This document shows positions 1 to 64,000 of a stretch of DNA of 64,000 nt, in pieces. The translations under genes were made by a program, and so were the position numbers. Every line of letters begins with the position of its first letter. Within the stretch, counting starts at the first letter, position 1. Origin of the DNA: Acidobacteriota bacterium (lineage in GTDB: Bacteria; Acidobacteriota; Thermoanaerobaculia; Multivoradales; J023); the NCBI GenBank assembly GCA_029263315.1, contig JAJCXR010000004.1:1-64000 (forward strand), written 5' to 3'. The notes under the pieces are model-generated. The model was given only the letters and a program-made list of their open reading frames with translations, ran no database searches and was not told where the DNA came from.

Positions 1-645
1 GGTGAAACAGCCGGGCTCGTCGGGCCGGCACGGCGGTCCACAGGTGGAGGCCACCAGGCTGTAGCGCAGTGGATGGGGATTCTGGCCATCGTTGTTGCGC
101 AAGCCCCGCATGTCGGCACAGGTGAGGGTCTTCTCGATGAACACTTGGCCGCGATCGGTGATGCTGTTACTGCAGGTGGAAATGCGCGGTGCGCCGCTGC
201 CGTGCTCCGTCCAGCGGAGCTGAAGCTGGCCGTTGGGGTTGTCGAAGCGGGCGGCGGCGTTGAACGGCGACGTGACGGTGCCCACCAGGCGTACCCTGAA
301 GCGGGGTACCTCGTCGAGGGTCACCGGCAGGGGTTCCACTTCCACCTGGAAATCCGAGATCTCCGGTGTCTGGCAATTGGCCAAACCATTACAGCCTTGA
401 CCCGTCTCGACGGAGTCTTCGGCCAGGCCGCAGAACCCCGCGCCGCCGATATTGCCGGTGCAACCCAAGGGCACTGTGCAGGTATCGTCGAGGGCGGCGA
501 GGGGAGGGGAGAAAAGAAAAATGGAAAAAAGTAGGGTCACGAATAAACATTCCGGCAGCGCCGTGGATCTAACAAAGGTTAGGCCTTTGGAAAAAGTGCT
601 GACGGATGTCGAAATCGTACAGGTAACTGAAGATTTTTGGGTCAT
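1..645 (-). CDS. Secreted cysteine-rich protein, N-terminal part (runs off left edge)
   Basis: An open frame reads leftward from an ATG at 645-643, preceded by a clear GGAGG, and stays open to base 1, so only the first 215 codons are present. Residues about 30-50 form a long hydrophobic stretch ending in PPLAALDD, which looks like a Sec signal peptide after an unusually long polar N-terminus. The mature part has many Cys (CTVPLGCTGN, GFCGLAEDS, QGCNGLANC, STCGPPCRP), which suggests disulfides outside the cytoplasm. I do not recognise the family. The frame is supported by the RBS, the signal sequence and an upstream promoter-like pair. The opposite-strand frame at 73-534 is a shadow of it. Confidence 0.7.
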   Translation of the reverse strand, partial: MTQKSSVTCTISTSVSTFSKGLTFVRSTALPECLFVTLLFSIFLFSPPLAALDDTCTVPLGCTGNIGGAGFCGLAEDSVETGQGCNGLANCQTPEISDFQVEVEPLPVTLDEVPRFRVRLVGTVTSPFNAAARFDNPNGQLQLRWTEHGSGAPRISTCSNSITDRGQVFIEKTLTCADMRGLRNNDGQNPHPLRYSLVASTCGPPCRPDEPGCFT

Positions 646-674
646 GGAGCCTCCCGATAGATTGATCTCAAGAG

Positions 675-702
675 GTTATATCGATTAGCGCGCCCATTGC
701 AA
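675..702 (-). promoter_or_regulatory. Putative sigma70-type promoter of the secreted protein
   Basis: On the minus strand, TTGCAA (702-697) and TATAAC (680-675) are separated by 16 bp. They lie 30 bp upstream of the GGAGG-ATG of the gene starting at 645. This is assigned from consensus similarity only. Confidence 0.45.
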
Positions 703-997
703 TCGCTTTCTGTCGGCTTGAAGACAGGCATGCAGCGTTGACGTCAGGTTATTCTTCATCTTTGATTTGTTACGGCGATCACATGATCCCTCTTAGAATG
801 TTTTGTTGGCGTGGTTACGTCATTCTAAGTGTTTTGGGGACTTTTTATAAAGGTCAATATTTCTGGGTATTGAGTCAGATTATTTCTTTAGGAGTAGCCG
901 ACGGAGGTGTGACACGGGTGGGCAGTGGCTCTCTCGAAATTAAGACGCCGTCTATTGACTCACTACCCTAGCAGGCTGCAGCACTGGCACGTTACTG
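703..997. other. AT-rich intergenic stretch with two inverted repeats
   Basis: This stretch is markedly more AT-rich than its neighbours. It contains a perfect 9-bp inverted repeat, CTTAGAATG (792-800) and CATTCTAAG (821-829), followed by a T-rich run. An 8-bp inverted repeat, CCCTAGCA (966-973) and TGCTAGGG (996-1003), overlaps the stop codon of the AAA+ gene and could be its terminator. The frame at 738-971 has no similarity I recognise. The composition suggests a non-coding or acquired remnant. Confidence 0.35.
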
Positions 998-3259
998 CTA
1001 GGGGTTGACGGACGAATGACTCACCGTCATTTCCCAATCTCTAATCCTTTGCAGCACGTCATCGATCGGCAAGTCGGGTTGGCGTTCGGACTCGGTGGGC
1101 AAATGGGGTTCTCGCCAGTAGCGGGGGTCGTCGGTGGGACCTTCGGATGAGACATCAAATCGGGCATAACGTTGAGCTTCATCGGCAAAGGTCCGCCAGC
1201 TGCATCCCGCTCGGCCACTCAGTGCGGTGGGGACCCGCTTGCAGCGGATTCGCCACAGCAGCTCGACGAGATTCTGTGTCCGATCGGAGGTAAGCTTGTC
1301 GAGAAGATCTCGAAAGAAATCCTTCATCTCAGGAAAGGTATAGCCCATCATGAAGTATCCCAGGAGGGCCATGGTCTTTGGCCTGCGCACTTCTCGCTGC
1401 TCTTCGGTCTCCCCGTCGGGGGCCAGGAGATCTAGCAAAGTGGTGAGGCCTTTGAACTTGCCCAAAAGTGCTTGACGGGAGTCCTTGTCCGGGGGCCCTA
1501 AGGGCAAGATGAGATCGAAGCGGCCGCGTCGGGTCACCGCTGCGTCGATGTTACCCACGAAGTTGGTGGCCACCACCAGAATGATCTCGCGGGATTGCAC
1601 GGCTTCTGTCAGCAAGGGCAAGAATGCGGTGGTGATCAGCCGACTCTCCTTGCTGGAGGTCTCGTCGCGCACCCTTAGGAACTCCTCCATTTCATCGAGC
1701 AGAACGACGCAACGTCGAACCTGGCGCAGTTGGCTGAAGAGGTGCTCGGCGTTGGCGACGATCTTGTCCATTCCGTCACGGGCGAAGTCCGCCGGATCCA
1801 AGGCCAGGAACCGCCAATGGGAGTCCGAGAAGCGTTTCGCCGGTCCCTTGTCGAGCTCCTTGGCCAAGACTTTGGCTAGGGTGGTTTTTCCGGTCCCTGG
1901 TGGGCCGTAGACGAGGATGGCGCCGGGCCGCTGCGAGCTTCCGGAATTCCACTTGTTGATCACACCTTGGTGAATGTTCTTCTTGAAGTGCAGAGCATCT
2001 GAAATGTCCTGCCAAGAGAGCTCGGTATCTGGGGTGATGGCACCCAATTCCTCGAGCACGGAAACGGACAGCAGATCCCGCAGGCGGTCTTCGACCAGGG
2101 TGGACACAGACAGCCAAATGATCAGCTTGCGTGCCAGCACCGGACCGTTAGAAGAGGTGGGCTGCTCAATTTGTTGCCGATGCTCGTCCAGATCGAGCTT
2201 GAGCCGTTGCAAGACCCTTTCAATGGCGCTGGTCAGCTCCGAAAAGTGAGGCGCCAAGAAGCTGGTGGGCAAATCGAGAAGATAGACCAAGGGCGTGTAG
2301 TGGTGGAGAAACGGATTGCTTTCAGGCCGACTGGTAGGGGGATAAGTCCAGCGGCCGCCTTCCGTTCTCTGCTTCGTCAGAACGTAGGCAATGGCTTCGT
2401 TGTAAGTAATTTCCGAGCTGGGATCCGACGAGGAGGTCGAGTTGAGGCTGCGGCCGATCAAGAGGCGCAAGAGCAGGCTGACCTCGAGGGCAGAGGCTCG
2501 GTCGGTACCTCGGGTCAGCAATTTCGCCAGCTGATCAAAAAGAATATCGGAGCTCGGTTGATCTTGGGGTTCGAATCCAGCCATGCGCAGGGAGGCGGCG
2601 AGCTCATGCCGGAAGAGAAGTTGCAGCCGATTAGGGAGCTCGTCGTCGCGGATCCTCGAGGGGAAACAATTGGGTAGGCCCTCTAGACTTTCGACGATTC
2701 CTTTGGCGATGGTTTGGCGGATCTTGTGCAGGGGATCCGTCTCTTGAGCAGGGGTTGCTTCGTCTGAGGATTGCCCGGAATGCTGGGTCTGCGCCGTATC
2801 CGGCGTCTTAGGGATGGATAGAAGGGCGCGGAAAAGCGTCACGATGACCAGCTCACGGACGGGGAATAGGGTCTCGGAATTTGCAGGACGGCCCTCGTTC
2901 TGTTTCCAGAAACTCTGAAAGTCTCCGGTGTTCGCTTCCCTGGTCAGCTCCAGCAGACGCTCCGGGGACGATATCGGATCGTTGGGCTCAACCAAAAAGC
3001 CACCGAACTGACTGGATACGATGCTTCGGGCACTGTGCCAGAACGCCTCGACTGTTTCGTTTTTCAATCCTTCCCCCACGGGCTCGCCGCAGAGGAGCCG
3101 AAGGAGCTCGCAATTCTTGAGCGCGTTGTTCCATGCGGTCCATCGCGTCTCCTCCAGTAGGCTCGAGATAATCTTTCCAGATCCCATACGGAGGGCCGAG
3201 GCGTCGCGTATCAAGCGGCGGGCAACGGAACGATTTTCGAGGGTCTCAGAAGTGATCAT
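998..3259 (-). CDS. AAA+ ATPase with large helical N-terminal region
   Basis: 753 aa. The C-terminal half is a classical AAA+ module: Walker A GPPGTGKT with Lys about 458, Walker B VVLLDEME near 520, a sensor-1-like VVATN and an arginine-finger region TRRGRFD. The first 400 or so residues are predicted helical, carry no motif I recognise, and may be a substrate or partner domain. The start at 3259 has GGAG 9 nt upstream. The gene lies 73 bp downstream of the KaiC-like ATPase on the same strand, so the two probably act together. Its substrate is unknown. It could be a remodelling ATPase or a chaperone of the MoxR/CbbX style, but no VWA or other marker partner is present. Confidence 0.8.
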   Translation of the reverse strand: MITSETLENRSVARRLIRDASALRMGSGKIISSLLEETRWTAWNNALKNCELLRLLCGEPVGEGLKNETVEAFWHSARSIVSSQFGGFLVEPNDPISSPERLLELTREANTGDFQSFWKQNEGRPANSETLFPVRELVIVTLFRALLSIPKTPDTAQTQHSGQSSDEATPAQETDPLHKIRQTIAKGIVESLEGLPNCFPSRIRDDELPNRLQLLFRHELAASLRMAGFEPQDQPSSDILFDQLAKLLTRGTDRASALEVSLLLRLLIGRSLNSTSSSDPSSEITYNEAIAYVLTKQRTEGGRWTYPPTSRPESNPFLHHYTPLVYLLDLPTSFLAPHFSELTSAIERVLQRLKLDLDEHRQQIEQPTSSNGPVLARKLIIWLSVSTLVEDRLRDLLSVSVLEELGAITPDTELSWQDISDALHFKKNIHQGVINKWNSGSSQRPGAILVYGPPGTGKTTLAKVLAKELDKGPAKRFSDSHWRFLALDPADFARDGMDKIVANAEHLFSQLRQVRRCVVLLDEMEEFLRVRDETSSKESRLITTAFLPLLTEAVQSREIILVVATNFVGNIDAAVTRRGRFDLILPLGPPDKDSRQALLGKFKGLTTLLDLLAPDGETEEQREVRRPKTMALLGYFMMGYTFPEMKDFFRDLLDKLTSDRTQNLVELLWRIRCKRVPTALSGRAGCSWRTFADEAQRYARFDVSSEGPTDDPRYWREPHLPTESERQPDLPIDDVLQRIRDWEMTVSHSSVNP

Positions 3260-3332
3260 TGGTGACGCTCCAAAGGTGGCGGCTGCTCAGGATCTCGAGT
3301 CAGTGTCCTGCCTCGTTGGACGGTGGAAACAC

Positions 3333-5195
3333 CTAGTTGACCAAGCCGGGATCCTCTTCCCAAGGGATTCCAAACTGTTGCCACAAGAGGTAGAAGTCGT
3401 CGCTTTTTACCATTTGCACTTCTTTGCGGTCTGCCTCTCGTTTGGCTGCATCTCGATCGTGGTGAGGGCGGGAAAAGACTCTGCCCAAGTCTCGATAGAA
3501 GCCCCTGCGAGTTCGTTGAACGCGCAGAAACGTGACGTGGTCCTGGGGCTGGCCGCCAACCTCCCACAAGCCCTTCAGCGTGTCGATCTCACCCTTGCTG
3601 GTAGAGGTGACTTCCTTCGCCGATGTCTTGCCCTGTTGAACCTTCTCGAGCTCATGGATTCCCATGCAGACGCGGGTCAGCAAAATATATTGGCTCAGGT
3701 CGACGATCGGCAAGGTGCTGGCCCGTTCCTTGTCTGGCCAGTCGACAAGCAGAGAGGTGATGTCTTTCAGGCGGAGGAGGGTGACCAGGGCTTCGAGAAA
3801 CTGAACCGCTCTTCCTTCTGCGAAATTTGGCATGTCGTTGAGGCGCCGGAGCCCCCAGACCACGGCGCGGGAAAATCCGCCCCTGTTGATCGCCGCCGAA
3901 ACTTTGCTGAGCACAAATTCCGGCGTCAACAACGGGCTTCGAGCGTCGAAGAAGATGATTCTTTTTCGCTCTGCGCTGCCGTCCCATTCTTCAAAAAGGA
4001 TCAGTTGTGTTTTCTCGTCCAGTTGGCTGTGAACCGCACCGATCTCGGCTTTGAAAGAAATGTAAATGGTCAGCGGCGCCTCGGGGCGAGAGGTCAAGGA
4101 AGCAAAACGTGTGGCGATCAGCTGTTTGAAGGTGCCAGGGGGCCCCATAAGGAAGACCACGGATCCGCGGGTGATTTCGTCCTTCAACAGGGTGTTGGGT
4201 TTTTGGGGATCGACCGTCGGAATCTGAAGAAGATCTTCCATGCTCTCGTTGCCCCGAGAGGCGGCCTTCTGTTTCCTTTGGGCCTCCTGGTGTGCTGAGT
4301 CCGACTGGGCTTGGATCGAAGGAAAAATTTGCAACCCTTCCTCCGGGTCGAACTCGACTTGGTGGAATCCGGAGCGGAAGGATTGGCTGCGAGATTTTTG
4401 GACATGGAGCCAGCGGTAGGGCTGCCTTTCGGGATCATGCCGCAGGTGAATGATGGTTTGGGAGTAGTGCTCAATCGAGTGGTGGCGTTCAAATAAGTGG
4501 CGCTCGGTCAACAGGAGCAGAAAGCAGTGGTGACTTGATGCGAGCTCTCGGAGCTGGCTGATCTCGTTGCGAATAGCGGAGGTAAGAAGCACTCCGCCCA
4601 TCGGATCGACGACGATGGCGGTCAGGCGACCGAGGGTATGGAGCTTGTCTGCGATGGTCTGTCGGAGTAGAAGGATGAGGGCGCTCAGATCGGCCACCGG
4701 GGAAGGGATTGAGACGACGTGCAGTCCTTGACTAACCCATTCGAGCTTGTCGGAGCTTGGTAGCTCGTCATCATAGTGTTCGCCCCAGCTGAATTCCTTG
4801 GCTTGGTGCGCCAGCTCTCTGGGGCTGGCTTCCAGGGTGAAATAGAAGGCTGCATGGTCACGGCGGGTCGGGTCCTCGGAAGGTTCTGTCTTCTCATCCA
4901 TCCTTCGCTCATGATCGAGCAGGTGGGTGATCAGCTGCAGGGCGAGAAAGCTTTTGCCGGTTCCACCCCGCCCCACCAGGGTGACCAGGTGACCTTGACC
5001 TTTCTCGCGTCTCAGACCCCCTATTTTCGAAGCGTCACGATCGTCTTTAGGTCCTCCAGGCGCCGCTGAGCCTTCAGGTTGGGGAGAACCCTTGGGCCGG
5101 GGCCCTGGAAAGATGAATCGAAATCCATCGTCTCCGGCATCGGCGTAAATAATCTCAGGTAGCGGCTGCGATGGGGAGCCCGTTTCGTCTGTCAT
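3333..5195 (-). CDS. KaiC-like tandem RecA-fold ATPase
   Basis: 620 aa with two P-loop domains. Domain 1 has Walker A GRGGTGKS (Lys81). It is followed by a KaiC-like strand pattern, FYFTLEAS, the hydrophobic IVVDPMG Walker B region, and a KSRSQSFRSGFH segment resembling the KaiC-family stretch after sensor motifs. Domain 2 has GPPGTFKQ (Lys357), the form of P-loop seen in many KaiC-like proteins, and the strand TIYISFKAE. The N-terminal 60 residues are Pro/Gly-rich and probably disordered. Family knowledge says KaiC-like double-domain ATPases form hexamers and often act in signalling. Here the partner is the AAA+ protein downstream. No KaiA or KaiB is present, so a clock role is not implied. 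No strong RBS was seen before the ATG. Confidence 0.75.
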   Translation of the reverse strand: MTDETGSPSQPLPEIIYADAGDDGFRFIFPGPRPKGSPQPEGSAAPGGPKDDRDASKIGGLRREKGQGHLVTLVGRGGTGKSFLALQLITHLLDHERRMDEKTEPSEDPTRRDHAAFYFTLEASPRELAHQAKEFSWGEHYDDELPSSDKLEWVSQGLHVVSIPSPVADLSALILLLRQTIADKLHTLGRLTAIVVDPMGGVLLTSAIRNEISQLRELASSHHCFLLLLTERHLFERHHSIEHYSQTIIHLRHDPERQPYRWLHVQKSRSQSFRSGFHQVEFDPEEGLQIFPSIQAQSDSAHQEAQRKQKAASRGNESMEDLLQIPTVDPQKPNTLLKDEITRGSVVFLMGPPGTFKQLIATRFASLTSRPEAPLTIYISFKAEIGAVHSQLDEKTQLILFEEWDGSAERKRIIFFDARSPLLTPEFVLSKVSAAINRGGFSRAVVWGLRRLNDMPNFAEGRAVQFLEALVTLLRLKDITSLLVDWPDKERASTLPIVDLSQYILLTRVCMGIHELEKVQQGKTSAKEVTSTSKGEIDTLKGLWEVGGQPQDHVTFLRVQRTRRGFYRDLGRVFSRPHHDRDAAKREADRKEVQMVKSDDFYLLWQQFGIPWEEDPGLVN

Positions 5196-5569
5196 GGTAT
5201 ATCCCGAGTCTCGAGATCCAGAGATCGACGCCGTGGGTTGTCGATCTGGGCCGCACCTTACCTTGGGGATGCTCCGGGGAGATATTTACATCCGAGGCGG
5301 GGGGGATCCCAGGCGATGGATATCGAACAACGGGCCTCTAACCGGTGATGCCACCGTAGAGCCCGAAACATGACGCAAGCGGTGTCTGGCAGCTAGGCGC
5401 ATTGTGATGAGTCGATGCTGAACCTCAAAGGATGCTCGCATCCTCCGAGGACAAATGTCAAGCTACGCGCCAGGCAAGTGCAGCAGCCGAGGCAGCGCTC
5501 TGCCGGCGGCCGAGGGCTGAAAGAAGGGGCCTGACGTCGCGATGGGTCCAGCGTCGAGAGCCAGCGAGC
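5196..5569. other. Intergenic region without a supported gene
   Basis: 374 bp between the KaiC-like gene start and the end of the exported-protein gene. The only structure noted is a small palindrome, GGATGC-TC-GCATCC, near 5430. The promoter for the KaiC-like gene should lie in the right part of this gap relative to that gene (just above 5195), but no convincing -10/-35 pair is visible. Confidence 0.4.
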
Positions 5570-6796
5570 TCACCACACCCCCGCCGCCTTCTGAGCTTCG
5601 ACCACCGCCATCATCGAGTCGCCAAAGCTTGCAGGATCTTGCGTCAAGGCGGCGTCTAGGGCTTGACGCCTGACACCGTCGTCGAGGCTTTGGTGGATCT
5701 CTTGCAGCGTGGTCTGGACGCGTAGGTGACCGGCGGCGTTGGAGCTCAGGGACCATTGGGCGGAGGCGGCGGTGAGGAAGAGATTGAGATCCTTACGCTC
5801 GTCGATGTGGTCTAGGCGCTCGACGATGGCCCGTAGGTAGGCTTCGTCGCCGCTGGCGAAGAAGGCACCCCACAGCATGTCGTTGTGGCCGGGGGACGGC
5901 GGGTGGTCGTCGAGCAGGAAGCCCGGTCGCTTGGCGAGGTTGATGGCGGCTTGGAAGGTGGCGCGGCTGTCACCATCGAGGCCGTCGCCATCGAGAGACC
6001 TGATGGCGGCGTCCCAGGTGTCCATGTGCTCAGGGTAGGCGGCCATGACCAGGCCGAAGAAGGCGATGACCGGTGCCCTGGCGTTGGCATCGGCCAAGGC
6101 GTTCTGCTGATCCAGGAGCCGCATGGCCGGTTCGATGAGCAGGGGGCGCGGATCGAGGTAGAAACCTTCCATGAAGCTGGACAAATCCACCGCCTCCTGG
6201 GGCTCGACCACCTCCAAGGGACGTTCCAAATCGACACACCGCTGCGCCGTGGTGTCACAGGTGTGGGCGACGATACGGTAGACCCCGAGGGGATCCTCGT
6301 CGTCGATCAGCAAGATCAACGAAGACTGGCCCAATTGCAGGTTGGAGGCCGATTGTGGGCCCTGGCCGTTCCACAGGGGAGCGGCGTTGGACACGGCGTG
6401 GAGGCTGCCGTCCGGTTGGAATACTTTGAAATCGACCTCGGCGGCGCAGCGACCGGCGTCGTCGCTGCGACAACCGGAAAACATCACCACCGCCTCGACC
6501 CTCTCTTGACGGATGGTCTGCTCGGTGGCGCGGATTTCCGGCTGGTAACCGGGCCGTCCCGGTTGGGCCCATGCCTGGCGGAAGCTTTCCCCTTGACGGG
6601 TCAGCAGCAGCATGGCGCCGAAGTCCCCGGCTTGTTTCTGCCAGCTGAGGTCTTGAGCGGTGGGCTCTGCGGTGATCGGATCCGGCTGCTGAGACTGGGC
6701 AGCGAGGGGATGGACAAGAGCCAGCGCCAAGAGGACGCCAATCATTGACGAGCTGGGTTGGGCCTGTGGCTTCAGGGGCTTGGGGGAAGTTCTCAT
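5570..6796 (-). CDS. Exported protein of unknown function, last gene of the RND efflux operon
   Basis: 408 aa. A positively charged N-terminus and hydrophobic core (MIGVLLALALVHPLAA, residues 18-33) form a signal peptide. The mature N-half looks like a beta-rich domain with two Cys pairs. The C-half is helical with a repeated pattern resembling solenoid repeats (AFFGLVMAAYPEH, LWGAFFASGDEAYL). I cannot name a function. It follows the RND pump gene by 34 bp on the same strand, so it may be co-transcribed. It also has its own possible leaderless start (TACAAT, then 6 nt, then ATG). The start at 6796 gives the full signal peptide. Confidence 0.7.
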   Translation of the reverse strand: MRTSPKPLKPQAQPSSSMIGVLLALALVHPLAAQSQQPDPITAEPTAQDLSWQKQAGDFGAMLLLTRQGESFRQAWAQPGRPGYQPEIRATEQTIRQERVEAVVMFSGCRSDDAGRCAAEVDFKVFQPDGSLHAVSNAAPLWNGQGPQSASNLQLGQSSLILLIDDEDPLGVYRIVAHTCDTTAQRCVDLERPLEVVEPQEAVDLSSFMEGFYLDPRPLLIEPAMRLLDQQNALADANARAPVIAFFGLVMAAYPEHMDTWDAAIRSLDGDGLDGDSRATFQAAINLAKRPGFLLDDHPPSPGHNDMLWGAFFASGDEAYLRAIVERLDHIDERKDLNLFLTAASAQWSLSSNAAGHLRVQTTLQEIHQSLDDGVRRQALDAALTQDPASFGDSMMAVVEAQKAAGVW

Positions 6797-6802
6797 CTCC
6801 TT

Positions 6803-6808
6803 ATTGTA
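6803..6808 (-). promoter_or_regulatory. -10-like TACAAT placed for a leaderless start
   Basis: On the minus strand TACAAT is followed by AAGGAG and then the ATG at 6796-6794. The expected transcription start falls on or next to the ATG. AAGGAG abuts the ATG and would be too close to serve as a Shine-Dalgarno. The same 6-nt spacing recurs at three other genes in the window. Confidence 0.4.
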
Positions 6809-6830
6809 CGAGACGAAGCTGCGCGATGCC

Positions 6831-9800
6831 TCACGCTTCGGCGCCGATCCCTTCTTCCAGGTCCCTATCCTCCGGGTCCCTGTCGTCCAACCCTCCGGAT
6901 TCGTCTTGGTTCCCGGCCCACAGCCAATTCCATGATCGGCGGAAGAAGGCGGTGATGTCTTCGAGGATGAAATAACCCACCGGCACCAGGATCAAGATGA
7001 TGCCGGTGGCGAAGAGCACCCCAAAGGCCAGGGACACGGCCATGGGAATGAGAAACTGGGCTTGCAGGCTCTTCTCCAAGAGCAAAGGTGTCAGGCCTAC
7101 GAAGGTGGTGAGCGACGTCAGGATAATCGGGCGGAAGCGGGTCTCGCCGGCTTGGGCGATGGCGTCGTGCAGTGGCATGCCGCCGCGATAGGCGCGATTG
7201 ACAAAATCCACCAACACCAGACTGTCGTTGACCACCACGCCGGTCAGGGCGACAACGCCGAAGAACGACAGGGCGGTGAGGTCCCGTCCCACCAGCACGT
7301 GTCCCCAGATGGCGCCGAGGATGCCAAAGGGGATGGCGCTCATGACGATCATCGGTTGCAGGTAGGAGCGGAAAGGCACGGCCAGCAAGATATAGATGAG
7401 GACCAAGGCGACGGCGAAGCTCTCGGCCAAACCACTCAGGGTCTCCCGCTGCTCCTGCTGCTCCCCCTCCAAAGAGAACTTGAGCCCCCGATGATCGGCC
7501 ACCAGGCGGGGCAGCACGGTGCGCTCCACCTGCGCCAGAATCTCGTTACTGTTGGCCACCTCGAGGTCGACATCGGCGGTGACGGTGACGGTGCGATTGC
7601 GATCCGTACGGGCGATGCTGGCGTATCCGCGGCCTCGCTCCATGGTCGCCACCGACCAGATGGGCACCTCGTCCCCCTGCGGCGTGCGGATGCGCATGCT
7701 CTCCAGATTGTCCAGGCGTCGGCGCTCGTCCTCCGGATACCGCACCATCACCCGTACGTCGTCTCGCCCCCGTTGGATACGTTGGGCCTCTTCACCATAG
7801 AAGGCCTGCCGCACCTGCCGAGCCACATCCGACAGGCTCAGCCCCAAGCTCTCGGCCCGTGGCAGGATGCCGAGCTGCACTTCCTCCTTGCCGGCGCGGA
7901 AGGAGTCGGTGATGTCGAAGACCCCCGGATATTTTCCCAAGGCGGTCTTCAGCTCGCCGGCCGCCAGCTGTAGGTCGTCGAGATCGGGGCCCGCCAGCTG
8001 GATGTTGATGGCCTCGCCGGTGGAGACGATGGACGAGACAAACGACAGCTCGACGGCGTCGGCGATGGGGCCGGTGAGGTCGCGCCAGCGGCGGGTGAGG
8101 TCGGTGGCGGTCACCTCCCGCTGCTCGCCGGGCAGCAGCTCGATGTTGACTTCTCCCAAGTGGGCCGCCGAGGTGGTGGGACGGAACGCCGTACGGCTCT
8201 GGGCTTGACGAAATGGGTGCTCACCGATGGTGGCGAGGATGTGTCGGAAGGCGTCGGGCTCGCCGGCGTCCGCCACCTCCCGGCGCAACTGCGCGGCGCT
8301 GTTTTCGAGTTGCTCGAGGGCCTTGGCGGTGGCTTCCGGCGGCGTCCCTTGGGGCAAGGTGAGGAAAGCGACGACATTGTTGCCTTCGATGGGCGGAAAA
8401 AAGGTGAACTTGAGATGACCGCCCCCGATGAAGCCGATGGTCAGCATCAAGACCGCCAAGCCGATGGCCACGGTGGCATAACGCCAGCGCAGCGCCAAAT
8501 CCAGGGTGGGACGATAGGAGCGTTCGATCAGCACCCCGAAGAGCGACGCGATGCGCTCCTGCAGGCGGGTCCACAGGTTGGACGTTTTCTTGGCCCGGCG
8601 CTTCAAATGGGAGAGGTGGGAGGGCAAGACGAAGAGGGATTCGAGCAGTGAGAAGGCCAAGGTGGCGATGACCACCAGGGGGATGACCCGCATGAATTTG
8701 CCGGTATTGCCGGCGACCAGGGTCAGAGGGGCAAAGGCGGCGATGGTGGTGAGCACCGAGAAGGTTACCGGCACCGCCACTTCCTTGAGCCCGTCGATGG
8801 CCGCGCTGATGCCCTCCTTGCCCATCTGATGATGGCGATAGATGTTCTCTCCCACCACGATGGCATCGTCCACCACGATGCCGAGCACGACGATGAAGGC
8901 GAAGAGGGAGATCAGGTTGATCGACACGTCGAGCGCTGGCATCAGCCATAGGGTGCCCATGAACGACACCAAGATACCGACGGACACCCAGAGGGCCAAG
9001 CGCAGGCGGAGAAAAAGGGCCAGCACCAAGAGCACCAACAGGAGACCGGCTCGACCGTTGCGATAGAGAGTGTCCATACGGCTGCGCAGGATCTCGGTGT
9101 CGTCTTGCCAGATGGTCATCGAGATGCCTTCCGGCAACTCGGGACGTGCCTCTTCGACATAGCGTTTGACCTTGGTGGCGATGTCGGTCACCGCCTGCTC
9201 GCCGACCCGGAAGACCTTCACCAGGATGGCGGGCCCGCCGTCGAAGCGCGCCGAAGTATCGGTATCGGCGAAGCCGTCGACGACGGTGGCCACCTGCCCC
9301 AAGGTCAGGCGACTGCCGTCGGGCCGGGTGATGAGCACCAAGTCGGCGAATTCGGGACCGCGATAGGCCTGCCCTTGGGTGCGCAGCAGGATCTCGCCGC
9401 CGTCGGTTTTGATCGAGCCGCCGGGCAAATCGAGGGACGAGCGACGGACCGCCTGGGCAATTTGATTGAAGGTCAGGTCGTAGCGCCGCAGGGCGCCTTC
9501 CGAAACTTCGATGGAAACCTCGTAGGGGCGGCTAGCGGCCAATTCCACCTGGCTGATGCCGTCGATGCTCGAGACCTCGTCCCGCACGCGCTCCGCCAAG
9601 TGCTTGAGGGTCCGCTCGTCCGTTTGGCCCGAAATGGCGATGTTCAGTACCTGCTTGCGCACCACCAGCTCTTGGACGATGGGTTTTTCCGTCTCCACGG
9701 GAAAGGTATCGATGGCGTCGACCCGCGATTTGACGTCGTCGAGGGCGTCGCGGACGTTGCTGCCGGTGAGCAGCTCGATGGTTACCGTGCCGGCCCCCTC

Positions 9801-10055
9801 GGCGGCGGTGGAGCGCAAACGCTTGACGCTCTCGAGATCCTGTACCGCCTCTTCGATGCGGGCGCAGATGGCCTCCTCCACCTCTTCCGGAGCGGCTCCG
9901 AGATAGGGCACGGTGACCGAGATCAGGTCGGACGAAAATTCCGGAAAGACCTCCTTGCGAATCTTGGTGACGTTGAGCCATCCACCGACGATGATCAGCA
10001 CCAACATCAGGTTGGCGGCGACGCCGTTCCTGGCGAACCAAGCCAACATTTTCAT
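6831..10055 (-). CDS. RND efflux pump inner-membrane subunit (HAE type, AcrB-like)
   Basis: 1074 aa, the usual length for the family. Features seen: an N-terminal TM1 helix, then the periplasmic porter start (FPEFSSDLISVTVPYLGA), a large periplasmic domain, and the TM2-TM6 block with the proton-relay motif GIVVDDAIVVGENIY, in which the adjacent Asp pair is intact. A second periplasmic domain and TM8-12 follow. The Asp pair plus the lack of a metal-type DFG...DG motif point to hydrophobic/amphiphilic substrates rather than metals. It starts with ATGA overlap on the membrane-fusion gene and is repressed, by inference, by the TetR protein of the operon. It should form a tripartite pump with the two upstream products. 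Confidence 0.93.
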   Translation of the reverse strand: MKMLAWFARNGVAANLMLVLIIVGGWLNVTKIRKEVFPEFSSDLISVTVPYLGAAPEEVEEAICARIEEAVQDLESVKRLRSTAAEGAGTVTIELLTGSNVRDALDDVKSRVDAIDTFPVETEKPIVQELVVRKQVLNIAISGQTDERTLKHLAERVRDEVSSIDGISQVELAASRPYEVSIEVSEGALRRYDLTFNQIAQAVRRSSLDLPGGSIKTDGGEILLRTQGQAYRGPEFADLVLITRPDGSRLTLGQVATVVDGFADTDTSARFDGGPAILVKVFRVGEQAVTDIATKVKRYVEEARPELPEGISMTIWQDDTEILRSRMDTLYRNGRAGLLLVLLVLALFLRLRLALWVSVGILVSFMGTLWLMPALDVSINLISLFAFIVVLGIVVDDAIVVGENIYRHHQMGKEGISAAIDGLKEVAVPVTFSVLTTIAAFAPLTLVAGNTGKFMRVIPLVVIATLAFSLLESLFVLPSHLSHLKRRAKKTSNLWTRLQERIASLFGVLIERSYRPTLDLALRWRYATVAIGLAVLMLTIGFIGGGHLKFTFFPPIEGNNVVAFLTLPQGTPPEATAKALEQLENSAAQLRREVADAGEPDAFRHILATIGEHPFRQAQSRTAFRPTTSAAHLGEVNIELLPGEQREVTATDLTRRWRDLTGPIADAVELSFVSSIVSTGEAINIQLAGPDLDDLQLAAGELKTALGKYPGVFDITDSFRAGKEEVQLGILPRAESLGLSLSDVARQVRQAFYGEEAQRIQRGRDDVRVMVRYPEDERRRLDNLESMRIRTPQGDEVPIWSVATMERGRGYASIARTDRNRTVTVTADVDLEVANSNEILAQVERTVLPRLVADHRGLKFSLEGEQQEQRETLSGLAESFAVALVLIYILLAVPFRSYLQPMIVMSAIPFGILGAIWGHVLVGRDLTALSFFGVVALTGVVVNDSLVLVDFVNRAYRGGMPLHDAIAQAGETRFRPIILTSLTTFVGLTPLLLEKSLQAQFLIPMAVSLAFGVLFATGIILILVPVGYFILEDITAFFRRSWNWLWAGNQDESGGLDDRDPEDRDLEEGIGAEA

Positions 10056-11320
10056 CGGGCACCTTCCAGCTGGATGGTCGCCGGATCGGAATCGGTGAAG
10101 CTCGGTGTCGCTTCCCTGGGTTGCCCGGTACTGGGTGGCTTGAGATCGACCTCCTGGGTCCGCACTTCCATGCCGTCGACGACGATATCCAGCGGCGAGA
10201 TACAGACCTTCTCACCACCGGCCAGGCCACCTCCGATGGTGACCTCGCCGCCCAAGGTGCGGATCACCTCCACGTCGCGGTAGCGCAGCCGGTTGTCGGC
10301 GTCCACCACCAGGACTTGCGATCCCTGGCGCAGGGCGTAGCGGGGCAAGACGGTTGCCGACGGCACCGTGCGGCCCTCGATCGTGGCGTCGACGAAGAGG
10401 CCGACGGCCAGGGGTGGGCGTATCGAGGCGCCGTCGCCGTCCGCCGCCCCGGGCCGTCCATAAGGATCCTCGACCCGCGCCACCAGGCTCATCATGCGGG
10501 TGCGGGTATCGACCTCACCTTCGCTGCGCACGATGTGTCCCTGCCAGGTGTGCACCTGGTCACCGAAATCGCTGCGCAGCTCCACCCTGGGTCCTGGACG
10601 CTCGCCGTCGCCGTCGCGGAAGGCGAAGGGGAGGTCGATGAAGCGCAGCTGATCATCGGCGATGGGCAGTCGGATCTCGGCGAAATCGATGGCGTGGATG
10701 ACCGCCAGGGGCGTGCCGGGACCTACAAATTGCCCCAGATCGACGGACTTGGAACGCACTCGTCCGTCGAAGGGGGCGACGATGCGGGTCCGCTGTAGAT
10801 CCAGCTCGGCCTTGACGAGGTCCGCTTCGGCGGCGGCCAAGGTGGCTTTGGCTTGGGCCACTTGGGGTTGCCGCAGGGTGAGGGGGCTGGCTTCCCCTTC
10901 GCCGAGCTGTTGCCACTCTTCAGCGGCCAGCGCCGCCTCCGCCTCCTGCTGTGCCACCTGCACCCGGGCTTGCGCCACTTGAGCTTTGGCCCGACTGACC
11001 GCCAGCGCCACATCGCGATCATCGAGTCGGATCAGCACATCGCCGCGACGGAAGAAGTCGCCCACCTCGAAGGAGTTGGCTGTCCATCGAACCTCGCCTG
11101 AGAGGCGCGCCGTCAATTGTGATTGGACGCGGGGCAGCACGGTGCCCTGGGAAACCACATCGAGTTGCACGGACCGCAGCTCGACTCGGATGACGCGGAC
11201 CAGGGGTGCGGCGACGATCTGGGGCGATGTCTCGACCTCGGTGCGGGTCTTCAGCAGCAGGAAGGCGCCGCCGGCACCGAGGAGGAGGATGACGACGGGA
11301 AGCAGGATTTTCTTGCTCAT
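10052..11320 (-). CDS. RND efflux membrane-fusion (periplasmic adaptor) protein
   Basis: 422 aa from the ATG at 11320 (MSKKILLPVVILLLGAGGAFLLL). That start places the hydrophobic anchor at the N-terminus, whereas the longer upstream extension is Arg/Pro-rich and belongs to another frame. The layout is HlyD/AcrA-like: an N-terminal anchor, a lipoyl half-motif (ARLSGEVRW...GDVLIRLD), an Ala/Gln-rich alpha hairpin of about 80 residues, the second lipoyl half (IVAPFDGRV), then beta-barrel and membrane-proximal domains. It links the RND pump to the outer-membrane factor. It begins 13 bp after the OMF stop and overlaps the pump gene by ATGA. Confidence 0.9.
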   Translation of the reverse strand: MSKKILLPVVILLLGAGGAFLLLKTRTEVETSPQIVAAPLVRVIRVELRSVQLDVVSQGTVLPRVQSQLTARLSGEVRWTANSFEVGDFFRRGDVLIRLDDRDVALAVSRAKAQVAQARVQVAQQEAEAALAAEEWQQLGEGEASPLTLRQPQVAQAKATLAAAEADLVKAELDLQRTRIVAPFDGRVRSKSVDLGQFVGPGTPLAVIHAIDFAEIRLPIADDQLRFIDLPFAFRDGDGERPGPRVELRSDFGDQVHTWQGHIVRSEGEVDTRTRMMSLVARVEDPYGRPGAADGDGASIRPPLAVGLFVDATIEGRTVPSATVLPRYALRQGSQVLVVDADNRLRYRDVEVIRTLGGEVTIGGGLAGGEKVCISPLDIVVDGMEVRTQEVDLKPPSTGQPREATPSFTDSDPATIQLEGAR

Positions 11321-11333
11321 GGGTGCTCTTTGG

Positions 11334-12878
11334 CTATCTGAAGGGCGTTGACGAAGCCGAATTGGGCGGTGACGGGGTGGGCAAGGACGTGTCCGACGAA
11401 GACGTGTCTGACGAAGACCTCTCTGACAAAGACCGGGCATCGCCCCCCAGGGCCAAGTGGAGATCGACCCGGTTGCGTAGCCGAAGACCGCGCAGGGTGA
11501 GAAGCCGGGTTTCGGCTTCGAAGGTCTGGCGCTGACTTTCGAGCACCGCCAGGTAATTTCCGAGGCCGGAACGGTAACGATCCTCCGCCAGCTGAGCAGC
11601 CCGCTGGGCTTCCTGGCTGGCGGTGGCGAAGGCGTCCACCTCCCGGCTTAGCGTCTGCTCGGCGCTGAGCCTTGATTCCACCTCGCCGAGGGCCCGCAGA
11701 AGCGTTTGGGCGTAATTGGCCAGGCTGAATTCGTGGGAGGCCGTGGCCAGCTCGGCGGCGGCCCGCAGGCGTCCCCCTTGGAAGATGGGCTGCAACAGAT
11801 TGCCCGCCAGGCTCCAGATCGAGAAGTCACCGTCCAGCAGGTCGGAAAGACTGTCGCTGGAGCTGCCGCTGGAGCCGGTGAGGGAGAGACGGGGGTAAAA
11901 GGCGGCGCGGGCTTCGGCCACCCGCCAGCCGGCGGCGGCCAGGCGGGCCTCGGCGGCGGCCAGGTCGGGGCGGCGACGCAGCAGCTCCGATGGCAGCCCC
12001 GCGGCGACGGGGGAGGGCAGGGCTGGCAAATCGCTTGGCCCTCCGATGTCGGCCTTGGGGTAGACGCCGAGGAGAATCTCGAGCTGACGGCGCAGGCCGT
12101 CCAAGGTCCGACGACGGGCCTGCAGCTCGCCCTGGGCCGCCGCTTCGTTGGCCCGGGCCAAGCGCAGATCGACGGATGGAGCGAGCCCGCGCTCGAAGCG
12201 TGCCGCAACCCGCTCACGGGTCCGGCGTCGACTTTCGATGGTGGCTTCGCCCAAAGCGACCAGCCGTTCTGCTTCCACCATGCTGAGCCATGCCTTGGCC
12301 ACTTGCGCGGCGAGCGACAATCTTGCTCCGGCGTAATCGGCCTGGGCGGCGGCGAGATCTTGGTTGGCGGCTCGATGGCCGGCCCGCAGGCGGCCCCATA
12401 GGTCCGCCTCCCAGCTGATCGCCAGATTGGCGCTGAAGGAGGTGGAGGTGGATTTGAGAAGGCCGTCGCTACCGGGGACGGGCAAGCCGACAAAGACCTG
12501 TTGGCGGCGGGCCGCGTCGAGGCCGACGGAGGCCTGGGGCAAGCGATCGGCCCCCTGCAGCTTCGCCTGAGCCAGCGCCGCATCGACGTTGGCCGCCGCC
12601 GCTTGTAGGTTGTGGTTGTGGTCCAGGGCGCGGGCGATCAAGGTGTCGAGCTGATCGGAAGCCAGGCTGCGCCACCAGGGATCGTCGGCGCTGGCGGCCC
12701 CGTTGTTGGCGTCCGAGCCTGCGGTCCAGGCGGCGGGCAGGGTGGGCAAGCTTTCGGGGTTCGTGGTGGGGGGGATGGTATGGCAACCCAGCAAGAGGAC
12801 GGCACCGACGGCCACGCTGTAGGCGCCTGCCCTGTAGACAGCTGCCCTGTAGACGGCGTCGCAGGTCCCCCGGCTCAT
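11334..12878 (-). CDS. Outer-membrane efflux lipoprotein, NodT/OprM family
   Basis: 514 aa from the ATG at 12878, which has GGAG 8 nt upstream and overlaps the TetR stop as ATGA. A lipobox, LLLGC, follows the signal helix. The mature protein shows the two TolC-type helical repeats rich in Ala/Arg/Gln, including RRRPDLAAAEARLAAAGWRVAEA, broken here as RRRPDLAAAEA and LAAAGWRVAEA. The C-terminus is a low-complexity Ser/Asp/Thr tail encoded by a 15-bp tandem repeat. A second 15-bp duplication lies in the signal region (AVYRAAVYRAG). It forms the exit duct of the pump encoded downstream. Confidence 0.9.
   Translation of the reverse strand: MSRGTCDAVYRAAVYRAGAYSVAVGAVLLLGCHTIPPTTNPESLPTLPAAWTAGSDANNGAASADDPWWRSLASDQLDTLIARALDHNHNLQAAAANVDAALAQAKLQGADRLPQASVGLDAARRQQVFVGLPVPGSDGLLKSTSTSFSANLAISWEADLWGRLRAGHRAANQDLAAAQADYAGARLSLAAQVAKAWLSMVEAERLVALGEATIESRRRTRERVAARFERGLAPSVDLRLARANEAAAQGELQARRRTLDGLRRQLEILLGVYPKADIGGPSDLPALPSPVAAGLPSELLRRRPDLAAAEARLAAAGWRVAEARAAFYPRLSLTGSSGSSSDSLSDLLDGDFSIWSLAGNLLQPIFQGGRLRAAAELATASHEFSLANYAQTLLRALGEVESRLSAEQTLSREVDAFATASQEAQRAAQLAEDRYRSGLGNYLAVLESQRQTFEAETRLLTLRGLRLRNRVDLHLALGGDARSLSERSSSDTSSSDTSLPTPSPPNSASSTPFR
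11386..11430. repeat. 15-bp in-frame tandem repeat, 3 copies, 3' end of OMF gene
   Basis: Copies GACGTGTCCGACGAA, GACGTGTCTGACGAA and a diverged GACCTCTCTGACAAA lie head to tail. They encode SSDTS-type units near the C-terminus of the outer-membrane factor. Copy-number change would keep the frame. Confidence 0.85.
12827..12856. repeat. 15-bp tandem duplication in OMF signal region
   Basis: CTGCCCTGTAGACAG is followed directly by CTGCCCTGTAGACGG. The duplication is in frame and encodes the AVYRAAVYRAG stretch just before the hydrophobic core of the lipoprotein signal peptide. Confidence 0.85.
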
Positions 12879-13582
12879 GGGCTTGTCTCCGAGGAGGGTG
12901 CCGCAGTGGAGTCGGCGGGTAGGGTGGCCGGGGCCCTGAGGCCGGCACACAAAAAGGCCTGCAAGCGCTTCAGCAGGCCGTCCCGGTCTTGCAGGTTACA
13001 CATGCCATCGGTGACTCTCTCCAACATGTGGGCGCCGGCCATGGTGTGGCCCATGGAGCCGATCATGAAGAAAATACGCCACATCAACTCTTGCTGCCCG
13101 AGATGGGGTAGCGCTTGGCCGAAGGCGGCGCTGAAACGGTGGATGACGGGGCGCATTTCCTGCATCAAGAGGTCGCGCAAGGTGTCTTCGGGCTGGGTCA
13201 TGGCACGGCCGAAGATTTTGGCGATGTCGCGGCCTTGGTCTTGCCGTTCCAGGCCATAGCGGATCACCGGACCGACGAAGGCTTGCACCAACTCTTCGAG
13301 GCTGGGGTCGCCGTCGGCCTCGAGGGCTGCGAGACGTCGAAGGCGTTCCCCGTTAAGTGGGCCGAGGTGCCGTGAGACGACGGCCTTGACCAAACCTTCC
13401 TTGGTACCGAAGTGATAGTTGGCCGCGGCCAGGTTGGTGCCAGCGTCGGAGGTGATCTTGCGCAGGGATGACCCTGCCACGCCGTGTTGGGCAATCAGGC
13501 GCTCCGCCGCATCGAGCAGATTTTGGCGGGTCGCCCAGCCGGCGGTGGTCGAGTCGTCGGTGACCTGTGGGGAGGCAGTCAT
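12875..13582 (-). CDS. TetR/AcrR-family repressor of the RND operon
   Basis: 235 aa from the ATG at 13582 (MTASPQVTDDS); the longer upstream frame covers promoter DNA. The N-terminal TetR HTH is clear: LLDAAERLIAQHGV, then SLRKITSDAGTN and the recognition part LAAANYHFGTKEGLV. The rest is a helical ligand-binding and dimerisation domain. It is the first gene of the operon and overlaps the OMF gene by ATGA. A near-perfect 24-bp palindrome lies 70-93 bp upstream of its start, so autorepression and control of the whole efflux operon is the likely mode. The inducer is unknown. Confidence 0.9.
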   Translation of the reverse strand: MTASPQVTDDSTTAGWATRQNLLDAAERLIAQHGVAGSSLRKITSDAGTNLAAANYHFGTKEGLVKAVVSRHLGPLNGERLRRLAALEADGDPSLEELVQAFVGPVIRYGLERQDQGRDIAKIFGRAMTQPEDTLRDLLMQEMRPVIHRFSAAFGQALPHLGQQELMWRIFFMIGSMGHTMAGAHMLERVTDGMCNLQDRDGLLKRLQAFLCAGLRAPATLPADSTAAPSSETSP

Positions 13583-13651
13583 GGCAATTTGCTTCTTTGG
13601 GTTTCTCTGCGGAGAGGCTTGGAGATGGAGCTCCCGGGCAGCAAACGCTTG

Positions 13652-13675
13652 TTTCATTCGAACGTTCGTTTGAAA
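13652..13675. promoter_or_regulatory. Palindromic operator, probable TetR-family binding site
   Basis: The arms TTTCA-N2-CGAAC and GTTCG-N2-TGAAA are perfectly complementary except for the two N2 spacers (both TT), with the dyad centre between 13663 and 13664. A 24-bp dyad in the leader of an autoregulated TetR-type efflux operon is the expected operator form. Confidence 0.75.
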
Positions 13676-13784
13676 TCGAGGGCCAAAAAAAAGCCAAGAC
13701 GTTCCGGTGTCGCGTCGGGGCAGCCTTCGATCTACCAAGACCGAATCTCTGGGGGCGACGGACGAGGCTCAATAAGAATACAAG

Positions 13785-13822
13785 GCGGGATCCCGCCAGG
13801 CGCAAAATGCAAACCTGGCGGG
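13785..13822 (-). terminator. Putative transcription terminator of the RRM gene
   Basis: A 9-bp perfect stem (CCCGCCAGG 13792-13800 with CCTGGCGGG 13814-13822) and an overlapping palindrome GGCGGGATCCCGCC lie just after the RRM stop on the minus strand. They are followed by a moderately T-rich stretch. A further 7-bp hairpin (GATCGCT 831-837 / AGCGATC 842-848 of the 13 kb block) overlaps the stop codon itself. Confidence 0.5.
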
Positions 13823-13836
13823 AAAGGTCGGATCGC

Positions 13837-14109
13837 TTACCAGCGATCGCGGCGGGGGGCCCGCTCAGTGCGAGGACGAGCCTCGTTCACATTGAGGGTA
13901 CGGCCACCCATTTCTTTGCCGTTGAGGGCATCGATGGCTTCGCTGCCGCCTTCGCCCATCTCGACGAAACCGAAGCCGCGGGGGCGACCGGTCTCGCGAT
14001 CGGTGATCAGGTTGACGGAGGTGACTTCGCCGAACTCTTCGAACAGCTCACGGACTTCCTGATCGTTAGCGGAAAAAGGCAGGTTACCGACGTAAATTCT
14101 CTTAGACAT
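13837..14109 (-). CDS. Small RNA-binding protein with one RRM domain
   Basis: 90 aa, almost entirely one RNA-recognition motif. RNP2 is IYVGNLPF (residues 5-12) and RNP1 is RGFGFVEM (44-51). A short basic tail ends in ERAPRRDRW. AGGAGAAG precedes the ATG at a usable distance. Such RRM proteins of cyanobacteria and several other phyla bind single-stranded RNA and are often cold-induced. That role is family knowledge, not visible here. It is monocistronic, with a structured leader (CTGGC...GCCAG hairpin near 14170) and a terminator-like hairpin after the stop. Confidence 0.93.
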   Translation of the reverse strand: MSKRIYVGNLPFSANDQEVRELFEEFGEVTSVNLITDRETGRPRGFGFVEMGEGGSEAIDALNGKEMGGRTLNVNEARPRTERAPRRDRW

Positions 14110-14354
14110 GACTCAACTCTTCTCCTGGCCTACCAAAATGGTATGACCCTAGGTGTGTGATGGCTGGCATAGGCCAGCAGTGACTCTAACAATGGTGCTC
14201 GTCCAAGGAATTTCAGGTACTCGGCGCTTTGGGAAGGGGACTGATGACAGGTCGCTTCGATCAGGCAGAAGTAACAGGTGAACCGTTGGATGAACCCTGA
14301 GCAGACGATAGCCCATTGCTGAAGGGACTGCAAGTAAATATTGCTTCGTCGAGC

Positions 14355-14360
14355 TACAAT
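14355..14360 (+). promoter_or_regulatory. -10-like TACAAT placed for a leaderless SDR transcript
   Basis: TACAAT is separated by exactly 6 nt (GATCCC) from the ATG at 14367. Transcription would start at the ATG. No Shine-Dalgarno sequence is present, and no good -35 was found 16-18 bp upstream. Confidence 0.45.
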
Positions 14361-14366
14361 GATCCC

Positions 14367-15182
14367 ATGGAGAGTCAAAAAGGGCATCAAACAGCACACG
14401 GCTCGGACCGTTGGCACCTGCAAGGATGCCGCGCCTTGGTCACCGGCGGCACCCGGGGCATTGGACGGGCCATCGCGCAAGAGCTGCTCGACCACGGGGC
14501 CTCGGTCACCATCACCGCCCGAACCCGAGCGGATGTCGAAGCGGCGGTGGCGGCTTGGCGCGCCGAGGGGCACGACGCCTCCGGCCTGGCGTCGGACGTC
14601 ACCGAGGCCGACGGCCGACGGATTTTGGTAGAGCATTGCCATGGGCAGGGTGGTTTGGACATCTTGGTCAACAATGCGGGCTTCAATCTTCGCCAGGAGG
14701 CCGTGGACTACCCACCCGAGGAGGTGCAACGGCTGATCGACGGCAACGGCGTCGCTGTCCTCGAGCTCAGCCGTGCCTTGCATCCCCTGCTGAAGGTCGC
14801 TGGTCTGCAGCGTGGCTTGGCCCGCGTCGTCAGCATTACCTCGGTGTCTGGCTTGACCAGCACGCGCACCGGAGCGCCCTATGCCATGGCCAAGGCGGCG
14901 GTCATTCAGATGACCCGCAACCTGGCGGTGGAGTGGGCCGGCGACGGTATCCAGGTCAACTCCGTGGCCCCGTGGTACATCCGCACGCCGCTGGCGGAGC
15001 AAGTGCTGGCCAAACCCGGCTACCTGGATCGTATCGTCGAGCGCACGCCGATGGGTCGCATCGGAGAGGTCGAGGAGGTGGCGTCCGCCGCTGTCTTCCT
15101 TTGCTTGCCGGCGGCGTCCTACATCACCGGCCAATGTTTGGCGGTGGACGGCGGGTTTCTGGCCCACGGTTTTCAGCCTTGA
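14367..15182 (+). CDS. Short-chain dehydrogenase/reductase (tropinone-reductase-like)
   Basis: 271 aa from the ATG at 14367. Classical SDR motifs: TGGTRGIG (26-33) for NAD(P)H binding, NNAG (102-105), catalytic Ser159, Tyr172 and Lys176 in YAMAK. The C-terminal YITGQCLAVDGGF is typical of the family. The Arg/Thr pattern after strand 2 (TARTR) suggests NADPH preference (inference). The substrate is unknown. The earlier in-frame ATG at 14316 is rejected because a -10-like element lies between the two. The 3' end overlaps the convergent SLOG-like gene by 10 bp. Confidence 0.9.
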   Translation: MESQKGHQTAHGSDRWHLQGCRALVTGGTRGIGRAIAQELLDHGASVTITARTRADVEAAVAAWRAEGHDASGLASDVTEADGRRILVEHCHGQGGLDILVNNAGFNLRQEAVDYPPEEVQRLIDGNGVAVLELSRALHPLLKVAGLQRGLARVVSITSVSGLTSTRTGAPYAMAKAAVIQMTRNLAVEWAGDGIQVNSVAPWYIRTPLAEQVLAKPGYLDRIVERTPMGRIGEVEEVASAAVFLCLPAASYITGQCLAVDGGFLAHGFQP

Positions 15183-16426
15183 GTGGCGGATGAATCGCCC
15201 TGGGTACCGGGTAGGCGCGTCGGCAGCTCGGTTTCGCTCAATTGATCGAAGAAACGATGCCAGGTCAAGCCCGCCACCAGGCCGACCACCGATACAAACG
15301 GGATCATGCGCCTTAGCTGGAAGGCCTTGAGCTCTTCGCTGGTGCCCTGGGGAAGAGTCAACACTTGCCCGAGGACAAAGATCAGGCTGGCAGCGAAGCC
15401 GGCCACGGCCCCCAGCACCAAGCTGGCGACCTCGGCAAAAAATGACGAGGGCTCGGCGTTTTCAACCCTCCAGCGTCGGATGCCGAGAATACTGGAGCCG
15501 GTCATGCCGGAAAAGACTCCACCCAAAAGGAGGCTGATGAAAGGGTCGAAGAGAGTGACCCTGGCCTGCCATTGGTAGACACACAACAAGGTGACGAGCA
15601 GGCAGGTCAGGCCGGTGACGCAATGCAGCGTCAAAGCGGTGCGTTGCGCTTTGACCCGTTCCGCTTTCTGTTGCTGGGCTCGGTGCCGACGGTTCAGCTG
15701 CTGCTGGTGTAAGAGATCGGCGGCCGCTTGTTCTGCATCCTTCTGCTCCTGTAGCCGCTCCCGACGCCGCTGAATTTTGTCCTGCTCCTGGCTGCGTTTG
15801 ATCTCGATTTGCTCTTCCAAAGCCCGCAAGCACCTTTCCGCCGAGGCGTCGCCCTCCCAGGCGTTGCCCATCGCCCGGCGTTGCCAGTCGGAGGGAAGAT
15901 CGCGTCCCCCTTCGATGGCTTGCCAGACGATCCGAGCGCTGCCGCCGAAGGTGGCGATGGCATACAGGGGGATGCGTTGGGCCAGGGCGACGATGCCGGT
16001 GGTCAGGGTGTAACGCCCACCCCCCAGGACTACGACCGCCGCCGCGGTGGTCAAAGGGCGATAGAAAGCCACCTCCCAGCGCTCGCTGGGGTACGGCATG
16101 CCCTCCAGGGGGCAATCGAACTTTTGACGCGCCGCGGGGACCGGATCGGCCTCCGGCGAGGACTGGGCGAAGTGGACAAAGACTTTCTTGGTGGCCGGGT
16201 CACCGACATCCGGCGCCGCATATCCCTTGACCAAGTCGTGCTCGATGAAGTCCTCGTTCAAGGAATAGACCTGCAAATGCCAGCCGCGGAGGGCGGCGTG
16301 CCGTCCGACATCGATGGCGGCTTGGCGGGCCCCCTCGAAGTCGCTCACCTCGGGATCGTAATTACCTTGCAACGCCAAACGCTCGCTGGCGCTGCCGAAA
16401 ACGGCCAAAATCGGAGGGTCGCTCAT
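15173..16426 (-). CDS. SLOG-like domain protein with coiled coil and C-terminal membrane helices
   Basis: 417 aa from the ATG at 16426 (AGGAG upstream). Residues 1-190 look like a Rossmann-type SLOG/LOG fold: AVFGSAS at the first strand, and VVVLGGGRYTLTTGIVALA followed by IPLYAIATFGGSA. About 70 highly charged Lys/Arg/Glu/Gln residues (210-275) predict a coiled coil. Three to four hydrophobic segments follow (TLHCVTGLTCLLVTLLCVY; FISLLLGGVFSGMTG; VASLVLGAVAGFAASLIFVL; MIPFVSVVGLVAGLTW). SLOG domains are nucleotide-related ligand sensors or hydrolases, and fusion to membrane helices suggests a ligand-gated membrane effector (inference). It is the last gene after phoB-phoR-topoisomerase/RecQ, 44 bp downstream. 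A TIR-like domain is an alternative reading. Confidence 0.55.
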   Translation of the reverse strand: MSDPPILAVFGSASERLALQGNYDPEVSDFEGARQAAIDVGRHAALRGWHLQVYSLNEDFIEHDLVKGYAAPDVGDPATKKVFVHFAQSSPEADPVPAARQKFDCPLEGMPYPSERWEVAFYRPLTTAAAVVVLGGGRYTLTTGIVALAQRIPLYAIATFGGSARIVWQAIEGGRDLPSDWQRRAMGNAWEGDASAERCLRALEEQIEIKRSQEQDKIQRRRERLQEQKDAEQAAADLLHQQQLNRRHRAQQQKAERVKAQRTALTLHCVTGLTCLLVTLLCVYQWQARVTLFDPFISLLLGGVFSGMTGSSILGIRRWRVENAEPSSFFAEVASLVLGAVAGFAASLIFVLGQVLTLPQGTSEELKAFQLRRMIPFVSVVGLVAGLTWHRFFDQLSETELPTRLPGTQGDSSATQG

Positions 16427-16470
16427 CGCCACAGGACTCCTAATCTCAGGTAAAACAGCCCGCCCGCCAC

Positions 16471-20903
<4,433 letters not shown>

Positions 20904-20907
<4 letters not shown>

Positions 20908-22259
20908 GGGGTCACCGCCGGTTCGGCGGCCGTGGCATCGCCCGCGTCCTCGATCGAGGCCGGTAGGCGGACATGGAAGCATGAGCCGCTACCGAGTTGG
21001 CTGTCGACGGTGATGGTGCCCCGGTGCAAGGCGACCACCTGCTGCACGATGGCCAGGCCGAGGCCGGTGCCCCCCTGCTGCCGGGAGCGCCCCTTGTCAA
21101 CGCGGTAAAACCTCTCGAAAATGCGGCGTAGATCGCTGGGCGGGATGCCGATGCCGGTATCCCGCAGCTCGAGAAGCAGCTCGCCATCCTGCATCGAGAC
21201 CGTGATGTCGACCCGGCCACCATCGCGATTGTATTTAATGCTGTTGTCGAGCAGATTGAGCAATAGGTGATCGAGCTCGTCAGGGTAGCCGGGGATCGGC
21301 GTCACGGCTTCCGTCACCTGCAGCTTCAACTCGACGGCTTTGGCCTGGGCTTGGGAAGCCACCACCTCCAGAGCCCGTTGGAGACAAGTCACCAAATCGA
21401 CCTTGCTGAGCTGCGCCCGGCCGCTACCGTGGTTTTCCAGACGGGCGACCAGGAGCAGATCTTCGAGCACATCTTCGAGCCGACTGCATTGCTCCAGGAT
21501 GCGGTCGGTGAAGAGCCCAGCCACCTCGGGGCGCTCGAGGGCGCCATCCTGCAAGGTCTCGGCATAGCCACGGATCGCCGTCAGCGGCGTCTTGAGCTCG
21601 TGGGAGACATTGGCGACCAATTGCCGATGGGACTCCAGCTGTTGCAGCACCTCCGTCAAGTCTTGCATCAGGATCAGCGTTCCGCCGTCGTCCAAAGGGA
21701 CCGCGGCCAAGGTCAACTGGCGTCGGTTGGCCAGTCGGTGGCGGGTCTCCGGTCGCACCAGGCTGGTGTGGGCGGTGGTTCCGAGGTGGCGGGCATCGTC
21801 GGCGAGTTGCAGCAGCTCGTCCGCCGCCGGCAGCTCCGTCAGTCGTTCACCGAAGGGGTTCTGGCGCAGCGACAGTAGCTGATGAAGGCGTTGGTTGGCG
21901 AGCCGGACCCGGCCCTCCACATCCACCAAGAGAAGGCCGGCCGGCAAGGCATCGAGCACCTGCTCGAGCTGTTGCAGCTTGGCCTGGACGGGAAGCGAGC
22001 GGTCCTGCAGATGGCTCATCCAGATCTGAAATCGTCTGGCCAAGAGACGCTCGACGAGGTAGACGGCGACGGCGACCAGCAGCAGCAAGACGACGACGGC
22101 GGCGAGGTCTTGCGGACGGCTTTGGGTGTTTTGCCCGGGCCGTTGCAACAGCAGCCCCAGCAGCACACCTACACAGGCCACCGCCATGCTGGCGCCGCGC
22201 AGCCGCCAACCGAAAAGTCGTCGCACGTCCTTTGCCATCATGGTGTTCGTGTCATCCAC
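20904..22259 (-). CDS. phoR: PhoR-like sensor histidine kinase
   Basis: 451 aa. Two hydrophobic helices (about 24-40 and 51-73) have only a short loop between them, as in PhoR. A PAS-like domain follows (VLDALPAGLLLVDVEGRVRLAN), then HisKA with phospho-acceptor His220 (VANVSHELKTPL) and a HATPase with N, G1 (DTGIGIP) and G2 (GGTGLGLAIV) boxes. It follows the PhoB-like regulator with an overlap of 8 bp. The assigned start is a GTG at 22259, with MMAKDV 18 bp further in as an alternative. The adjacent pst operon, Pho box and porin make phosphate the likely signal. The translationally coupled downstream topoisomerase/RecQ fusion is unexpected. Confidence 0.88.
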
Positions 22260-22938
22260 TGCGCAGACGGTAACCCACTCCGATCACCGTTTCTATCGGG
22301 TCCTCAGTCATTGCGAGCTTGTGCCGGAGGCGGCGAATGTGGGTGTCGACGGTCCGCGAGTCGGCGTCGGCGCTGTAACCCCAAACATTCTGCAGCAGGC
22401 GCGATCGGCTCTGCACCCGATCTCGTCCTTCGGCCATGGCTTCGAGCAACTTGAACTCCGTCACCGTCAAGCGCACCTCGGTATCGTCGACCAAGACCCG
22501 GTGAGCTTGACGATCAATGCGCAGCTTGCCGAATTGCAAGACATCCGGCTCCGTCCTCGCCGTCTGCACGCGGCGCAGGACGGCCTTGACCCGCAGCACC
22601 ACCTCCCGCGGGCTGAACGGCTTGGTGATGTAGTCGTCGGCTCCCAACTCCAGGCCGACGATACGATCGAGCTCGTCGTCCTTGGCGGTCAACATGACGA
22701 TCGGAATGGCTGCCGTCTTGGGCTCCCGCTTGAGGAGACGGGTGATTTCCAGACCGTCGAGGCCGGGCAGCATGAGGTCGAGCAGGAGGAGATCCGGCAG
22801 CTGCCGCCGAACCGTCGCCAAGCCGCGATCGCCGGTCTCTTCGAGGCTCACCCGGAAGCCGTTCTCCTGCAGGTTGTATTGCAGGATCTCAGCGATGGTG
22901 GGTTCGTCTTCGATGATCAGAATGTGCGCCTTCGACAT
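22252..22938 (-). CDS. phoB: PhoB-like response regulator (OmpR/PhoB family)
   Basis: 228 aa. The receiver domain has the acidic pair IIEDE, phospho-acceptor Asp54 (LLLLDLMLPG), LTAKDDE and KPFSPRE. The C-terminal winged helix has TVTEFKLLEAMAEG and SRTVDTHIRRLRHKL, typical of PhoB. It pairs with the overlapping PhoR-like kinase. Its expected target, a Pho box, is present 1.6 kb away in front of pstS. No strong RBS was seen. Confidence 0.9.
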   Translation of the reverse strand: MSKAHILIIEDEPTIAEILQYNLQENGFRVSLEETGDRGLATVRRQLPDLLLLDLMLPGLDGLEITRLLKREPKTAAIPIVMLTAKDDELDRIVGLELGADDYITKPFSPREVVLRVKAVLRRVQTARTEPDVLQFGKLRIDRQAHRVLVDDTEVRLTVTEFKLLEAMAEGRDRVQSRSRLLQNVWGYSADADSRTVDTHIRRLRHKLAMTEDPIETVIGVGYRLRSG

Positions 22939-22990
22939 GCTGCATCGAGGCTAGCATGTCCAGGCGCAGGAGGGGAGTGGGGACGGCGGC

Positions 22991-23021
22991 AAAAGAAAAG
23001 GGCGTCCTGACCAGGGTGCCC
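22991..23021 (-). terminator. Rho-independent terminator after the porin gene
   Basis: On the minus strand a GC-rich stem (GGGCACCCTG paired with CAGGACGCCC, with two wobble pairs and a tight loop) is followed immediately by CTTTTCTTTT. It lies 32-62 bp after the porin stop and separates the porin transcript from phoB. Confidence 0.8.
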
Positions 23022-23052
23022 CGACTCGAGACCGACGGCCAAGACGGTCTGA

Positions 23053-24270
23053 TCAGAAGTCGACCTGCCAGCGGAGGAGGAAGAAGTCCGCCTCGCCCAC
23101 CTGGTCGACGTCGGCGTGCACCCAGTTGATCATCATGCGAGTCGCCGGATTGGGGTACCAGTTGAGGCCGAGGCTCCAGTCGTCCTGCTCGCCGCCGAAG
23201 ACACCTTCGTCGCTGAGGTCGAGGGTGGAGTAGCGGCCGGCGATTTCCCAAGCACCCTTGCCACCGTCCCTGAGGAAGTTGGACTTCGGCTTGAGGCGAT
23301 CGAATTCGCCGTTGCTGGTCTTGTATCGGCGGTGCTCACCGGTCAGGAAGTAACCGAATTGGATGTACGAGCCGGCGAAGGTCGGGTCGCCCACCAGGGG
23401 CGCATCGACCTCCGCCTGCAAATGCTCGGCGGCGAACCAAAAGGAATTGAACACACCGGCCAACTCGAGGTCGTAGAGGGTGGCACGGTCGGCGGCGAAA
23501 GTGCCGGTATCGACAAAACGGCCGGTGAAGTGGGCTTCGGGGCGGGCCCGGAAGCGGATCGAGCTGTCGCGGTCTTTGTGGGTGGCCGATAAACCGAGAT
23601 GCAGCATGCGCCTGCCCTGGTCCCCATAGAGGGGGCGGAAGGCGATGCGGCCGGTGAGGTTGACGTTGTCTTCGTCGGTGCTGGTGCCGAAGTCATCGGC
23701 GTCGTAGAAAGCGCCGATACCCCAGTTGAGCTTGTCGCCGTCCTTACCGTGGAAACCGATACCGGAGTTACGGCTGGGGGCGAAGGCTTGCACCGGCAAG
23801 GAACGCTCGAGGAAAGTGGTGTACTTGGAGCTGGTCAGCTCCTCCAGGCTGAAGTACTCCTTGTAGTGGCCAAAGCGAACCGTGCCCCAGTCGTTTTTGA
23901 TGCCGATGTAAAGATCCTTGGCGTCGGCATCACCGCCGGCAAAGTCGAGCTGGGCCTTGAATTCGATGCGTTCGTAGAGGGTGCCGGAGAAAAAGAGACG
24001 GGCCCGACGGATCTCGAAGCCGTTGCCGTCGGTCTCATCGACCAGGGCGTCGTCGGCATCGACGAAGGTGTAGTCGGCCATGATCCGGCCTCCAAATTTC
24101 AGGTCGAATGCCTTGTCGGGGGATGTCAACTTGAAGCCGTTGCTCCACTTGTACGTCCAGTCCTCGTCGGCCGAGGCAGCCGGTGCGATGAGCGCAGCCG
24201 CTAGTAAACCAGCGGCAGCGATTTTCAAGCTTTGAGTGCCTGGCATGAGGCGGTTGAGAGATCGCGTCAT
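23053..24270 (-). CDS. OprO/OprP-family phosphate-selective porin
   Basis: 405 aa from the ATG at 24270 with AAGGAG upstream. The signal peptide is IAAAGLLAAALIAPAASA. The mature protein has alternating amphipathic strands, the N-terminal KLTSPDKAFDLKFGGRIMADY and FEIRRARLFFSGTLYERIEFKAQ-type pattern of OprP, and the C-terminus ends in Phe (LRWQVDF), as expected for BAM-dependent barrels. OprP-like porins form anion/phosphate-selective trimers. Placement between phoB and the pst operon supports phosphate uptake. It is divergent from pstS with 400 bp between starts, and a clear terminator follows. Confidence 0.9.
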   Translation of the reverse strand: MTRSLNRLMPGTQSLKIAAAGLLAAALIAPAASADEDWTYKWSNGFKLTSPDKAFDLKFGGRIMADYTFVDADDALVDETDGNGFEIRRARLFFSGTLYERIEFKAQLDFAGGDADAKDLYIGIKNDWGTVRFGHYKEYFSLEELTSSKYTTFLERSLPVQAFAPSRNSGIGFHGKDGDKLNWGIGAFYDADDFGTSTDEDNVNLTGRIAFRPLYGDQGRRMLHLGLSATHKDRDSSIRFRARPEAHFTGRFVDTGTFAADRATLYDLELAGVFNSFWFAAEHLQAEVDAPLVGDPTFAGSYIQFGYFLTGEHRRYKTSNGEFDRLKPKSNFLRDGGKGAWEIAGRYSTLDLSDEGVFGGEQDDWSLGLNWYPNPATRMMINWVHADVDQVGEADFFLLRWQVDF

Positions 24271-24485
24271 CGCTTCTCCTTGGGTAGCAGGTTGGGGGGC
24301 ACGCTGAGGGTCACGTCTGAGATCGCCTGTGGGTTGAGAAAATGGGTTGGGGCAGCGGAGACAAGCAAGCCTCAGCACCCGGCTGATGGAACGGCCGAAC
24401 ATAGAGGTGTAAAGATGAGCTCAGCTGAGACTACCGGGGTGAAGTTTCTGTGAAGATGTGTCGAGTGTCTACGGCTGAATACGAG

Positions 24486-24525
24486 GTGTCACCAAAGTCT
24501 CGAAGGGCTGTCACAAGCCTGTAAC
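24486..24525 (+). promoter_or_regulatory. Pho box array upstream of pstS
   Basis: CTGTCAC (24508-24514), AAGC, CTGTAAC (24519-24525) reproduces the 7-bp direct repeats with 11-bp period of PhoB sites. At the same 11-bp phase upstream are GTGTCAC (24486-24492, strong) and GTCTCGA (24497-24503, weak), giving up to four half-sites. The consensus is known from enterobacterial PhoB; binding by this PhoB is inferred. Confidence 0.8.
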
Positions 24526-24588
24526 ATGAGCTCGCCAAAATAGCCCGAGCATGGTTTGGAGCTGACCGGAGCGCCCATGCCCCTGTCT

Positions 24589-24648
24589 CAGACACTTGGC
24601 CGGATACTTGGGCAGAGACTCGGCCAGCGACCTGCCCAGAGACATTTT
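24589..24648. repeat. Degenerate 12-bp tandem repeat in the pstS leader
   Basis: Five consecutive 12-bp units begin CAGACACTTGGC, CGGATACTTGGG, CAGAGACTCGGC, CAGCGACCTGCC and CAGAGACATTTT. They fill most of the space between the Pho box and the pstS RBS. The function is unknown. It could affect leader RNA structure or be a replication-slippage product. Confidence 0.75.
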
Positions 24649-24670
24649 TAGCCTCGACCAGGAGACGACA

Positions 24671-25582
24671 ATGACGACGCGATACAACTCCGATCTACAC
24701 CGCTTCGGGACCCTGGCGCTGCTGCTCGTGACCCTGGTGGCCTGCGGCCGTCCCAGCGACAACGGCGACGGCGGTTCCCGTCAAGTGATCCAGAACAAGG
24801 GCTCGGATACCTTGGTGAATGTGGCTCAAGCTTGGGCCGAGGAATACAAGACGGTGAAACCCGAGGTCGCCGTGGCGGTGACCGGCGGTGGCTCGGGGAC
24901 GGGAATCTCGGCGCTGATCAACGGCACCGTCGACCTGGCCAGCTCCAGCCGCCAGATCAAGGCGTCGGAGAAGCAGCAGGCGCAGAAGAACGGCGTCGAG
25001 CCCAAGGAGCACATCGTCGGTTTCGATGCCTTGGCGATCTTTCTGCATCCTGACAACCCGATCGAGGAGATGAGCCTGCAGCAGCTGGCGGCCATCTACG
25101 GTGAAGGCGGCACCATCGATTCGTGGAGCCAGCTCGGGGTCAGCGTTCCCGGTTGCGGTAGTGACGAAATCGTTCGTGTCAGCCGCCAGAACAACTCGGG
25201 CACCTACGCTTATTTCAAGCAGGCGGTGCTCGGCAAGGGGATGGAATACAAGTTGGGCTCCCGCGATCTGCACGGCTCCAAGGATGTCGTCGATCTGGTG
25301 GAGCACACCCCCTGCGCCATCGGCTATAGCGGCTTGGCCTACGCCAACGAAGGGGTCAAGGTGCCCTGTGTCAGACGCCAAGACGGCGGTGAATGTGTGG
25401 CTCCGTCGGTGGCCTCGGCCCTCGACAAGTCCTATGCCATCGCCCGGCCGCTGTTCATGTACACCGCGGGCGAGCCACAGGGCGAAGTCGCCGAATACCT
25501 GCAATGGATCCTGAGTCACGACGGCCAGTGCATTCTCTTCGAGAAGGGTTATGCGCCGGTTCTTACCGTGACTTGCAGCTGA
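24671..25582 (+). CDS. pstS: Phosphate ABC transporter substrate-binding lipoprotein
   Basis: 303 aa from the ATG at 24671, with AGGAG upstream. The lipobox is LVAC (Cys about 25). PstS signatures: KGSDTLVNVAQAWAEEY, the phosphate-loop GGGSGTGISALINGTVDLASSSR (given in parts GGGSGTG and DLASSSR), SRQNNSGTYAYFKQAVLG and IGYSGLAY. First gene of the operon pstS-phoU-pstC-pstA-pstB1-pstB2, behind the Pho box. An upstream TTG-started extension reads through the 12-bp repeats and is not believed. Confidence 0.93.
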   Translation: MTTRYNSDLHRFGTLALLLVTLVACGRPSDNGDGGSRQVIQNKGSDTLVNVAQAWAEEYKTVKPEVAVAVTGGGSGTGISALINGTVDLASSSRQIKASEKQQAQKNGVEPKEHIVGFDALAIFLHPDNPIEEMSLQQLAAIYGEGGTIDSWSQLGVSVPGCGSDEIVRVSRQNNSGTYAYFKQAVLGKGMEYKLGSRDLHGSKDVVDLVEHTPCAIGYSGLAYANEGVKVPCVRRQDGGECVAPSVASALDKSYAIARPLFMYTAGEPQGEVAEYLQWILSHDGQCILFEKGYAPVLTVTCS

Positions 25583-25586
25583 CACC

Positions 25587-26678
25587 ATGAGCCACTACGA
25601 AGAGCGTCTACAGGCCGACCTCGAGGCCATTCGTCGCCGCGTTCGGGCGATCGGTGAGCAAGTTCAGGCGGCCCAGCAGCAAGCCGTGCGGGCGTTGCTG
25701 ACCACCGATCGTGCCTTGGCGGCGGAGGTCATCCTCGGCGACCTGCCGATCAACCGCCAAGTGAGGGCTTTGGATCAAGCGTGCCATGCCTTCGTAGCGC
25801 GGCACGTGCCCAGCGCCGGTCCGCTGCGCTTCGTTTCCTCGGTGCTGAGGCTAAGTATCGGTCTGGAGCGCATCGGTGACTACGCGGCCACCATCTGCCG
25901 CGAGGCGGTGCAGCTATCGGCGCCGATTCCTCCGGTGATCGCCGACCAAGTCGAGCTCATGGCCGACCAAAGCTATGCCGCTCTGGCGCAGGCGATGACC
26001 GCCTGGAACACCGGTAACGCAGAGCTCGCCAGAGGAACCTTGGGCATGGCCAAGCAGGCTGGGGGGGCCTTCGATACCCTGATCAAGGCCCTGGTGCGGC
26101 AAGGAACGGAAGGGGTCCAACCGCTGGCAGATCTCTTTGCGTCCTTGACTGTCCTGACCCGTCTCTCGCGGGTCGTCGGGCAAGCCAAGAACATCTGTGA
26201 AGAGACGCTTTTTGCAGTGGCCGGCGAAACCAAAGAACCCAAACGCTATCGCCTGCTCTTCGTCGATGCGCAGGACAACTGTTTCAGTCAATTGGCCGTT
26301 GCCTATTGTCGCCGGGCCTTTCCCGAGAGCGCCGACTACGAGTCGGCGGGTTGGGAACCCGGTGGCGCCTTGGAAGCCCGTTGCCAGGTTTTCATGGAGC
26401 GCCATGGTTTTGCCACCAACGGCTTGAGCCCCAAGGGATTGAGGGAGCTGAGCGATGACCTCTCGGCGTACCATCTCATCATCAGCTTGGCGGGGGATAT
26501 CCGTCCCCACGTCGAAGAGATTCCCTTCCATACCGTGGTGCTGGAATGGAATCTCGGACCGCCGGTCGAAGGTTTGGATCAGCAGCGGGCCGAGCATGTC
26601 TTGCAGGCCGCTTGGGACGAGCTCAAGGTCCGCTGCGGTGGGCTGATGGAGCTGCTGCGGGGCGAAGGGGCAAGCTGA
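25587..26678 (+). CDS. phoU: PhoU fused to a degenerate low-molecular-weight phosphatase-like domain
   Basis: 363 aa. Residues 1-215 are PhoU: two three-helix repeats with the conserved RIGDYAATI (His normally in this motif region is absent) and LSRVVGQAKNICEET. Residues 219-360 resemble an LMW protein-tyrosine phosphatase/arsenate-reductase fold, beginning YRLLFVDAQDNCFSQLA. Aligned with the family P-loop (V-C-x-G-N-x-C-R-S), the nucleophilic Cys is Asp227 and the phosphate-binding Arg is Phe233, so the domain should be inactive. It probably works as a binding or sensing domain (inference). The gene sits second in the operon, 4 bp after pstS, rather than at the usual 3' end. Confidence 0.85.
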   Translation: MSHYEERLQADLEAIRRRVRAIGEQVQAAQQQAVRALLTTDRALAAEVILGDLPINRQVRALDQACHAFVARHVPSAGPLRFVSSVLRLSIGLERIGDYAATICREAVQLSAPIPPVIADQVELMADQSYAALAQAMTAWNTGNAELARGTLGMAKQAGGAFDTLIKALVRQGTEGVQPLADLFASLTVLTRLSRVVGQAKNICEETLFAVAGETKEPKRYRLLFVDAQDNCFSQLAVAYCRRAFPESADYESAGWEPGGALEARCQVFMERHGFATNGLSPKGLRELSDDLSAYHLIISLAGDIRPHVEEIPFHTVVLEWNLGPPVEGLDQQRAEHVLQAAWDELKVRCGGLMELLRGEGAS

Positions 26679-26680
26679 TC

Positions 26681-27598
26681 ATGGAGGCTTCTGCGGCTGG
26701 CGATTTCGATCGTCGTAACAGCTCCTGGTATGTCGACAAGGTGGTCCAAGCTCTGGTCTTCATCGGGGGAATCTCCGGCATTCTCTGCATCCTGGGCATC
26801 TTCGTGTTCATCTCGAAGGAGGGCTTTGGATTCATTGCCAACACCATCGACATCAAGGAGTTCTTCACTTCCCCCAACTGGCGCCCGACGTCGGAGGAGA
26901 ATCCCACCTACGGAGCCCTGGCGTTGATCGCCGGGACCGCCAGTGTCACCGGCTTGGCGATGGTGGTGGCGGTACCCTTCTCCCTTGGAGCGGCCATCTA
27001 CATCGGCGAGTTCGCCCGCGGCAAAACCCGCGAGGTGCTCAAGGTGTTGGTGGAGATGCTGGCTGCCATCCCTTCCGTGGTTTGGGGTTTCATCGGGCTG
27101 TCGATCATGAATCCGGTGATCATCGACCTCTTCGACGTGCCGGTGGGCCTCAATGTGCTCAACGCCGGTGTCATCCTCGGCTTGATGGCGGCACCGATCA
27201 TGACAACCATCGCCGAAGACGCCTTGAAGGCCGTCCCGGACCACTACCGAGAGGCGGCGGAGGCAATGGGGGCCACCCGCTGGCAAGTCACCTTCAGGGT
27301 GGTCTTACCGGCCGCCAAGAACGGCTTGGTGGCGGCGGTGCTGTTGGGGGTCGGCCGGGGCTTCGGCGAGACCATGGCAGTGCTGATGGCCAGTGGCCAT
27401 TCGATCAACATGCCCGACAGTATTTTCGATTCGGTACGTGCCTTGACCGCCACCATCGCCGCGGAGCTGGGTGAGACGGCGGTGGGTTCGGACCACTACC
27501 AGGCGTTGTTTACCCTCGGTATCTTTCTCTTCGCCATCACCTTTGTGATCAATCTGGCGGCTGATCTGGTGCTGCGCGGCATTCGCAAGGAGGCGTAG
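26681..27598 (+). CDS. pstC: Phosphate ABC transporter permease PstC
   Basis: 305 aa from the ATG at 26681, directly after the phoU stop. Six TM segments, starting VVQALVFIGGISGILCILGI. The binding-protein-dependent permease EAA loop is YREAAEAMGATRWQVTFRVVLPAA. PstC-specific stretches include FFTSPNWRPT and EMLAAIPSVVWGF. Pairs with PstA to form the inner-membrane channel. Confidence 0.93.
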   Translation: MEASAAGDFDRRNSSWYVDKVVQALVFIGGISGILCILGIFVFISKEGFGFIANTIDIKEFFTSPNWRPTSEENPTYGALALIAGTASVTGLAMVVAVPFSLGAAIYIGEFARGKTREVLKVLVEMLAAIPSVVWGFIGLSIMNPVIIDLFDVPVGLNVLNAGVILGLMAAPIMTTIAEDALKAVPDHYREAAEAMGATRWQVTFRVVLPAAKNGLVAAVLLGVGRGFGETMAVLMASGHSINMPDSIFDSVRALTATIAAELGETAVGSDHYQALFTLGIFLFAITFVINLAADLVLRGIRKEA

Positions 27599-27600
27599 GG

Positions 27601-28470
27601 ATGTTCGAGACCACGGATTTGAACCAACGCAATCGGCAAGTGGAGTCGCGGGTCAAGACCCTATTCTTGCTCATGACATTGCTGCTTATCTTGCCGGTGC
27701 TGGTCATCCTCACCATGTTGGTGATCAAGGGTGGCCCGATGCTGAGCATCGACTTTTTGTTCACCGAACCCACCCAAGGCATGACCGCCGGCGGTATCCT
27801 GCCCGCCCTGGTGGGCACCGTCTGGTTGGTGGTGGTGGCGTTGCTGGCGTCGGTGCCTTTTGGTGTGGCGGCGGCACTCTACTTGAGCGAGTACGCGGCC
27901 GACAATTGGCTGACCCGCATCATCAACCTGGCGATCATCAATTTGGCGGGTGTGCCGTCCATCGTGCATGCCCTCTTTGGCGTCGGGGCCTTTGTGCTCT
28001 TCTTTCGTTTCGGCACCAGCATCCTGGCCGCCAGCTTGACCTTGGCGGTGATGACCTTGCCGGTGGTCATCGTTTCGACACGCGAGGCATTGCAGGCGGT
28101 GCCCCATGCCTTCCGCGAAGCCTGCTGGAACATGGGGGCGACCCGCTGGCAGACCATCCGCCGGGTGGTGCTGCCCAACTCCATCAGCGGCATTCTCACC
28201 GGTGTCATCCTCGAGGTGTCCCGCACCGCCGGGGAAACGGCACCGATCATGTTTACCGGCGCCGCCTTCTATTTGCCCTTCTTGCCGCAGAGTGTTTACG
28301 ACCAGACCATGGCCATGTCCTTGCACCTCTTCGTGATCTCGACGCAGGTGCCGGATGTGCCGGAGGGTTTGCCCTACGGTGTGGCCTTGGTCTTGATTGG
28401 CATGGTGCTGTCGATGAACGCTTTGTCCATCGCCTTTCGCACCTACTTGCGGGGTAAGAAAAAATGGTGA
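27601..28470 (+). CDS. pstA: Phosphate ABC transporter permease PstA
   Basis: 289 aa, AAGGAGG upstream, 2 bp after pstC. Six TM segments, the PstA pattern FLFTEPTQGMTAGGILPALVGT, the strand-loop LAGVPSIVHALFGVGAF, and the EAA loop FREACWNMGATRWQTIRRVVLPN. The 3' end overlaps pstB1 by 7 bp. Pairs with PstC. Confidence 0.93.
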   Translation: MFETTDLNQRNRQVESRVKTLFLLMTLLLILPVLVILTMLVIKGGPMLSIDFLFTEPTQGMTAGGILPALVGTVWLVVVALLASVPFGVAAALYLSEYAADNWLTRIINLAIINLAGVPSIVHALFGVGAFVLFFRFGTSILAASLTLAVMTLPVVIVSTREALQAVPHAFREACWNMGATRWQTIRRVVLPNSISGILTGVILEVSRTAGETAPIMFTGAAFYLPFLPQSVYDQTMAMSLHLFVISTQVPDVPEGLPYGVALVLIGMVLSMNALSIAFRTYLRGKKKW

Positions 28471-29270
28471 CGGACGAGGGGCGGACGGCCGTCGACGGGT
28501 CTACCCGGGACGGCGCCGAGGTCAAGCTGTCGGTGCGCGATCTGAGCATCAGCTACGGCGACAAAACGGTGCTTTCCGGTGTCAGTTTCGATGTCGAGGA
28601 ACATGAGATCTTCGGCATCATCGGCCCCGCCAATAGCGGCAAGACTTCCTTTCTGCGGGCCCTCAACCGCATGGACGACTTCATTCCCGAGATGCAAGTG
28701 GAGGGGGAGGTGCTATTCAACGGCATGGAAGTGCGGCGCTGGCGTAACGTCTATGCGCTGCGTCGGCGCATCGGGGTCGTTTTTCCCCTGCCCGTCGGCC
28801 TGCCGCTCAGTATCTACGACAACGTCGCCCTGTCGCCGCAGCTGTCCGGCATCAAAGACAAGACGGTGCTCGACGAGACGGTGGAGCGCTGCCTGCGCCG
28901 CGCCGCCCTGTGGGACGAGGTCAAGGATCGGCTGGATTCCCTGGGCAGCTTGCTGTCCGGCGGTCAGCAGCAGCGTCTGACCATCGCCAGGGCCCTGTCC
29001 CAGGAGCCCGAGCTGTTGCTGCTCGACGAGTTCTCCATCGCCGTCGACCCGGTGACGACGATGCGCATCGAAGATGTGCTCAAGGAGCTGAAGCAGGAAA
29101 TGACCATCATCCTGGTGACCAATCTCGTGCAGCAGGCGAGGCGTCTGGCCGACCGTACGGCCTTTTTTCTCAGCGGCGAGCTGGTGGAGGTGGCGGCGAC
29201 GGAAGATCTGTTCACCGGCCAGGTGCAGGATGCGCGCAGCCGCGACTATGTGGAGGGGCGTTTTGGCTGA
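28464..29270 (+). CDS. pstB: PstB-type ABC ATPase with intact signature but degenerate catalytic loops
   Basis: 268 aa. Walker A GPANSGKT and Walker B LLLLDE are present and the signature is canonical LSGGQQQRL. In contrast, the Q-loop Gln is Pro (VVFPLPVGLP versus the usual MVFQxPxPxP), the switch His is Asn (LVTNLVQQA versus VTHNMQQA), and the D-loop is IAVD rather than SALD. The protein should therefore donate a good signature to its partner but catalyse poorly at its own site. It overlaps both pstA (7 bp) and pstB2 (8 bp), which favours balanced production of the two subunits. Confidence 0.9.
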   Translation: MVTDEGRTAVDGSTRDGAEVKLSVRDLSISYGDKTVLSGVSFDVEEHEIFGIIGPANSGKTSFLRALNRMDDFIPEMQVEGEVLFNGMEVRRWRNVYALRRRIGVVFPLPVGLPLSIYDNVALSPQLSGIKDKTVLDETVERCLRRAALWDEVKDRLDSLGSLLSGGQQQRLTIARALSQEPELLLLDEFSIAVDPVTTMRIEDVLKELKQEMTIILVTNLVQQARRLADRTAFFLSGELVEVAATEDLFTGQVQDARSRDYVEGRFG

Positions 29271-30087
29271 ATCAGCAAGCAATGTCACGAGGACCGATGC
29301 CATCGAGACCGATGCCATCAAGACCGATGCCATCAAGACCGACAAGCTGAGCCTTTGGTACGGTAACTTTCAGGCCCTGTTCGATGTCGACCTGGCGATC
29401 AAACAAGGCATCATCACCTCGATGATCGGGCCGTCGGGCTGTGGCAAGTCCACCTTCCTGCGCAGCATCAACCGCATCAACGAGCGTTTGGGTTATGTGC
29501 GCACCCGCGGCAAGATCGAAGTGCTCGGCCACGACATTTATGGCCCGGAGGTGGAGAAGGTCCAGGTCCGCAAGCAGGTCGGCATGGTCTTTCAACGCCC
29601 TAACCCACTGCCTTTGTCCATCCGGGACAACGTGCTTTTCGCCTATCGGTTGCACGATCCGCAACACCGCCGCAAGGGTAAGGCGGCCCTCGACGAGATC
29701 GTCGAGAAAGCCCTGCGGCAAGTGCTGCTCTGGGACACGGTCAAGGATCGGCTCCAGCGTCCGGCGGGGTTGTTGTCTTTGGAAGAGCAGCAGAAACTTT
29801 GCATCGCCCGTTTGATTCCGGTGCAGCCGAGGGTGCTGCTCATGGACGAGCCTTGCTCGGCCCTCGATCCGGCCGGAACCGAAGCGGTGGAAGAGCTGAT
29901 CTGGGAGCTGCGGGGCGACTATACGATCCTCATCGTCACCCACAATATGGCCCAGGCGCGCCGGGCCAGCGAAGAGTGCATCTTCATGTTGATGGGCAAG
30001 GTGGTGGAGCACACCGATACGGCGCAGATGTTTGTCACGCCGCAGCACGAAGAAACGGCGAACTATATCGAGGGTCGCTACGGCTAG
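29263..30087 (+). CDS. pstB: Second PstB-type ABC ATPase, catalytic loops intact but signature degenerate
   Basis: 274 aa from a TTG at 29263, with GGAGGGG 5 nt upstream; an in-frame ATG at 29230 has no RBS and lies deep inside pstB1. Walker A GPSGCGKST, Q-loop MVFQRPNPLP, Walker B LLMDEPCSALDP and switch His VTHNMAQA are all canonical. The signature LSGGQ is replaced by LSLEE (LLSLEEQQKLCIAR). This is the mirror image of PstB1. Together they predict one active and one degenerate composite ATP site. The N-terminus carries a 15-bp repeat encoding TDAIK units. Last gene of the pst operon. Confidence 0.9.
   Translation: MAESASNVTRTDAIETDAIKTDAIKTDKLSLWYGNFQALFDVDLAIKQGIITSMIGPSGCGKSTFLRSINRINERLGYVRTRGKIEVLGHDIYGPEVEKVQVRKQVGMVFQRPNPLPLSIRDNVLFAYRLHDPQHRRKGKAALDEIVEKALRQVLLWDTVKDRLQRPAGLLSLEEQQKLCIARLIPVQPRVLLMDEPCSALDPAGTEAVEELIWELRGDYTILIVTHNMAQARRASEECIFMLMGKVVEHTDTAQMFVTPQHEETANYIEGRYG
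29293..29337. repeat. 15-bp in-frame tandem repeat, 3 copies, start of pstB2
   Basis: ACCGATGCCATCGAG, ACCGATGCCATCAAG, ACCGATGCCATCAAG, then a partial copy. Encodes TDAIE/TDAIK units before the first ABC strand. Confidence 0.9.
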
Positions 30088-30102
30088 AGGCTCCCGAAGT
30101 CG

Positions 30103-30846
30103 CTATGGTGAGAGTCGCTGATCGATCACTTGCAGGATCTCCTCCGGCAAGGGCCGATGCCGATAGTTCTTGGCCAGCTTGTACCACAGGATCTCGCCCT
30201 CGGCGCTGAGCAGGAAACTGGCGCTCTGGGCGATGTCGACACCGTCGACACGGCCCTTGCCATGGCGTACGTCCAGTAGGTCCATGAGCTTACCGTCGGC
30301 GTCGCTGACAAACGGAAACTTGGCACCGGAGGCTTGGCGCATGATGGTCAGCTCCTCCGGCGGATCGACACTGACCGCGACGCGACGGACGTTTCTGGAT
30401 TCGAAGGCTGCACTCTGCTCTTGGAGCTGGACCAGCTCCTGACGGCAGTACGGTCACCAATAACCGCGATAGAACACCAGCAGGGTGGCGCGTTGGCCGT
30501 CGGCGAACAGGGATGTCGGCTCGCCGTCCTGATTGGGTAGCCGCAGGTCCGCCAGAGCGCCCACGACCTGATGCTCGGCCACCTTCATGGCCCTGGGTTC
30601 GTAAGCCGAATAGAAGAGCGTGTACCAAACGAAGAGGCTGGTGAAGGCGACCCCCGTGGCGGTGGCCAGCCAAGGCGGCAAGCGTTTCTCTTGCATGGCC
30701 GTCCGGACCAACCAGATGCAACCGAAGGACGCCACCAGGATATGTGGCCAAGGGACGGCCTGGTAGATGCCGAAAACCAAGGCGAGGACGAAATAACTGA
30801 TGATCGCCAACATGATCAGGGCGACGGGGAGGAGGTGTTTCAGCAT
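30103..30846 (-). CDS. Predicted selenoprotein: membrane-anchored redoxin with UPYC motif
   Basis: Read through one in-frame TGA (30456-30454) this is a 247-aa protein. There are three hydrophobic segments in residues 1-90, then a thioredoxin/AhpC-like domain. At the position where relatives have FYRGxWCPYC the sequence is FYRGYW-TGA-PYC, so Sec131 would form a UxxC redox pair with Cys134. The frame continues without break to VIDQRLSP, and both halves are conserved-looking. A hairpin begins 14 nt after the TGA with a GGUC-type apical loop, as in bacterial SECIS elements. Without recoding it would be two fragments (130 aa, and a piece starting near 30342). It is convergent with pstB2 (15 bp gap). 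selA/B/C/D are not in the window. Confidence 0.78.
30423..30439 (-). promoter_or_regulatory. SECIS-like hairpin downstream of the UGA
   Basis: On the minus strand GGAGCTG-GTC-CAGCTCC forms a perfect 7-bp stem. Counting the U of UGA as 1, the loop G and U fall at about 25-26, close to G23/U24 of the E. coli fdhF element. The hairpin lies within the coding frame, as required for bacterial SECIS. Confidence 0.65.
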
Positions 30847-31051
30847 GTCCGATGGGGCTCCGTGGGCGGCGATTGGCGGTGCGAAACCTCGCCAGAGGGT
30901 TTCTTTTGTCGGCGTTGCCTGGGATCCGTTGCCGAGGAAAGGATTTTAGCATGGTCATCTGGGCAGGCCGCTTCGCCGAGGGGATGGGAGCTTCGCCTCG
31001 GAAGCGGCGCGCCGACTCACGGCGTCTGTGCCTAGGGACCTACCGAGGCTG

Positions 31052-31684
31052 CTAGACCTCCGCGGTATACGGCGGCGCCGGCTGGTATTCGATGTAGCGT
31101 TGGGTTCGCCGCGCCGTGGCCGGATCGTAGAGCTGACCCACCAACCACAGGGCCATGTCGATGCCCGCCGAGACCCCGGCCGAGGTGACGACCTTGCCGT
31201 CCCGAACGAAGCGCACGTCGTCGAGCACCGGGCCCGCGCCCTCCACATGGCGCAACGTCTCGACGAATCCCCACCAGGTGGTGACCCGCTTGCCGCGGGC
31301 CGGTCCGGCGGCCACCAAGACCAGCGATCCGGTGCAGACGCTGGTCACCCAGCGACAGGCGGCGGCGGTTTCGGCAACCCAGGCCAAGAGTTGATTGTCC
31401 TTGGCCACCGTGCGGGTGCCGACGCCCCCCGGCACCAGGAGCACATCGAGATGGGGGACATCGTCGAAGCTGTGGTCCGGTAGCACTCTCAGGCCCTTGG
31501 CGCAGCGGATGGTCGTCTGCTCGGCGGCGACGGTCAACACATGCGGGGCGCTGGCGCCGATCTCCCGCTGTAGTTGGGCGGTGGCGGTGAACACCTCCCA
31601 GGGGCCGACGAAGTCGAGCTCCTCGACGCCGTCGAAGAGCAGGATACCGAGGGTGAGGGCAGCTTCGGGCGATGTCGTGGCCAT
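31052..31684 (-). CDS. DJ-1/PfpI-family protein (GlxA / isonitrile-hydratase-like)
   Basis: 210 aa from the ATG at 31684. Begins LGILLFDGVEELDFVGPWEVF, the typical DJ-1/PfpI strand with the acidic partner residue. The nucleophile elbow is SVCTGS with Cys117. Ends in the GVSAGIDMALWLV helix of the AraC-coupled/isonitrile-hydratase subgroup, without an AraC domain. Function is likely a small-molecule hydratase or amidase; the substrate is unknown. The longer N-terminal extension overlaps the divergent GNAT gene and is not credible. Confidence 0.88.
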   Translation of the reverse strand: MATTSPEAALTLGILLFDGVEELDFVGPWEVFTATAQLQREIGASAPHVLTVAAEQTTIRCAKGLRVLPDHSFDDVPHLDVLLVPGGVGTRTVAKDNQLLAWVAETAAACRWVTSVCTGSLVLVAAGPARGKRVTTWWGFVETLRHVEGAGPVLDDVRFVRDGKVVTSAGVSAGIDMALWLVGQLYDPATARRTQRYIEYQPAPPYTAEV

Positions 31685-31842
31685 GGCGGATGTCCCGTCC
31701 TGGAAGCGGTCAGAAGTTGTGATGTCGGGTTGTCGCCGACGATCATAGAATAGGTTGCCGCCTGCGGCCCACTGACCTCGAGCCGTTCTTGCCGAGGATC
31801 GAGCGAGTCGACATTCCATCGAACCCGACGAAAGGTAGGGCC

Positions 31843-32325
31843 ATGGCCAGTCCAAAGACGCCGACAGTCGACATCGTGCGAGCCGAAGCGTCCGACTGCC
31901 CGCGGCTGAGCGCCATCGCCTGGGCCGCCAAGGCCCATTGGGGGTATCCCGCCCCGTGGCTCGAAGCTTGGCGGCGAGAGTTGACGTTTCAACCACAGCA
32001 TCTCGAGATTTGGGATGTCTTCGCCGCCCGCCACCGGGGGCGGCTGCAAGGGGTGTACGGTCTCAGCGTCGACGGCCACCGGGCGGAGCTGGAGCACCTG
32101 TGGGTGCATCCGGACGCCATGGGCAAGGGAATCGGTAGGCAGCTCTGGAAGCATGCCGTGGGGCGGGCCGGGGCTGCCGGCGCCCAGCGCCTGGAAATCC
32201 TTTCCGATCCCAATGCGGCGTCCTTCTATGCCCATCTGGGGGCCGTCCATGTGCGGGACAGCTCACATCCCGTCTTGGGTCAGCCGCGGCTCTTGCCGGT
32301 TTACGAGTGGGTGCTCGGGGAGTGA
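31843..32325 (+). CDS. GNAT-family N-acetyltransferase
   Basis: 160 aa from the ATG at 31843 with AAAGGTAGGG upstream. The GNAT core is visible: VDIVRAEASDCPRLSAIA, LEHLWVHPDAMGKGIGRQLW with the acetyl-CoA loop MGKGIG, then DPNAASFYAHLGA. The acceptor is unknown. Divergent from the PfpI gene. Confidence 0.9.
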   Translation: MASPKTPTVDIVRAEASDCPRLSAIAWAAKAHWGYPAPWLEAWRRELTFQPQHLEIWDVFAARHRGRLQGVYGLSVDGHRAELEHLWVHPDAMGKGIGRQLWKHAVGRAGAAGAQRLEILSDPNAASFYAHLGAVHVRDSSHPVLGQPRLLPVYEWVLGE

Positions 32326-32361
32326 ATCCTCCCTGAGCCATCCGTCTGACGGTCCATGGCG

Positions 32362-32367
32362 TACAAT
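32362..32367 (+). promoter_or_regulatory. -10-like TACAAT of the small exported protein gene
   Basis: TACAAT lies 18 nt before the ATG at 32386 and upstream of a GGAGGA RBS. This is a normal leadered layout, in contrast to the leaderless cases elsewhere. No clear -35. Confidence 0.35.
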
Positions 32368-32385
32368 GGTCTCTGGAGGAATCAC

Positions 32386-32829
32386 ATGAAGCTACACATC
32401 ATCTTGGGCTTGCTGCTCTTCATCGTCTGCGCTCCTGGAATCGCCGCGGATCACCAGTTTCACAAGCTGGAAACCACATCCGGCGATACCTACTATCCAA
32501 TGCGGCTCTCCATGTACCTGAAGTGTCGGAGTGAGGTGCCCCGTTCGGTGCGGAGCTTCGCACGCCTCGTGGGGGAGAGTGAGCAAGAGAGCACTTGGGA
32601 CAGATTGCCCGACTTCTTCATGGAGTGGGACGAGGATCGCCAGGGCTACGTGCTCCTGTCGAACGAAGAGCCGCCGGAGAAGAGGGAAATCCTAGGTTAT
32701 GTCGATATCGAAAAAGCCTACCGCCGCTCGGATTGCCGCCACTACATGAAGGTGGAAGCCCTCGGCGGTATCACCCGCAACATCTTGGTCAGCCGGGTAG
32801 CTTGGCCGATCGTGGTGCGGGGGAATTAG
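32386..32829 (+). CDS. Small exported protein of unknown function
   Basis: 147 aa from the ATG at 32386 (GGAGGA 6 nt upstream). The signal peptide LHIILGLLLFIVCAPGIAA is followed by a mature domain with two Cys (YLKCRS, RSDCRHY) that could form a disulfide. I do not recognise the family. It stands alone, and repeat-rich DNA follows. Confidence 0.65.
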   Translation: MKLHIILGLLLFIVCAPGIAADHQFHKLETTSGDTYYPMRLSMYLKCRSEVPRSVRSFARLVGESEQESTWDRLPDFFMEWDEDRQGYVLLSNEEPPEKREILGYVDIEKAYRRSDCRHYMKVEALGGITRNILVSRVAWPIVVRGN

Positions 32830-32895
32830 ATGCGGTTCACTTGGCGCCTAGGGCTTAGCTTGTTCCCTTACAGCTTCTGCCCCCGGCGCTCCTTA

Positions 32896-33056
32896 GTACA
32901 CCTTTTCAAAAATACGCTGGTATTCGAGCGCCGAAGCATCCGCGTCCGCGGCGTTACGCTCGCTGTAACAGAGCCCCACTATGCTTCGCTCGCAAGCCTT
33001 GCGGACGCGGCGCCTCGGTGCTCTCGATACGTCACCGTATTTCCGGAAAGGTGTAC
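32896..33056. mobile_element. MITE-like palindromic element
   Basis: About 161 bp bounded by imperfect terminal inverted repeats. The left end is GTACACCTTTTCAAAAATAC and the complement of the right end is GTACACCTTTCCGGAAATAC (16 of 20 identical). TTA flanks both ends, a possible target duplication. Interior sequence continues the palindrome with shared GTAT-CGAG and CCGCGTCCGC blocks. It also holds two local hairpins whose loops contain CGCTCGC (GTTAC...GTAAC and GCTT...AAGC). No transposase is encoded, so it would need one in trans. Confidence 0.65.
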
Positions 33057-33271
33057 TTAGGCACCAGGAAACCAATGTGAGATCTGGAGAAAAAGATTGG
33101 ATTGTGGCCCTGTAGGGGCCGGTGTTAGTAGCCCGGGCCGCCCGACCTGAGCGTCTGCGGTCAGGAGGGCGCTCCGGGCGGGCCCCGGCTAGGCGCCCCC
33201 CGACCACGCCGCGATATCGAAGGGCATGCAAAGGGCGCCCCGGTCTAGGCGCCCCCGTCTAGGAGCTCCAT
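33057..33271. other. GC-rich repeat-bearing intergenic DNA
   Basis: No supported gene. It contains several copies of CTAGGCGCCCCC-like words (near 33190 and 33245, with a diverged TCTAGGAGCTCC at the end) and GC-rich inverted repeats. A toxin gene expected next to the DUF433 antitoxin was not found here. Confidence 0.4.
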
Positions 33272-33502
33272 TCAAGTGCTGCTCACCACAACCTCGCGCT
33301 CTTCGACCCGCCAGGTGGCATAGGTTAGCGCTGCCAAGATATCTTGCTTCTCGAGATCGGGATAGGCGGTGAGAATTTCCTCATCGGATCGGCCAGCGGC
33401 CAACAGTCCTAGAACGGTGCCAACGGTGAGTCAAAGCCCACGAATGCAGGGTTTTCCTCCCATGACGTCCGGGTCGAGGGTGATGCGATCTTCGGTGCTC
33501 AT
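33272..33502 (-). pseudogene. DUF433-family antitoxin gene with in-frame stop
   Basis: A 77-codon minus-strand frame with AGGAG before the ATG reads MSTEDRITLDPDVMGGKP, CIRGL, TGA, LTVGTVLGLLAAGRSDEE and so on to a normal stop. DUF433 proteins have an Arg at the stop position (RGxRITVGTV), so a single CGA-to-TGA change explains the interruption. The rest of the domain, including ILAALTYATWRVEERE, is well preserved, so inactivation looks recent. The usual PIN-like (DUF5615) toxin partner is not adjacent. Confidence 0.8.
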
Positions 33503-33585
33503 AGGATCAACTCCTTGGCGACGACGACGGGGTGGTACGAGTGCCGTTGTCTTGCAGCGCTTCCGCCTTCGTAGGCCCTATCTTC

Positions 33586-33795
33586 TCACGTGCCCTTGCC
33601 GCTCTCTCCATCCTCGGTATCGACCCCGTCCAGCTTTTTGCGATAGTCCCAAGGGCAGTGCCGACAACCGCTCTTACAACAGAAGCCACGTTGAAGATGG
33701 TATTCCTTGGTGAAGACCATGAAGCCGTTTTCCAGATAGAAGTCGCCGGATTTCAACGGTGGCGGCAAGGGGGAGACGGTGGGACGTTTGCTCAT
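33586..33795 (-). CDS. Small Cys-rich protein, DUF5522-like
   Basis: 69 aa. The core FCCKSGCRHCPWDYRKK (Cys39, 40, 44, 47) is the hallmark of this small family and probably binds a metal or Fe-S cluster (inference). The start overlaps the MocA-like stop as ATGA, so it belongs to the XdhC/MocA operon. Confidence 0.75.
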   Translation of the reverse strand: MSKRPTVSPLPPPLKSGDFYLENGFMVFTKEYHLQRGFCCKSGCRHCPWDYRKKLDGVDTEDGESGKGT

Positions 33796-34493
33796 GATTG
33801 GGGGAGGGGCGGCTCGAGCCCCTCGATGTCGTCGAGGGTGTCGATATCGTGCAGGGGAGCTTCGTCGTCGAGCTCCAGGACATGGATGTGATCACGGTGA
33901 CGCCGCAGGATCTGGCGACCCCCTTGGTCGCCTTCGAGCTGTAGCAGCTCAGGGAAAAAAACGCGGTCGAAAAGCACCGGTGACCCTACGCGCCCCCCGC
34001 AGGAGGGCACGACGATCTTACCATCGCCTTGGCCCCCGCCGCAGTGACCGACGTTACGATCATGGACTGCCACCAGGCGTCGTAGCAGCGATACGGTCAT
34101 CCAGGGTTGATCGATGGGTAAGAAGTAGGCCGCCGAGACACCTTCGATGGTTTGTAGATATTTAACGGAACACCTCACCGAGGTGCTTTGACCGAGGGCG
34201 TAGTCGGTGTTGTACAGGCAGACGACGCGGGGCGCTTCGGCCAGCAGATCGTCGATGGCGGCCCGCACTTCCTCAGCGGCATGGCCCAAGACGAGACAAA
34301 TCACAGGCGCCTCTTCGGTCGTATTTTCCGACGCCTCCAAGACCAAACGCAGGGCACGGTGTATCAAGGTCTCGCCGCCCAAGCTCAGCAGTTGTTTGGG
34401 TTGCCCTGCCGCGAACCGACTCGACATACCGGCGGCGAGCAGAACCGCCGCCACCGTCGCCCGCTCCGGCTCGGGGTTAGGGTTGGCGTCCAT
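33792..34493 (-). CDS. MobA/MocA-like nucleotidyltransferase for molybdenum cofactor
   Basis: 233 aa from the ATG at 34493. The NTP-transferase signature LLAAGMSSRF with PKQLL, followed by FLPIDQPWMT (the Asp-containing metal motif), matches the MocA (molybdopterin cytidylyltransferase) group. In hydroxylase maturation it would add CMP to Moco. Overlaps XdhC by 17 bp and DUF5522 by ATGA. Confidence 0.85.
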   Translation of the reverse strand: MDANPNPEPERATVAAVLLAAGMSSRFAAGQPKQLLSLGGETLIHRALRLVLEASENTTEEAPVICLVLGHAAEEVRAAIDDLLAEAPRVVCLYNTDYALGQSTSVRCSVKYLQTIEGVSAAYFLPIDQPWMTVSLLRRLVAVHDRNVGHCGGGQGDGKIVVPSCGGRVGSPVLFDRVFFPELLQLEGDQGGRQILRRHRDHIHVLELDDEAPLHDIDTLDDIEGLEPPLPQS

Positions 34494-35544
34494 GGTCGAC
34501 GGCCACCATCTCGGCGATGATGGCAATGGCGATCTCCTCGGCCCGGCGTCCCCCGAGGTCGAGACCGATGGGATTGTGGATCCGTGCCGTGTCGTCGGCG
34601 GTGAAACCTCGCTCTGCGAGGGCGGCCAGGCGTTTGGCGTGGGTTTTCTTGGAGCCGAGGGCGCCGAGGTAGCGCAGGGGTCGTCGCAGAGCCACTTCAA
34701 GGGCCGGGATGTCGAGCTTGAGGTCGTGGCTCAGTAGGGCCACGAAGGAGCTTTCGTCCAGCTCCAAGGCACGCAGGGCTTCGTCGGGCCAGTCGGTGCA
34801 CAGCGTGTCGGCGTGGGGAAAGCGCCCTGCGGTGGCGAAGGCGGTGCGCGGATCGATGACGACGGTGTAGAAGCCCAGGGACTTGGCAAATTGAATCAAT
34901 GGGATGGCGACGTGCACGGCTCCGACCACCACTAGCCGCTGGCGCGGCGGATGGGCATGCAGGAAAACTTGGTAGGTGGTGCCGTCGTCGAAGCTCAGAC
35001 TGTGGAGCTGCGAGCGCTGGGCGGGCAGCAGCTCCGCCGTCAGGTGACGCACCTGCGAGTCGAGCTGGGGATGGCCGAGGCTGCCGACACTATCCCCCGA
35101 GCTGTCGAGGGTCATGCGAGCACCGAGGGTCGAGCCCTCGACCACCGTCGCCAGCAGGGCCGGGCGCTCGCCGTCGAGGGCGGTGATCAAGGTGGTCAGG
35201 GGTGCGTCGGCTGGCGCTTCGTCTTCAGTCAGCAGGGGCAAAGGCTCGACGAAGATGGCGATGGTGCCGCCACAGGTCAAGCCGACGGCCGACGCCTCGT
35301 CGTTGCTGACTCCGAAGCTGACCCACTGGGTACGGCCGCTGGTCATCACCTCCTGTGCCGTCTCGTAGACGGCCCCTTCGACGCAGCCGCCGCTCACCGA
35401 GCCCTGCATGTCGCCGGCCCGGCTGATCGCCATCTGGGCTCCGATGGGTCGTGGGGCGGAGCCCCAAGCCTTGACGACGGTGGCCAAAGCAACCGGTGTT
35501 CCGGCCCCTTGCCAGCGGCGGATGAAAGGCAACAAATCACGCAT
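34477..35544 (-). CDS. XdhC/CoxI-family molybdenum hydroxylase maturation protein
   Basis: 355 aa. N-terminal XdhC/CoxI domain (TVVKAWGSAPRPIGAQMA, GSVSGGCVEGAVYE) and C-terminal XdhC Rossmann domain (VVVGAVHVAIPLIQFAKSLG, LGALGSKKTHAKRLAAL). These proteins bind Moco and help its sulfuration and insertion into xanthine-dehydrogenase-type enzymes. The gene sits between the CoxE-like and MocA-like genes with overlaps at both ends. The glycine-rich loop motif usually GAGHV reads GAVHV here. Confidence 0.9.
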   Translation of the reverse strand: MRDLLPFIRRWQGAGTPVALATVVKAWGSAPRPIGAQMAISRAGDMQGSVSGGCVEGAVYETAQEVMTSGRTQWVSFGVSNDEASAVGLTCGGTIAIFVEPLPLLTEDEAPADAPLTTLITALDGERPALLATVVEGSTLGARMTLDSSGDSVGSLGHPQLDSQVRHLTAELLPAQRSQLHSLSFDDGTTYQVFLHAHPPRQRLVVVGAVHVAIPLIQFAKSLGFYTVVIDPRTAFATAGRFPHADTLCTDWPDEALRALELDESSFVALLSHDLKLDIPALEVALRRPLRYLGALGSKKTHAKRLAALAERGFTADDTARIHNPIGLDLGGRRAEEIAIAIIAEMVAVDHGRQP

Positions 35545-36727
35545 GGAAGGATTCTCCGTAGGCCTTGGGTGGGCTCACCAAGGGCAGGTCGCCCAAGGTG
35601 CGGGCCAGCTGCTCGAGGCTGGCCAGGTTGTGCACCGGCATGAAGTCGTCGATGTAGGGCAGCACCTGACGGATACCGCGGGTCAAGGGCTGGTAGCCGG
35701 GGGAGCCGAGCAGCGGATTGAGCCACATCAGACGCTCACAGGAGCGCCGCAGCCGGGCGGTCTCTTGCACCAGCAGATCCACCTCACCGCGGTCCCAGGC
35801 ATCGCTGAGCACCACGACGATGGCGCCCCGACCCAGCACCCGCCGTCCCCAATCGTAATTGAAGCGCTTGAACGATTCGCCGATCCGGGTGCCGCCACCC
35901 CAGTCGACGATGGCCTCGGTCGCCTGACGCAGAGCTTGGTCGACATCCCGGTGGCGCAGCTGACGGCTGATGCGGGTCAAGCGGGTGGCGAAAACAAACG
36001 CCTCCAGATGCTCCGTGCTGCCCCGCAGTGTGTAGATGAATTGCAAGAAAATGCGGGCGTAGGCCTCCATCGAGCCGCTGATATCGCAGAGCACCACCAG
36101 AGGGCGCGGTCGCCAGCGGCGGCGTCGCCACGCCAACTCGAGGTTTTCGCCGCCGGTCCGCAAGCTGCGTCGCAGGGTGCGACGGATATCGAGATAGGTC
36201 CCACGGCGGGCCGCCACCCGCCGCCGACTGCGACGCCGAGGCAAGTGCCAGGGCTGACGACGCAACATCTGTTGAATGAGCCGCCGCTCGTCGTCGTCGA
36301 GCTCGGCGAAGTCCTTGCGGCGGAGGACTTCGGCGTCGCTGAAACTGTGGCGTTTGTCGATCCACAGGGCGTCTTCGTCCCCTGGCCCGCCGACCCCGTC
36401 GTCCGGCCGCTGGGTTGGCAGGGTGAGGGCCTGGGGTTGCTGGCCGGTCAGGCGGCGCAGCAAGCGGCGCAAATCCAGGGCGGGACGGTTCTTGAAGGCA
36501 TGCTTTGTCCAGAAGAGGTCGAAGGCGCGGTCGAAGAGGGGGCCGTGCTCTCGCCGTCCGGCCAGCAGAGTACGGCAGGCGTCGCGGAAGTCTTGCCGCT
36601 GCTCGATGCCGACGTGGGCCGTCGCCTCGATGACGACGTGTAGTTGCTGGGGTGTGACCGGCAGGCCCAGGCGTCGCAGCAAGCGTCCAAAGAGCACGAT
36701 ATTGTGGGTGAGATGACCGGAGGACAT
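35537..36727 (-). CDS. CoxE-like VWA-domain protein
   Basis: 396 aa. The N-terminal CoxE region is helical. The C-terminal VWA has MIDAS DISGSM and VVVLSDAWDRGE. CoxE-type proteins act with an AAA+ ATPase in maturing molybdenum hydroxylases, but the matching CoxD ATPase is not adjacent here. First gene of a four-gene overlapping operon. TAGAAT lies exactly 6 nt before its ATG, suggesting a leaderless transcript. Confidence 0.88.
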   Translation of the reverse strand: MSSGHLTHNIVLFGRLLRRLGLPVTPQQLHVVIEATAHVGIEQRQDFRDACRTLLAGRREHGPLFDRAFDLFWTKHAFKNRPALDLRRLLRRLTGQQPQALTLPTQRPDDGVGGPGDEDALWIDKRHSFSDAEVLRRKDFAELDDDERRLIQQMLRRQPWHLPRRRSRRRVAARRGTYLDIRRTLRRSLRTGGENLELAWRRRRWRPRPLVVLCDISGSMEAYARIFLQFIYTLRGSTEHLEAFVFATRLTRISRQLRHRDVDQALRQATEAIVDWGGGTRIGESFKRFNYDWGRRVLGRGAIVVVLSDAWDRGEVDLLVQETARLRRSCERLMWLNPLLGSPGYQPLTRGIRQVLPYIDDFMPVHNLASLEQLARTLGDLPLVSPPKAYGESFHA

Positions 36728-36733
36728 GGAGCG

Positions 36734-36739
36734 ATTCTA
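36734..36739 (-). promoter_or_regulatory. -10-like TAGAAT placed for a leaderless CoxE-like transcript
   Basis: On the minus strand TAGAAT, then CGCTCC, then ATG (36727-36725). No Shine-Dalgarno is present between them. Same geometry as at 6803, 14355 and 55121. Confidence 0.4.
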
Positions 36740-36941
36740 TCAGGACGGTTTGGGCCCATTTCGAAAGAGAAGGCAGACGGAGTGACGTTCCCTGTAGTGC
36801 TCGCAGTAGTATCTGCCGATCGCCATATGCCGAAGAGCTGTCTGCCGAAGATTTGGTTTGTCGATGGGGAGAGGATAGACTTGTAAGGATTTCCCCGATG
36901 GGGAGGGCAGATCCTGCCCTAAATATTCTAGGAGGCCTACG

Positions 36942-38522
36942 ATGACCGATACTCTCTGGAAACCGTCCCCCGGCGGCACCGGGGCAGTTGGCCCTTGGAC
37001 TTGCCAACCGCACCGAACACCCATCCTGGCGCTGAGTCGTTTAATCCTGGGTTGTCTTGCCTTGTGTTGTCTTGCCCTGTGGACGCCCAATGTTCTTTCT
37101 GCCGCTGCCTCGCCGTCGGCGCCCGGCGACAGCGCCGCTGCCCCCTTCGGCGGACGCCAAGCGGCGGTCGATCCCCTGGGAAGCGCCATCCTCAATGTGG
37201 ATTCCGGAATGACCTTCGCCGATCTCCAGTCGGCGATTGATGCGGCGTCCCCGGGCGACACCCTGCAGGTACAGGTGGCGGAACACTTCGAAGGTCAAGT
37301 CTTGGTCGACAAAAGCTTGAGCCTCGAGGGCCAGAGCGGCACCGAGGTGGTCAAGATGTCGGTGGATACGGGCCCCTCCGGCGACGACCGGGCCTGGTTT
37401 CTGGTCGACCCCGGAGTCGATCTACAGGTGCGAAACTTGACCTTCGACGGCGACGGCCACTTGATCTGGCAGGCGTTTCGCCACCGTGGCAGCGGTCGTT
37501 TCGAGAATTGCGCCTTCCAGGACATCCAATTCAACGCCGCCGGTCCGGACTTCGCGGGCACCGCCATCGTCGCCTTCGGGGGCGATGTCGAGGTGGTGGA
37601 TTGTCAGTTCCGCGATATCGGACGGGTCGGCATGTTGGCCTTCGGCACTGGGCTCACCGCCTCCATGTTCACCGGCAATACGTACCTCGGCAAGGGTGAT
37701 GGTCCGCATCTCGACTATGGCCTCGAGGTGGGGGCCGGGGCCAATGTCACGGCGTCGGGCAACCACATCCACGGCAATACCGGTGTGGCACCGGACAGCA
37801 GCACCTCGGCGGGGGTTCTGGCAACCACCTTCTTTGGACCCGGCACCAGCCTCGTGGTGGAGCGCAACGACCTGGGGGAGAACCTCTTCAGCCTCACCGT
37901 CGGCTTCGACGGTTCCGACAGCTCGGCGGTGAGCGCCACCTTGAATCGCCTGGCTAGCAATACGACGGCGGCCATCAGCCACCTATCGACGGTGCCCTTG
38001 CCGGCGGAGCAGAACTGGTGGGGTTGCAATGACGGACCCGGCGCGGCCGCGTGTGACGGAATCACGGGCAGTGGCACCGTGACCTTCGATCCGTGGGTGC
38101 TGTTGCAGGCGGCCTTCGGCATCGATCCGGCGGTCATAGCGGCGGGGGAATCGACCACCCTCGAGGGTTCCCTGGTCATCGATTCGAACCTGGCGCCCCT
38201 GCCCGACGACATGGTGAACGGCATCCTCGTCGATTTCGAGGGCGGGCCCCTCGGGATGGTGGATCCAGCGACCGCCGGCACCATCGCCAGCGTCGCCGCG
38301 ACCACCTGGACGGCGGAGACGCCGGGCATGGATGTCGCCACCGTCATGCTCGATGGCCAGAGCCTGGACGTCGCGGTGGAAGTCTTGCCGGGCATCGAGG
38401 TGATCGAAGTGCCCACCTTGAGCACTTGGGGTTTGCTGCTCTTGGTCTCCGGTTTGCTGGTCGCTGCCCTGATGGCCCTGACCCTGCGTCGGCAACGGCG
38501 AACGGGTTCGGCAGCTGGCTGA
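36942..38522 (+). CDS. Secreted beta-helix protein with IPTL-CTERM-type sorting tail
   Basis: 526 aa, RBS AGGAGG upstream. Signal helix at about 27-50 (LILGCLALCCLALW), then a region resembling right-handed parallel beta-helix proteins (MTFADLQSAIDAASPGDTLQV, later VVDCQFRDIG and NHIHGNTGV). A second beta-rich domain carries the WWGCNDGPG motif common in this class. The C-terminus is VPTLSTWG plus a hydrophobic helix and RRQRR: the IPTL-CTERM tripartite sorting signal. It lies directly upstream of the polysaccharide genes, 4 bp before the FkbM gene. No sorting enzyme is in the window. Confidence 0.85.
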   Translation: MTDTLWKPSPGGTGAVGPWTCQPHRTPILALSRLILGCLALCCLALWTPNVLSAAASPSAPGDSAAAPFGGRQAAVDPLGSAILNVDSGMTFADLQSAIDAASPGDTLQVQVAEHFEGQVLVDKSLSLEGQSGTEVVKMSVDTGPSGDDRAWFLVDPGVDLQVRNLTFDGDGHLIWQAFRHRGSGRFENCAFQDIQFNAAGPDFAGTAIVAFGGDVEVVDCQFRDIGRVGMLAFGTGLTASMFTGNTYLGKGDGPHLDYGLEVGAGANVTASGNHIHGNTGVAPDSSTSAGVLATTFFGPGTSLVVERNDLGENLFSLTVGFDGSDSSAVSATLNRLASNTTAAISHLSTVPLPAEQNWWGCNDGPGAAACDGITGSGTVTFDPWVLLQAAFGIDPAVIAAGESTTLEGSLVIDSNLAPLPDDMVNGILVDFEGGPLGMVDPATAGTIASVAATTWTAETPGMDVATVMLDGQSLDVAVEVLPGIEVIEVPTLSTWGLLLLVSGLLVAALMALTLRRQRRTGSAAG

Positions 38523-38526
38523 CGAC

Positions 38527-39528
38527 ATGGCATCGACGGTTGCGGACATCGCCGATGAGGTCGGCTCGATGCAGCAGGTCTGGCCAACGGAACAGGCCTG
38601 GCCAACGGAATACGTGGAGACCTGTTTCGGGCCCATGGAGGCGATCCGCGGGGATTGGGTCACCCGGCAGCTGAAGCGCTTCGGCGCCCATCAGCGCAAC
38701 GAGCTGGCGATGCTCCTCGCCTTCCTGCTGCCGGGCGATCAAGTGCTCGACATCGGGGCCCATATCGGGACCTTTACCCTTCCCCTGGCGCAACGGGTCG
38801 GACCGACGGGCCGGGTCGATGCCTTCGAAGGATTGGCCGCTCATATGGCCATCTTGCAGCGCAACGTGCAACGCCGCGACTGGCAACATGTGCAATGCCA
38901 CCATGCATTGATCGGCCGGGATCAGGGAACGCCGATGACGGCGGTGGTACGGCCGGGCAATACGGCGGAGACGCACTTCTTGGAGGACCCCAGGACGGAG
39001 GACCCCAGGACGGCCTCCCCGGTCGGAGCGAGCGCGGACCAGGTCCCCCTCGATGCCGAGACGGTGAAACCACCCGTGCGGTGGAGCCTCGACGAGTGGT
39101 GGTCAGGTCATGGCAGGCGGGTGGATTTGATCAAGATCGATGTCGAGGGCATGGAGCTGGAGGTGCTGGAGGGCGCCGCCGCGCTGCTCGGCCGCCAGCG
39201 ACCGATGCTCTATTTGGAGATCCATCGTCGGCATCTGGCACGGCGCGGCATCCACCTCGAACGCTTGGACAACATCCTGCGGCAACATGGATATCACCTG
39301 TTCCGCAACCTGGCTTGGCGCAACGGACGCAGTGACCGGTTTCTCCTGGGGCGGCACCGCAGTCTCGACGAAGGGGGAGACTTCTTCGATGTTTTGGCCG
39401 TTGCGCCGGGCGGCGGGCGCTATCCGAGGGCCCACGTGCCGCCGTCCTTGAGCCGTCTTTGGGTGCAGGCCAGGCGCTGGTTGGCAAGGGGGCGTCGCCG
39501 GCTGCGGAGGCCCGATGGTGGCGGCTAG
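38527..39528 (+). CDS. FkbM-family SAM-dependent methyltransferase
   Basis: 333 aa. SAM-binding motif VLDIGAHIGTF (73-83) and AFEGLAAHMAILQRNV, then FkbM-type LIKIDVEGMELEVLEGA. Probably methylates a sugar of the surface polysaccharide (inference from context). Two short in-frame tandem duplications lie in it: QVWPTE/QAWPTE near the start and EDPRT twice near residue 155, both in likely loops. Confidence 0.88.
   Translation: MASTVADIADEVGSMQQVWPTEQAWPTEYVETCFGPMEAIRGDWVTRQLKRFGAHQRNELAMLLAFLLPGDQVLDIGAHIGTFTLPLAQRVGPTGRVDAFEGLAAHMAILQRNVQRRDWQHVQCHHALIGRDQGTPMTAVVRPGNTAETHFLEDPRTEDPRTASPVGASADQVPLDAETVKPPVRWSLDEWWSGHGRRVDLIKIDVEGMELEVLEGAAALLGRQRPMLYLEIHRRHLARRGIHLERLDNILRQHGYHLFRNLAWRNGRSDRFLLGRHRSLDEGGDFFDVLAVAPGGGRYPRAHVPPSLSRLWVQARRWLARGRRRLRRPDGGG
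38575..38610. repeat. 18-bp tandem duplication in the FkbM gene
   Basis: CAGGTCTGGCCAACGGAA is followed by CAGGCCTGGCCAACGGAA, in frame, near the N-terminus. Confidence 0.85.
38983..39012. repeat. 15-bp tandem duplication in the FkbM gene
   Basis: Two identical copies of GAGGACCCCAGGACG, in frame, encode EDPRT twice. Confidence 0.9.
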
Positions 39529-39703
39529 CCCGCCCCGCATCGCCATACCAGAGCCGTCTCGGTGTGGTAGCCTTCCGGCCCGTCCCAAGGGCCGCCGCGC
39601 CCTCCCCCCTGAGCGATCCCGGCAGTTGAGCGGCGTGCAAGACGCAATAGATGGTCGAGATGCGCAGGTGTTTCACCGATGACGAGCAGCGAGAGCGATC
39701 AAC

Positions 39704-42067
39704 GTGCACGACAAGAAGCCCGATGAGGATCCACCTTTCGCCGGTCTAGCTCCCCGCGAATCCAACGGCGCCATGCAGCCGAGGCAGCCCCGTTCCGAGG
39801 CGACCCTCGATCCGGCGGTGTTGCGGCAGCTCGAGCTCGATCAGGAGGAAGCGCTGCCGCTGCAGCGCTACTACCGGCTGCTCTTGGCCCGGCGCTGGCA
39901 GATCTTGACGGTGGCGACGGTGGTTGTCCTGGTGGCCTTGATTCAGGCCTTTACCACCACCCCCCTCTTCCGCTCCGGTGCCACCCTGCAAATCGATCCA
40001 GAAACCCCCAGCATCCTCGGCAACGAAACTACCGCGGACCTCGCCTTTGGCTCCAAGGGCATGGAGGAGTACCTGGCCACCCAAACCCGCAAGTTGCAAA
40101 CCCGCAACCTGGCCCGCCGGGTCATCGGCGAGCTCGACTTGGCCTCCCAAGCGGCTTTCACCGAGCCTGCCAGTGGCGGTTTTTTCGTCGAGCGTTTCAA
40201 GGGCACGGTGGCCTTTTTCAAGGGCCTCTTCGGTGGCGGCGAGGCGGGCTTCGACGAGCGGGTCCTGGTGGATCGGTTTCTCGACAATCTGAGCGTCCAG
40301 GCCCTGCGCAATACTCATTTGGTGGAGGTCTCCTTCACCAATCGGGACCCGCAGTTGGCGGCCCGCGTCGTCGATACCTTGGTGGAGGAGTTCATCGAGC
40401 AGACCTTGGAGAGCCGTTTCGAGGCAACCGCTAAAGTGACCGAATTCTTGAGCGGACAGTTGACGGATTTCAAGTCGTCGGTGGAGGGCAGCGAAGGTGA
40501 TCTCATCGCCTACGCCCGGGCCAACGATATCGTCAGCCTCAACGAAAGAGAGACCATCGACGCTCAAAAACTGGCCGACTTGAGCAATGAAATGACCCGC
40601 GTCGAGAGCGAGCTGATCCAACAACGCAGCCGCTACGAGACGGTGCGGGACGCCACCGTCGATACGTTTCCACAGCATTTGGTCAATCCGGTCATCAGCC
40701 GTCTCGACGCCGAGCTGTCGTCGCGGCGGCAGGAGCTGGCGGGATTGTCCAGCAGTTACGGGCCGGAGTGGCCGACGGTCAAGGAGCTGCGGCAGCAGAT
40801 CAACGAGCTCGACGGTCAGATTCGGAGCGAGAAACAGTCCGCCCTCGACGCCGCCCGCCAACGCTATGAGATGGCCCTCGATCGCTATCGACGCCTGTCC
40901 GAAGCCTCCGCCGAGCAACGCAAGGTGGTGGATCAACTGAACGACGATTCCATCCAGTACAACATTCTGCGCCGTGAGGTGGACACCAACAAGGAGCTCT
41001 ACGAAGGGCTTCTCCAGCAGCTCAAGGAGGCGGGCATTTCCGCCGGCCTGAGCTGGAGCAACATCACCTTGGCGGATTCGGCGGAGGTGCCCCGTCGGCC
41101 GTCCTATCCGCGGCGCTCCCTCGCCTTGGCGGTGGCTCTGGCCCTGGGGCTGTTTCTCGGCATCGGTTGGGCCCTCTTGGCGGAAGCCCTGGACGACACC
41201 TTCAGCAGCACGGAAGAAGTGAGTCAGGTGCTGCGTTTGCCCGCCCTCGGGGTGATACCGATGCTCGAAGGCCTGCAGGCGGAGAATTCCTCGAGGGTAG
41301 GCAGGCGGCGCCGTGACAAGGTGGCCGACGACAGCACCAGCGCCGTGGTGGCCTATGGGACGGTGCTCGATCTGAGCGCTCCATCGTGGGAAGCCTACCG
41401 CTCCTTGCGTACCTCATTGCTTCTATCCCACTCCGGCAAGCCGCCCCAGACCATCCTGGTGACCTCGGCGTTGCCGGGGGAGGGCAAGAGCACGACGGTG
41501 GCCAATACGGCGATCGTTCTGGCTCAAACCGGAGCCCGGACCTTGGTCCTAGACCTCGACATGCGCCGTCCCACCATGGCCAAGAAATTCGGTCTGCGCA
41601 GTCAGGAGGGGATGAGCACCTTCCTGTCGGGCAATTCGGATCTATCGTCCCAAGTGCAGGAAACCCGATTTCCCAATCTTTACCTGGTGGCCGCCGGTCC
41701 GCCGGCCCCCAATCCTTCGGAGTTGGTGGGGGCGCAGCGCATGCGCAGTGGTCTCGAGGTGCTGCAGCAGCATTTCGACTACATCGTCATCGATAGCCCG
41801 CCCTGCTTGGAGATCACCGATGCCCTGGTCTTGGCCACCTTGGCGGACGGCCTGCTGTTGGTGGTGCGGGCCGGCAAGACCCCCAAGGAGCTGGTGCGTC
41901 GGGCCAGTGATCGGGTGCTGCGGGTGGGCGGCAAGATCCTCGGAGTCTTGGTCAACGCCGTCGATATGCGAAACTCGGCCTACGGTTACTACCATGGCTA
42001 CTACCGCTCCTACTACCGGTCCCACTACGGCGAAGGCGGCGACAGCCGAGTGCGCAAGAGCGCCTGA
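39704..42067 (+). CDS. Polysaccharide co-polymerase/bacterial tyrosine autokinase (Wzz-BY-kinase)
   Basis: 787 aa, GTG start. Wzz domain with a TM helix at about 66-84 (ILTVATVVVLVALIQAF), a long coiled-coil periplasmic part, a second TM at about 467-488, then a cytoplasmic BY-kinase. Kinase motifs: Walker A ALPGEGKST (Lys595), Walker A' LVLDLDMRRP and Walker B YIVIDSPP. The tail has a tyrosine cluster (eight Tyr within about 20 residues), the autophosphorylation site of this family. It should control chain length and export. Its likely phosphatase is the CpsB-like gene 3 kb downstream. Confidence 0.93.
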   Translation: MHDKKPDEDPPFAGLAPRESNGAMQPRQPRSEATLDPAVLRQLELDQEEALPLQRYYRLLLARRWQILTVATVVVLVALIQAFTTTPLFRSGATLQIDPETPSILGNETTADLAFGSKGMEEYLATQTRKLQTRNLARRVIGELDLASQAAFTEPASGGFFVERFKGTVAFFKGLFGGGEAGFDERVLVDRFLDNLSVQALRNTHLVEVSFTNRDPQLAARVVDTLVEEFIEQTLESRFEATAKVTEFLSGQLTDFKSSVEGSEGDLIAYARANDIVSLNERETIDAQKLADLSNEMTRVESELIQQRSRYETVRDATVDTFPQHLVNPVISRLDAELSSRRQELAGLSSSYGPEWPTVKELRQQINELDGQIRSEKQSALDAARQRYEMALDRYRRLSEASAEQRKVVDQLNDDSIQYNILRREVDTNKELYEGLLQQLKEAGISAGLSWSNITLADSAEVPRRPSYPRRSLALAVALALGLFLGIGWALLAEALDDTFSSTEEVSQVLRLPALGVIPMLEGLQAENSSRVGRRRRDKVADDSTSAVVAYGTVLDLSAPSWEAYRSLRTSLLLSHSGKPPQTILVTSALPGEGKSTTVANTAIVLAQTGARTLVLDLDMRRPTMAKKFGLRSQEGMSTFLSGNSDLSSQVQETRFPNLYLVAAGPPAPNPSELVGAQRMRSGLEVLQQHFDYIVIDSPPCLEITDALVLATLADGLLLVVRAGKTPKELVRRASDRVLRVGGKILGVLVNAVDMRNSAYGYYHGYYRSYYRSHYGEGGDSRVRKSA

Positions 42068-42092
42068 CGCCGTCGCCACCTTCCCCCAGGGC

Positions 42093-44738
42093 ATGGCATG
42101 GCAGCTGCGCACCCGTTGGGCGCTGGCGCTGCTCACAGTTGCCTGGGTGTGGGCTTACACGGCCCTGGGCGGCGTCGCCTTGGCCCATCGTTGCCTCCTA
42201 CTGGTCGCCGCGGCCCTGGCCACGGCCCTGGTTCTGTGGCCTCCTCGGCAAGGGGCCTACCCTGACGGGACCCCTCTCCCCACCGCCCCGCGTTTCGAGG
42301 GGTGGCATTTCGCCGTCGGCCTGATGCTCTACGGCGGGGTGGTCCTGGCCCCGGTATCGCAGATCCCCGGCTGGATCTTGGCGGCCCTGGCCTGGTCGTC
42401 CCTGGGGGTTGTCGACCGCGCCGTGATGGCGGATCAACGCCTCCTCCGGCTTTTGCCAACGGCGCTGTTGATGGTGGCCACCGGACAGGCGCTTCTTGGG
42501 CTATGGCAGGCAAAGCAAGGAATGTTGGTGCGCGGCACCCTGCGCAACCCCAACCACTTCGCCGGTGCCATGGCTTTGGCTTTGGGCTTGGCCCTGGGGT
42601 TGAGTTGGTGGATTTGGCGGCGGTCCGAAAGCCGGCGTTGGGTCCGCTGGCTAGCCCCGTCTGCCGGCCTGCTCCTGCTGTCGGCCGTCGTCGCCAGCGG
42701 CTCGCGGGGCGGTTTGCTCACCGCCGGGGCAGTGCTGGCCTTTGTCTATCTACGCTTGCGTCTGCCCCGTCGCGGCTTGCCGGGCGGCCGGGTGTGGCAT
42801 CTCGGAGGGCCTCGACGGGCCATCTTTTTGGCGCTCTGGGGCCTGGCCTGGGGCGCGGCGACCCTGTGGATGACGACGCCGCGACAGATCGAGGGGTTGG
42901 AACGTCGGCTGCTCGTCTACCAGGGGACGGCGGAGATGGTTGTCGATCATCCCTGGTTTGGTGTCGGACCGGGTTTGTACCGTTGGAGCTTTCGTCCTTA
43001 CCAGCGATTTGACACCGCTAAGCACTTCGATCACGCCCACAACGACTACCTCGAAATTGCCGCCGAGTGGGGCCTGCCGCTGAGCCTCTTGCTGTGGTTC
43101 TTTGTCGGCCGTCGTTGGTGGTCGGCTTGCCGTGGTGTCGAGGCTGTCGGGGGTGAGGTTATTGGTGGTGTCGGCGACGGTGCCGGTGGTGAGGGTGGCG
43201 GTGGACGGCCTGGGGCGCGGCAAGGCATTGCTCTGGGGGTGGCAGCGGGTTTATTGGCGCCGCTGGTCCACGGCTGGGTGGATTTTGATTTGCACATTCC
43301 GGTGTTGGCCATGCAAGCCGCCATGTTGCTGGCCTTGGCCAAGGGGTTGGGGCACCACGACGGGCTGGCCTCCCTCGGCCAAGGGGCGTTGGTTGGATCG
43401 TCGAGTAGGCGCCATCGTGTTTTGTGCTCGACCCTGAGCTTGACGCTGTTGGCTCTCCTCATCTTGGCGGTGGTTCGGGTCGAGGGTTTGCGGCTCGCCT
43501 ACGGCGATGCCCGGGGGAGCGATCACCCGGAGGTCCTCGAAAAAGCCATCGCCCAAGCGCCTAGGGCGGCGTCGTTGCATTTTCAGCTGGCCATGCTACG
43601 TCGGGACGCGGCTCCATACAGAGATCCCAAGGCAGCCAAGGAGCATTTTGAGACGGCGATTCGGCTCAATCCCCACAGCTGGCGCTACCGGGTGGAGCTC
43701 GGATGGTTCTACGAGCAGCTTGGGCTGCATCGGGAAGCCTGGCAAGCGTACCGTCAAGCCTTGCGTTTAAATCCACGGGACGCCGACTATCAGCGGCGTT
43801 TGGGAGGTTTTGCCCTGCGCCGTGGGGCCCTATCCCAAGGCAAGGCCCTGTTGGCGCAGGCGGTTGCCCAAGACCCCCGTCGTTTGGCTGAGGGCGGAGC
43901 CTTGCTGCTCAGCGCCGTTTCACCGGCGGAAGTTGTTGCCTGGTGGCCGCGGGAGGCGGGTTTTCAATCCGAGCTCCTGGAGTTGCTCTGCCGCCATTTC
44001 GCCTCGCAACCGGCGGTGATGCCGGAGGACGAGCGTCTGTTGGCGAAGGTCTGGAGGCGGTGGCTAGAAGCTTCCTCGGGGATGGCTTCATCGGCCGAGG
44101 ATGCCGCTGAAGCTGGGGATATCTATGTGCGCTATTTGCTGGATCAGGGACGAGGCGAGGAAGCACGCCGTCAGTGGCTGCGCAGGATGGAGCTGGATCC
44201 GAGCCTGCCGGCGGCCACCCTGGGAGCCTTCGCCAGTCGCCACAACCTGATCTGGAATGGTGATTTTGAGGCTCCCCTGAGGCAAGGGGCCTTGGCCTGG
44301 CAAGTGCCTGGCCAGGGTCGTCAGGGCGGTCGCCAGTCGACCTTCTTGGCGCCTGGGGAGGGGGTCGACGGCTCCACGGCCCTGGCGATAGACTTTGACA
44401 AAACCCCGAAAAATGACTTCAAACGCCTGCGACAGCACCTCATCGTTGAGCCGTCGACGGCCTATGTGCTCAACTATCATCTACGCAGTGAGCAACTGGC
44501 CGGTCCGGGGCTCTTCTTGCAAGTCATCGCCGAGGGGAGTCGCCGCCAACTGATGCGCAGTGAGACCATTCTAGGTACCATTCCCTGGCGGCACGGCCGC
44601 CGACGCTTTGAGACCCCGGCGTCAACCCGCCGCGTGGTGGTGCGTTTGGCGTTGGGGCCGGGGGTGGGCTCCGAGGTGGTCCTGGATGGACGTTTGTATA
44701 TTGATGGTTTGCGGGTAGAGGAGGAGGATTCGCCGTGA
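42093..44738 (+). CDS. O-antigen ligase/polymerase-like membrane protein with TPR and C-terminal jelly-roll-like domain
   Basis: 881 aa from the ATG at 42093, 25 bp after the kinase stop; the longer frame overlaps the kinase gene. About ten TM helices with the Wzy_C/WaaL loop pattern RGTLRNPNHFAG and FDHAHNDYLEIAAEWGLP. From about 500, TPR-like helices follow (AKEHFETAIRLNPHSWRYRVELGWFYEQ). The last 160 residues form a probable carbohydrate-binding-like beta domain (IWNGDFEAP, YVLNYHLRSEQL). Likely polymerises or ligates the exopolysaccharide. Stop overlaps the next gene (GTGA). Confidence 0.85.
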   Translation: MAWQLRTRWALALLTVAWVWAYTALGGVALAHRCLLLVAAALATALVLWPPRQGAYPDGTPLPTAPRFEGWHFAVGLMLYGGVVLAPVSQIPGWILAALAWSSLGVVDRAVMADQRLLRLLPTALLMVATGQALLGLWQAKQGMLVRGTLRNPNHFAGAMALALGLALGLSWWIWRRSESRRWVRWLAPSAGLLLLSAVVASGSRGGLLTAGAVLAFVYLRLRLPRRGLPGGRVWHLGGPRRAIFLALWGLAWGAATLWMTTPRQIEGLERRLLVYQGTAEMVVDHPWFGVGPGLYRWSFRPYQRFDTAKHFDHAHNDYLEIAAEWGLPLSLLLWFFVGRRWWSACRGVEAVGGEVIGGVGDGAGGEGGGGRPGARQGIALGVAAGLLAPLVHGWVDFDLHIPVLAMQAAMLLALAKGLGHHDGLASLGQGALVGSSSRRHRVLCSTLSLTLLALLILAVVRVEGLRLAYGDARGSDHPEVLEKAIAQAPRAASLHFQLAMLRRDAAPYRDPKAAKEHFETAIRLNPHSWRYRVELGWFYEQLGLHREAWQAYRQALRLNPRDADYQRRLGGFALRRGALSQGKALLAQAVAQDPRRLAEGGALLLSAVSPAEVVAWWPREAGFQSELLELLCRHFASQPAVMPEDERLLAKVWRRWLEASSGMASSAEDAAEAGDIYVRYLLDQGRGEEARRQWLRRMELDPSLPAATLGAFASRHNLIWNGDFEAPLRQGALAWQVPGQGRQGGRQSTFLAPGEGVDGSTALAIDFDKTPKNDFKRLRQHLIVEPSTAYVLNYHLRSEQLAGPGLFLQVIAEGSRRQLMRSETILGTIPWRHGRRRFETPASTRRVVVRLALGPGVGSEVVLDGRLYIDGLRVEEEDSP

Positions 44739-45151
44739 AAGCCTGCCCGCTCTGTCAGCGCCAAGGGACCTTGCTATTGGTCGTCACGGCGGGTTTCTGG
44801 GAGCGCTTTGTCCTCAGCCCGTTGGGTTGGCGGCCCTTTCGCTGTCGCGCTTGCGGCAACCGCATCGTGCGCCGTCAGTCGACGGCTTCCGAGGCTGCGA
44901 CTCGAGGGTCGGCGGAGGCCTCGCCGGAGAGGCCGATCGAGTCGCCCCCCGAGGCTGGGTTCTTGCCGCCCCGCGACGAGCAGCCCTTCGACGCTCTAAT
45001 CCGCCAGCTCGCGCAGTCGGAAGAGGCACAGGGGCTGCGCGCGGCCCAAGCTCCACCGTCTTCACACGACTCGCAGCCACCCCAAGATCCTCCGGCATCG
45101 CAGGATCGGCCTTCGCCCCGAGCCAAGGGCCGGGGTCCCCGGTCCCGGTGA
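44735..45151 (+). CDS. Small zinc-ribbon-like protein with disordered tail
   Basis: 138 aa, GTG start overlapping the previous stop. Cys4, Cys7, Cys37 and Cys40 (CPLC...CRAC) suggest a treble-clef or ribbon metal site. Residues 50-138 are Pro/Ser/Gln-rich and probably disordered. Function not recognised. It is coupled by GTGA overlaps at both ends, so its product is probably needed together with the ligase and phosphatase. Confidence 0.65.
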   Translation: MKACPLCQRQGTLLLVVTAGFWERFVLSPLGWRPFRCRACGNRIVRRQSTASEAATRGSAEASPERPIESPPEAGFLPPRDEQPFDALIRQLAQSEEAQGLRAAQAPPSSHDSQPPQDPPASQDRPSPRAKGRGPRSR

Positions 45152-45984
45152 CCCCATCGATTCCAAGACGACGGTCGTTTGTCGATCTCCACTGCCATGT
45201 GCTGCCGCGGGTGGACGACGGCGCCGCGTCCTTTGCGGAGTCGGTGGCCATGTTGCGCCTAGCGCGGGCTGCCGGAACCCGCCGCTTGGTGGCCACGCCG
45301 CATCTCTTTCGTGCTCCGTTCAACAGCCATGGCGTGCCGGAGCTCCGCGTCGCCTTCGCCGAGTGGCAGCGGCGGCTGCGCATGGAGCCGCCGGAGCGTC
45401 TGTCGGACGCCGAGCATCGCGAGCCGGAGATTGGGCTGGCCGAGCTCTGCGTCGAGCTGGCGGCGGAGCATCATCTGTCGCCGGAGCTCTTCGACGCCTT
45501 GGTCGACGGTGCCGTCTTGACCTTGGGAACGGGGCGTCGGTTGCTCGTGGAGCTACCCGTCTACTTGCCACCGGAGGCGGCGGAAGGGGGCCTGGAAAAG
45601 GTTCTAGAGGCCGGCTTCCAGCCCCTCCTGGCCCATGTCGAGCGGTACCCCTTGCTGCTCCAGCGTCGGCGCCACCTGCGCCGTTTGTTGGACATGGGAT
45701 GTTTGTTGCAAGTCAACGCCGAAAGCATCGTCACGCCGTCCCAACGGCTGCGCCGGGCTTGTCGAGATCTCTTAGGGCGGGGATGGATTCACGCCGTGGC
45801 GTCGGATGGCCACCGGGCGGACATTCGCCAACCGTCATTGGCGGCTGCGGCGGAGGTGCTGAGCCGGCGCTTTGGGGCGGCGCGGGCCCATTTCTGGTTG
45901 ACGGCGGGGCCCGGTGCCATCCTCGATGGTGTTGCTATCCCGACGCCGCAACGCGGGTTCCGTGATTGGTGGGAGAGTTTCTGA
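45148..45984 (+). CDS. CpsB/YwqE-family PHP-type protein-tyrosine phosphatase
   Basis: 278 aa from a GTG at 45148, forming GTGA with the preceding stop. PHP metal motif FVDLHCHVLPRVDDGA (His15, His17), then TPHLF, a central EL...H pattern (LLAHVERYPLL) and ASDGHR near the end, as in CpsB/Wzb-type metallophosphatases. It should dephosphorylate the BY-kinase encoded upstream, closing the regulatory cycle of polysaccharide export. Confidence 0.88.
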   Translation: MTPSIPRRRSFVDLHCHVLPRVDDGAASFAESVAMLRLARAAGTRRLVATPHLFRAPFNSHGVPELRVAFAEWQRRLRMEPPERLSDAEHREPEIGLAELCVELAAEHHLSPELFDALVDGAVLTLGTGRRLLVELPVYLPPEAAEGGLEKVLEAGFQPLLAHVERYPLLLQRRRHLRRLLDMGCLLQVNAESIVTPSQRLRRACRDLLGRGWIHAVASDGHRADIRQPSLAAAAEVLSRRFGAARAHFWLTAGPGAILDGVAIPTPQRGFRDWWESF

Positions 45985-46042
45985 GGATAGAATAGTTACG
46001 ATTTCCGATGTTCGCCAGGCTGTTCTTCTTGACGGAGCCTCG

Positions 46043-47170
46043 ATGATCCAACTTCTCGCCTCAGCTGTGACGAGCGCTTTTGTTGCAGCGTTGGTGACCA
46101 ACCTGCTGGTCCCCCTGCTGGCCCGCCTCGCCCCGTCCATGGGAGCCATGGACTACCCTGGGGAACGGCGGGACCAGCCCTATCCGGTGCCGCGCATCGG
46201 AGGCCTGGCCATCGTCGTCGGCTTCTCGTGTGGAGCTTGTTTTGTCGTCTTGGCGGGTTGGTACGAGGTCTTCCTGGAGGTCCAGCGACGTGAGATCTTG
46301 GCCATTGGGGTCGCCACCTTCTTGGTTTTTCTGGTCGGGCTGGTGGACGATCTGGTGGGCGTTTCCGTGGCCCAGAAGTTCGTTGTGCAATTTGCCGCCG
46401 CATGGTTAGTGGTGCAAGCCGGTTGGGTTTTCGAGGTGGTGCGGCTGCCCTTCCTGGGCGCCGTTGAGTTGGCGCCTTTCCACGGCGTGGTGACCATCCT
46501 GTGGATCGTCGGTGTAACCAACGCCATCAATTTCGTCGATGGTCTAGATGGTTTGGCCGGCGGTGTGGTGGCGATCATTTTTTCGAGTTTTTTGGTCTAT
46601 GCCCTGATGCAAGGTCGTGTTCTGACGGTGGTCTGGATCGCCGCCATCGTCGGCGCCTGCATTGGATTCCTGCGCCACAACTGGGAGCCGGCACGGGTCT
46701 ACATGGGGGATTCCGGCTCCCTGACCCTGGGATTCCTGTTGGCGGCTATCAGCGTCCATTCGGCCCTCAAGGCACCGGTGGCGGTGGCCATCCTGGTGCC
46801 GATCCTGGCCTTGGGGCTTCCGGTCATCGATACCCTCTTGGTCATGCGAGTGCGTTTCTTGCAAACCGAGCAGCGAGGTTTCATGGAGCGTTTCGGCCGC
46901 ATGTTCCGGGCCGACCAAGAGCATTTGCACCATCACCTGCTCCGCCTCGGATTACGCCGCCGGCACATCGTCGCGACGATCTATGGCCTGGTATTGCTGT
47001 TCAGCATCAGCGGCCTGTTGGTGGCGGCGCAGCGCAATCCGGACTTGGGCCTGATGCTGATCGTGGTCGAGGTCGTGGTGGTCGTTGTTCTACGGCACTG
47101 GGGGATTGGCTGGCGGGGCGGACGGCTCGGGTCCCGGTGGAAGCAGCCCGCCCCCGATGAGCGGTCCTGA
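46043..47170 (+). CDS. WecA/MraY-family polyprenyl-phosphate sugar-phosphate transferase
   Basis: 375 aa from the ATG at 46043 (GGAG upstream). Multi-TM protein with the family motifs VDDLVG (Asp102, Asp103 for Mg2+), NFVDGLDGLAGG (163 onward), the VYMGDSGS loop and the His cluster HLHHHLLRLGL. Starts undecaprenyl-linked repeat-unit synthesis, probably with UDP-GlcNAc or a related sugar. Confidence 0.92.
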   Translation: MIQLLASAVTSAFVAALVTNLLVPLLARLAPSMGAMDYPGERRDQPYPVPRIGGLAIVVGFSCGACFVVLAGWYEVFLEVQRREILAIGVATFLVFLVGLVDDLVGVSVAQKFVVQFAAAWLVVQAGWVFEVVRLPFLGAVELAPFHGVVTILWIVGVTNAINFVDGLDGLAGGVVAIIFSSFLVYALMQGRVLTVVWIAAIVGACIGFLRHNWEPARVYMGDSGSLTLGFLLAAISVHSALKAPVAVAILVPILALGLPVIDTLLVMRVRFLQTEQRGFMERFGRMFRADQEHLHHHLLRLGLRRRHIVATIYGLVLLFSISGLLVAAQRNPDLGLMLIVVEVVVVVVLRHWGIGWRGGRLGSRWKQPAPDERS

Positions 47171-47187
47171 GCGGGTCGAAGATCACG

Positions 47188-48123
47188 GTGATCAAGAAGC
47201 CCCAGTTCATCGTCGTCGGGGCCCCAAAATGTGGCACGACGGCCCTGCACACCTACCTGCGGCGGCAGCCGGGCGTTTTTGTTCCCGAGCTCAAGGAACC
47301 GCATTTTTTTGCTTCCGACATCCCGATCCGCCGGCGTCTCGATGCGACGCAATACCTATCCCTCTTCGAACCGGCCCCGGCCTCCGCGGTGCGGGGTGAG
47401 GTGTCGGTCTGGTACCTCTACTCGCAGCTGGCGGCGAAGGCTATTCATCACTTCTGCGGCGACATCCGTATCGTCATGATGCTGCGCCATCCGGTGCAGG
47501 CCATGCAAGCCCTGCACGGCCAGTTCGTCCTCAATGGGGATGAAGACTTGCTGGGCTTCGAAGCTGCCCTGGGGGCGGAAGAGGGGCGCCTACAAGGGGG
47601 CAACAAACCACGGGGATCTTGGGTAGGGGCCCGCTGCCTGTGTTACCGAGCGGTTTATCGTTATGCCGAGCAAGTGGAGCGCTATTGGCGGGTATTTGGC
47701 CCCGAACGGGTGCACGTCATGCTCTTTGACGACTTCGCCGGGGATACCGCAGCGGCCTTCGGTGAGCTGCTCGAATTCTTGCAGGTACCTTGGCAGCAAC
47801 CCGCCGATCTGTCGCCGGTGCTGCGCCATCGTCGCTTGCGGTGGCCGTGGCTGAAAGGGCTCGAACGTCGGTTCGAGGGGCCTGTGCGGCAGCTGGCGAG
47901 GCGATGGTTGCCGCACGACGCCTTGCGCCGACGCCTGGGCAAGCGCCTGCTCGGCGGTTTGCGCCGCTTCAACAGTCGGCGGGCCGTACGTCCAGCCCTG
48001 GGATTCGAGCTCGAGGAACGATTGCGTCTCGAGATGGCGCCGGATATTCGCCGCTTGGAAGCGCTTCTCGAGCGGACCACCGGCTGGCTCGACCTCGACG
48101 CCACGAACAGAGATTCCAGTTGA
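47188..48123 (+). CDS. PAPS-dependent sulfotransferase
   Basis: 311 aa, GTG start. The 5'-phosphosulfate-binding loop GAPKCGTTAL is at 11-20. The 3'-phosphate region IVMMLRHPVQAMQALHGQF matches the sulfotransferase fold. Placed at the end of the polysaccharide block, it suggests a sulfated exopolysaccharide (inference). No obvious RBS. Confidence 0.88.
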   Translation: MIKKPQFIVVGAPKCGTTALHTYLRRQPGVFVPELKEPHFFASDIPIRRRLDATQYLSLFEPAPASAVRGEVSVWYLYSQLAAKAIHHFCGDIRIVMMLRHPVQAMQALHGQFVLNGDEDLLGFEAALGAEEGRLQGGNKPRGSWVGARCLCYRAVYRYAEQVERYWRVFGPERVHVMLFDDFAGDTAAAFGELLEFLQVPWQQPADLSPVLRHRRLRWPWLKGLERRFEGPVRQLARRWLPHDALRRRLGKRLLGGLRRFNSRRAVRPALGFELEERLRLEMAPDIRRLEALLERTTGWLDLDATNRDSS

Positions 48124-48333
48124 CGTGGTCGCCGTCTGGAGTTAGCCTGAAGCCGGAATGGCCCGTAATTGAGGCACAACGCGTTTCTCTCTACCTCCTC
48201 TTGGCTGAGATCTCTCATCTGAGAATTTTGGTTTCCGGGCCAGTCAGCGTAGAATACCAAACGGTCGGATTGGAGCTTCCGGCCTGTCCGTTGGGGCCCA
48301 TTTGCCGCTAGGCGAGCTTGAGGGTCGATAAGT

Positions 48334-48361
48334 TTGGGTAGGAGACCTGAAGCGCTATAGA
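48334..48361 (+). promoter_or_regulatory. Putative promoter of the Mrr-like/Clp-N-like gene
   Basis: TTGGGT (48334-48339) and TATAGA (48356-48361) with a 16-bp spacer, 54 bp before the ATG at 48415. Consensus similarity only. Confidence 0.4.
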
Positions 48362-48414
48362 ATGGACAGCCGCCGGTGGTGAAGCCTCGAGCTGCTTGAT
48401 TTGGATAATTACTG

Positions 48415-49530
48415 ATGTCAACTAGTTCTTCCGAAGCCTGGTCCAAACTGTCTCTTGACGATCTCGAGGACCTGATCAGTTGGATCCTTCACCGCGAAGG
48501 ATTCTTCGACCTACGCTCCTGGGACGAAGCCACCGAGTTGGATGGATCGGTGATCCTCGGTTGGCGGACCAACCTGCTCGATGGCGAGGTCAAACGGCGG
48601 CAGTGCGTCATTCTGAGTCGCGAGTATGGCAAACGGGTATCGCGCAAGGCTTTGCAGGAAGATATCGGCTCGGTGCGGTCCCTGTCGCCGGAAATCACTA
48701 TCGTTGCGACGCCGTCGGTGGTGAGCGCCGCCACCAAGAAATGGGCCGGTGAGCTGCAGGGCTCGATCGGCTCTCAGGTGGTGATTTGGGACCGCGATGA
48801 CTTGGCTTTTCTCTTGGATCATCACCAGGACTTGCGGCTGCGCCTCTTCGATGTGCCCCCCACCCATGATTTCTTCATCAAGCACTTGACCGATCGCGAG
48901 CGTCAGTTCGTCGATATCGGCCGATTGTTCAGTAGCGATACGATTCAAGAATCCTTGGTGGAGGGATGCCGGATCGCCATCCGGCAATCGACCTTGGTGA
49001 CCTTGGCGCATCTGCTGATCGGGTTGATGCGCTTCGACAAGGGCCACACCCGCCGGCTGTTCGCCGAGCAAGAGCTGGATCCCTTCGATATCGCCCAGTA
49101 TTTAGAATCCCTGGTGGGGCGGAGTCAAAACAAGATCGACCTCAAGACGGTCGGTCTCAAGCTGAGCTCGTCGTTTCGGTCAGTGCTCGACACGGCCATC
49201 ATCATTACCAAGCTTTTTGATCTCGTCGAGCTGCAAGAGAGGGTTCTCTTACTGGCCATCCTGATGCATCCGACCAGCGTCTCGGTCAATGCGCTGAATC
49301 AGCTCTGCGCTGGCGAAGAACCGGTGATCTTGAATGCCTTGGTGGAATCCCACCTGTCGACCAAGGAAGTCGAGCTCCTGTTGGCCGCCTTCGGGCCGGA
49401 CCTCAAGGCGCTGGGAACCCAGGGTGTCAAGTCCCTGTGGAATCAGTTCGACAATATCGACAAGTTTGATGACAGCGTCTACGAGACCCGGGTCATTCCC
49501 CTGTCGGAAGTGCCCCGCGGCAAGCTCTAG
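48415..49530 (+). CDS. Mrr-like N-terminal domain joined to Clp-N-like helical repeats
   Basis: 371 aa. Residues 8-140 resemble the Mrr/restriction-endonuclease-like fold: LSLDDLEDLISWILHREGF, then SPEITIVATPSVVSAATKKWA and VVIWDRDDLAFLL, which match the late strands and helix of Mrr-type domains. The catalytic QxK motif is replaced by RQCVILSRE, so nuclease activity is doubtful. Residues 175-300 look like two Clp-N (ClpA/B/C N-domain) repeats (LAHLLIGLMRFDKG and ERVLLLAILMHPTS). It is convergent with the globin-kinase gene. A role as adaptor or scaffold of that locus is speculation. Confidence 0.5.
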   Translation: MSTSSSEAWSKLSLDDLEDLISWILHREGFFDLRSWDEATELDGSVILGWRTNLLDGEVKRRQCVILSREYGKRVSRKALQEDIGSVRSLSPEITIVATPSVVSAATKKWAGELQGSIGSQVVIWDRDDLAFLLDHHQDLRLRLFDVPPTHDFFIKHLTDRERQFVDIGRLFSSDTIQESLVEGCRIAIRQSTLVTLAHLLIGLMRFDKGHTRRLFAEQELDPFDIAQYLESLVGRSQNKIDLKTVGLKLSSSFRSVLDTAIIITKLFDLVELQERVLLLAILMHPTSVSVNALNQLCAGEEPVILNALVESHLSTKEVELLLAAFGPDLKALGTQGVKSLWNQFDNIDKFDDSVYETRVIPLSEVPRGKL

Positions 49531-49551
49531 CCTTTGGCACCAGCTAGTTCC

Positions 49552-49581
49552 CGCCCCGCCTCGTTTTTATTGGATGGACAC
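49552..49581 (+). repeat. Intergenic repeat, copy A (left side of the heme-sensor locus)
   Basis: CGCCCCGCCTCGTTTTT followed closely by TTGGATGGACAC. The same two blocks occur at 55015-55053 in the same orientation. A 10-bp direct repeat CACCAGCTAG brackets this copy (49538-49547 and 49579-49588). Confidence 0.65.
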
Positions 49582-49634
49582 CAGCTAGGGGCGAGGGTGT
49601 TCGAGCTGACACACCGACCCCGCTGAGCCGGGGC

Positions 49635-51998
49635 TCAGTCCTCTTCCAGCATCACATCGACGATCTGGGTATAGAAATGTTCCCAGGCGTGGCGCACGGC
49701 GTCGTCCAGCTTGTCGCCGGTCATCCGCTCGACGGTGGTCAGCAAAGCCGTCCCGACGATTTCGTAGTGCTCGGGTTGGACCCCGTAACCGCGGTGGGTA
49801 TCCCCCAGACGGCGGAGATACGGGGCCACTTTCTCGAGATGATCGAAGCCATTGACCATGGTGGTCAACATGCTCATGAACTTCTGGCCCTGGAGGGTCA
49901 TGTCGGTGTCCTTGAACAGGGCACGGACGGAGGGCTGGAGATCGAAGAGGGTGCGGTAGAACAAACTGGCCGCTTCCTCGCTCCATCCCGAAAGGCGCTC
50001 GAAGGTGGTCTGGACGATGAAGGCGGTATCTGGATGCTCGAGGTCAAAGATCTCGTAGAGGGTCAGGAAGTCGTCTCCCACCGGCTCATCGGGGAGGATG
50101 TTGCCGAGGGACAGCTGCTCTTCGATGACATTGATCATCTCTTCCGTCGCCAACAGGCTGCTGGTGCCGAGCTCGTTGTTGTGTCGACAGACAGCGTCCA
50201 CCAACGGCCCCGCCTCGCCGATGGCCAGCAACGGTCGATTGGCGGCGAAACCCCCGACTTGGCCCACCACCATGCGAGCGAAATGGAGCCCGATCCCCAG
50301 GCGAAGCTCGCAACCGAAATAAGACTGGGTGTAGCGATTGAATACCACCATGCGGTCGGCGGCCCGTAAGCTGGTGCGCACCGCGGCGAGGCATTTTTCG
50401 ACGGCGGAGCCCCCCTCGAGACCGAAGAAGGCGCGAAAGCCGGCGCTGGAATAGCTCTGGATCTGGCCCCCATAGGCGGTCACCAAGCTGCCGATCTGCG
50501 ACAGAAAACGATGTAGGAGGTGGATCTGATCGTAGGGCGGTGCGCGGTGCGAGAAACCCTCGAAGTCCAGCAGCTCGCAGGTCATCAAAGCCAAGGTCAT
50601 TTCTTGGGCGGGCAGGGTCTGGGTTTGCTCGTTCAAGAGCAGGCCAATGTCGTGGGTATCGCGGACCAGGCGCTCGACGACGACATCGCCGGTGACCCGA
50701 GCCTGGCAGGCCAGCCGAATGTCCTCATCCCAACCCATGCGCTGGGCCAGTTTGTCCTCCTGCGCCGAGCGGGGTTGTACGTTATCGAGCTGCTCGACAA
50801 TACGCACGCGACAGGTGGAGCAACGGGCTCGGCCACCGCATTCATGAAACAGCGGGATCTCGTTTGCCAAGGCCAGCTCGAGGAGGGTGCGCCGTCGGCC
50901 GCTGTCGAATCGTGCTGTCTGGTCGCCGCCGTCCTCATTGCGGAAGACGACATTCACTTTGTCGCCCGTGGGTCTCCTGAGGGTGGCCGGCTTACGGATG
51001 GTGATCTGGGGCTTCGACGTCGAGCTGCCCGACGACTCTGGGCTGAAAGGGCTCTCGCTGACCTGGTCCGGGGCAGTCCCTTGGGGCTGGGAGGCTCCGC
51101 TGGTCCCCTGCGCCACCGGGGGGGACAGGTGGATTCCGCTGCCACTGGAGGATTCCGTCAGGCGCCTCTGGGTGATCGCATCGAGGGTGGTGATCGCCTC
51201 GTCGGCGCTTTGGGTTCGGTTCTCGGGTTCTTTCTCGAGCAAGGCATCGACGAAGGCGGAAATCGAGTCCGCCACCGTGGGCCGTACTTCGCGAATCGAC
51301 TGATGCTCGAGGGTGCAGATCCTGGTCAGGGTCTGCATGCGATTCTCGCTGTGGAAAGGCGAGGTGGCGGTGAGCATCTCGTACATCAAGATGCCCAGGG
51401 AAAAGAGATCCGAACGGTGATCGATGTTGGTGCCGAGGGCCTGCTCCGGGGACATCGCCGAGATGGTGCCCATCAGGCGACCGGCGATGGTGATGCTCGG
51501 CTCGTTGTCCGCGTGCATGTGTTTGGCTAGGCCGAAATCGAGGATCTTGACCTGATCCGTGGACGTCAGCATGATGTTGTCCGCTTTGAGATCTCGATGT
51601 ACGATGCCGGCTGCGTGGGCGGTTCGCAGGCCGGCGAGAATCTGCCTCGCCAGGTCGATGGCACGATCGGCATCGAGGGGACCCTGGTCGATCAGGAGCC
51701 TCAGGGATCCCCCTTCGACCAACTCCATGACGATCCAGTCGCCGTCGTCACCCTCGACCAGATCGTAGACTTGGACAATCGAGGGATGGCTCAAGCGGGC
51801 CGCCGCCCGCGCCTCCCGACGAAAGCGCTCGCGGGCCCCGGAGGAAGATTCGCCTTGGATATTCTTCAATGCTACGGGACGATCGAGACGTTGATCGAAG
51901 CCTCGAAAGACAACGCCCATGCCCCCCGCGCCGAGCCGCTGCTCGATGCGGTAGGGACCGATCATCCTTACAGGAGGCACCTCTTGATCTTGCACCAT
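49635..51998 (-). CDS. Ser/Thr kinase-ferredoxin-cyclase-homology-globin fusion protein
   Basis: 787 aa. (1) PknB-type kinase, about 14-280: LGAGGMGVVF, Lys45, HRDLKADN, DFG and GTISAMSPEQ all intact. (2) A Ser/Pro-rich linker, then a 2Fe-2S ferredoxin domain with Cys387-x5-Cys393-x2-Cys396 and Cys431. (3) A class III cyclase-homology domain, about 465-625: the first metal Asp is kept (LDFEGFS), but the second-metal/substrate stretch reads GGQIQSYSSAGFRAFFG, with Ala where GD supplies Asp, so it is probably inactive. (4) A C-terminal globin, about 650-785, with proximal His735 in LGDTHRGYG and a closing helix HAWEHFYTQIVD. It suggests a cytoplasmic kinase gated by O2/NO and redox state. Divergent from the ParA/roadblock/H-NOX operon. 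Confidence 0.88.
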   Translation of the reverse strand: MVQDQEVPPVRMIGPYRIEQRLGAGGMGVVFRGFDQRLDRPVALKNIQGESSSGARERFRREARAAARLSHPSIVQVYDLVEGDDGDWIVMELVEGGSLRLLIDQGPLDADRAIDLARQILAGLRTAHAAGIVHRDLKADNIMLTSTDQVKILDFGLAKHMHADNEPSITIAGRLMGTISAMSPEQALGTNIDHRSDLFSLGILMYEMLTATSPFHSENRMQTLTRICTLEHQSIREVRPTVADSISAFVDALLEKEPENRTQSADEAITTLDAITQRRLTESSSGSGIHLSPPVAQGTSGASQPQGTAPDQVSESPFSPESSGSSTSKPQITIRKPATLRRPTGDKVNVVFRNEDGGDQTARFDSGRRRTLLELALANEIPLFHECGGRARCSTCRVRIVEQLDNVQPRSAQEDKLAQRMGWDEDIRLACQARVTGDVVVERLVRDTHDIGLLLNEQTQTLPAQEMTLALMTCELLDFEGFSHRAPPYDQIHLLHRFLSQIGSLVTAYGGQIQSYSSAGFRAFFGLEGGSAVEKCLAAVRTSLRAADRMVVFNRYTQSYFGCELRLGIGLHFARMVVGQVGGFAANRPLLAIGEAGPLVDAVCRHNNELGTSSLLATEEMINVIEEQLSLGNILPDEPVGDDFLTLYEIFDLEHPDTAFIVQTTFERLSGWSEEAASLFYRTLFDLQPSVRALFKDTDMTLQGQKFMSMLTTMVNGFDHLEKVAPYLRRLGDTHRGYGVQPEHYEIVGTALLTTVERMTGDKLDDAVRHAWEHFYTQIVDVMLEED

Positions 51999-52208
51999 GG
52001 CGGCGCCAGTCTAGCCAAGCGACGGACGCCAACGCAAGGAGAACCGCGGCCACGCGGGGTGAAGTTGCGTTTTGCATCATGGGAATGCTTGAAAGGCCAG
52101 GAAGCAGGTGGATTTTTTCTTGGATCGGCGCCTCGGGGGAGGTCGAGTAGGTGTCATGAGGAGACTCGATTCGCTCTGTCGGGGGGGTGCCTGGAGAGCC
52201 GTAACCCC

Positions 52209-52237
52209 TTGTGGCTATTGGCACTTTCCACTATAGT
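52209..52237 (+). promoter_or_regulatory. Putative promoter of the ParA-roadblock-H-NOX operon
   Basis: TTGTGG (52209-52214), a 17-bp spacer and TATAGT (52232-52237), 66 bp before the GTG at 52304. It lies in the 305-bp divergent region shared with the kinase-globin gene. On the minus strand TAGACT stands 9 nt before that gene's ATG. Confidence 0.5.
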
Positions 52238-52303
52238 CTCGAAGCAAAGTTTGACTAAAGCCCTGGTTCTCTCGAGGCGAGCATTCCATCGGAGCAGGAG
52301 ATT

Positions 52304-53140
52304 GTGAAAGAGCTCGACGAACAAAGTGACCCGAGCGTGGTGCTAGCCATAGCTAGCCAGAAAGGGGGCGTCGGCAAGACGACGACTGCCCTGAATCTTG
52401 GGTATGCGCTGGCGCGCCGCGGTTGGAGGACCCTGGTCGCCGACGCGGACCCCCAAGGGGCCATCGGTTTGTCCTTGCGGCGCAAGGGGCCGCCGGGCCC
52501 CGGCTGGGTCGATTGCCTGCAGAAGGGTTTGAAGGTCAAGGAAGTGGCGTTGCGGACCCGCCTCGCCGAATTCGACATCCTGACCTTCGGCGGTGACAGC
52601 TCGGCCCAGCTTTGGAAACCCGTCGAAGGGCTTTTCGAATCGAGCGCCCTGCGTTCCTTCTTCGACGAAGCCAAGCAGCACTACGACGTCATCGTCGTCG
52701 ATACGGCCGGCGGAACCTATGGCCCGACCTTGGCGGTTCTGCGAGAGTGCGACTCCGTCTTGTTCCCCCTCCAGGCGGAGCCCTTGGCCCTGCGCTCAGT
52801 GACGCAAATTCTCGACGTCATCGGGGTGCTACGGCGGGAAGGCTCGCACATCAGCATTGCGGGATTCCTTCTCACCATGCTCAGCCCCGACGATCCAACC
52901 TCCATGTCGGTGGCCCAGGAGTGTTGGAAGTTGTTGCCCTCGGAATTGATTCTCAACGCCAATGTGCCGCGGGATCATGCGTTTTTGCGGGCCAGTGTGC
53001 ACGGCGTGCCGGTGAGCTTGTTGAGTCGACGACCACCTAGGGTGTCGGCGGTATTCGATTTGATCTCCCACGAAATCGAACGGCGCATAGGTTTGGTGAG
53101 GATGGAGGAGCCGGATGAGCCAATCCCTCTCTTGGATTGA
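52304..53140 (+). CDS. ParA/MinD-family ATPase
   Basis: 278 aa, GTG start with AGGAG upstream. Deviant Walker A KGGVGKTT (signature Lys20, Lys25), Walker A' VADADPQGA and Walker B VIVVDTAGG. ParA-type ATPases dimerise on ATP and position cargo or act as switches. No parB or parS is nearby, and the gene overlaps a roadblock-type gene by 26 bp, so it is more likely a signalling or positioning ATPase than a plasmid partition protein. Confidence 0.9.
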   Translation: MKELDEQSDPSVVLAIASQKGGVGKTTTALNLGYALARRGWRTLVADADPQGAIGLSLRRKGPPGPGWVDCLQKGLKVKEVALRTRLAEFDILTFGGDSSAQLWKPVEGLFESSALRSFFDEAKQHYDVIVVDTAGGTYGPTLAVLRECDSVLFPLQAEPLALRSVTQILDVIGVLRREGSHISIAGFLLTMLSPDDPTSMSVAQECWKLLPSELILNANVPRDHAFLRASVHGVPVSLLSRRPPRVSAVFDLISHEIERRIGLVRMEEPDEPIPLLD

Positions 53141-53942
53141 TCCGGAGGCCCTGGCGGCGTCGTTGGCGCGAGCCGGGGTCAAGTCCCGACCGCGCATGCC
53201 GACAGCTGCACGCTCCCCGGAGACGGTCACCGGTCCTACCGCAGCCTCTGGCTTGCCTGCGGTTTATCATCAGGTGCAGATCCCTGGCCATTTGCAAGAA
53301 ATGATGGGTGCTGAGGGTGCTTCCACTCAGGCCCCTGCACCTGCTCCAGCCCCGGGGCCGGCCCGACCCGCGGCGCCGGCCTCCGCTCCGGACCCGGTGC
53401 CACCGCCGACGGCGCCGGCCGGGCACAAGATTGTCACGCCCGCTAGGCTGTCCATTCCCGAGCCGACGACCGTCGAGGCGGCCAAGGCGTCCGCCGCAGC
53501 TGCCCGGGCCGGGGCAGCTCATCAAGACGCAGCTCATCAAGACGATGACGAAATCGAGGCCTTCGAGCCCCCGGCCAGCCGACTGCATGACCGTTTGGAA
53601 GCGTTCATGGAATGGGTTGAGCGGCAGGTGCACTGCCACGAGATGTTCATCGTCGACGAAGAGGGTCTGGTGTTGATGGAAAGGAATTCCGACCCGACTT
53701 TGATTGCGGTATCCTCCTATTTTCTCAATTTCAATGAACGAATTCGTAGCTCCCTCGGTGCGCAAAGCGAGGGCTCGGTATCCATCGACCTCAAAGGGGG
53801 GCAGACGCTGCATGTCGTCCAAGCGGAGACTCGCCTGGGGCCCCATGCGTTGGGATTCACCATCTCCCAACCACTGCGTCGTAAGGTGACCGAAAGCTTT
53901 AGAGCATCTCTACCCATCGTTTTTGGACAGGAGCCGAGCTGA
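53115..53942 (+). CDS. Protein with Pro/Ala-rich region and C-terminal roadblock/LC7-like domain
   Basis: 275 aa, GGAGGAG upstream, start inside the ParA gene. Residues 60-150 are Pro/Ala-rich and probably disordered. Residues 155-270 fit a roadblock/LC7 fold: helix LEAFMEWVERQV, strands MFIVDEEGLVLM, helix ISSYFLNF-like AVSSYFLNFNERIRSSL, strands SVSIDLKGG and LHVVQAET, and a final helix. Roadblock proteins regulate small GTPases or other NTPases; here the partner is likely the ParA-like ATPase. A 15-bp duplication (AAHQD twice) lies in the linker. Confidence 0.65.
   Translation: MSQSLSWIDPEALAASLARAGVKSRPRMPTAARSPETVTGPTAASGLPAVYHQVQIPGHLQEMMGAEGASTQAPAPAPAPGPARPAAPASAPDPVPPPTAPAGHKIVTPARLSIPEPTTVEAAKASAAAARAGAAHQDAAHQDDDEIEAFEPPASRLHDRLEAFMEWVERQVHCHEMFIVDEEGLVLMERNSDPTLIAVSSYFLNFNERIRSSLGAQSEGSVSIDLKGGQTLHVVQAETRLGPHALGFTISQPLRRKVTESFRASLPIVFGQEPS
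53514..53543. repeat. 15-bp tandem duplication in the roadblock-domain gene
   Basis: Two identical copies of GCAGCTCATCAAGAC, in frame, encode AAHQD twice within the disordered linker. Confidence 0.9.
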
Positions 53943-53991
53943 TGAGTTTCGGTAAACGAGGACGAGTCGATCCGTCAGGAAGAACGAAGAC

Positions 53992-54366
53992 GTGAGCGTT
54001 TTACAGCAGGAGTTGGATAAGTTTCGTGACGAGGTTCCCGAGTTCGTCTCGACGGACATGGTCAACATCGAAAGCGGGTTGTCGATCGGCGGGGCGACCA
54101 TCGATCCGGACTTCGATGCGTCGGTGGCATCTGCCTGTTATGCCGAGGTCGTCAAGTTGAACCGTCGAGCCCTCGAGCTGTTGGGCTTGGGTGCCAACTC
54201 GACCGAAGATCTTCTGGTGACCACCAAGAAGGTCAACATCTTGGTGCGCATGCTGGGTGTCGAGTACTGCCACGTCCTAGCGATTTCGCGCAAGGCGAAT
54301 CTAGGCTTGGCCCGGGCGATCATGAAGAAGTACGAGCAAGTGTTGCTCGAAGCCGTGAAAGACTGA
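53992..54366 (+). CDS. Small roadblock/LC7-family protein (MglB-like)
   Basis: 124 aa, GTG start with AGGAAGAA upstream. A single domain with the helix-strand order of MglB-type proteins: ELDKFRDEVPEF, VNIESGLSIGGATI, the long helix CYAEVVKLNRRALELLG, strand TKKVNILVRML, strand YCHVLAISRKANLGLA and the final helix AIMKKYEQVLLEA. In other bacteria such proteins are GAPs or scaffolds for Ras-like GTPases. No GTPase is encoded here, leaving the ParA-like ATPase as candidate partner. Located 33 bp before the H-NOX gene. Confidence 0.8.
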   Translation: MSVLQQELDKFRDEVPEFVSTDMVNIESGLSIGGATIDPDFDASVASACYAEVVKLNRRALELLGLGANSTEDLLVTTKKVNILVRMLGVEYCHVLAISRKANLGLARAIMKKYEQVLLEAVKD

Positions 54367-54399
54367 TCGGATTGCCTGGCGGCGCAGAGGAGAGACACG

Positions 54400-54990
54400 A
54401 TGCTCGGATTTTTCTTTACTGAGATTCGACAATACGTACGCGACAATATGGGGGAGTCCGGCTGGGTCGAAGTCATGGATCATGCCGGCTTGGGGCCAAA
54501 GGACTATATGAATGGCCTCGATTATCCTGACAAAGAAATGGTCGCCATCATGGTCAGCGCGGCCAATCTTTCCGGGGCCCCCTTAGGACACTTCCTGAAA
54601 GGCTTCGGTTTTTTCCTTGGCGGCCACCTGTTCAATTCGTTCAAGCCGTTGATCAATCCCCAGTGGCGGTCCTTGGACTTTTTCGAGAATGTCGAGGAAA
54701 CGATTCACCAGGTGGTCCGGGCGCGCAACCGCAAGGCTCGACCGCCTCAGCTGCTGTGCAGTCGCATCACTTCCCGCGAGCTGTTCATCGATTATCGTTC
54801 CGAACGCAAGCTCTGCCAGCTGGCTCAAGGCATTGCCTTGGGGGTTGCGGGTTACTATGGCGAAGAAATCGAGATCCTGGAAGAGACTTGCATGCACCGC
54901 GGTGATCCGAGCTGCAAGATATGGATCGCCTTGGGCAAAAAACCCGAAATCAAGAGAGTCAGCGACGACGACATCTGGTCCGACGACTGA
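54400..54990 (+). CDS. Stand-alone H-NOX heme-based NO/O2 sensor
   Basis: 196 aa, AGGAG upstream. H-NOX hallmarks: MxGFFFTEIRQYV start, MGESGWVEVMDHAGL, heme-ligating His103 in VEETIHQVVRA, Pro115-Pro116 (ARPPQL) and the heme-propionate motif Tyr132-x-Ser134-x-Arg136 (YRSER). The C-terminus ends with a Cys-containing strand pair (CMHRGDPSCKIWI). Facultative aerobes use stand-alone H-NOX proteins to report NO to kinases or cyclases. Here it is the last gene of a ParA/roadblock operon and lies opposite a globin-kinase. Confidence 0.9.
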   Translation: MLGFFFTEIRQYVRDNMGESGWVEVMDHAGLGPKDYMNGLDYPDKEMVAIMVSAANLSGAPLGHFLKGFGFFLGGHLFNSFKPLINPQWRSLDFFENVEETIHQVVRARNRKARPPQLLCSRITSRELFIDYRSERKLCQLAQGIALGVAGYYGEEIEILEETCMHRGDPSCKIWIALGKKPEIKRVSDDDIWSDD

Positions 54991-55014
54991 GCCGGATCGA
55001 CCACTTACCCCGCC

Positions 55015-55053
55015 CGCCCCACCTCGTTTTTTCATAAATCTTTGGATGGACAC
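55015..55053 (+). repeat. Intergenic repeat, copy B (right side of the heme-sensor locus)
   Basis: CGCCCCACCTCGTTTTTT, a short insert (CATAAATC), then TTGGATGGACAC. Compared with copy A at 49552 it has one mismatch in the first block and a longer gap. Both copies lie just downstream of a plus-strand gene. Confidence 0.65.
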
Positions 55054-55120
55054 TGACTGAGCTGATCCTTTTGCACAACGAGCCCACGCTCCATCGGTTA
55101 GTCGATCCACCTTCCTGGGT

Positions 55121-55126
55121 TATAAT
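55121..55126 (+). promoter_or_regulatory. Perfect TATAAT placed for a leaderless GTG start
   Basis: TATAAT, then GGCCCC, then GTG at 55133. TTAGTC 17 bp upstream (55098-55103) is a weak -35 candidate. No Shine-Dalgarno. Confidence 0.55.
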
Positions 55127-55132
55127 GGCCCC

Positions 55133-55465
55133 GTGCGAATCTGGCGCAATAAACTCTATGCCCTTCTTTTGGTCCTGGCCATGCTGCCAGGGGCTGCCGA
55201 AATTCTGGAGAGCGCCGTTCATCTGGTGACGCAAGGGCATCTGGCACACGCGGCCCCCGATGGAGATCGCCATGGGCCGACTGAGCCAGAGCACGGCTGC
55301 ACGCCCGTATTCCACGTCTGTGGCTGTCATACCAGCCTCTCCTTCCTCCGCCCAGAGAGCCCCCCAGCTATGCCCCTCCGTGATTCCCTGATCGGAGAGG
55401 CACCGGAGCCAGAAACACCGTCCATGTGGTTCTGGCCTTCGATCGATCGTCCTCCTCGAGTCTGA
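55133..55465 (+). CDS. Small periplasmic His/Cys-rich protein, probable metal binder
   Basis: 110 aa, GTG start. N-terminal hydrophobic helix (YALLLVLAMLPGAAEI) is a signal or anchor. The central part is rich in possible ligands: HLVTQGHLAHAAPDGDRHG, EHGCTPVFHVCGCHTS. Its position 211 bp before a CzcCBA-type operon suggests metal buffering or sensing for that system (inference). The protein is likely translated from a leaderless mRNA. Confidence 0.7.
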   Translation: MRIWRNKLYALLLVLAMLPGAAEILESAVHLVTQGHLAHAAPDGDRHGPTEPEHGCTPVFHVCGCHTSLSFLRPESPPAMPLRDSLIGEAPEPETPSMWFWPSIDRPPRV

Positions 55466-55676
55466 CAGCACATCTGCGGTCGTTAGGAGACGTGCGTCTG
55501 GACGCACCGAAAGTTTCTCCTTCCCAGGACCCTTCATCCTGACCGTCATCGTCGTGGGCGCCTTCCGTACCCACCGAGGGCTCGCCAGCGAGTCGGCTGC
55601 GCGAGCCAGCAAACACGGCCGAACGATCCTGAGGATCGCTCGGACTACGCTGTCATGAAAAAAACGAGGATTTGCG

Positions 55677-56975
55677 ATGTTTCAATACGATGTTCGCCGG
55701 CCTGGCCGGCCAACGCCCCTGCGCGTCGGTGTGTTTCTGGGCGGCCTTCTGGTGTCGCTCGCTGCGGCTGCGCAGGAATCATCTCGATGGACTTTGCAGC
55801 AAGCTCTCGATACGGCCTTCGAGAAGAGCCCGGTGCTGCGCGCTGGGAAGGCCGAGCTGCAGGAAGTCGCTAGCCGCCAGTTAGGCGCCGAGACCTTTCC
55901 CTACAACCCTGTGCTGTCCCTCGAGCTGGCGGAACGCAGCGGCCCCGGCGGATCTACCATCGATCGAGGCCTGAGCCTGTCCCAAGAGATTGAGGTGGCT
56001 GGCCAGCGACGCCAACGCATCGCCATCGCCGACCAAGAGCTGGCCGCGGCGCAAGCGATGCTGATTCGAGATCAGCGACTGCTGGCATTCCAAGTGGAGG
56101 CGGCTTTTGCGCTCGCCGTCAGAGAGCGCGAGCTTCTCAGCGTGGCTCAGACAGATACCACCTTGGCTCGCCAGGTTCTGGATTTCTCAAGACGGCGCTT
56201 GGAGCAAGGTGCAGCGACTCAGATCGAAGTCAATCTCGCCCAGGCGAGCGCCGGACGTGCCGAGAGAAGCCTGCAGCGAGCTCAGGCAAGTTATGCATCG
56301 GCGCGGAGCCGACTGGCTGAGGTGGCGGGAGCCACACCCCAGGCTCCACCTGAGCCGGTGGGAGATCTACACTTTCCCGAAGCTGAGACTTTGCCCTTGG
56401 AAGATCTGCTGAAGCAAGCCGTCGATAACCGTGGCGACTTCAAGGCCGCAGAGCGGCGGCAATGGGCCGCCGAGGCGGCGATTCGCCTCGCCCTTGCTCA
56501 ACGCAGACCCAACCTGGTCATCGGTAGCTTCTTGCAGCGGGAAGAGTCCACAGACGACATCTTCGGCGCCACGATGGGCCTTTCGCTTCCCTTGTTCAAC
56601 CGTAACCAGGGCCGCATTGCCGAAAGCCGCGCAACGCGGGAACGGATACGCCATCGGCGCGCCGCCCTGCGCCTAGCCATCGAGCAGGAGGTGGTCCAGG
56701 CGCTCGGCAACCTACATGCGGCGCTCACCGGAGCGCAGCATCTTCGCGATCAAGTGCTCGGAACCTTGGAGGAAAACATCGACTTGCTCCAGCGCTCATT
56801 CGAGTCCGGCCGCATCGGCGCGACAGAAGTCGTGACGCTGCGCCGCGAGTTTGTCGCCAGCCGCCGCGAATACATCGAAGCACTGGCCGATGCCTGGCAG
56901 GCGCGGATCGATCTGGACCTTGCCATCGGCCGTCTCTCCCCCCCTCAAATCTCATTCGAGAAGGAGCAATCATGA
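55677..56975 (+). CDS. CzcC-like outer-membrane factor of the heavy-metal efflux system
   Basis: 432 aa. Signal peptide VFLGGLLVSLAAAA, then the TolC-family double repeat (LQQALDTAFEKSPVLRAGKAEL; LLKQAVDNRGDFKAAERRQWAAEAAI), with GLSLPLFNRNQGRIAESRA as typical for CzcC/CusC-type proteins of metal RND pumps. Its last codons overlap the adaptor gene by ATGA. Confidence 0.9.
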   Translation: MFQYDVRRPGRPTPLRVGVFLGGLLVSLAAAAQESSRWTLQQALDTAFEKSPVLRAGKAELQEVASRQLGAETFPYNPVLSLELAERSGPGGSTIDRGLSLSQEIEVAGQRRQRIAIADQELAAAQAMLIRDQRLLAFQVEAAFALAVRERELLSVAQTDTTLARQVLDFSRRRLEQGAATQIEVNLAQASAGRAERSLQRAQASYASARSRLAEVAGATPQAPPEPVGDLHFPEAETLPLEDLLKQAVDNRGDFKAAERRQWAAEAAIRLALAQRRPNLVIGSFLQREESTDDIFGATMGLSLPLFNRNQGRIAESRATRERIRHRRAALRLAIEQEVVQALGNLHAALTGAQHLRDQVLGTLEENIDLLQRSFESGRIGATEVVTLRREFVASRREYIEALADAWQARIDLDLAIGRLSPPQISFEKEQS

Positions 56976-58201
56976 GGCGCATGGCAGATCGCTATTCAAT
57001 CAGCACGGCCGTATTCCTCATGCTCTTAGTGGCATGCTCCAATCGCGATTCCGAAACGGAATCCGGAAAGGCGGTGGCACCGCACACGGTCGGCGGGGAA
57101 CACGAGGATCACGAGGAGGGCATCGTCGTGCTCACGCCAGAGGCCGCGGCGAGGGCCGAGATCCGCACCGCTCCGGTCGAGCATCGTGTCCTCGACGCGG
57201 AGCTGTCGACCACCGGTCAGGTCGATTTCGACCAGACTCGCTTGGCCCATGTGAGCCCGCGAATCTCAGGACGGGTACACCGTGTGCACGCGGTTCTGGG
57301 CCAGGCGGTTCGCGCCGGGCAAGAGTTGGCCGAAATCGATTCCATCGAATTGGGAGAGGCCAAAGCAGCTTTCCTTCAGGCCAAAGCAAGGGAGGAGCTG
57401 GCGCGCAAGAGCTTCGACAGGGTTGAAGGCCTGCTTGCGGATCGCATCGCGGCCGAACAGGAGGTGCTCGAGGCTGAAGCGAGCCTCCGAGGAGCCACGA
57501 CCTCGCTCCAGACCGCGGCGGAGATCCTGCGCCTCTACGGTCTCAGCCAAACGCAGATCAACTCGTTGACCTACGAAGACCGCCGTGCTGCGATCTATCC
57601 CCTGAGGGCACCCCTCACCGGAACCGTCATCGAGCGCCATGTGACCCTCGGAGAGTTGGTGACGCCGGAGCGAAATCTTTTCACTCTGGCCGATCTAAGC
57701 CGGGTGTGGATCTGGATCGATGTCTATCAGCGTGATCTTGGGGGCGTCCACATCGATGATGGAGCCCACGCTCGGGTCGACGCCTTCCCCGGGGAGGTCT
57801 TCGCCGGCAAGGTCTCTTACTTGAGCGCGCAGGTCGACAGCGACACGCGCACAGTGCGCGCCCGCCTCGACGTCGATAATCCGGCAGGCAAGCTACGACC
57901 GGGCATGTTCGTCGAAGTCGAGCTGGTCGATCCCCACGGGCGGGAAGGTGCCGCCGACCGCCTCCCAAGCTTGACCGTGCCGGGGGGCGCCGTGATCCGC
58001 GACGGCAAGGAATTCTTGATTTTCGTGAGCCTTGGAGAGCACCGCTTTGAACGGCGTGTTGTTCTCGTCGGCCAAAAGGCCGGCGGCTTCGTCGAGATCC
58101 TGGACGGTGTCGAGAGCGGCGAACCCGTGGTGGTCGAAGGAGCCTTCTTACTCAAGTCCGCGTCCTCCAAGGAATCCTTGGGCGGCGGCCATGAGCACTG
58201 A
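56972..58201 (+). CDS. CzcB-like periplasmic adaptor of the heavy-metal efflux system
   Basis: 409 aa. N-terminal lipobox LVAC, a His/Glu-rich patch (GGEHEDHEEG), lipoyl halves (VSPRISGRVHRVHAVLGQAV and APLTGTVIERHVTLGELV in parts), a helical hairpin and a beta barrel with LRPGMFVEVEL. C-terminal GGGHEH could bind metal. Operates between the CzcA-like pump and CzcC-like duct. Confidence 0.9.
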   Translation: MRRMADRYSISTAVFLMLLVACSNRDSETESGKAVAPHTVGGEHEDHEEGIVVLTPEAAARAEIRTAPVEHRVLDAELSTTGQVDFDQTRLAHVSPRISGRVHRVHAVLGQAVRAGQELAEIDSIELGEAKAAFLQAKAREELARKSFDRVEGLLADRIAAEQEVLEAEASLRGATTSLQTAAEILRLYGLSQTQINSLTYEDRRAAIYPLRAPLTGTVIERHVTLGELVTPERNLFTLADLSRVWIWIDVYQRDLGGVHIDDGAHARVDAFPGEVFAGKVSYLSAQVDSDTRTVRARLDVDNPAGKLRPGMFVEVELVDPHGREGAADRLPSLTVPGGAVIRDGKEFLIFVSLGEHRFERRVVLVGQKAGGFVEILDGVESGEPVVVEGAFLLKSASSKESLGGGHEH

Positions 58202-58213
58202 GGAGATGAAGTC

Positions 58214-61200
58214 ATGATCAACAAACTCATCGATTTCTCCCTCGACAACCGCTTTCTGGTTTTGGTGCTCTGGCTGCTGGTGGTGGCCTTGGGCGTCAAT
58301 GCGTTGGTCAAGCTGCCCATCGATGCCGTACCGGACGTGACCAACGTTCAGGTACAAATTCTCACCAACAGCCCAGGATTGGCGCCGGAGGAAGTCGAGA
58401 CGTTCATTTCTTTCCCGATCGAAGCGGCAATGAGCGGATTGCCGAAGATCGAAGAAATTCGCTCGGTCTCGAAGTTTGGCCTTTCCGTCGTCACCGTGGT
58501 CTTCGAAGAAGGGACCGATATCTACTGGGCACGCCAGCTGGTTAGCGAACGGTTGACCGCCGCCCGCGAGCAAATTCCCGAGGGCTACGGTGATCCCGAA
58601 ATGGGTCCAATCTCCACCGGCTTAGGCGAGATCTATCAGTTCGAGGTGCGGGGCGAACCCATGTGTCCCCCCGCAAGCCCCGATACTGACCTTTGCTACA
58701 CGCCGATGGAGCTGCGCACGATCCTCGACTGGTTCGTCAACTATCAGCTGCGTTCGGTGCCCGGCATTGTCGAGGTCAACTCCTTCGGTGGCGAGCTGAA
58801 GACCTATCAGATCACCCTCGATCCGGATCGGCTGGTGTCCTACGGTCTGGCGGTGGGTGATGTTTTTGCGGCCATCAAGGCCAACAACCGCAATGTGGGT
58901 GGCGGCTACATCGCCCGCGGCGGCGAGCAGTACCTGATCCGCGGCGAGGGGTTGGTCGAAACCCTGGAAGATCTTGAATTGATCGTCCTCGCCCACGACG
59001 AGAACGGAACACCGGTGTACGTGCGCGATGTCGGCAGCGCCGAGCTGGCGCCGATGATCCGCCAGGGGGCGGTGACCCGCGACGGCCGAGGTGAGGCGGT
59101 GGTCGGCATTGTGATGATGCTGATCGGTGAGAATTCCCGAGTGGTGGTCGACCAGGTGAAAGACAAGATCGCGCAGATCGAGAGAACCCTTCCGCCGGGC
59201 GTCACCATCGACACCTTCTACGATCGCACGGAGCTGGTCCGTCGCACCCTCCAGACGGTGACCAAGAACCTCACCGAAGGCGGGCTGCTGGTCATTGTCG
59301 TGCTGCTCTTGCTGCTCGGGAATCTCCGCGGCGGCTTGATCGTCTCGGCGGCCATTCCACTGTCGATGCTGGCGGCGTTCATTGCCATGCGCCAGGCCGG
59401 CATTTCCGGCAATTTGATGAGCCTCGGTGCCATTGACTTCGGCTTGATCGTCGACGGCTCGGTGGTGATGATCGAGAACATCGTTCGGGTGCTCCACGAA
59501 CGCCGCCGGGATGATCACGTCTCGCACCTCGAAAAGGTCCGTCAAGCCGCTCACCAGGTGGCCCGTCCCGTGGTCTTCGCCGTCGGTATCATCATGATCG
59601 TTTACCTGCCGATCCTGGCGCTGCGGGGCATCGAAGGCAAAATGTTCGGGCCGATGGCGATGACCGTAGTGTTCGCCTTGGCGGCGTCGCTTGTCTGCGC
59701 CTTGACGTTGATGCCGGTCCTGGCGAGCATGTTCTTGAAGCAGGTCTCGGAGAAAGAGCCGTTTCTCTTCCGCCTGGCGAAGAAACTCTACATCCCGGCC
59801 CTCGACGGCTCGATGAAGCACAAGAAGGTCACCGTCGGTGTGGCTGTCGGCCTCTTTCTCATCAGCTTGGGAATCGTGCCGTTTCTGGGCGCCGAGTTCA
59901 TTCCGCGGCTCGACGAGGGGGCCATCGCCATGCAGATCTGGCGCTTGCCTTCGATCTCGCTCGAGCAGTCGAACAAGATCTCAACGATCGCCGAGAGGGT
60001 CTTGAAAGAGAAGTTTCCGGAGGTGGAGACGGTGATTTCTCGGACCGGCCGAGCGGAGATCGCCACCGATCCGATGGGGGTCGAGATCAGTGATACCTAC
60101 TTGATGTTGGCGCCGCGGGATACCTGGCGCTACGACAGCAAGGAGGCGTTGATCGAGGCCATCGACGGGGCCATGCAGGAAAACGTCACCGGCGCGATCT
60201 TCAGCTACTCCCAGCCGATCGAGCTCCGGGTCTCGGAGCTGATCTCAGGGGTACGATCCGACATCGCCGTTCACATCTATGGCGACGACCTTGCCGTGCT
60301 CAAGGAGAAGGCCGACGAGGTGGCCAAAGTGCTCCAGAAGATTGAGGGCGCCGCCGACGTCAAGGCGGAGCAGACCATCGGTCTGCCCATGTTGCGGGTG
60401 CGGGTCGATCGTCAGGCTATCGCGCGCTATGGCATCAACGCCGCGGACGTGCTCGACGTCATCGAGACCATCGGGGGTAAGGAGCTGGGCATCGTGCTGG
60501 AGGGTCAGAAGAGGTTTGCGCTCCAGGCCCGATTCGGAGCCGAGGTCTTGAGCGATCTCGACCGATTGCGCAACCTGCGGGTCGTGGCCCCTGCCAAAGC
60601 CGGCTCGAAACCGAAGCTGATTCCCTTGGCTCAACTCGCCGATATCGTGATCGAAGACGGCCCGGCACAGATCAGCCGCGATCGCATCAGCCGACGAATC
60701 AACGTCGAAACCAATGTCCGTGGGCGGGACCTCGCCTCGTTCGTCAAAGAGGCGCAGGAGGAAGTGGCAAACGAAGTCGTGTTGCCGACGGGCTGGACGA
60801 TGGAATGGGGCGGTCAGTTCGAAAATCTCGAAGAAGCGTCGGCGCGTCTCGTGCTGCTCGTCCCTCTGGCTTTGCTGTTGATTTTCGTTCTTCTCTACTC
60901 GACGTTTGGCTCCGCCCGTCTGGCGACGCTGATTTTCTTCAACGTACCGCTAGCGATCACCGGAGGTTTGGTGGCGCTCTGGGCGCGTGGCTACCCGTTC
61001 TCGATCTCCGCCGGAGTGGGCTTTATCGCACTCTTCGGCATCGCGGTGCTCAATGGTGTCGTGCTGGTGTCTTATATCGTCGAGCGCCGCCAGCAAGGTG
61101 TCGATACCGACGTGGCGGCGCGAGAGGGTGCGTTGACCCGCCTGCGGCCGGTGCTGATGACCGCAATGGTGGCGTCATTCGGTTTCATCCCGATGGCCCT

Positions 61201-61345
61201 TGCAACCAGTGCCGGCGCCGAAGTGCAGCGACCGCTGGCTACTGTGGTGATCGGTGGACTGATCACCTCGACCCTGTTGACCCTATTGGTGCTACCGGCG
61301 ATCTTTAGCTGGTTTGCCGATCATATTTCCGAGGCTCCAAGATGA
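58214..61345 (+). CDS. CzcA-like heavy-metal RND pump (HME, divalent-cation type)
   Basis: 1043 aa, GAGGAG upstream. The TM4 motif DFGLIVDGSVVMIEN holds Asp408, Asp414 and Glu421 with the spacing of CzcA, which marks Zn/Co/Cd/Ni-type pumps; the CusA-type AxGxxxDA motif is absent. Other family stretches: KLPIDAVPDVTNVQVQI at the N-terminus and ILGIALFGIAVLNGVV-like FIALFGIAVLNGVVLVSYI near the C-terminus. Last gene of the czcCBA-like operon. No dedicated regulator is adjacent. Confidence 0.94.
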   Translation: MINKLIDFSLDNRFLVLVLWLLVVALGVNALVKLPIDAVPDVTNVQVQILTNSPGLAPEEVETFISFPIEAAMSGLPKIEEIRSVSKFGLSVVTVVFEEGTDIYWARQLVSERLTAAREQIPEGYGDPEMGPISTGLGEIYQFEVRGEPMCPPASPDTDLCYTPMELRTILDWFVNYQLRSVPGIVEVNSFGGELKTYQITLDPDRLVSYGLAVGDVFAAIKANNRNVGGGYIARGGEQYLIRGEGLVETLEDLELIVLAHDENGTPVYVRDVGSAELAPMIRQGAVTRDGRGEAVVGIVMMLIGENSRVVVDQVKDKIAQIERTLPPGVTIDTFYDRTELVRRTLQTVTKNLTEGGLLVIVVLLLLLGNLRGGLIVSAAIPLSMLAAFIAMRQAGISGNLMSLGAIDFGLIVDGSVVMIENIVRVLHERRRDDHVSHLEKVRQAAHQVARPVVFAVGIIMIVYLPILALRGIEGKMFGPMAMTVVFALAASLVCALTLMPVLASMFLKQVSEKEPFLFRLAKKLYIPALDGSMKHKKVTVGVAVGLFLISLGIVPFLGAEFIPRLDEGAIAMQIWRLPSISLEQSNKISTIAERVLKEKFPEVETVISRTGRAEIATDPMGVEISDTYLMLAPRDTWRYDSKEALIEAIDGAMQENVTGAIFSYSQPIELRVSELISGVRSDIAVHIYGDDLAVLKEKADEVAKVLQKIEGAADVKAEQTIGLPMLRVRVDRQAIARYGINAADVLDVIETIGGKELGIVLEGQKRFALQARFGAEVLSDLDRLRNLRVVAPAKAGSKPKLIPLAQLADIVIEDGPAQISRDRISRRINVETNVRGRDLASFVKEAQEEVANEVVLPTGWTMEWGGQFENLEEASARLVLLVPLALLLIFVLLYSTFGSARLATLIFFNVPLAITGGLVALWARGYPFSISAGVGFIALFGIAVLNGVVLVSYIVERRQQGVDTDVAAREGALTRLRPVLMTAMVASFGFIPMALATSAGAEVQRPLATVVIGGLITSTLLTLLVLPAIFSWFADHISEAPR

Positions 61346-61451
61346 ACTAGAGGTCGTTGCGTATCCGAGGGATGGGCTGCGCCGAAGACGGCAGGTTCTT
61401 GCCTACTACCCTTTCTTCGGTCTGGAATCGCTTGTCCGTCGGTTTCCCGCC

Positions 61452-63020
61452 TCAGGAGTCGGGGGAAGCCGGCGGCCCGCCGCCTTCTTTTTTGCCCTTA
61501 TGACGTATCTGTGACTGCCACATGTCCACCAGCATCTCGCGGTCATGGCTGGAGAGGATCAAGTGGTCGCGGCTGGAAAGCACAAAATCGTCCTCGAAAG
61601 CTCCCTTGGGTTCTTTGAGAAAGATCAGGCAGAAGAAGAAGCTGATCAAGGAACCGACGGCGATGATGAAAAAGAAACGCTCGTTCGATACGACGGTGTA
61701 GAGGGTGAGGTAAAAGACGGCACCGACGTTGCCGTAGGCACCCACCATGCCCGCCACCTTACCGGTCATCCGCTTCTTGATCAGCGGGATGATGGCGAAG
61801 GTCGCTCCTTCGCCCCCCTGTACGAAGAGAGAGCACAGCACGGTGATGGCGACGGCGCTCACCAGGGGCCAGGTTTCGTCGATCAGCGACATGCCGAAAA
61901 AGCCCATGCTGATGCCCAGGAGGAACAACAGCATGATGGTCCGGCGGCTGGTGAAGCTGTCCGACAGAATGCCGCCCAGGGGCCGGGCGAAGAGATTGAC
62001 CACCGCGAAGCTGGAGGCCACCAAGCCGGCCTCGGCGGGCGAGATGGCGAAGGTGTCCTCAAAAAAAACAGGCAGCATGGAAACTACCGCCAGCTCGGCA
62101 CCGAAATTGGCGAAGTAGGTGGTGTTGAGGGCGGCGATGCAGTTGAACGAGTATTTATCGTCTTCGGGGATCAGATCATTGCGCAGCAGGGGTAGGTTGT
62201 GCCGCGCGATGCGGATCAGATCACGGATGTAGAGGATGGCAAGAACCACCCAAACCGAGTAGAGGAAGGTCTGCGAAAGAAATTGGATGTTCTGTAGCTT
62301 CCATGCCAGCAGGGCCAGGGCTCCATACAGCGGCAGGGTCCATAGCATGAGGAAGATCATGTCGCGGAAGCTGCTGACTTCGATGGGCTCGGTCCGTTGG
62401 GAGCCGAGGAAGGCCTTACCTTTGGGCGTATCCGTCACCCGTAGGAAGTAGACGATTCCGTAGGCGAAGCAGAGAATGCCGGTGAAAGCGATGGCATAAC
62501 GCCAGCCGTTTTCGCCTCCGAAAACGTTGAGGGCGATGCTCGGCAGTACGATGGCGGCGGCGGCGGAGCCGAAGTTTCCCCATCCGGCGTAGAAACCCTC
62601 GGCAAAGCCGATGTCCTTGGGTGGAAACCACTCGGCGACCATGCGGACCCCGATGACAAATCCGGCGCCGACACCGCTGAGGACCAGGCGAGAAATCACC
62701 AAGACCAGGACACTGTCGCCGAGGGCGAAGACGAAGCACGGCAGCGACATGACGATCAGCAGACCGGAGAAGACGAGCCTCGGCCCATAACGGTCGAGCA
62801 TGGCGCCGACGACGATGCGAGCTGGGATGGTCAGCGCAACGTTGCAGATCAACAAGACTTTGACGGTTCCCGAGTCCAACCACTCGAGTTGTTTGATCAT
62901 GGTCGTGGCCAAGGGGGCCAGATTGAACCACGTAAAGAAAGTGAGAAAGAAAGCGATCCAAGTGTAGTGCAGCGCCTTGATCCGCTCTTGCTCGAAATCC
63001 AGCAGCTCTTTGACCTTCAT
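61452..63020 (-). CDS. NarK-family MFS nitrate/nitrite transporter
   Basis: 522 aa with about 12 TM helices. NNP-family features: the GWGNFGSAAAAIVLPS nitrate-signature-like Gly-rich helix, GVGAGFVIGVRMVAEWFPP and the GAYGNVGAVFYLTLY second signature. The family moves nitrate and/or nitrite. The length exceeds 450 aa because of a long central loop and charged tail. GGAG precedes the ATG. No nitrate reductase genes are in the window; a FixJ-type regulator lies 72 bp upstream on the same strand. Confidence 0.9.
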   Translation of the reverse strand: MKVKELLDFEQERIKALHYTWIAFFLTFFTWFNLAPLATTMIKQLEWLDSGTVKVLLICNVALTIPARIVVGAMLDRYGPRLVFSGLLIVMSLPCFVFALGDSVLVLVISRLVLSGVGAGFVIGVRMVAEWFPPKDIGFAEGFYAGWGNFGSAAAAIVLPSIALNVFGGENGWRYAIAFTGILCFAYGIVYFLRVTDTPKGKAFLGSQRTEPIEVSSFRDMIFLMLWTLPLYGALALLAWKLQNIQFLSQTFLYSVWVVLAILYIRDLIRIARHNLPLLRNDLIPEDDKYSFNCIAALNTTYFANFGAELAVVSMLPVFFEDTFAISPAEAGLVASSFAVVNLFARPLGGILSDSFTSRRTIMLLFLLGISMGFFGMSLIDETWPLVSAVAITVLCSLFVQGGEGATFAIIPLIKKRMTGKVAGMVGAYGNVGAVFYLTLYTVVSNERFFFIIAVGSLISFFFCLIFLKEPKGAFEDDFVLSSRDHLILSSHDREMLVDMWQSQIRHKGKKEGGGPPASPDS

Positions 63021-63092
63021 TGAGTCTCCGGCGATCTGAAATCAGTAGGATACCGGGAGACAACCGCCCGGAGCTCCGCAACTCGGTCTGCG

Positions 63093-63782
63093 TTAGCCCA
63101 TCAAATTGGGGTCGAAGGTTTCCGCTCGCATGGCAATGCGTACCAGCTGAGCGAGGGACGAGGCTTGCATCTTGTCCATGACGTTGGCTCGGTGCAGCTC
63201 GACGGTGCGCTGGCTGAGGTCGAGCTTCGAGGCGATGACCTTGTTGGCCAGCCCTTCGACGACGAGATTCATGACTTGGCTTTCCCGGGGCGTCAGGGTG
63301 TCGAGCTTCTCTTGGATATGCTGCAAGGCGGCTAGTTCGTCATGGCGATCGGAATCCAGCTTGAGGGCGTGGTGGACGCGATCGAGGAGCTCTTGATCAT
63401 GGAAGGGTTTCATGAGGAAGTCGAAGGCGCCGCGTCGCATCGCCTTGACCGCCATTTGCACGTCCCCGTGACCGGTGATGAAGATGATCGGCAGGGAAGA
63501 GCCGCGATCCAAGAGCTCTTCTTGCAGATCCATACCGCTCATGCCTGGCATTCGAATATCGACCAAAAGACATCCGCGGAGGTCGGGGGTATACCGCACC
63601 AAGAAGTCGAGGGCGGAGGCGAAGGGTGCTGCTTCGAGCCCTACAGAACGGATCAGCATGCCCAGCGCATCGCGCACTGCTTCATCATCGTCGATCACGA
63701 AGATTGTCTGGCGAATTCCCACGGTGGTTTGGCGAATGGCGGGGACTCCGAGGGCGTCTCGGCAGATCATCCTCGGGTCCAT
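63093..63782 (-). CDS. FixJ/NarL-type two-component response regulator
   Basis: 229 aa. Receiver with IFVIDDDEAVRDAL, phospho-acceptor Asp75 (LLVDIRMPGMSG) and FITGHGDVQMAVKAMRRGAFDF, typical of FixJ. The C-terminal LuxR-type HTH has LTPRESQVMNLVVEGLANK and SQRTVELHRANVMDKM. The start is uncertain: the 20 residues before the receiver are not conserved-looking, and a GTG at 63722 is possible. Same strand as the NarK-like gene, so it may regulate nitrate uptake or respiration. Its cognate kinase is not seen. Confidence 0.88.
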   Translation of the reverse strand: MDPRMICRDALGVPAIRQTTVGIRQTIFVIDDDEAVRDALGMLIRSVGLEAAPFASALDFLVRYTPDLRGCLLVDIRMPGMSGMDLQEELLDRGSSLPIIFITGHGDVQMAVKAMRRGAFDFLMKPFHDQELLDRVHHALKLDSDRHDELAALQHIQEKLDTLTPRESQVMNLVVEGLANKVIASKLDLSQRTVELHRANVMDKMQASSLAQLVRIAMRAETFDPNLMG

Positions 63783-64000
63783 GACTGGAGAGGAGATCAG
63801 TCAAACGGTGAAGGTCGGCCGCTCACCCCGAAGCAGGCGGCTCTTCTGTGCCAAGATATGGCTGGACCAAGGTCTTCTACGAAAATACTGATGGATCTTA
63901 TCATGCCTAATGCCTGGTTAGGATCGCTGACCGGAGCGGAGAGAACGATCATTTGCGCATGATAGATGGCCGGACGAAAGGGAAGAAGATGGGCAGAGTC
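63783..64000. other. Right-edge region, no gene supported
   Basis: 218 bp upstream of the FixJ-type gene to the window end. No convincing frame, RNA gene or hairpin was seen. It should include that gene's promoter. Confidence 0.3.

Follow-up and report, generated by a model that had tools for sequence, protein, structure and literature searches.

A ParA–roadblock–roadblock–H-NOX operon in Acidobacteriota as a candidate gas- or redox-controlled switch

The best-known role of roadblock proteins in bacteria is to regulate GTPases. In the conservons of Streptomyces, a roadblock gene lies beside genes for an NTPase and a sensor, where the NTPase is a Ras-like GTPase and the sensor is histidine-kinase-like. 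A RomR-MglC-MglB complex has been described for Myxococcus xanthus (PMC10329633). Most of the H-NOX proteins that have been studied act on histidine kinase/response regulator systems or on diguanylate cyclase/phosphodiesterase enzymes, and the legend of the H-NOX neighbourhood network in the same source names families other than roadblock (PMC8738867). In cyanobacteria, PATAN (DUF4388) regulators are connected with type IV pili (PMC7690835). We analysed a 64,000-nucleotide stretch of acidobacterial DNA, here called the window, in which an operon (52304–54990, + strand) encodes in this order a ParA-like ATPase, two roadblock proteins, RbD and RbE, and an H-NOX heme sensor. The gene positions given by the original prediction were all reproduced. 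It knew of no described system combining the operon with the neighbouring kinase–globin gene, and we found no description of a ParA–roadblock–roadblock–H-NOX unit.

The ParA/MinD-family ATPase (278 amino acids; 52304–53140, +) matches Pfam AAA_31 at 4.1e-24 (86 bits) and has a deviant Walker A motif, KGGVGKTT, at residue 20. Its gene overlaps that of RbD by 26 nt (53115–53140, +), read in two frames as PIPLLD at the C terminus of ParA and as MSQSLSWI at the N terminus of RbD. The same overlap recurs at loci L010, L013, L014, L141 and L058. RbD (275 amino acids; 53115–53942, +) consists of a conserved N-terminal SLSWIDP peptide, a low-confidence linker and a C-terminal roadblock domain (residues about 157–271) that is MglB-like by Foldseek. 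The RbD profile gave no sequence match against the PDB and the fold comparison alone succeeded, with the AF2 model matching MglB 1j3w at E 1.3e-5 and probability 1.00; pLDDT in the domain is mostly 87–95, but 67–76 at residues 201–220. RbE (124 amino acids; 53992–54366, +) is a roadblock of the MglC/MglB type. Its profile matched M. xanthus MglC 7ct3 at 7.8e-10, and Foldseek placed its AF2 model with 3kye and MglB at about 2e-6. Neither roadblock protein had a match in Pfam (E<=0.5) or NCBIfam (E<=0.1). The operon contains both an MglB-like and an MglC-like roadblock, as does the Mgl module, while its NTPase is ParA and not the Ras-like GTPase MglA. These matches support the predicted resemblance of the roadblock–NTPase logic to that of MglB.

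The H-NOX protein (196 amino acids; 54400–54990, +) matches Pfam HNOB at 2.5e-28 (99.5 bits versus a gathering score of 25.5). It resembles the Shewanella type, matching S. oneidensis H-NOX 4u9b at 7.6e-16 (Foldseek 1.4e-12). The heme motif had been predicted and is present, with proximal His103 and YRSER at residues 132–136 as the YxSxR motif; from this sequence, heme and NO binding are predicted. We take the O2-gating distal Tyr to lie at Y+9 of the YxSxR motif, as in Tt H-NOX. At this position the window protein has Leu141, which by the rule on the distal Tyr given in PMC8738867 predicts an NO-type H-NOX and argues against the O2 sensing first proposed for it. Three Cys and one His (C139, C164, H166 and C172) make up a zinc/redox-type motif that is found in the window and in L010 and is lost in L013, L014 and families f21 and f30. 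No histidine kinase, diguanylate cyclase or MCP gene is among the immediate neighbours of the H-NOX gene, which are RbE and a 110-amino-acid ORF with no Pfam match.

A search for conserved neighbourhoods, named beforehand as the refuting test, found the ParA–roadblock–roadblock–H-NOX order kept in 4 of the 72 genomes of the order, which are all four of those with RbE at E≤1e-15, and so did not refute the prediction. The flanks of the window are largely unlike those of the three orthologous stretches (L010, L013 and L014); the two f7 genomes have common flanks. The arrangement is not due to chance, since it recurs in these three genomes with their different flanks. RbE is the best conserved of the four proteins, being 72–82% identical to its counterparts in the three remaining operon genomes. 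A defence system was considered and rejected: PADLOC gave kinase-domain models for the neighbouring kinase (among the best 25 of 36 matches) and matched ParA over a short P-loop segment, and RbD, RbE, H-NOX and the nearby Mrr/Clp-N protein had no PADLOC match. The same genome also carries a sister module (C45) that consists of a REC-DUF4388 protein, a pair of roadblocks and a protein whose match to Arf GTPase is weak and falls below the cut-off.

The core of the system is the RbE–H-NOX pair. In a phylum sample of 396 genomes, all from Acidobacteriota and with several stretches ending at contig ends, RbE was detected (E<1e-20) in 10 genomes, and H-NOX is immediately adjacent in 9 of them; G178 has RbE and no H-NOX. 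Any H-NOX was found in 19 of the 386 genomes lacking strong RbE, compared with 9 of 10 (Fisher p 1e-10, kinship ignored; since the lineages are related, the genome counts are not independent). Genes were called with a home-made codon-usage caller that missed the RbD of L058 and several H-NOX genes, and the loci were therefore rechecked by six-frame search. RbE was recovered in 10 of 10 pair loci, nine of them by construction as rows of the profile, and in none of 22 other H-NOX stretches of 6.6–19 kb. These controls are the 21 non-RbE H-NOX places and G050 (L018); the H-NOX profile re-found H-NOX in 21 of them and missed L112, where H-NOX is weak; L112 belongs to G422, which carries RbE-like roadblocks on a different contig. 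In 20.5 kb searched at each of the haloarchaeal H-NOX relatives L011 and L012, neither RbE nor RbD was matched. The spacing between RbE and H-NOX is 10–64 bp and is repeated in two H-NOX clades. In a tree of 34 rows (omitting G074 (L079, no frame found), G359 (L086), G422 (L090), L136 and the weak L007–L009, and including L089 on a very long branch), the paired H-NOXs split over these two clades and a single clade was rejected (p-AU 1e-4). Consequently, there were two or more occasions on which the pairing arose or was re-made.

In six f21 genomes, a fused REC-DUF4388-RbE gene lies directly 5′ of H-NOX, and a near-perfect internal Shine–Dalgarno sequence precedes its RbE part. The f30 locus (L057) has a REC-RbE fusion with no DUF4388 match, and DUF4388 is also fused in f7. 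The best internal Shine–Dalgarno of the fused genes is that of the RbE start in all nine cases (tied in L057). In L010 a REC-DUF4388 gene stands close to the operon, and in L058 and L143 one is close to ParA or RbE; a histidine kinase and a sigma-54 regulator stand beside the RbE–H-NOX pair in L052. Within the stretches examined, the f21 and f30 pairs have no ParA homologue of the operon kind; ParA is therefore not the sole output.

At least eight ParA relatives (E<=1e-40) were found among the 396 genomes, a lower bound because six candidates were scored per genome, and all eight loci lie among roadblock or roadblock-like genes. By comparison, 1 of 11 AAA_31 matches in the window's own genome is within 10 kb of any of its five RbE-type matches. 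Five of the relatives (L140, L141, L142, L143 and L058) have no H-NOX by six-frame search. The putative RbD of L142 is below the RbD profile threshold and that of L143 is weak; L140 gives a weak match to an RbE-type roadblock, and none turned up on the L141 contig, which is short. An additional roadblock is nevertheless present in the ParA–RbD units of L058 and L143 and, with weaker evidence, in that of L140, and the L142 unit carries a protein of the ODP family, which includes a known O2 sensor. A 159-amino-acid protein follows RbE in L058; its only PDB matches are three to SMC at E ~0.5, and as a possible H-NOX or V4R relative it had no Pfam match at 0.01.

On the other side of the operon, a 305-bp divergent region (51999–52303), of the length predicted, presumably holds promoters; one weak sigma-70-like site was found (52257–52230, −). 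It separates ParA from a gene on the − strand (49635–51998) that Pfam and alignment resolve into a Ser/Thr kinase (residues 16–263, 181 bits), a 2Fe-2S Fer2 domain (361–436, 37 bits), a degenerate class III cyclase-like domain and a globin (680–783, 64 bits). The intact kinase motifs (HRDLKADN/DFG), the ferredoxin C-x5-C-x2-C and globin His735 were all found as predicted. The cyclase-like domain (~460–650, between ferredoxin and globin) emerged from an alignment of four copies, and the L010 orthologue scores just below the Guanylate_cyc cut-off (2.1e-4, 21.3 bits versus 21.9). At what we take to be the metal-binding positions of the class III motif, the second Asp is absent from 4 of 4 copies (Glu in L139), and we rejected cyclase activity. 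The kinase–globin gene is linked to the operon in two of the four operon genomes: it is 305 bp away and divergent in G000, and 4.3 kb away on the same strand in G005. Each of these has a second copy (L138 and L139) with no RbE, RbD or ParA homologue in about 20 kb. The f7 operon genomes G012 and G020 had no kinase–globin match at E<=1e-10, and for this reason we demoted the gene from core to possible member. Its predicted place in the same pathway is thus weakly sustained by its nearness to the operon in G000 and G005, and not by the f7 genomes. Only six of 49 called window genes (kinase–globin, the four operon genes and a transporter) share more than a receiver-domain match with any of 22 called G005 genes, which come from two stretches meeting at a joint with one gene possibly counted twice. 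The Mrr/Clp-N gene (48415–49530; Pfam Clp_N, sub-threshold Mrr_cat), originally noted as convergent and considered here as a part, gave no tblastn match (E≤1e-3) in L010, L013, L014, L016 or the pair loci searched, and was dropped.

We propose, with a probability of about 0.5, that the operon encodes a gas/redox-controlled ParA switch in which the signal passes from H-NOX to RbE, RbD and ParA, following Mgl polarity logic with ParA in place of the Ras-like GTPase. H-NOX would bind NO at heme His103 and/or sense oxidation at the zinc-thiolate site, and its conformational change would be handed to the adjacent MglC-like RbE, its conserved partner. RbE may work as an adaptor for the MglB-like RbD in the way that MglC works for MglB, and RbD, through its SLSWIDP peptide, could control where ParA localises or how its ATPase cycle runs. 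ParA would in turn determine where a cargo or pole machine sits or how active it is, with type IV pili or polarity as a possible target; we suggest this output because PATAN/DUF4388 and Mgl proteins have such roles. Gene order, domain identities, two H-NOX lineages with one RbE family, ParA–roadblock linkage and internal starts in the fusions are seen directly, and from them we infer the protein contacts, signal direction and cargo. A single-chain RbE-H-NOX model had a pTM of 0.67, a value that includes no interface score. Taken together, the data suggest an undescribed route from nitric oxide or redox state to a change of position or polarity in the cell, and conserved H-NOX–roadblock and ParA–roadblock pairs would tie gas sensing directly to the spatial organisation of the cell. 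More tentatively, roadblocks might form a general adaptor layer connecting interchangeable gas/redox sensors (H-NOX, a diiron protein of the ODP type and perhaps further ones) both to ParA ATPases and to Ras-like GTPases, with the REC-DUF4388-roadblock gene giving two products by internal start and the RbD N-terminal peptide acting as ParA activator. If true, cell-positioning switches controlled by NO/O2 would form a new class. All four proteins are small (124, 196, 275 and 278 amino acids), hence binding and ATPase tests should be easy.

A less probable explanation is that two devices share one transcript, H-NOX and RbE serving a two-component or DUF4388 pathway while ParA and RbD form an independent positioning system. 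This view fits the f21 and f30 loci, whose RbE carries a REC fusion (with DUF4388 too in f21) and precedes H-NOX, and L052 with its histidine kinase and sigma-54 regulator, no such ParA having been found in the stretches examined; it also fits the ParA–RbD units without H-NOX in L140, L141, L143 and L058. However, the units of L058 and L143, and with weaker evidence that of L140, retain another roadblock, and four genomes preserve the order of the four genes although the window's flanks are largely unlike the others. Somewhat more doubtful is the wider module of the original prediction, in which the kinase–ferredoxin–globin protein would respond to O2/NO and redox state by phosphorylating ParA, RbD or RbE. 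Its kinase motifs are present, both genomes of the order in which it occurs have a copy close to the operon, and few other window genes are common to the G005 stretch (6 of 49 in all). Against this stand the two f7 operon genomes with no match to it at E<=1e-10, the second copies with no RbE, RbD or ParA homologue in about 20 kb and its variable orientation and distance; moreover, G000 and G005 belong to one family, so the linkage may be inherited.

Ordinary H-NOX signalling to a distant histidine kinase or diguanylate cyclase, with the position incidental, seems unlikely. It would agree with the targets of most studied H-NOX proteins (PMC8738867) and with the resemblance of the window protein to the Shewanella type, but not with the 10–64 bp spacing to RbE that repeats in two clades. 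A ParABS-type partition cassette or chance cluster is very improbable and was already disfavoured. The ParA fold speaks for a cassette, but no ParB gene adjoins parA (its neighbours are the kinase–globin gene and RbD), the three genes 3′ of it encode roadblock, roadblock and H-NOX, the contig is 325 kb long, and the operon is kept in four genomes.

Among the closest known systems, the switch that we prefer is like the RomR/MglC/MglB/MglA module of M. xanthus in having MglC-like and MglB-like roadblocks beside an NTPase and, in relatives, REC-containing partners; it differs in having ParA rather than Ras-like MglA, an H-NOX sensor, and DUF4388 fusions with internal starts. Like the H-NOX pairs of Shewanella, Vibrio and Caulobacter, it combines a stand-alone H-NOX carrying the heme His with a partner gene, and the window and L010 proteins share with the H-NOX–kinase/DGC pairs a zinc-type motif of three Cys and one His, but the partner is a roadblock protein instead of a histidine kinase or diguanylate cyclase. 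As in PomX/PomZ and other ParA/MinD positioning systems, a ParA-like ATPase has a partner, here a roadblock with a conserved N-terminal peptide, and unlike them a gas sensor is in the operon. The Streptomyces conservons also unite roadblock, NTPase and sensor, but their NTPase is Ras-like and their sensor resembles a histidine kinase. Finally, PATAN(DUF4388)-REC regulators recur here, as REC-DUF4388 fused to RbE in f21, as fused DUF4388 in f7, or nearby, with the difference that they are joined to a roadblock with its own start site, followed by H-NOX.

The gene content and placement claimed in the original prediction were borne out by gene calls and Pfam. Judged by H-NOX, the closest named relative is a Thermoanaerobaculia metagenome bin, and the host is therefore probably an acidobacterium. 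On contig 4 of the 8.0-Mb host genome (G000), genes for ParA (52304-53140), an MglB-like roadblock (RbD, 53115-53942), an MglC/MglB-type roadblock (RbE, 53992-54366) and H-NOX (54400-54990) run in the same direction, with a 26-nt overlap followed by gaps of 49 and 33 bp. A kinase–2Fe-2S–globin gene (49635-51998, reverse strand) is divergent from this operon across 305 bp. Convergent to the kinase–globin gene, 104 bp apart, lies a Mrr/Clp-N-like gene (48415-49530), which fuses a Mrr-like nuclease domain, slightly under the Pfam cut-off, to a Clp N-terminal domain.

RbE and RbD gave no Pfam or NCBIfam matches. When 18 RbE relatives (alignment A1) were combined in a profile, it matched MglC of M. 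xanthus at 7.8e-10 along with other roadblock proteins. In the AF2 model of RbD the C-terminal domain is confident (helix-strand-strand-helix-three strands-helix), with MglB as the closest structures. The N-terminal part is of low confidence apart from residues 10–19, a short helix (pLDDT ~70) that starts where an SLSWIDP motif ends. The H-NOX, whose closest PDB relative is a Shewanella protein, retains His103 and YRSER and has Leu at what we take to be the position of the O2-gating Tyr. It also carries a zinc-type motif (C139, C164, H166, C172). Since this motif is partly lost in the H-NOXs of family f7 (loci L013 and L014) and absent from those of f21 and f30, the residues suggest that heme is more likely than zinc to be the common signal. 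Another H-NOX in the sample (L107:5788-6741, genome G069) has an additional N-terminal region of ~140 aa, with V4R/MetOD1 overlap.

The ParA-roadblock-roadblock-H-NOX group is a conserved neighbourhood. RbE was found at E≤1e-15 in 4 of the 72 genomes of the order (G000, G005, G012 and G020), and all four keep the ParA–RbD–RbE–H-NOX order. Identity to the window is 72–82% for RbE, 51–66% for ParA and 42–58% for H-NOX. The flanks of the operon in G005 differ from those in the window: of the 49 genes called in the window, only six show similarity beyond a receiver domain to any of the 22 genes called in 30 kb of G005. These are the four operon genes, the kinase–globin gene and an MFS transporter. 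The transporter (window 61452-63020; 10797-12398 in the G005 locus L010) is 70% identical between the two genomes and is retained close to the operon in each. G012 and G020 belong to one genus and have flanking genes in common. The module is real and conserved.

We also determined how widely RbE accompanies H-NOX. Among 396 genomes of the phylum, RbE (E<1e-20) occurs in 10 and H-NOX (PF07700) in 28, at 33 places, 12 of which sit within RbE loci. RbE adjoins H-NOX in nine of its ten genomes (G000, G005, G012, G062, G104, G285, G412, G077 and G260); in the tenth, G178, this search found no H-NOX. A search of the class, with RbE in 6 of 119 genomes, found the pair in G448 as well. Using a six-frame profile search, we recovered RbE in 10/10 pair loci, nine of which had supplied profile rows, and in none of 22 other H-NOX stretches (6.6–19 kb each). 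Three f21 loci (L052, L053 and L064) have two RbE and two H-NOX genes side by side.

In the H-NOX tree the proteins paired with RbE separate into two groups. One holds f21/f30 (support 94/85, not starred); the other, f1/f7 (support 95/91), is nested among H-NOXs from other families and from haloarchaea, which have no adjacent RbE. Constraining the paired H-NOXs to a single clade lowers the log-likelihood by 117 (p-AU 1e-4), a value to be read with the long branches in mind. Between the two groups, by comparison, RbE identity is 39–57%, which indicates that one RbE family is joined to two H-NOX lineages. On these sequence comparisons, the pairing exceeds what co-inheritance alone would explain.

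RbE also occurs fused to other domains: to an N-terminal DUF4388 domain (presumably the PATAN domain) in f7, to REC and DUF4388 in all six f21 genomes, and to REC, with no DUF4388 match, in L057 of f30. The nine fused genes (L052:9880-11001, L053:10103-11386, L054:10805-11929, L055:9612-10775, L057:425-1795, L064:10146-11285, L136:850-2016, L013:10195-11037 and L014:10391-11287) have an in-frame ATG or GTG at the RbE start preceded by a Shine–Dalgarno sequence, e.g. AAAGGAGGTGAAAAAATG. In 9/9 this sequence is the best among in-frame internal starts, although in L057 the following codon scores equally. In the AT-rich loci the RbE starts all reach at least 7 matching bases (7/7, range 7–11), compared with 15 of 1438 internal starts in the background; L053 and L064 each contain one other 7-base site. 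The RbE starts of L013 and L014 match 6 and 7 bases (background at ≥6, 16/546). The fused genes therefore likely yield two products, a long protein and free RbE.

The window ParA has relatives (E≤1e-40) in at least 7 of the 396 genomes, at 8 or more places; the eight found all have roadblock or roadblock-like genes around them. The RbD profile, built from the window, L010, L013 and L014, matched beyond its own rows in L140, L141 and L058, and weakly in L143 (0.0037). The putative RbD of L142 misses the profile, though similar in size, place and overlap; there an RbE-like roadblock precedes ParA by 1.7 kb. ParA and RbD overlap by 26 nt in the window, L010, L013, L014, L141 and L058, where the shared stretch encodes the ParA tail plus SLSWI of RbD (NLSWI in L058); the overlap measures 41 nt in L140, 35 nt in L142 and 32 nt in L143. 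Of 11 AAA_31 and 5 RbE-type matches in the host genome, the window ParA alone lies ≤10 kb from an RbE-type match.

Other genes accompany these loci. Upstream of ParA in L142 (8786-12120), a gene of the ODP family, in which an oxygen-binding diiron sensor is described for Treponema (PMC7666581), lies between the RbE-like roadblock and a REC protein. The L058 row (824-7481) comprises REC-DUF4388, RbE, a 159-aa Cys-containing protein, carbonic anhydrase, a 437-aa protein without a Pfam match, a glutamine amidotransferase-like gene, ParA and RbD, followed by an additional roadblock-like gene (405-926). A sister module in the host genome (L062:7235-12678, contig 45) has a sigma-54 regulator, a REC-DUF4388 protein ending in a weaker roadblock match, two roadblocks and a 505-aa protein whose match to Arf GTPases is weak and under the cut-off. 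GTPase-like relatives in L061 and L063 likewise adjoin roadblocks.

Overlooked in the original prediction, a degenerate class III cyclase-like domain separates the ferredoxin and globin domains of the kinase–globin protein. Using the non-kinase part as query, we found four copies in the order, two each in G000 and G005; a match in G435 was confined to the globin part. The ferredoxin cysteines and globin His are conserved in each of the four; the second metal Asp of the cyclase-like domain is missing from all of them. The kinase–globin gene of G005 is followed by a flavodoxin gene, consistent with a redox role. In both genomes one copy is near the operon and the other lies elsewhere. The chance of one of two copies falling ≤10 kb from the operon in a 10.2-Mb genome is ~0.4%, but G000 and G005 belong to one family. 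The link to the operon is thus suggestive.

The module is apparently undescribed. In open-licence PMC papers, H-NOX appeared with roadblock only as a structural look-alike of TRAPPC3, ParA and 'roadblock domain' occurred separately in the available portions of PMC12288465 and PMC11025332, and nothing among the matches listed was closer. PATAN regulators are tied to type IV pili in cyanobacteria (PMC7690835), making polarity or pili a plausible output by analogy. In M. xanthus, MglC is bound by RomR and in turn binds MglB, which acts on MglA (PMC10329633). The operon similarly has MglC-like (RbE) and MglB-like (RbD) parts, but it places ParA in the position of MglA, and H-NOX adjoins RbE. By analogy, this arrangement suggests that a signal would pass from H-NOX to RbE, RbD and then ParA. 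Short activating peptides occur in ParA partners, and PomX is reportedly a ParA/MinD activator; by analogy with such peptides, our guess is that the N-terminal peptide of RbD may touch ParA. The composition of the module is strongly supported and its mechanism moderately so. Since it lacks the Ras-like GTPase that defines the Mgl module, it is classed as a roadblock–NTPase signalling variant rather than as a member of that module.
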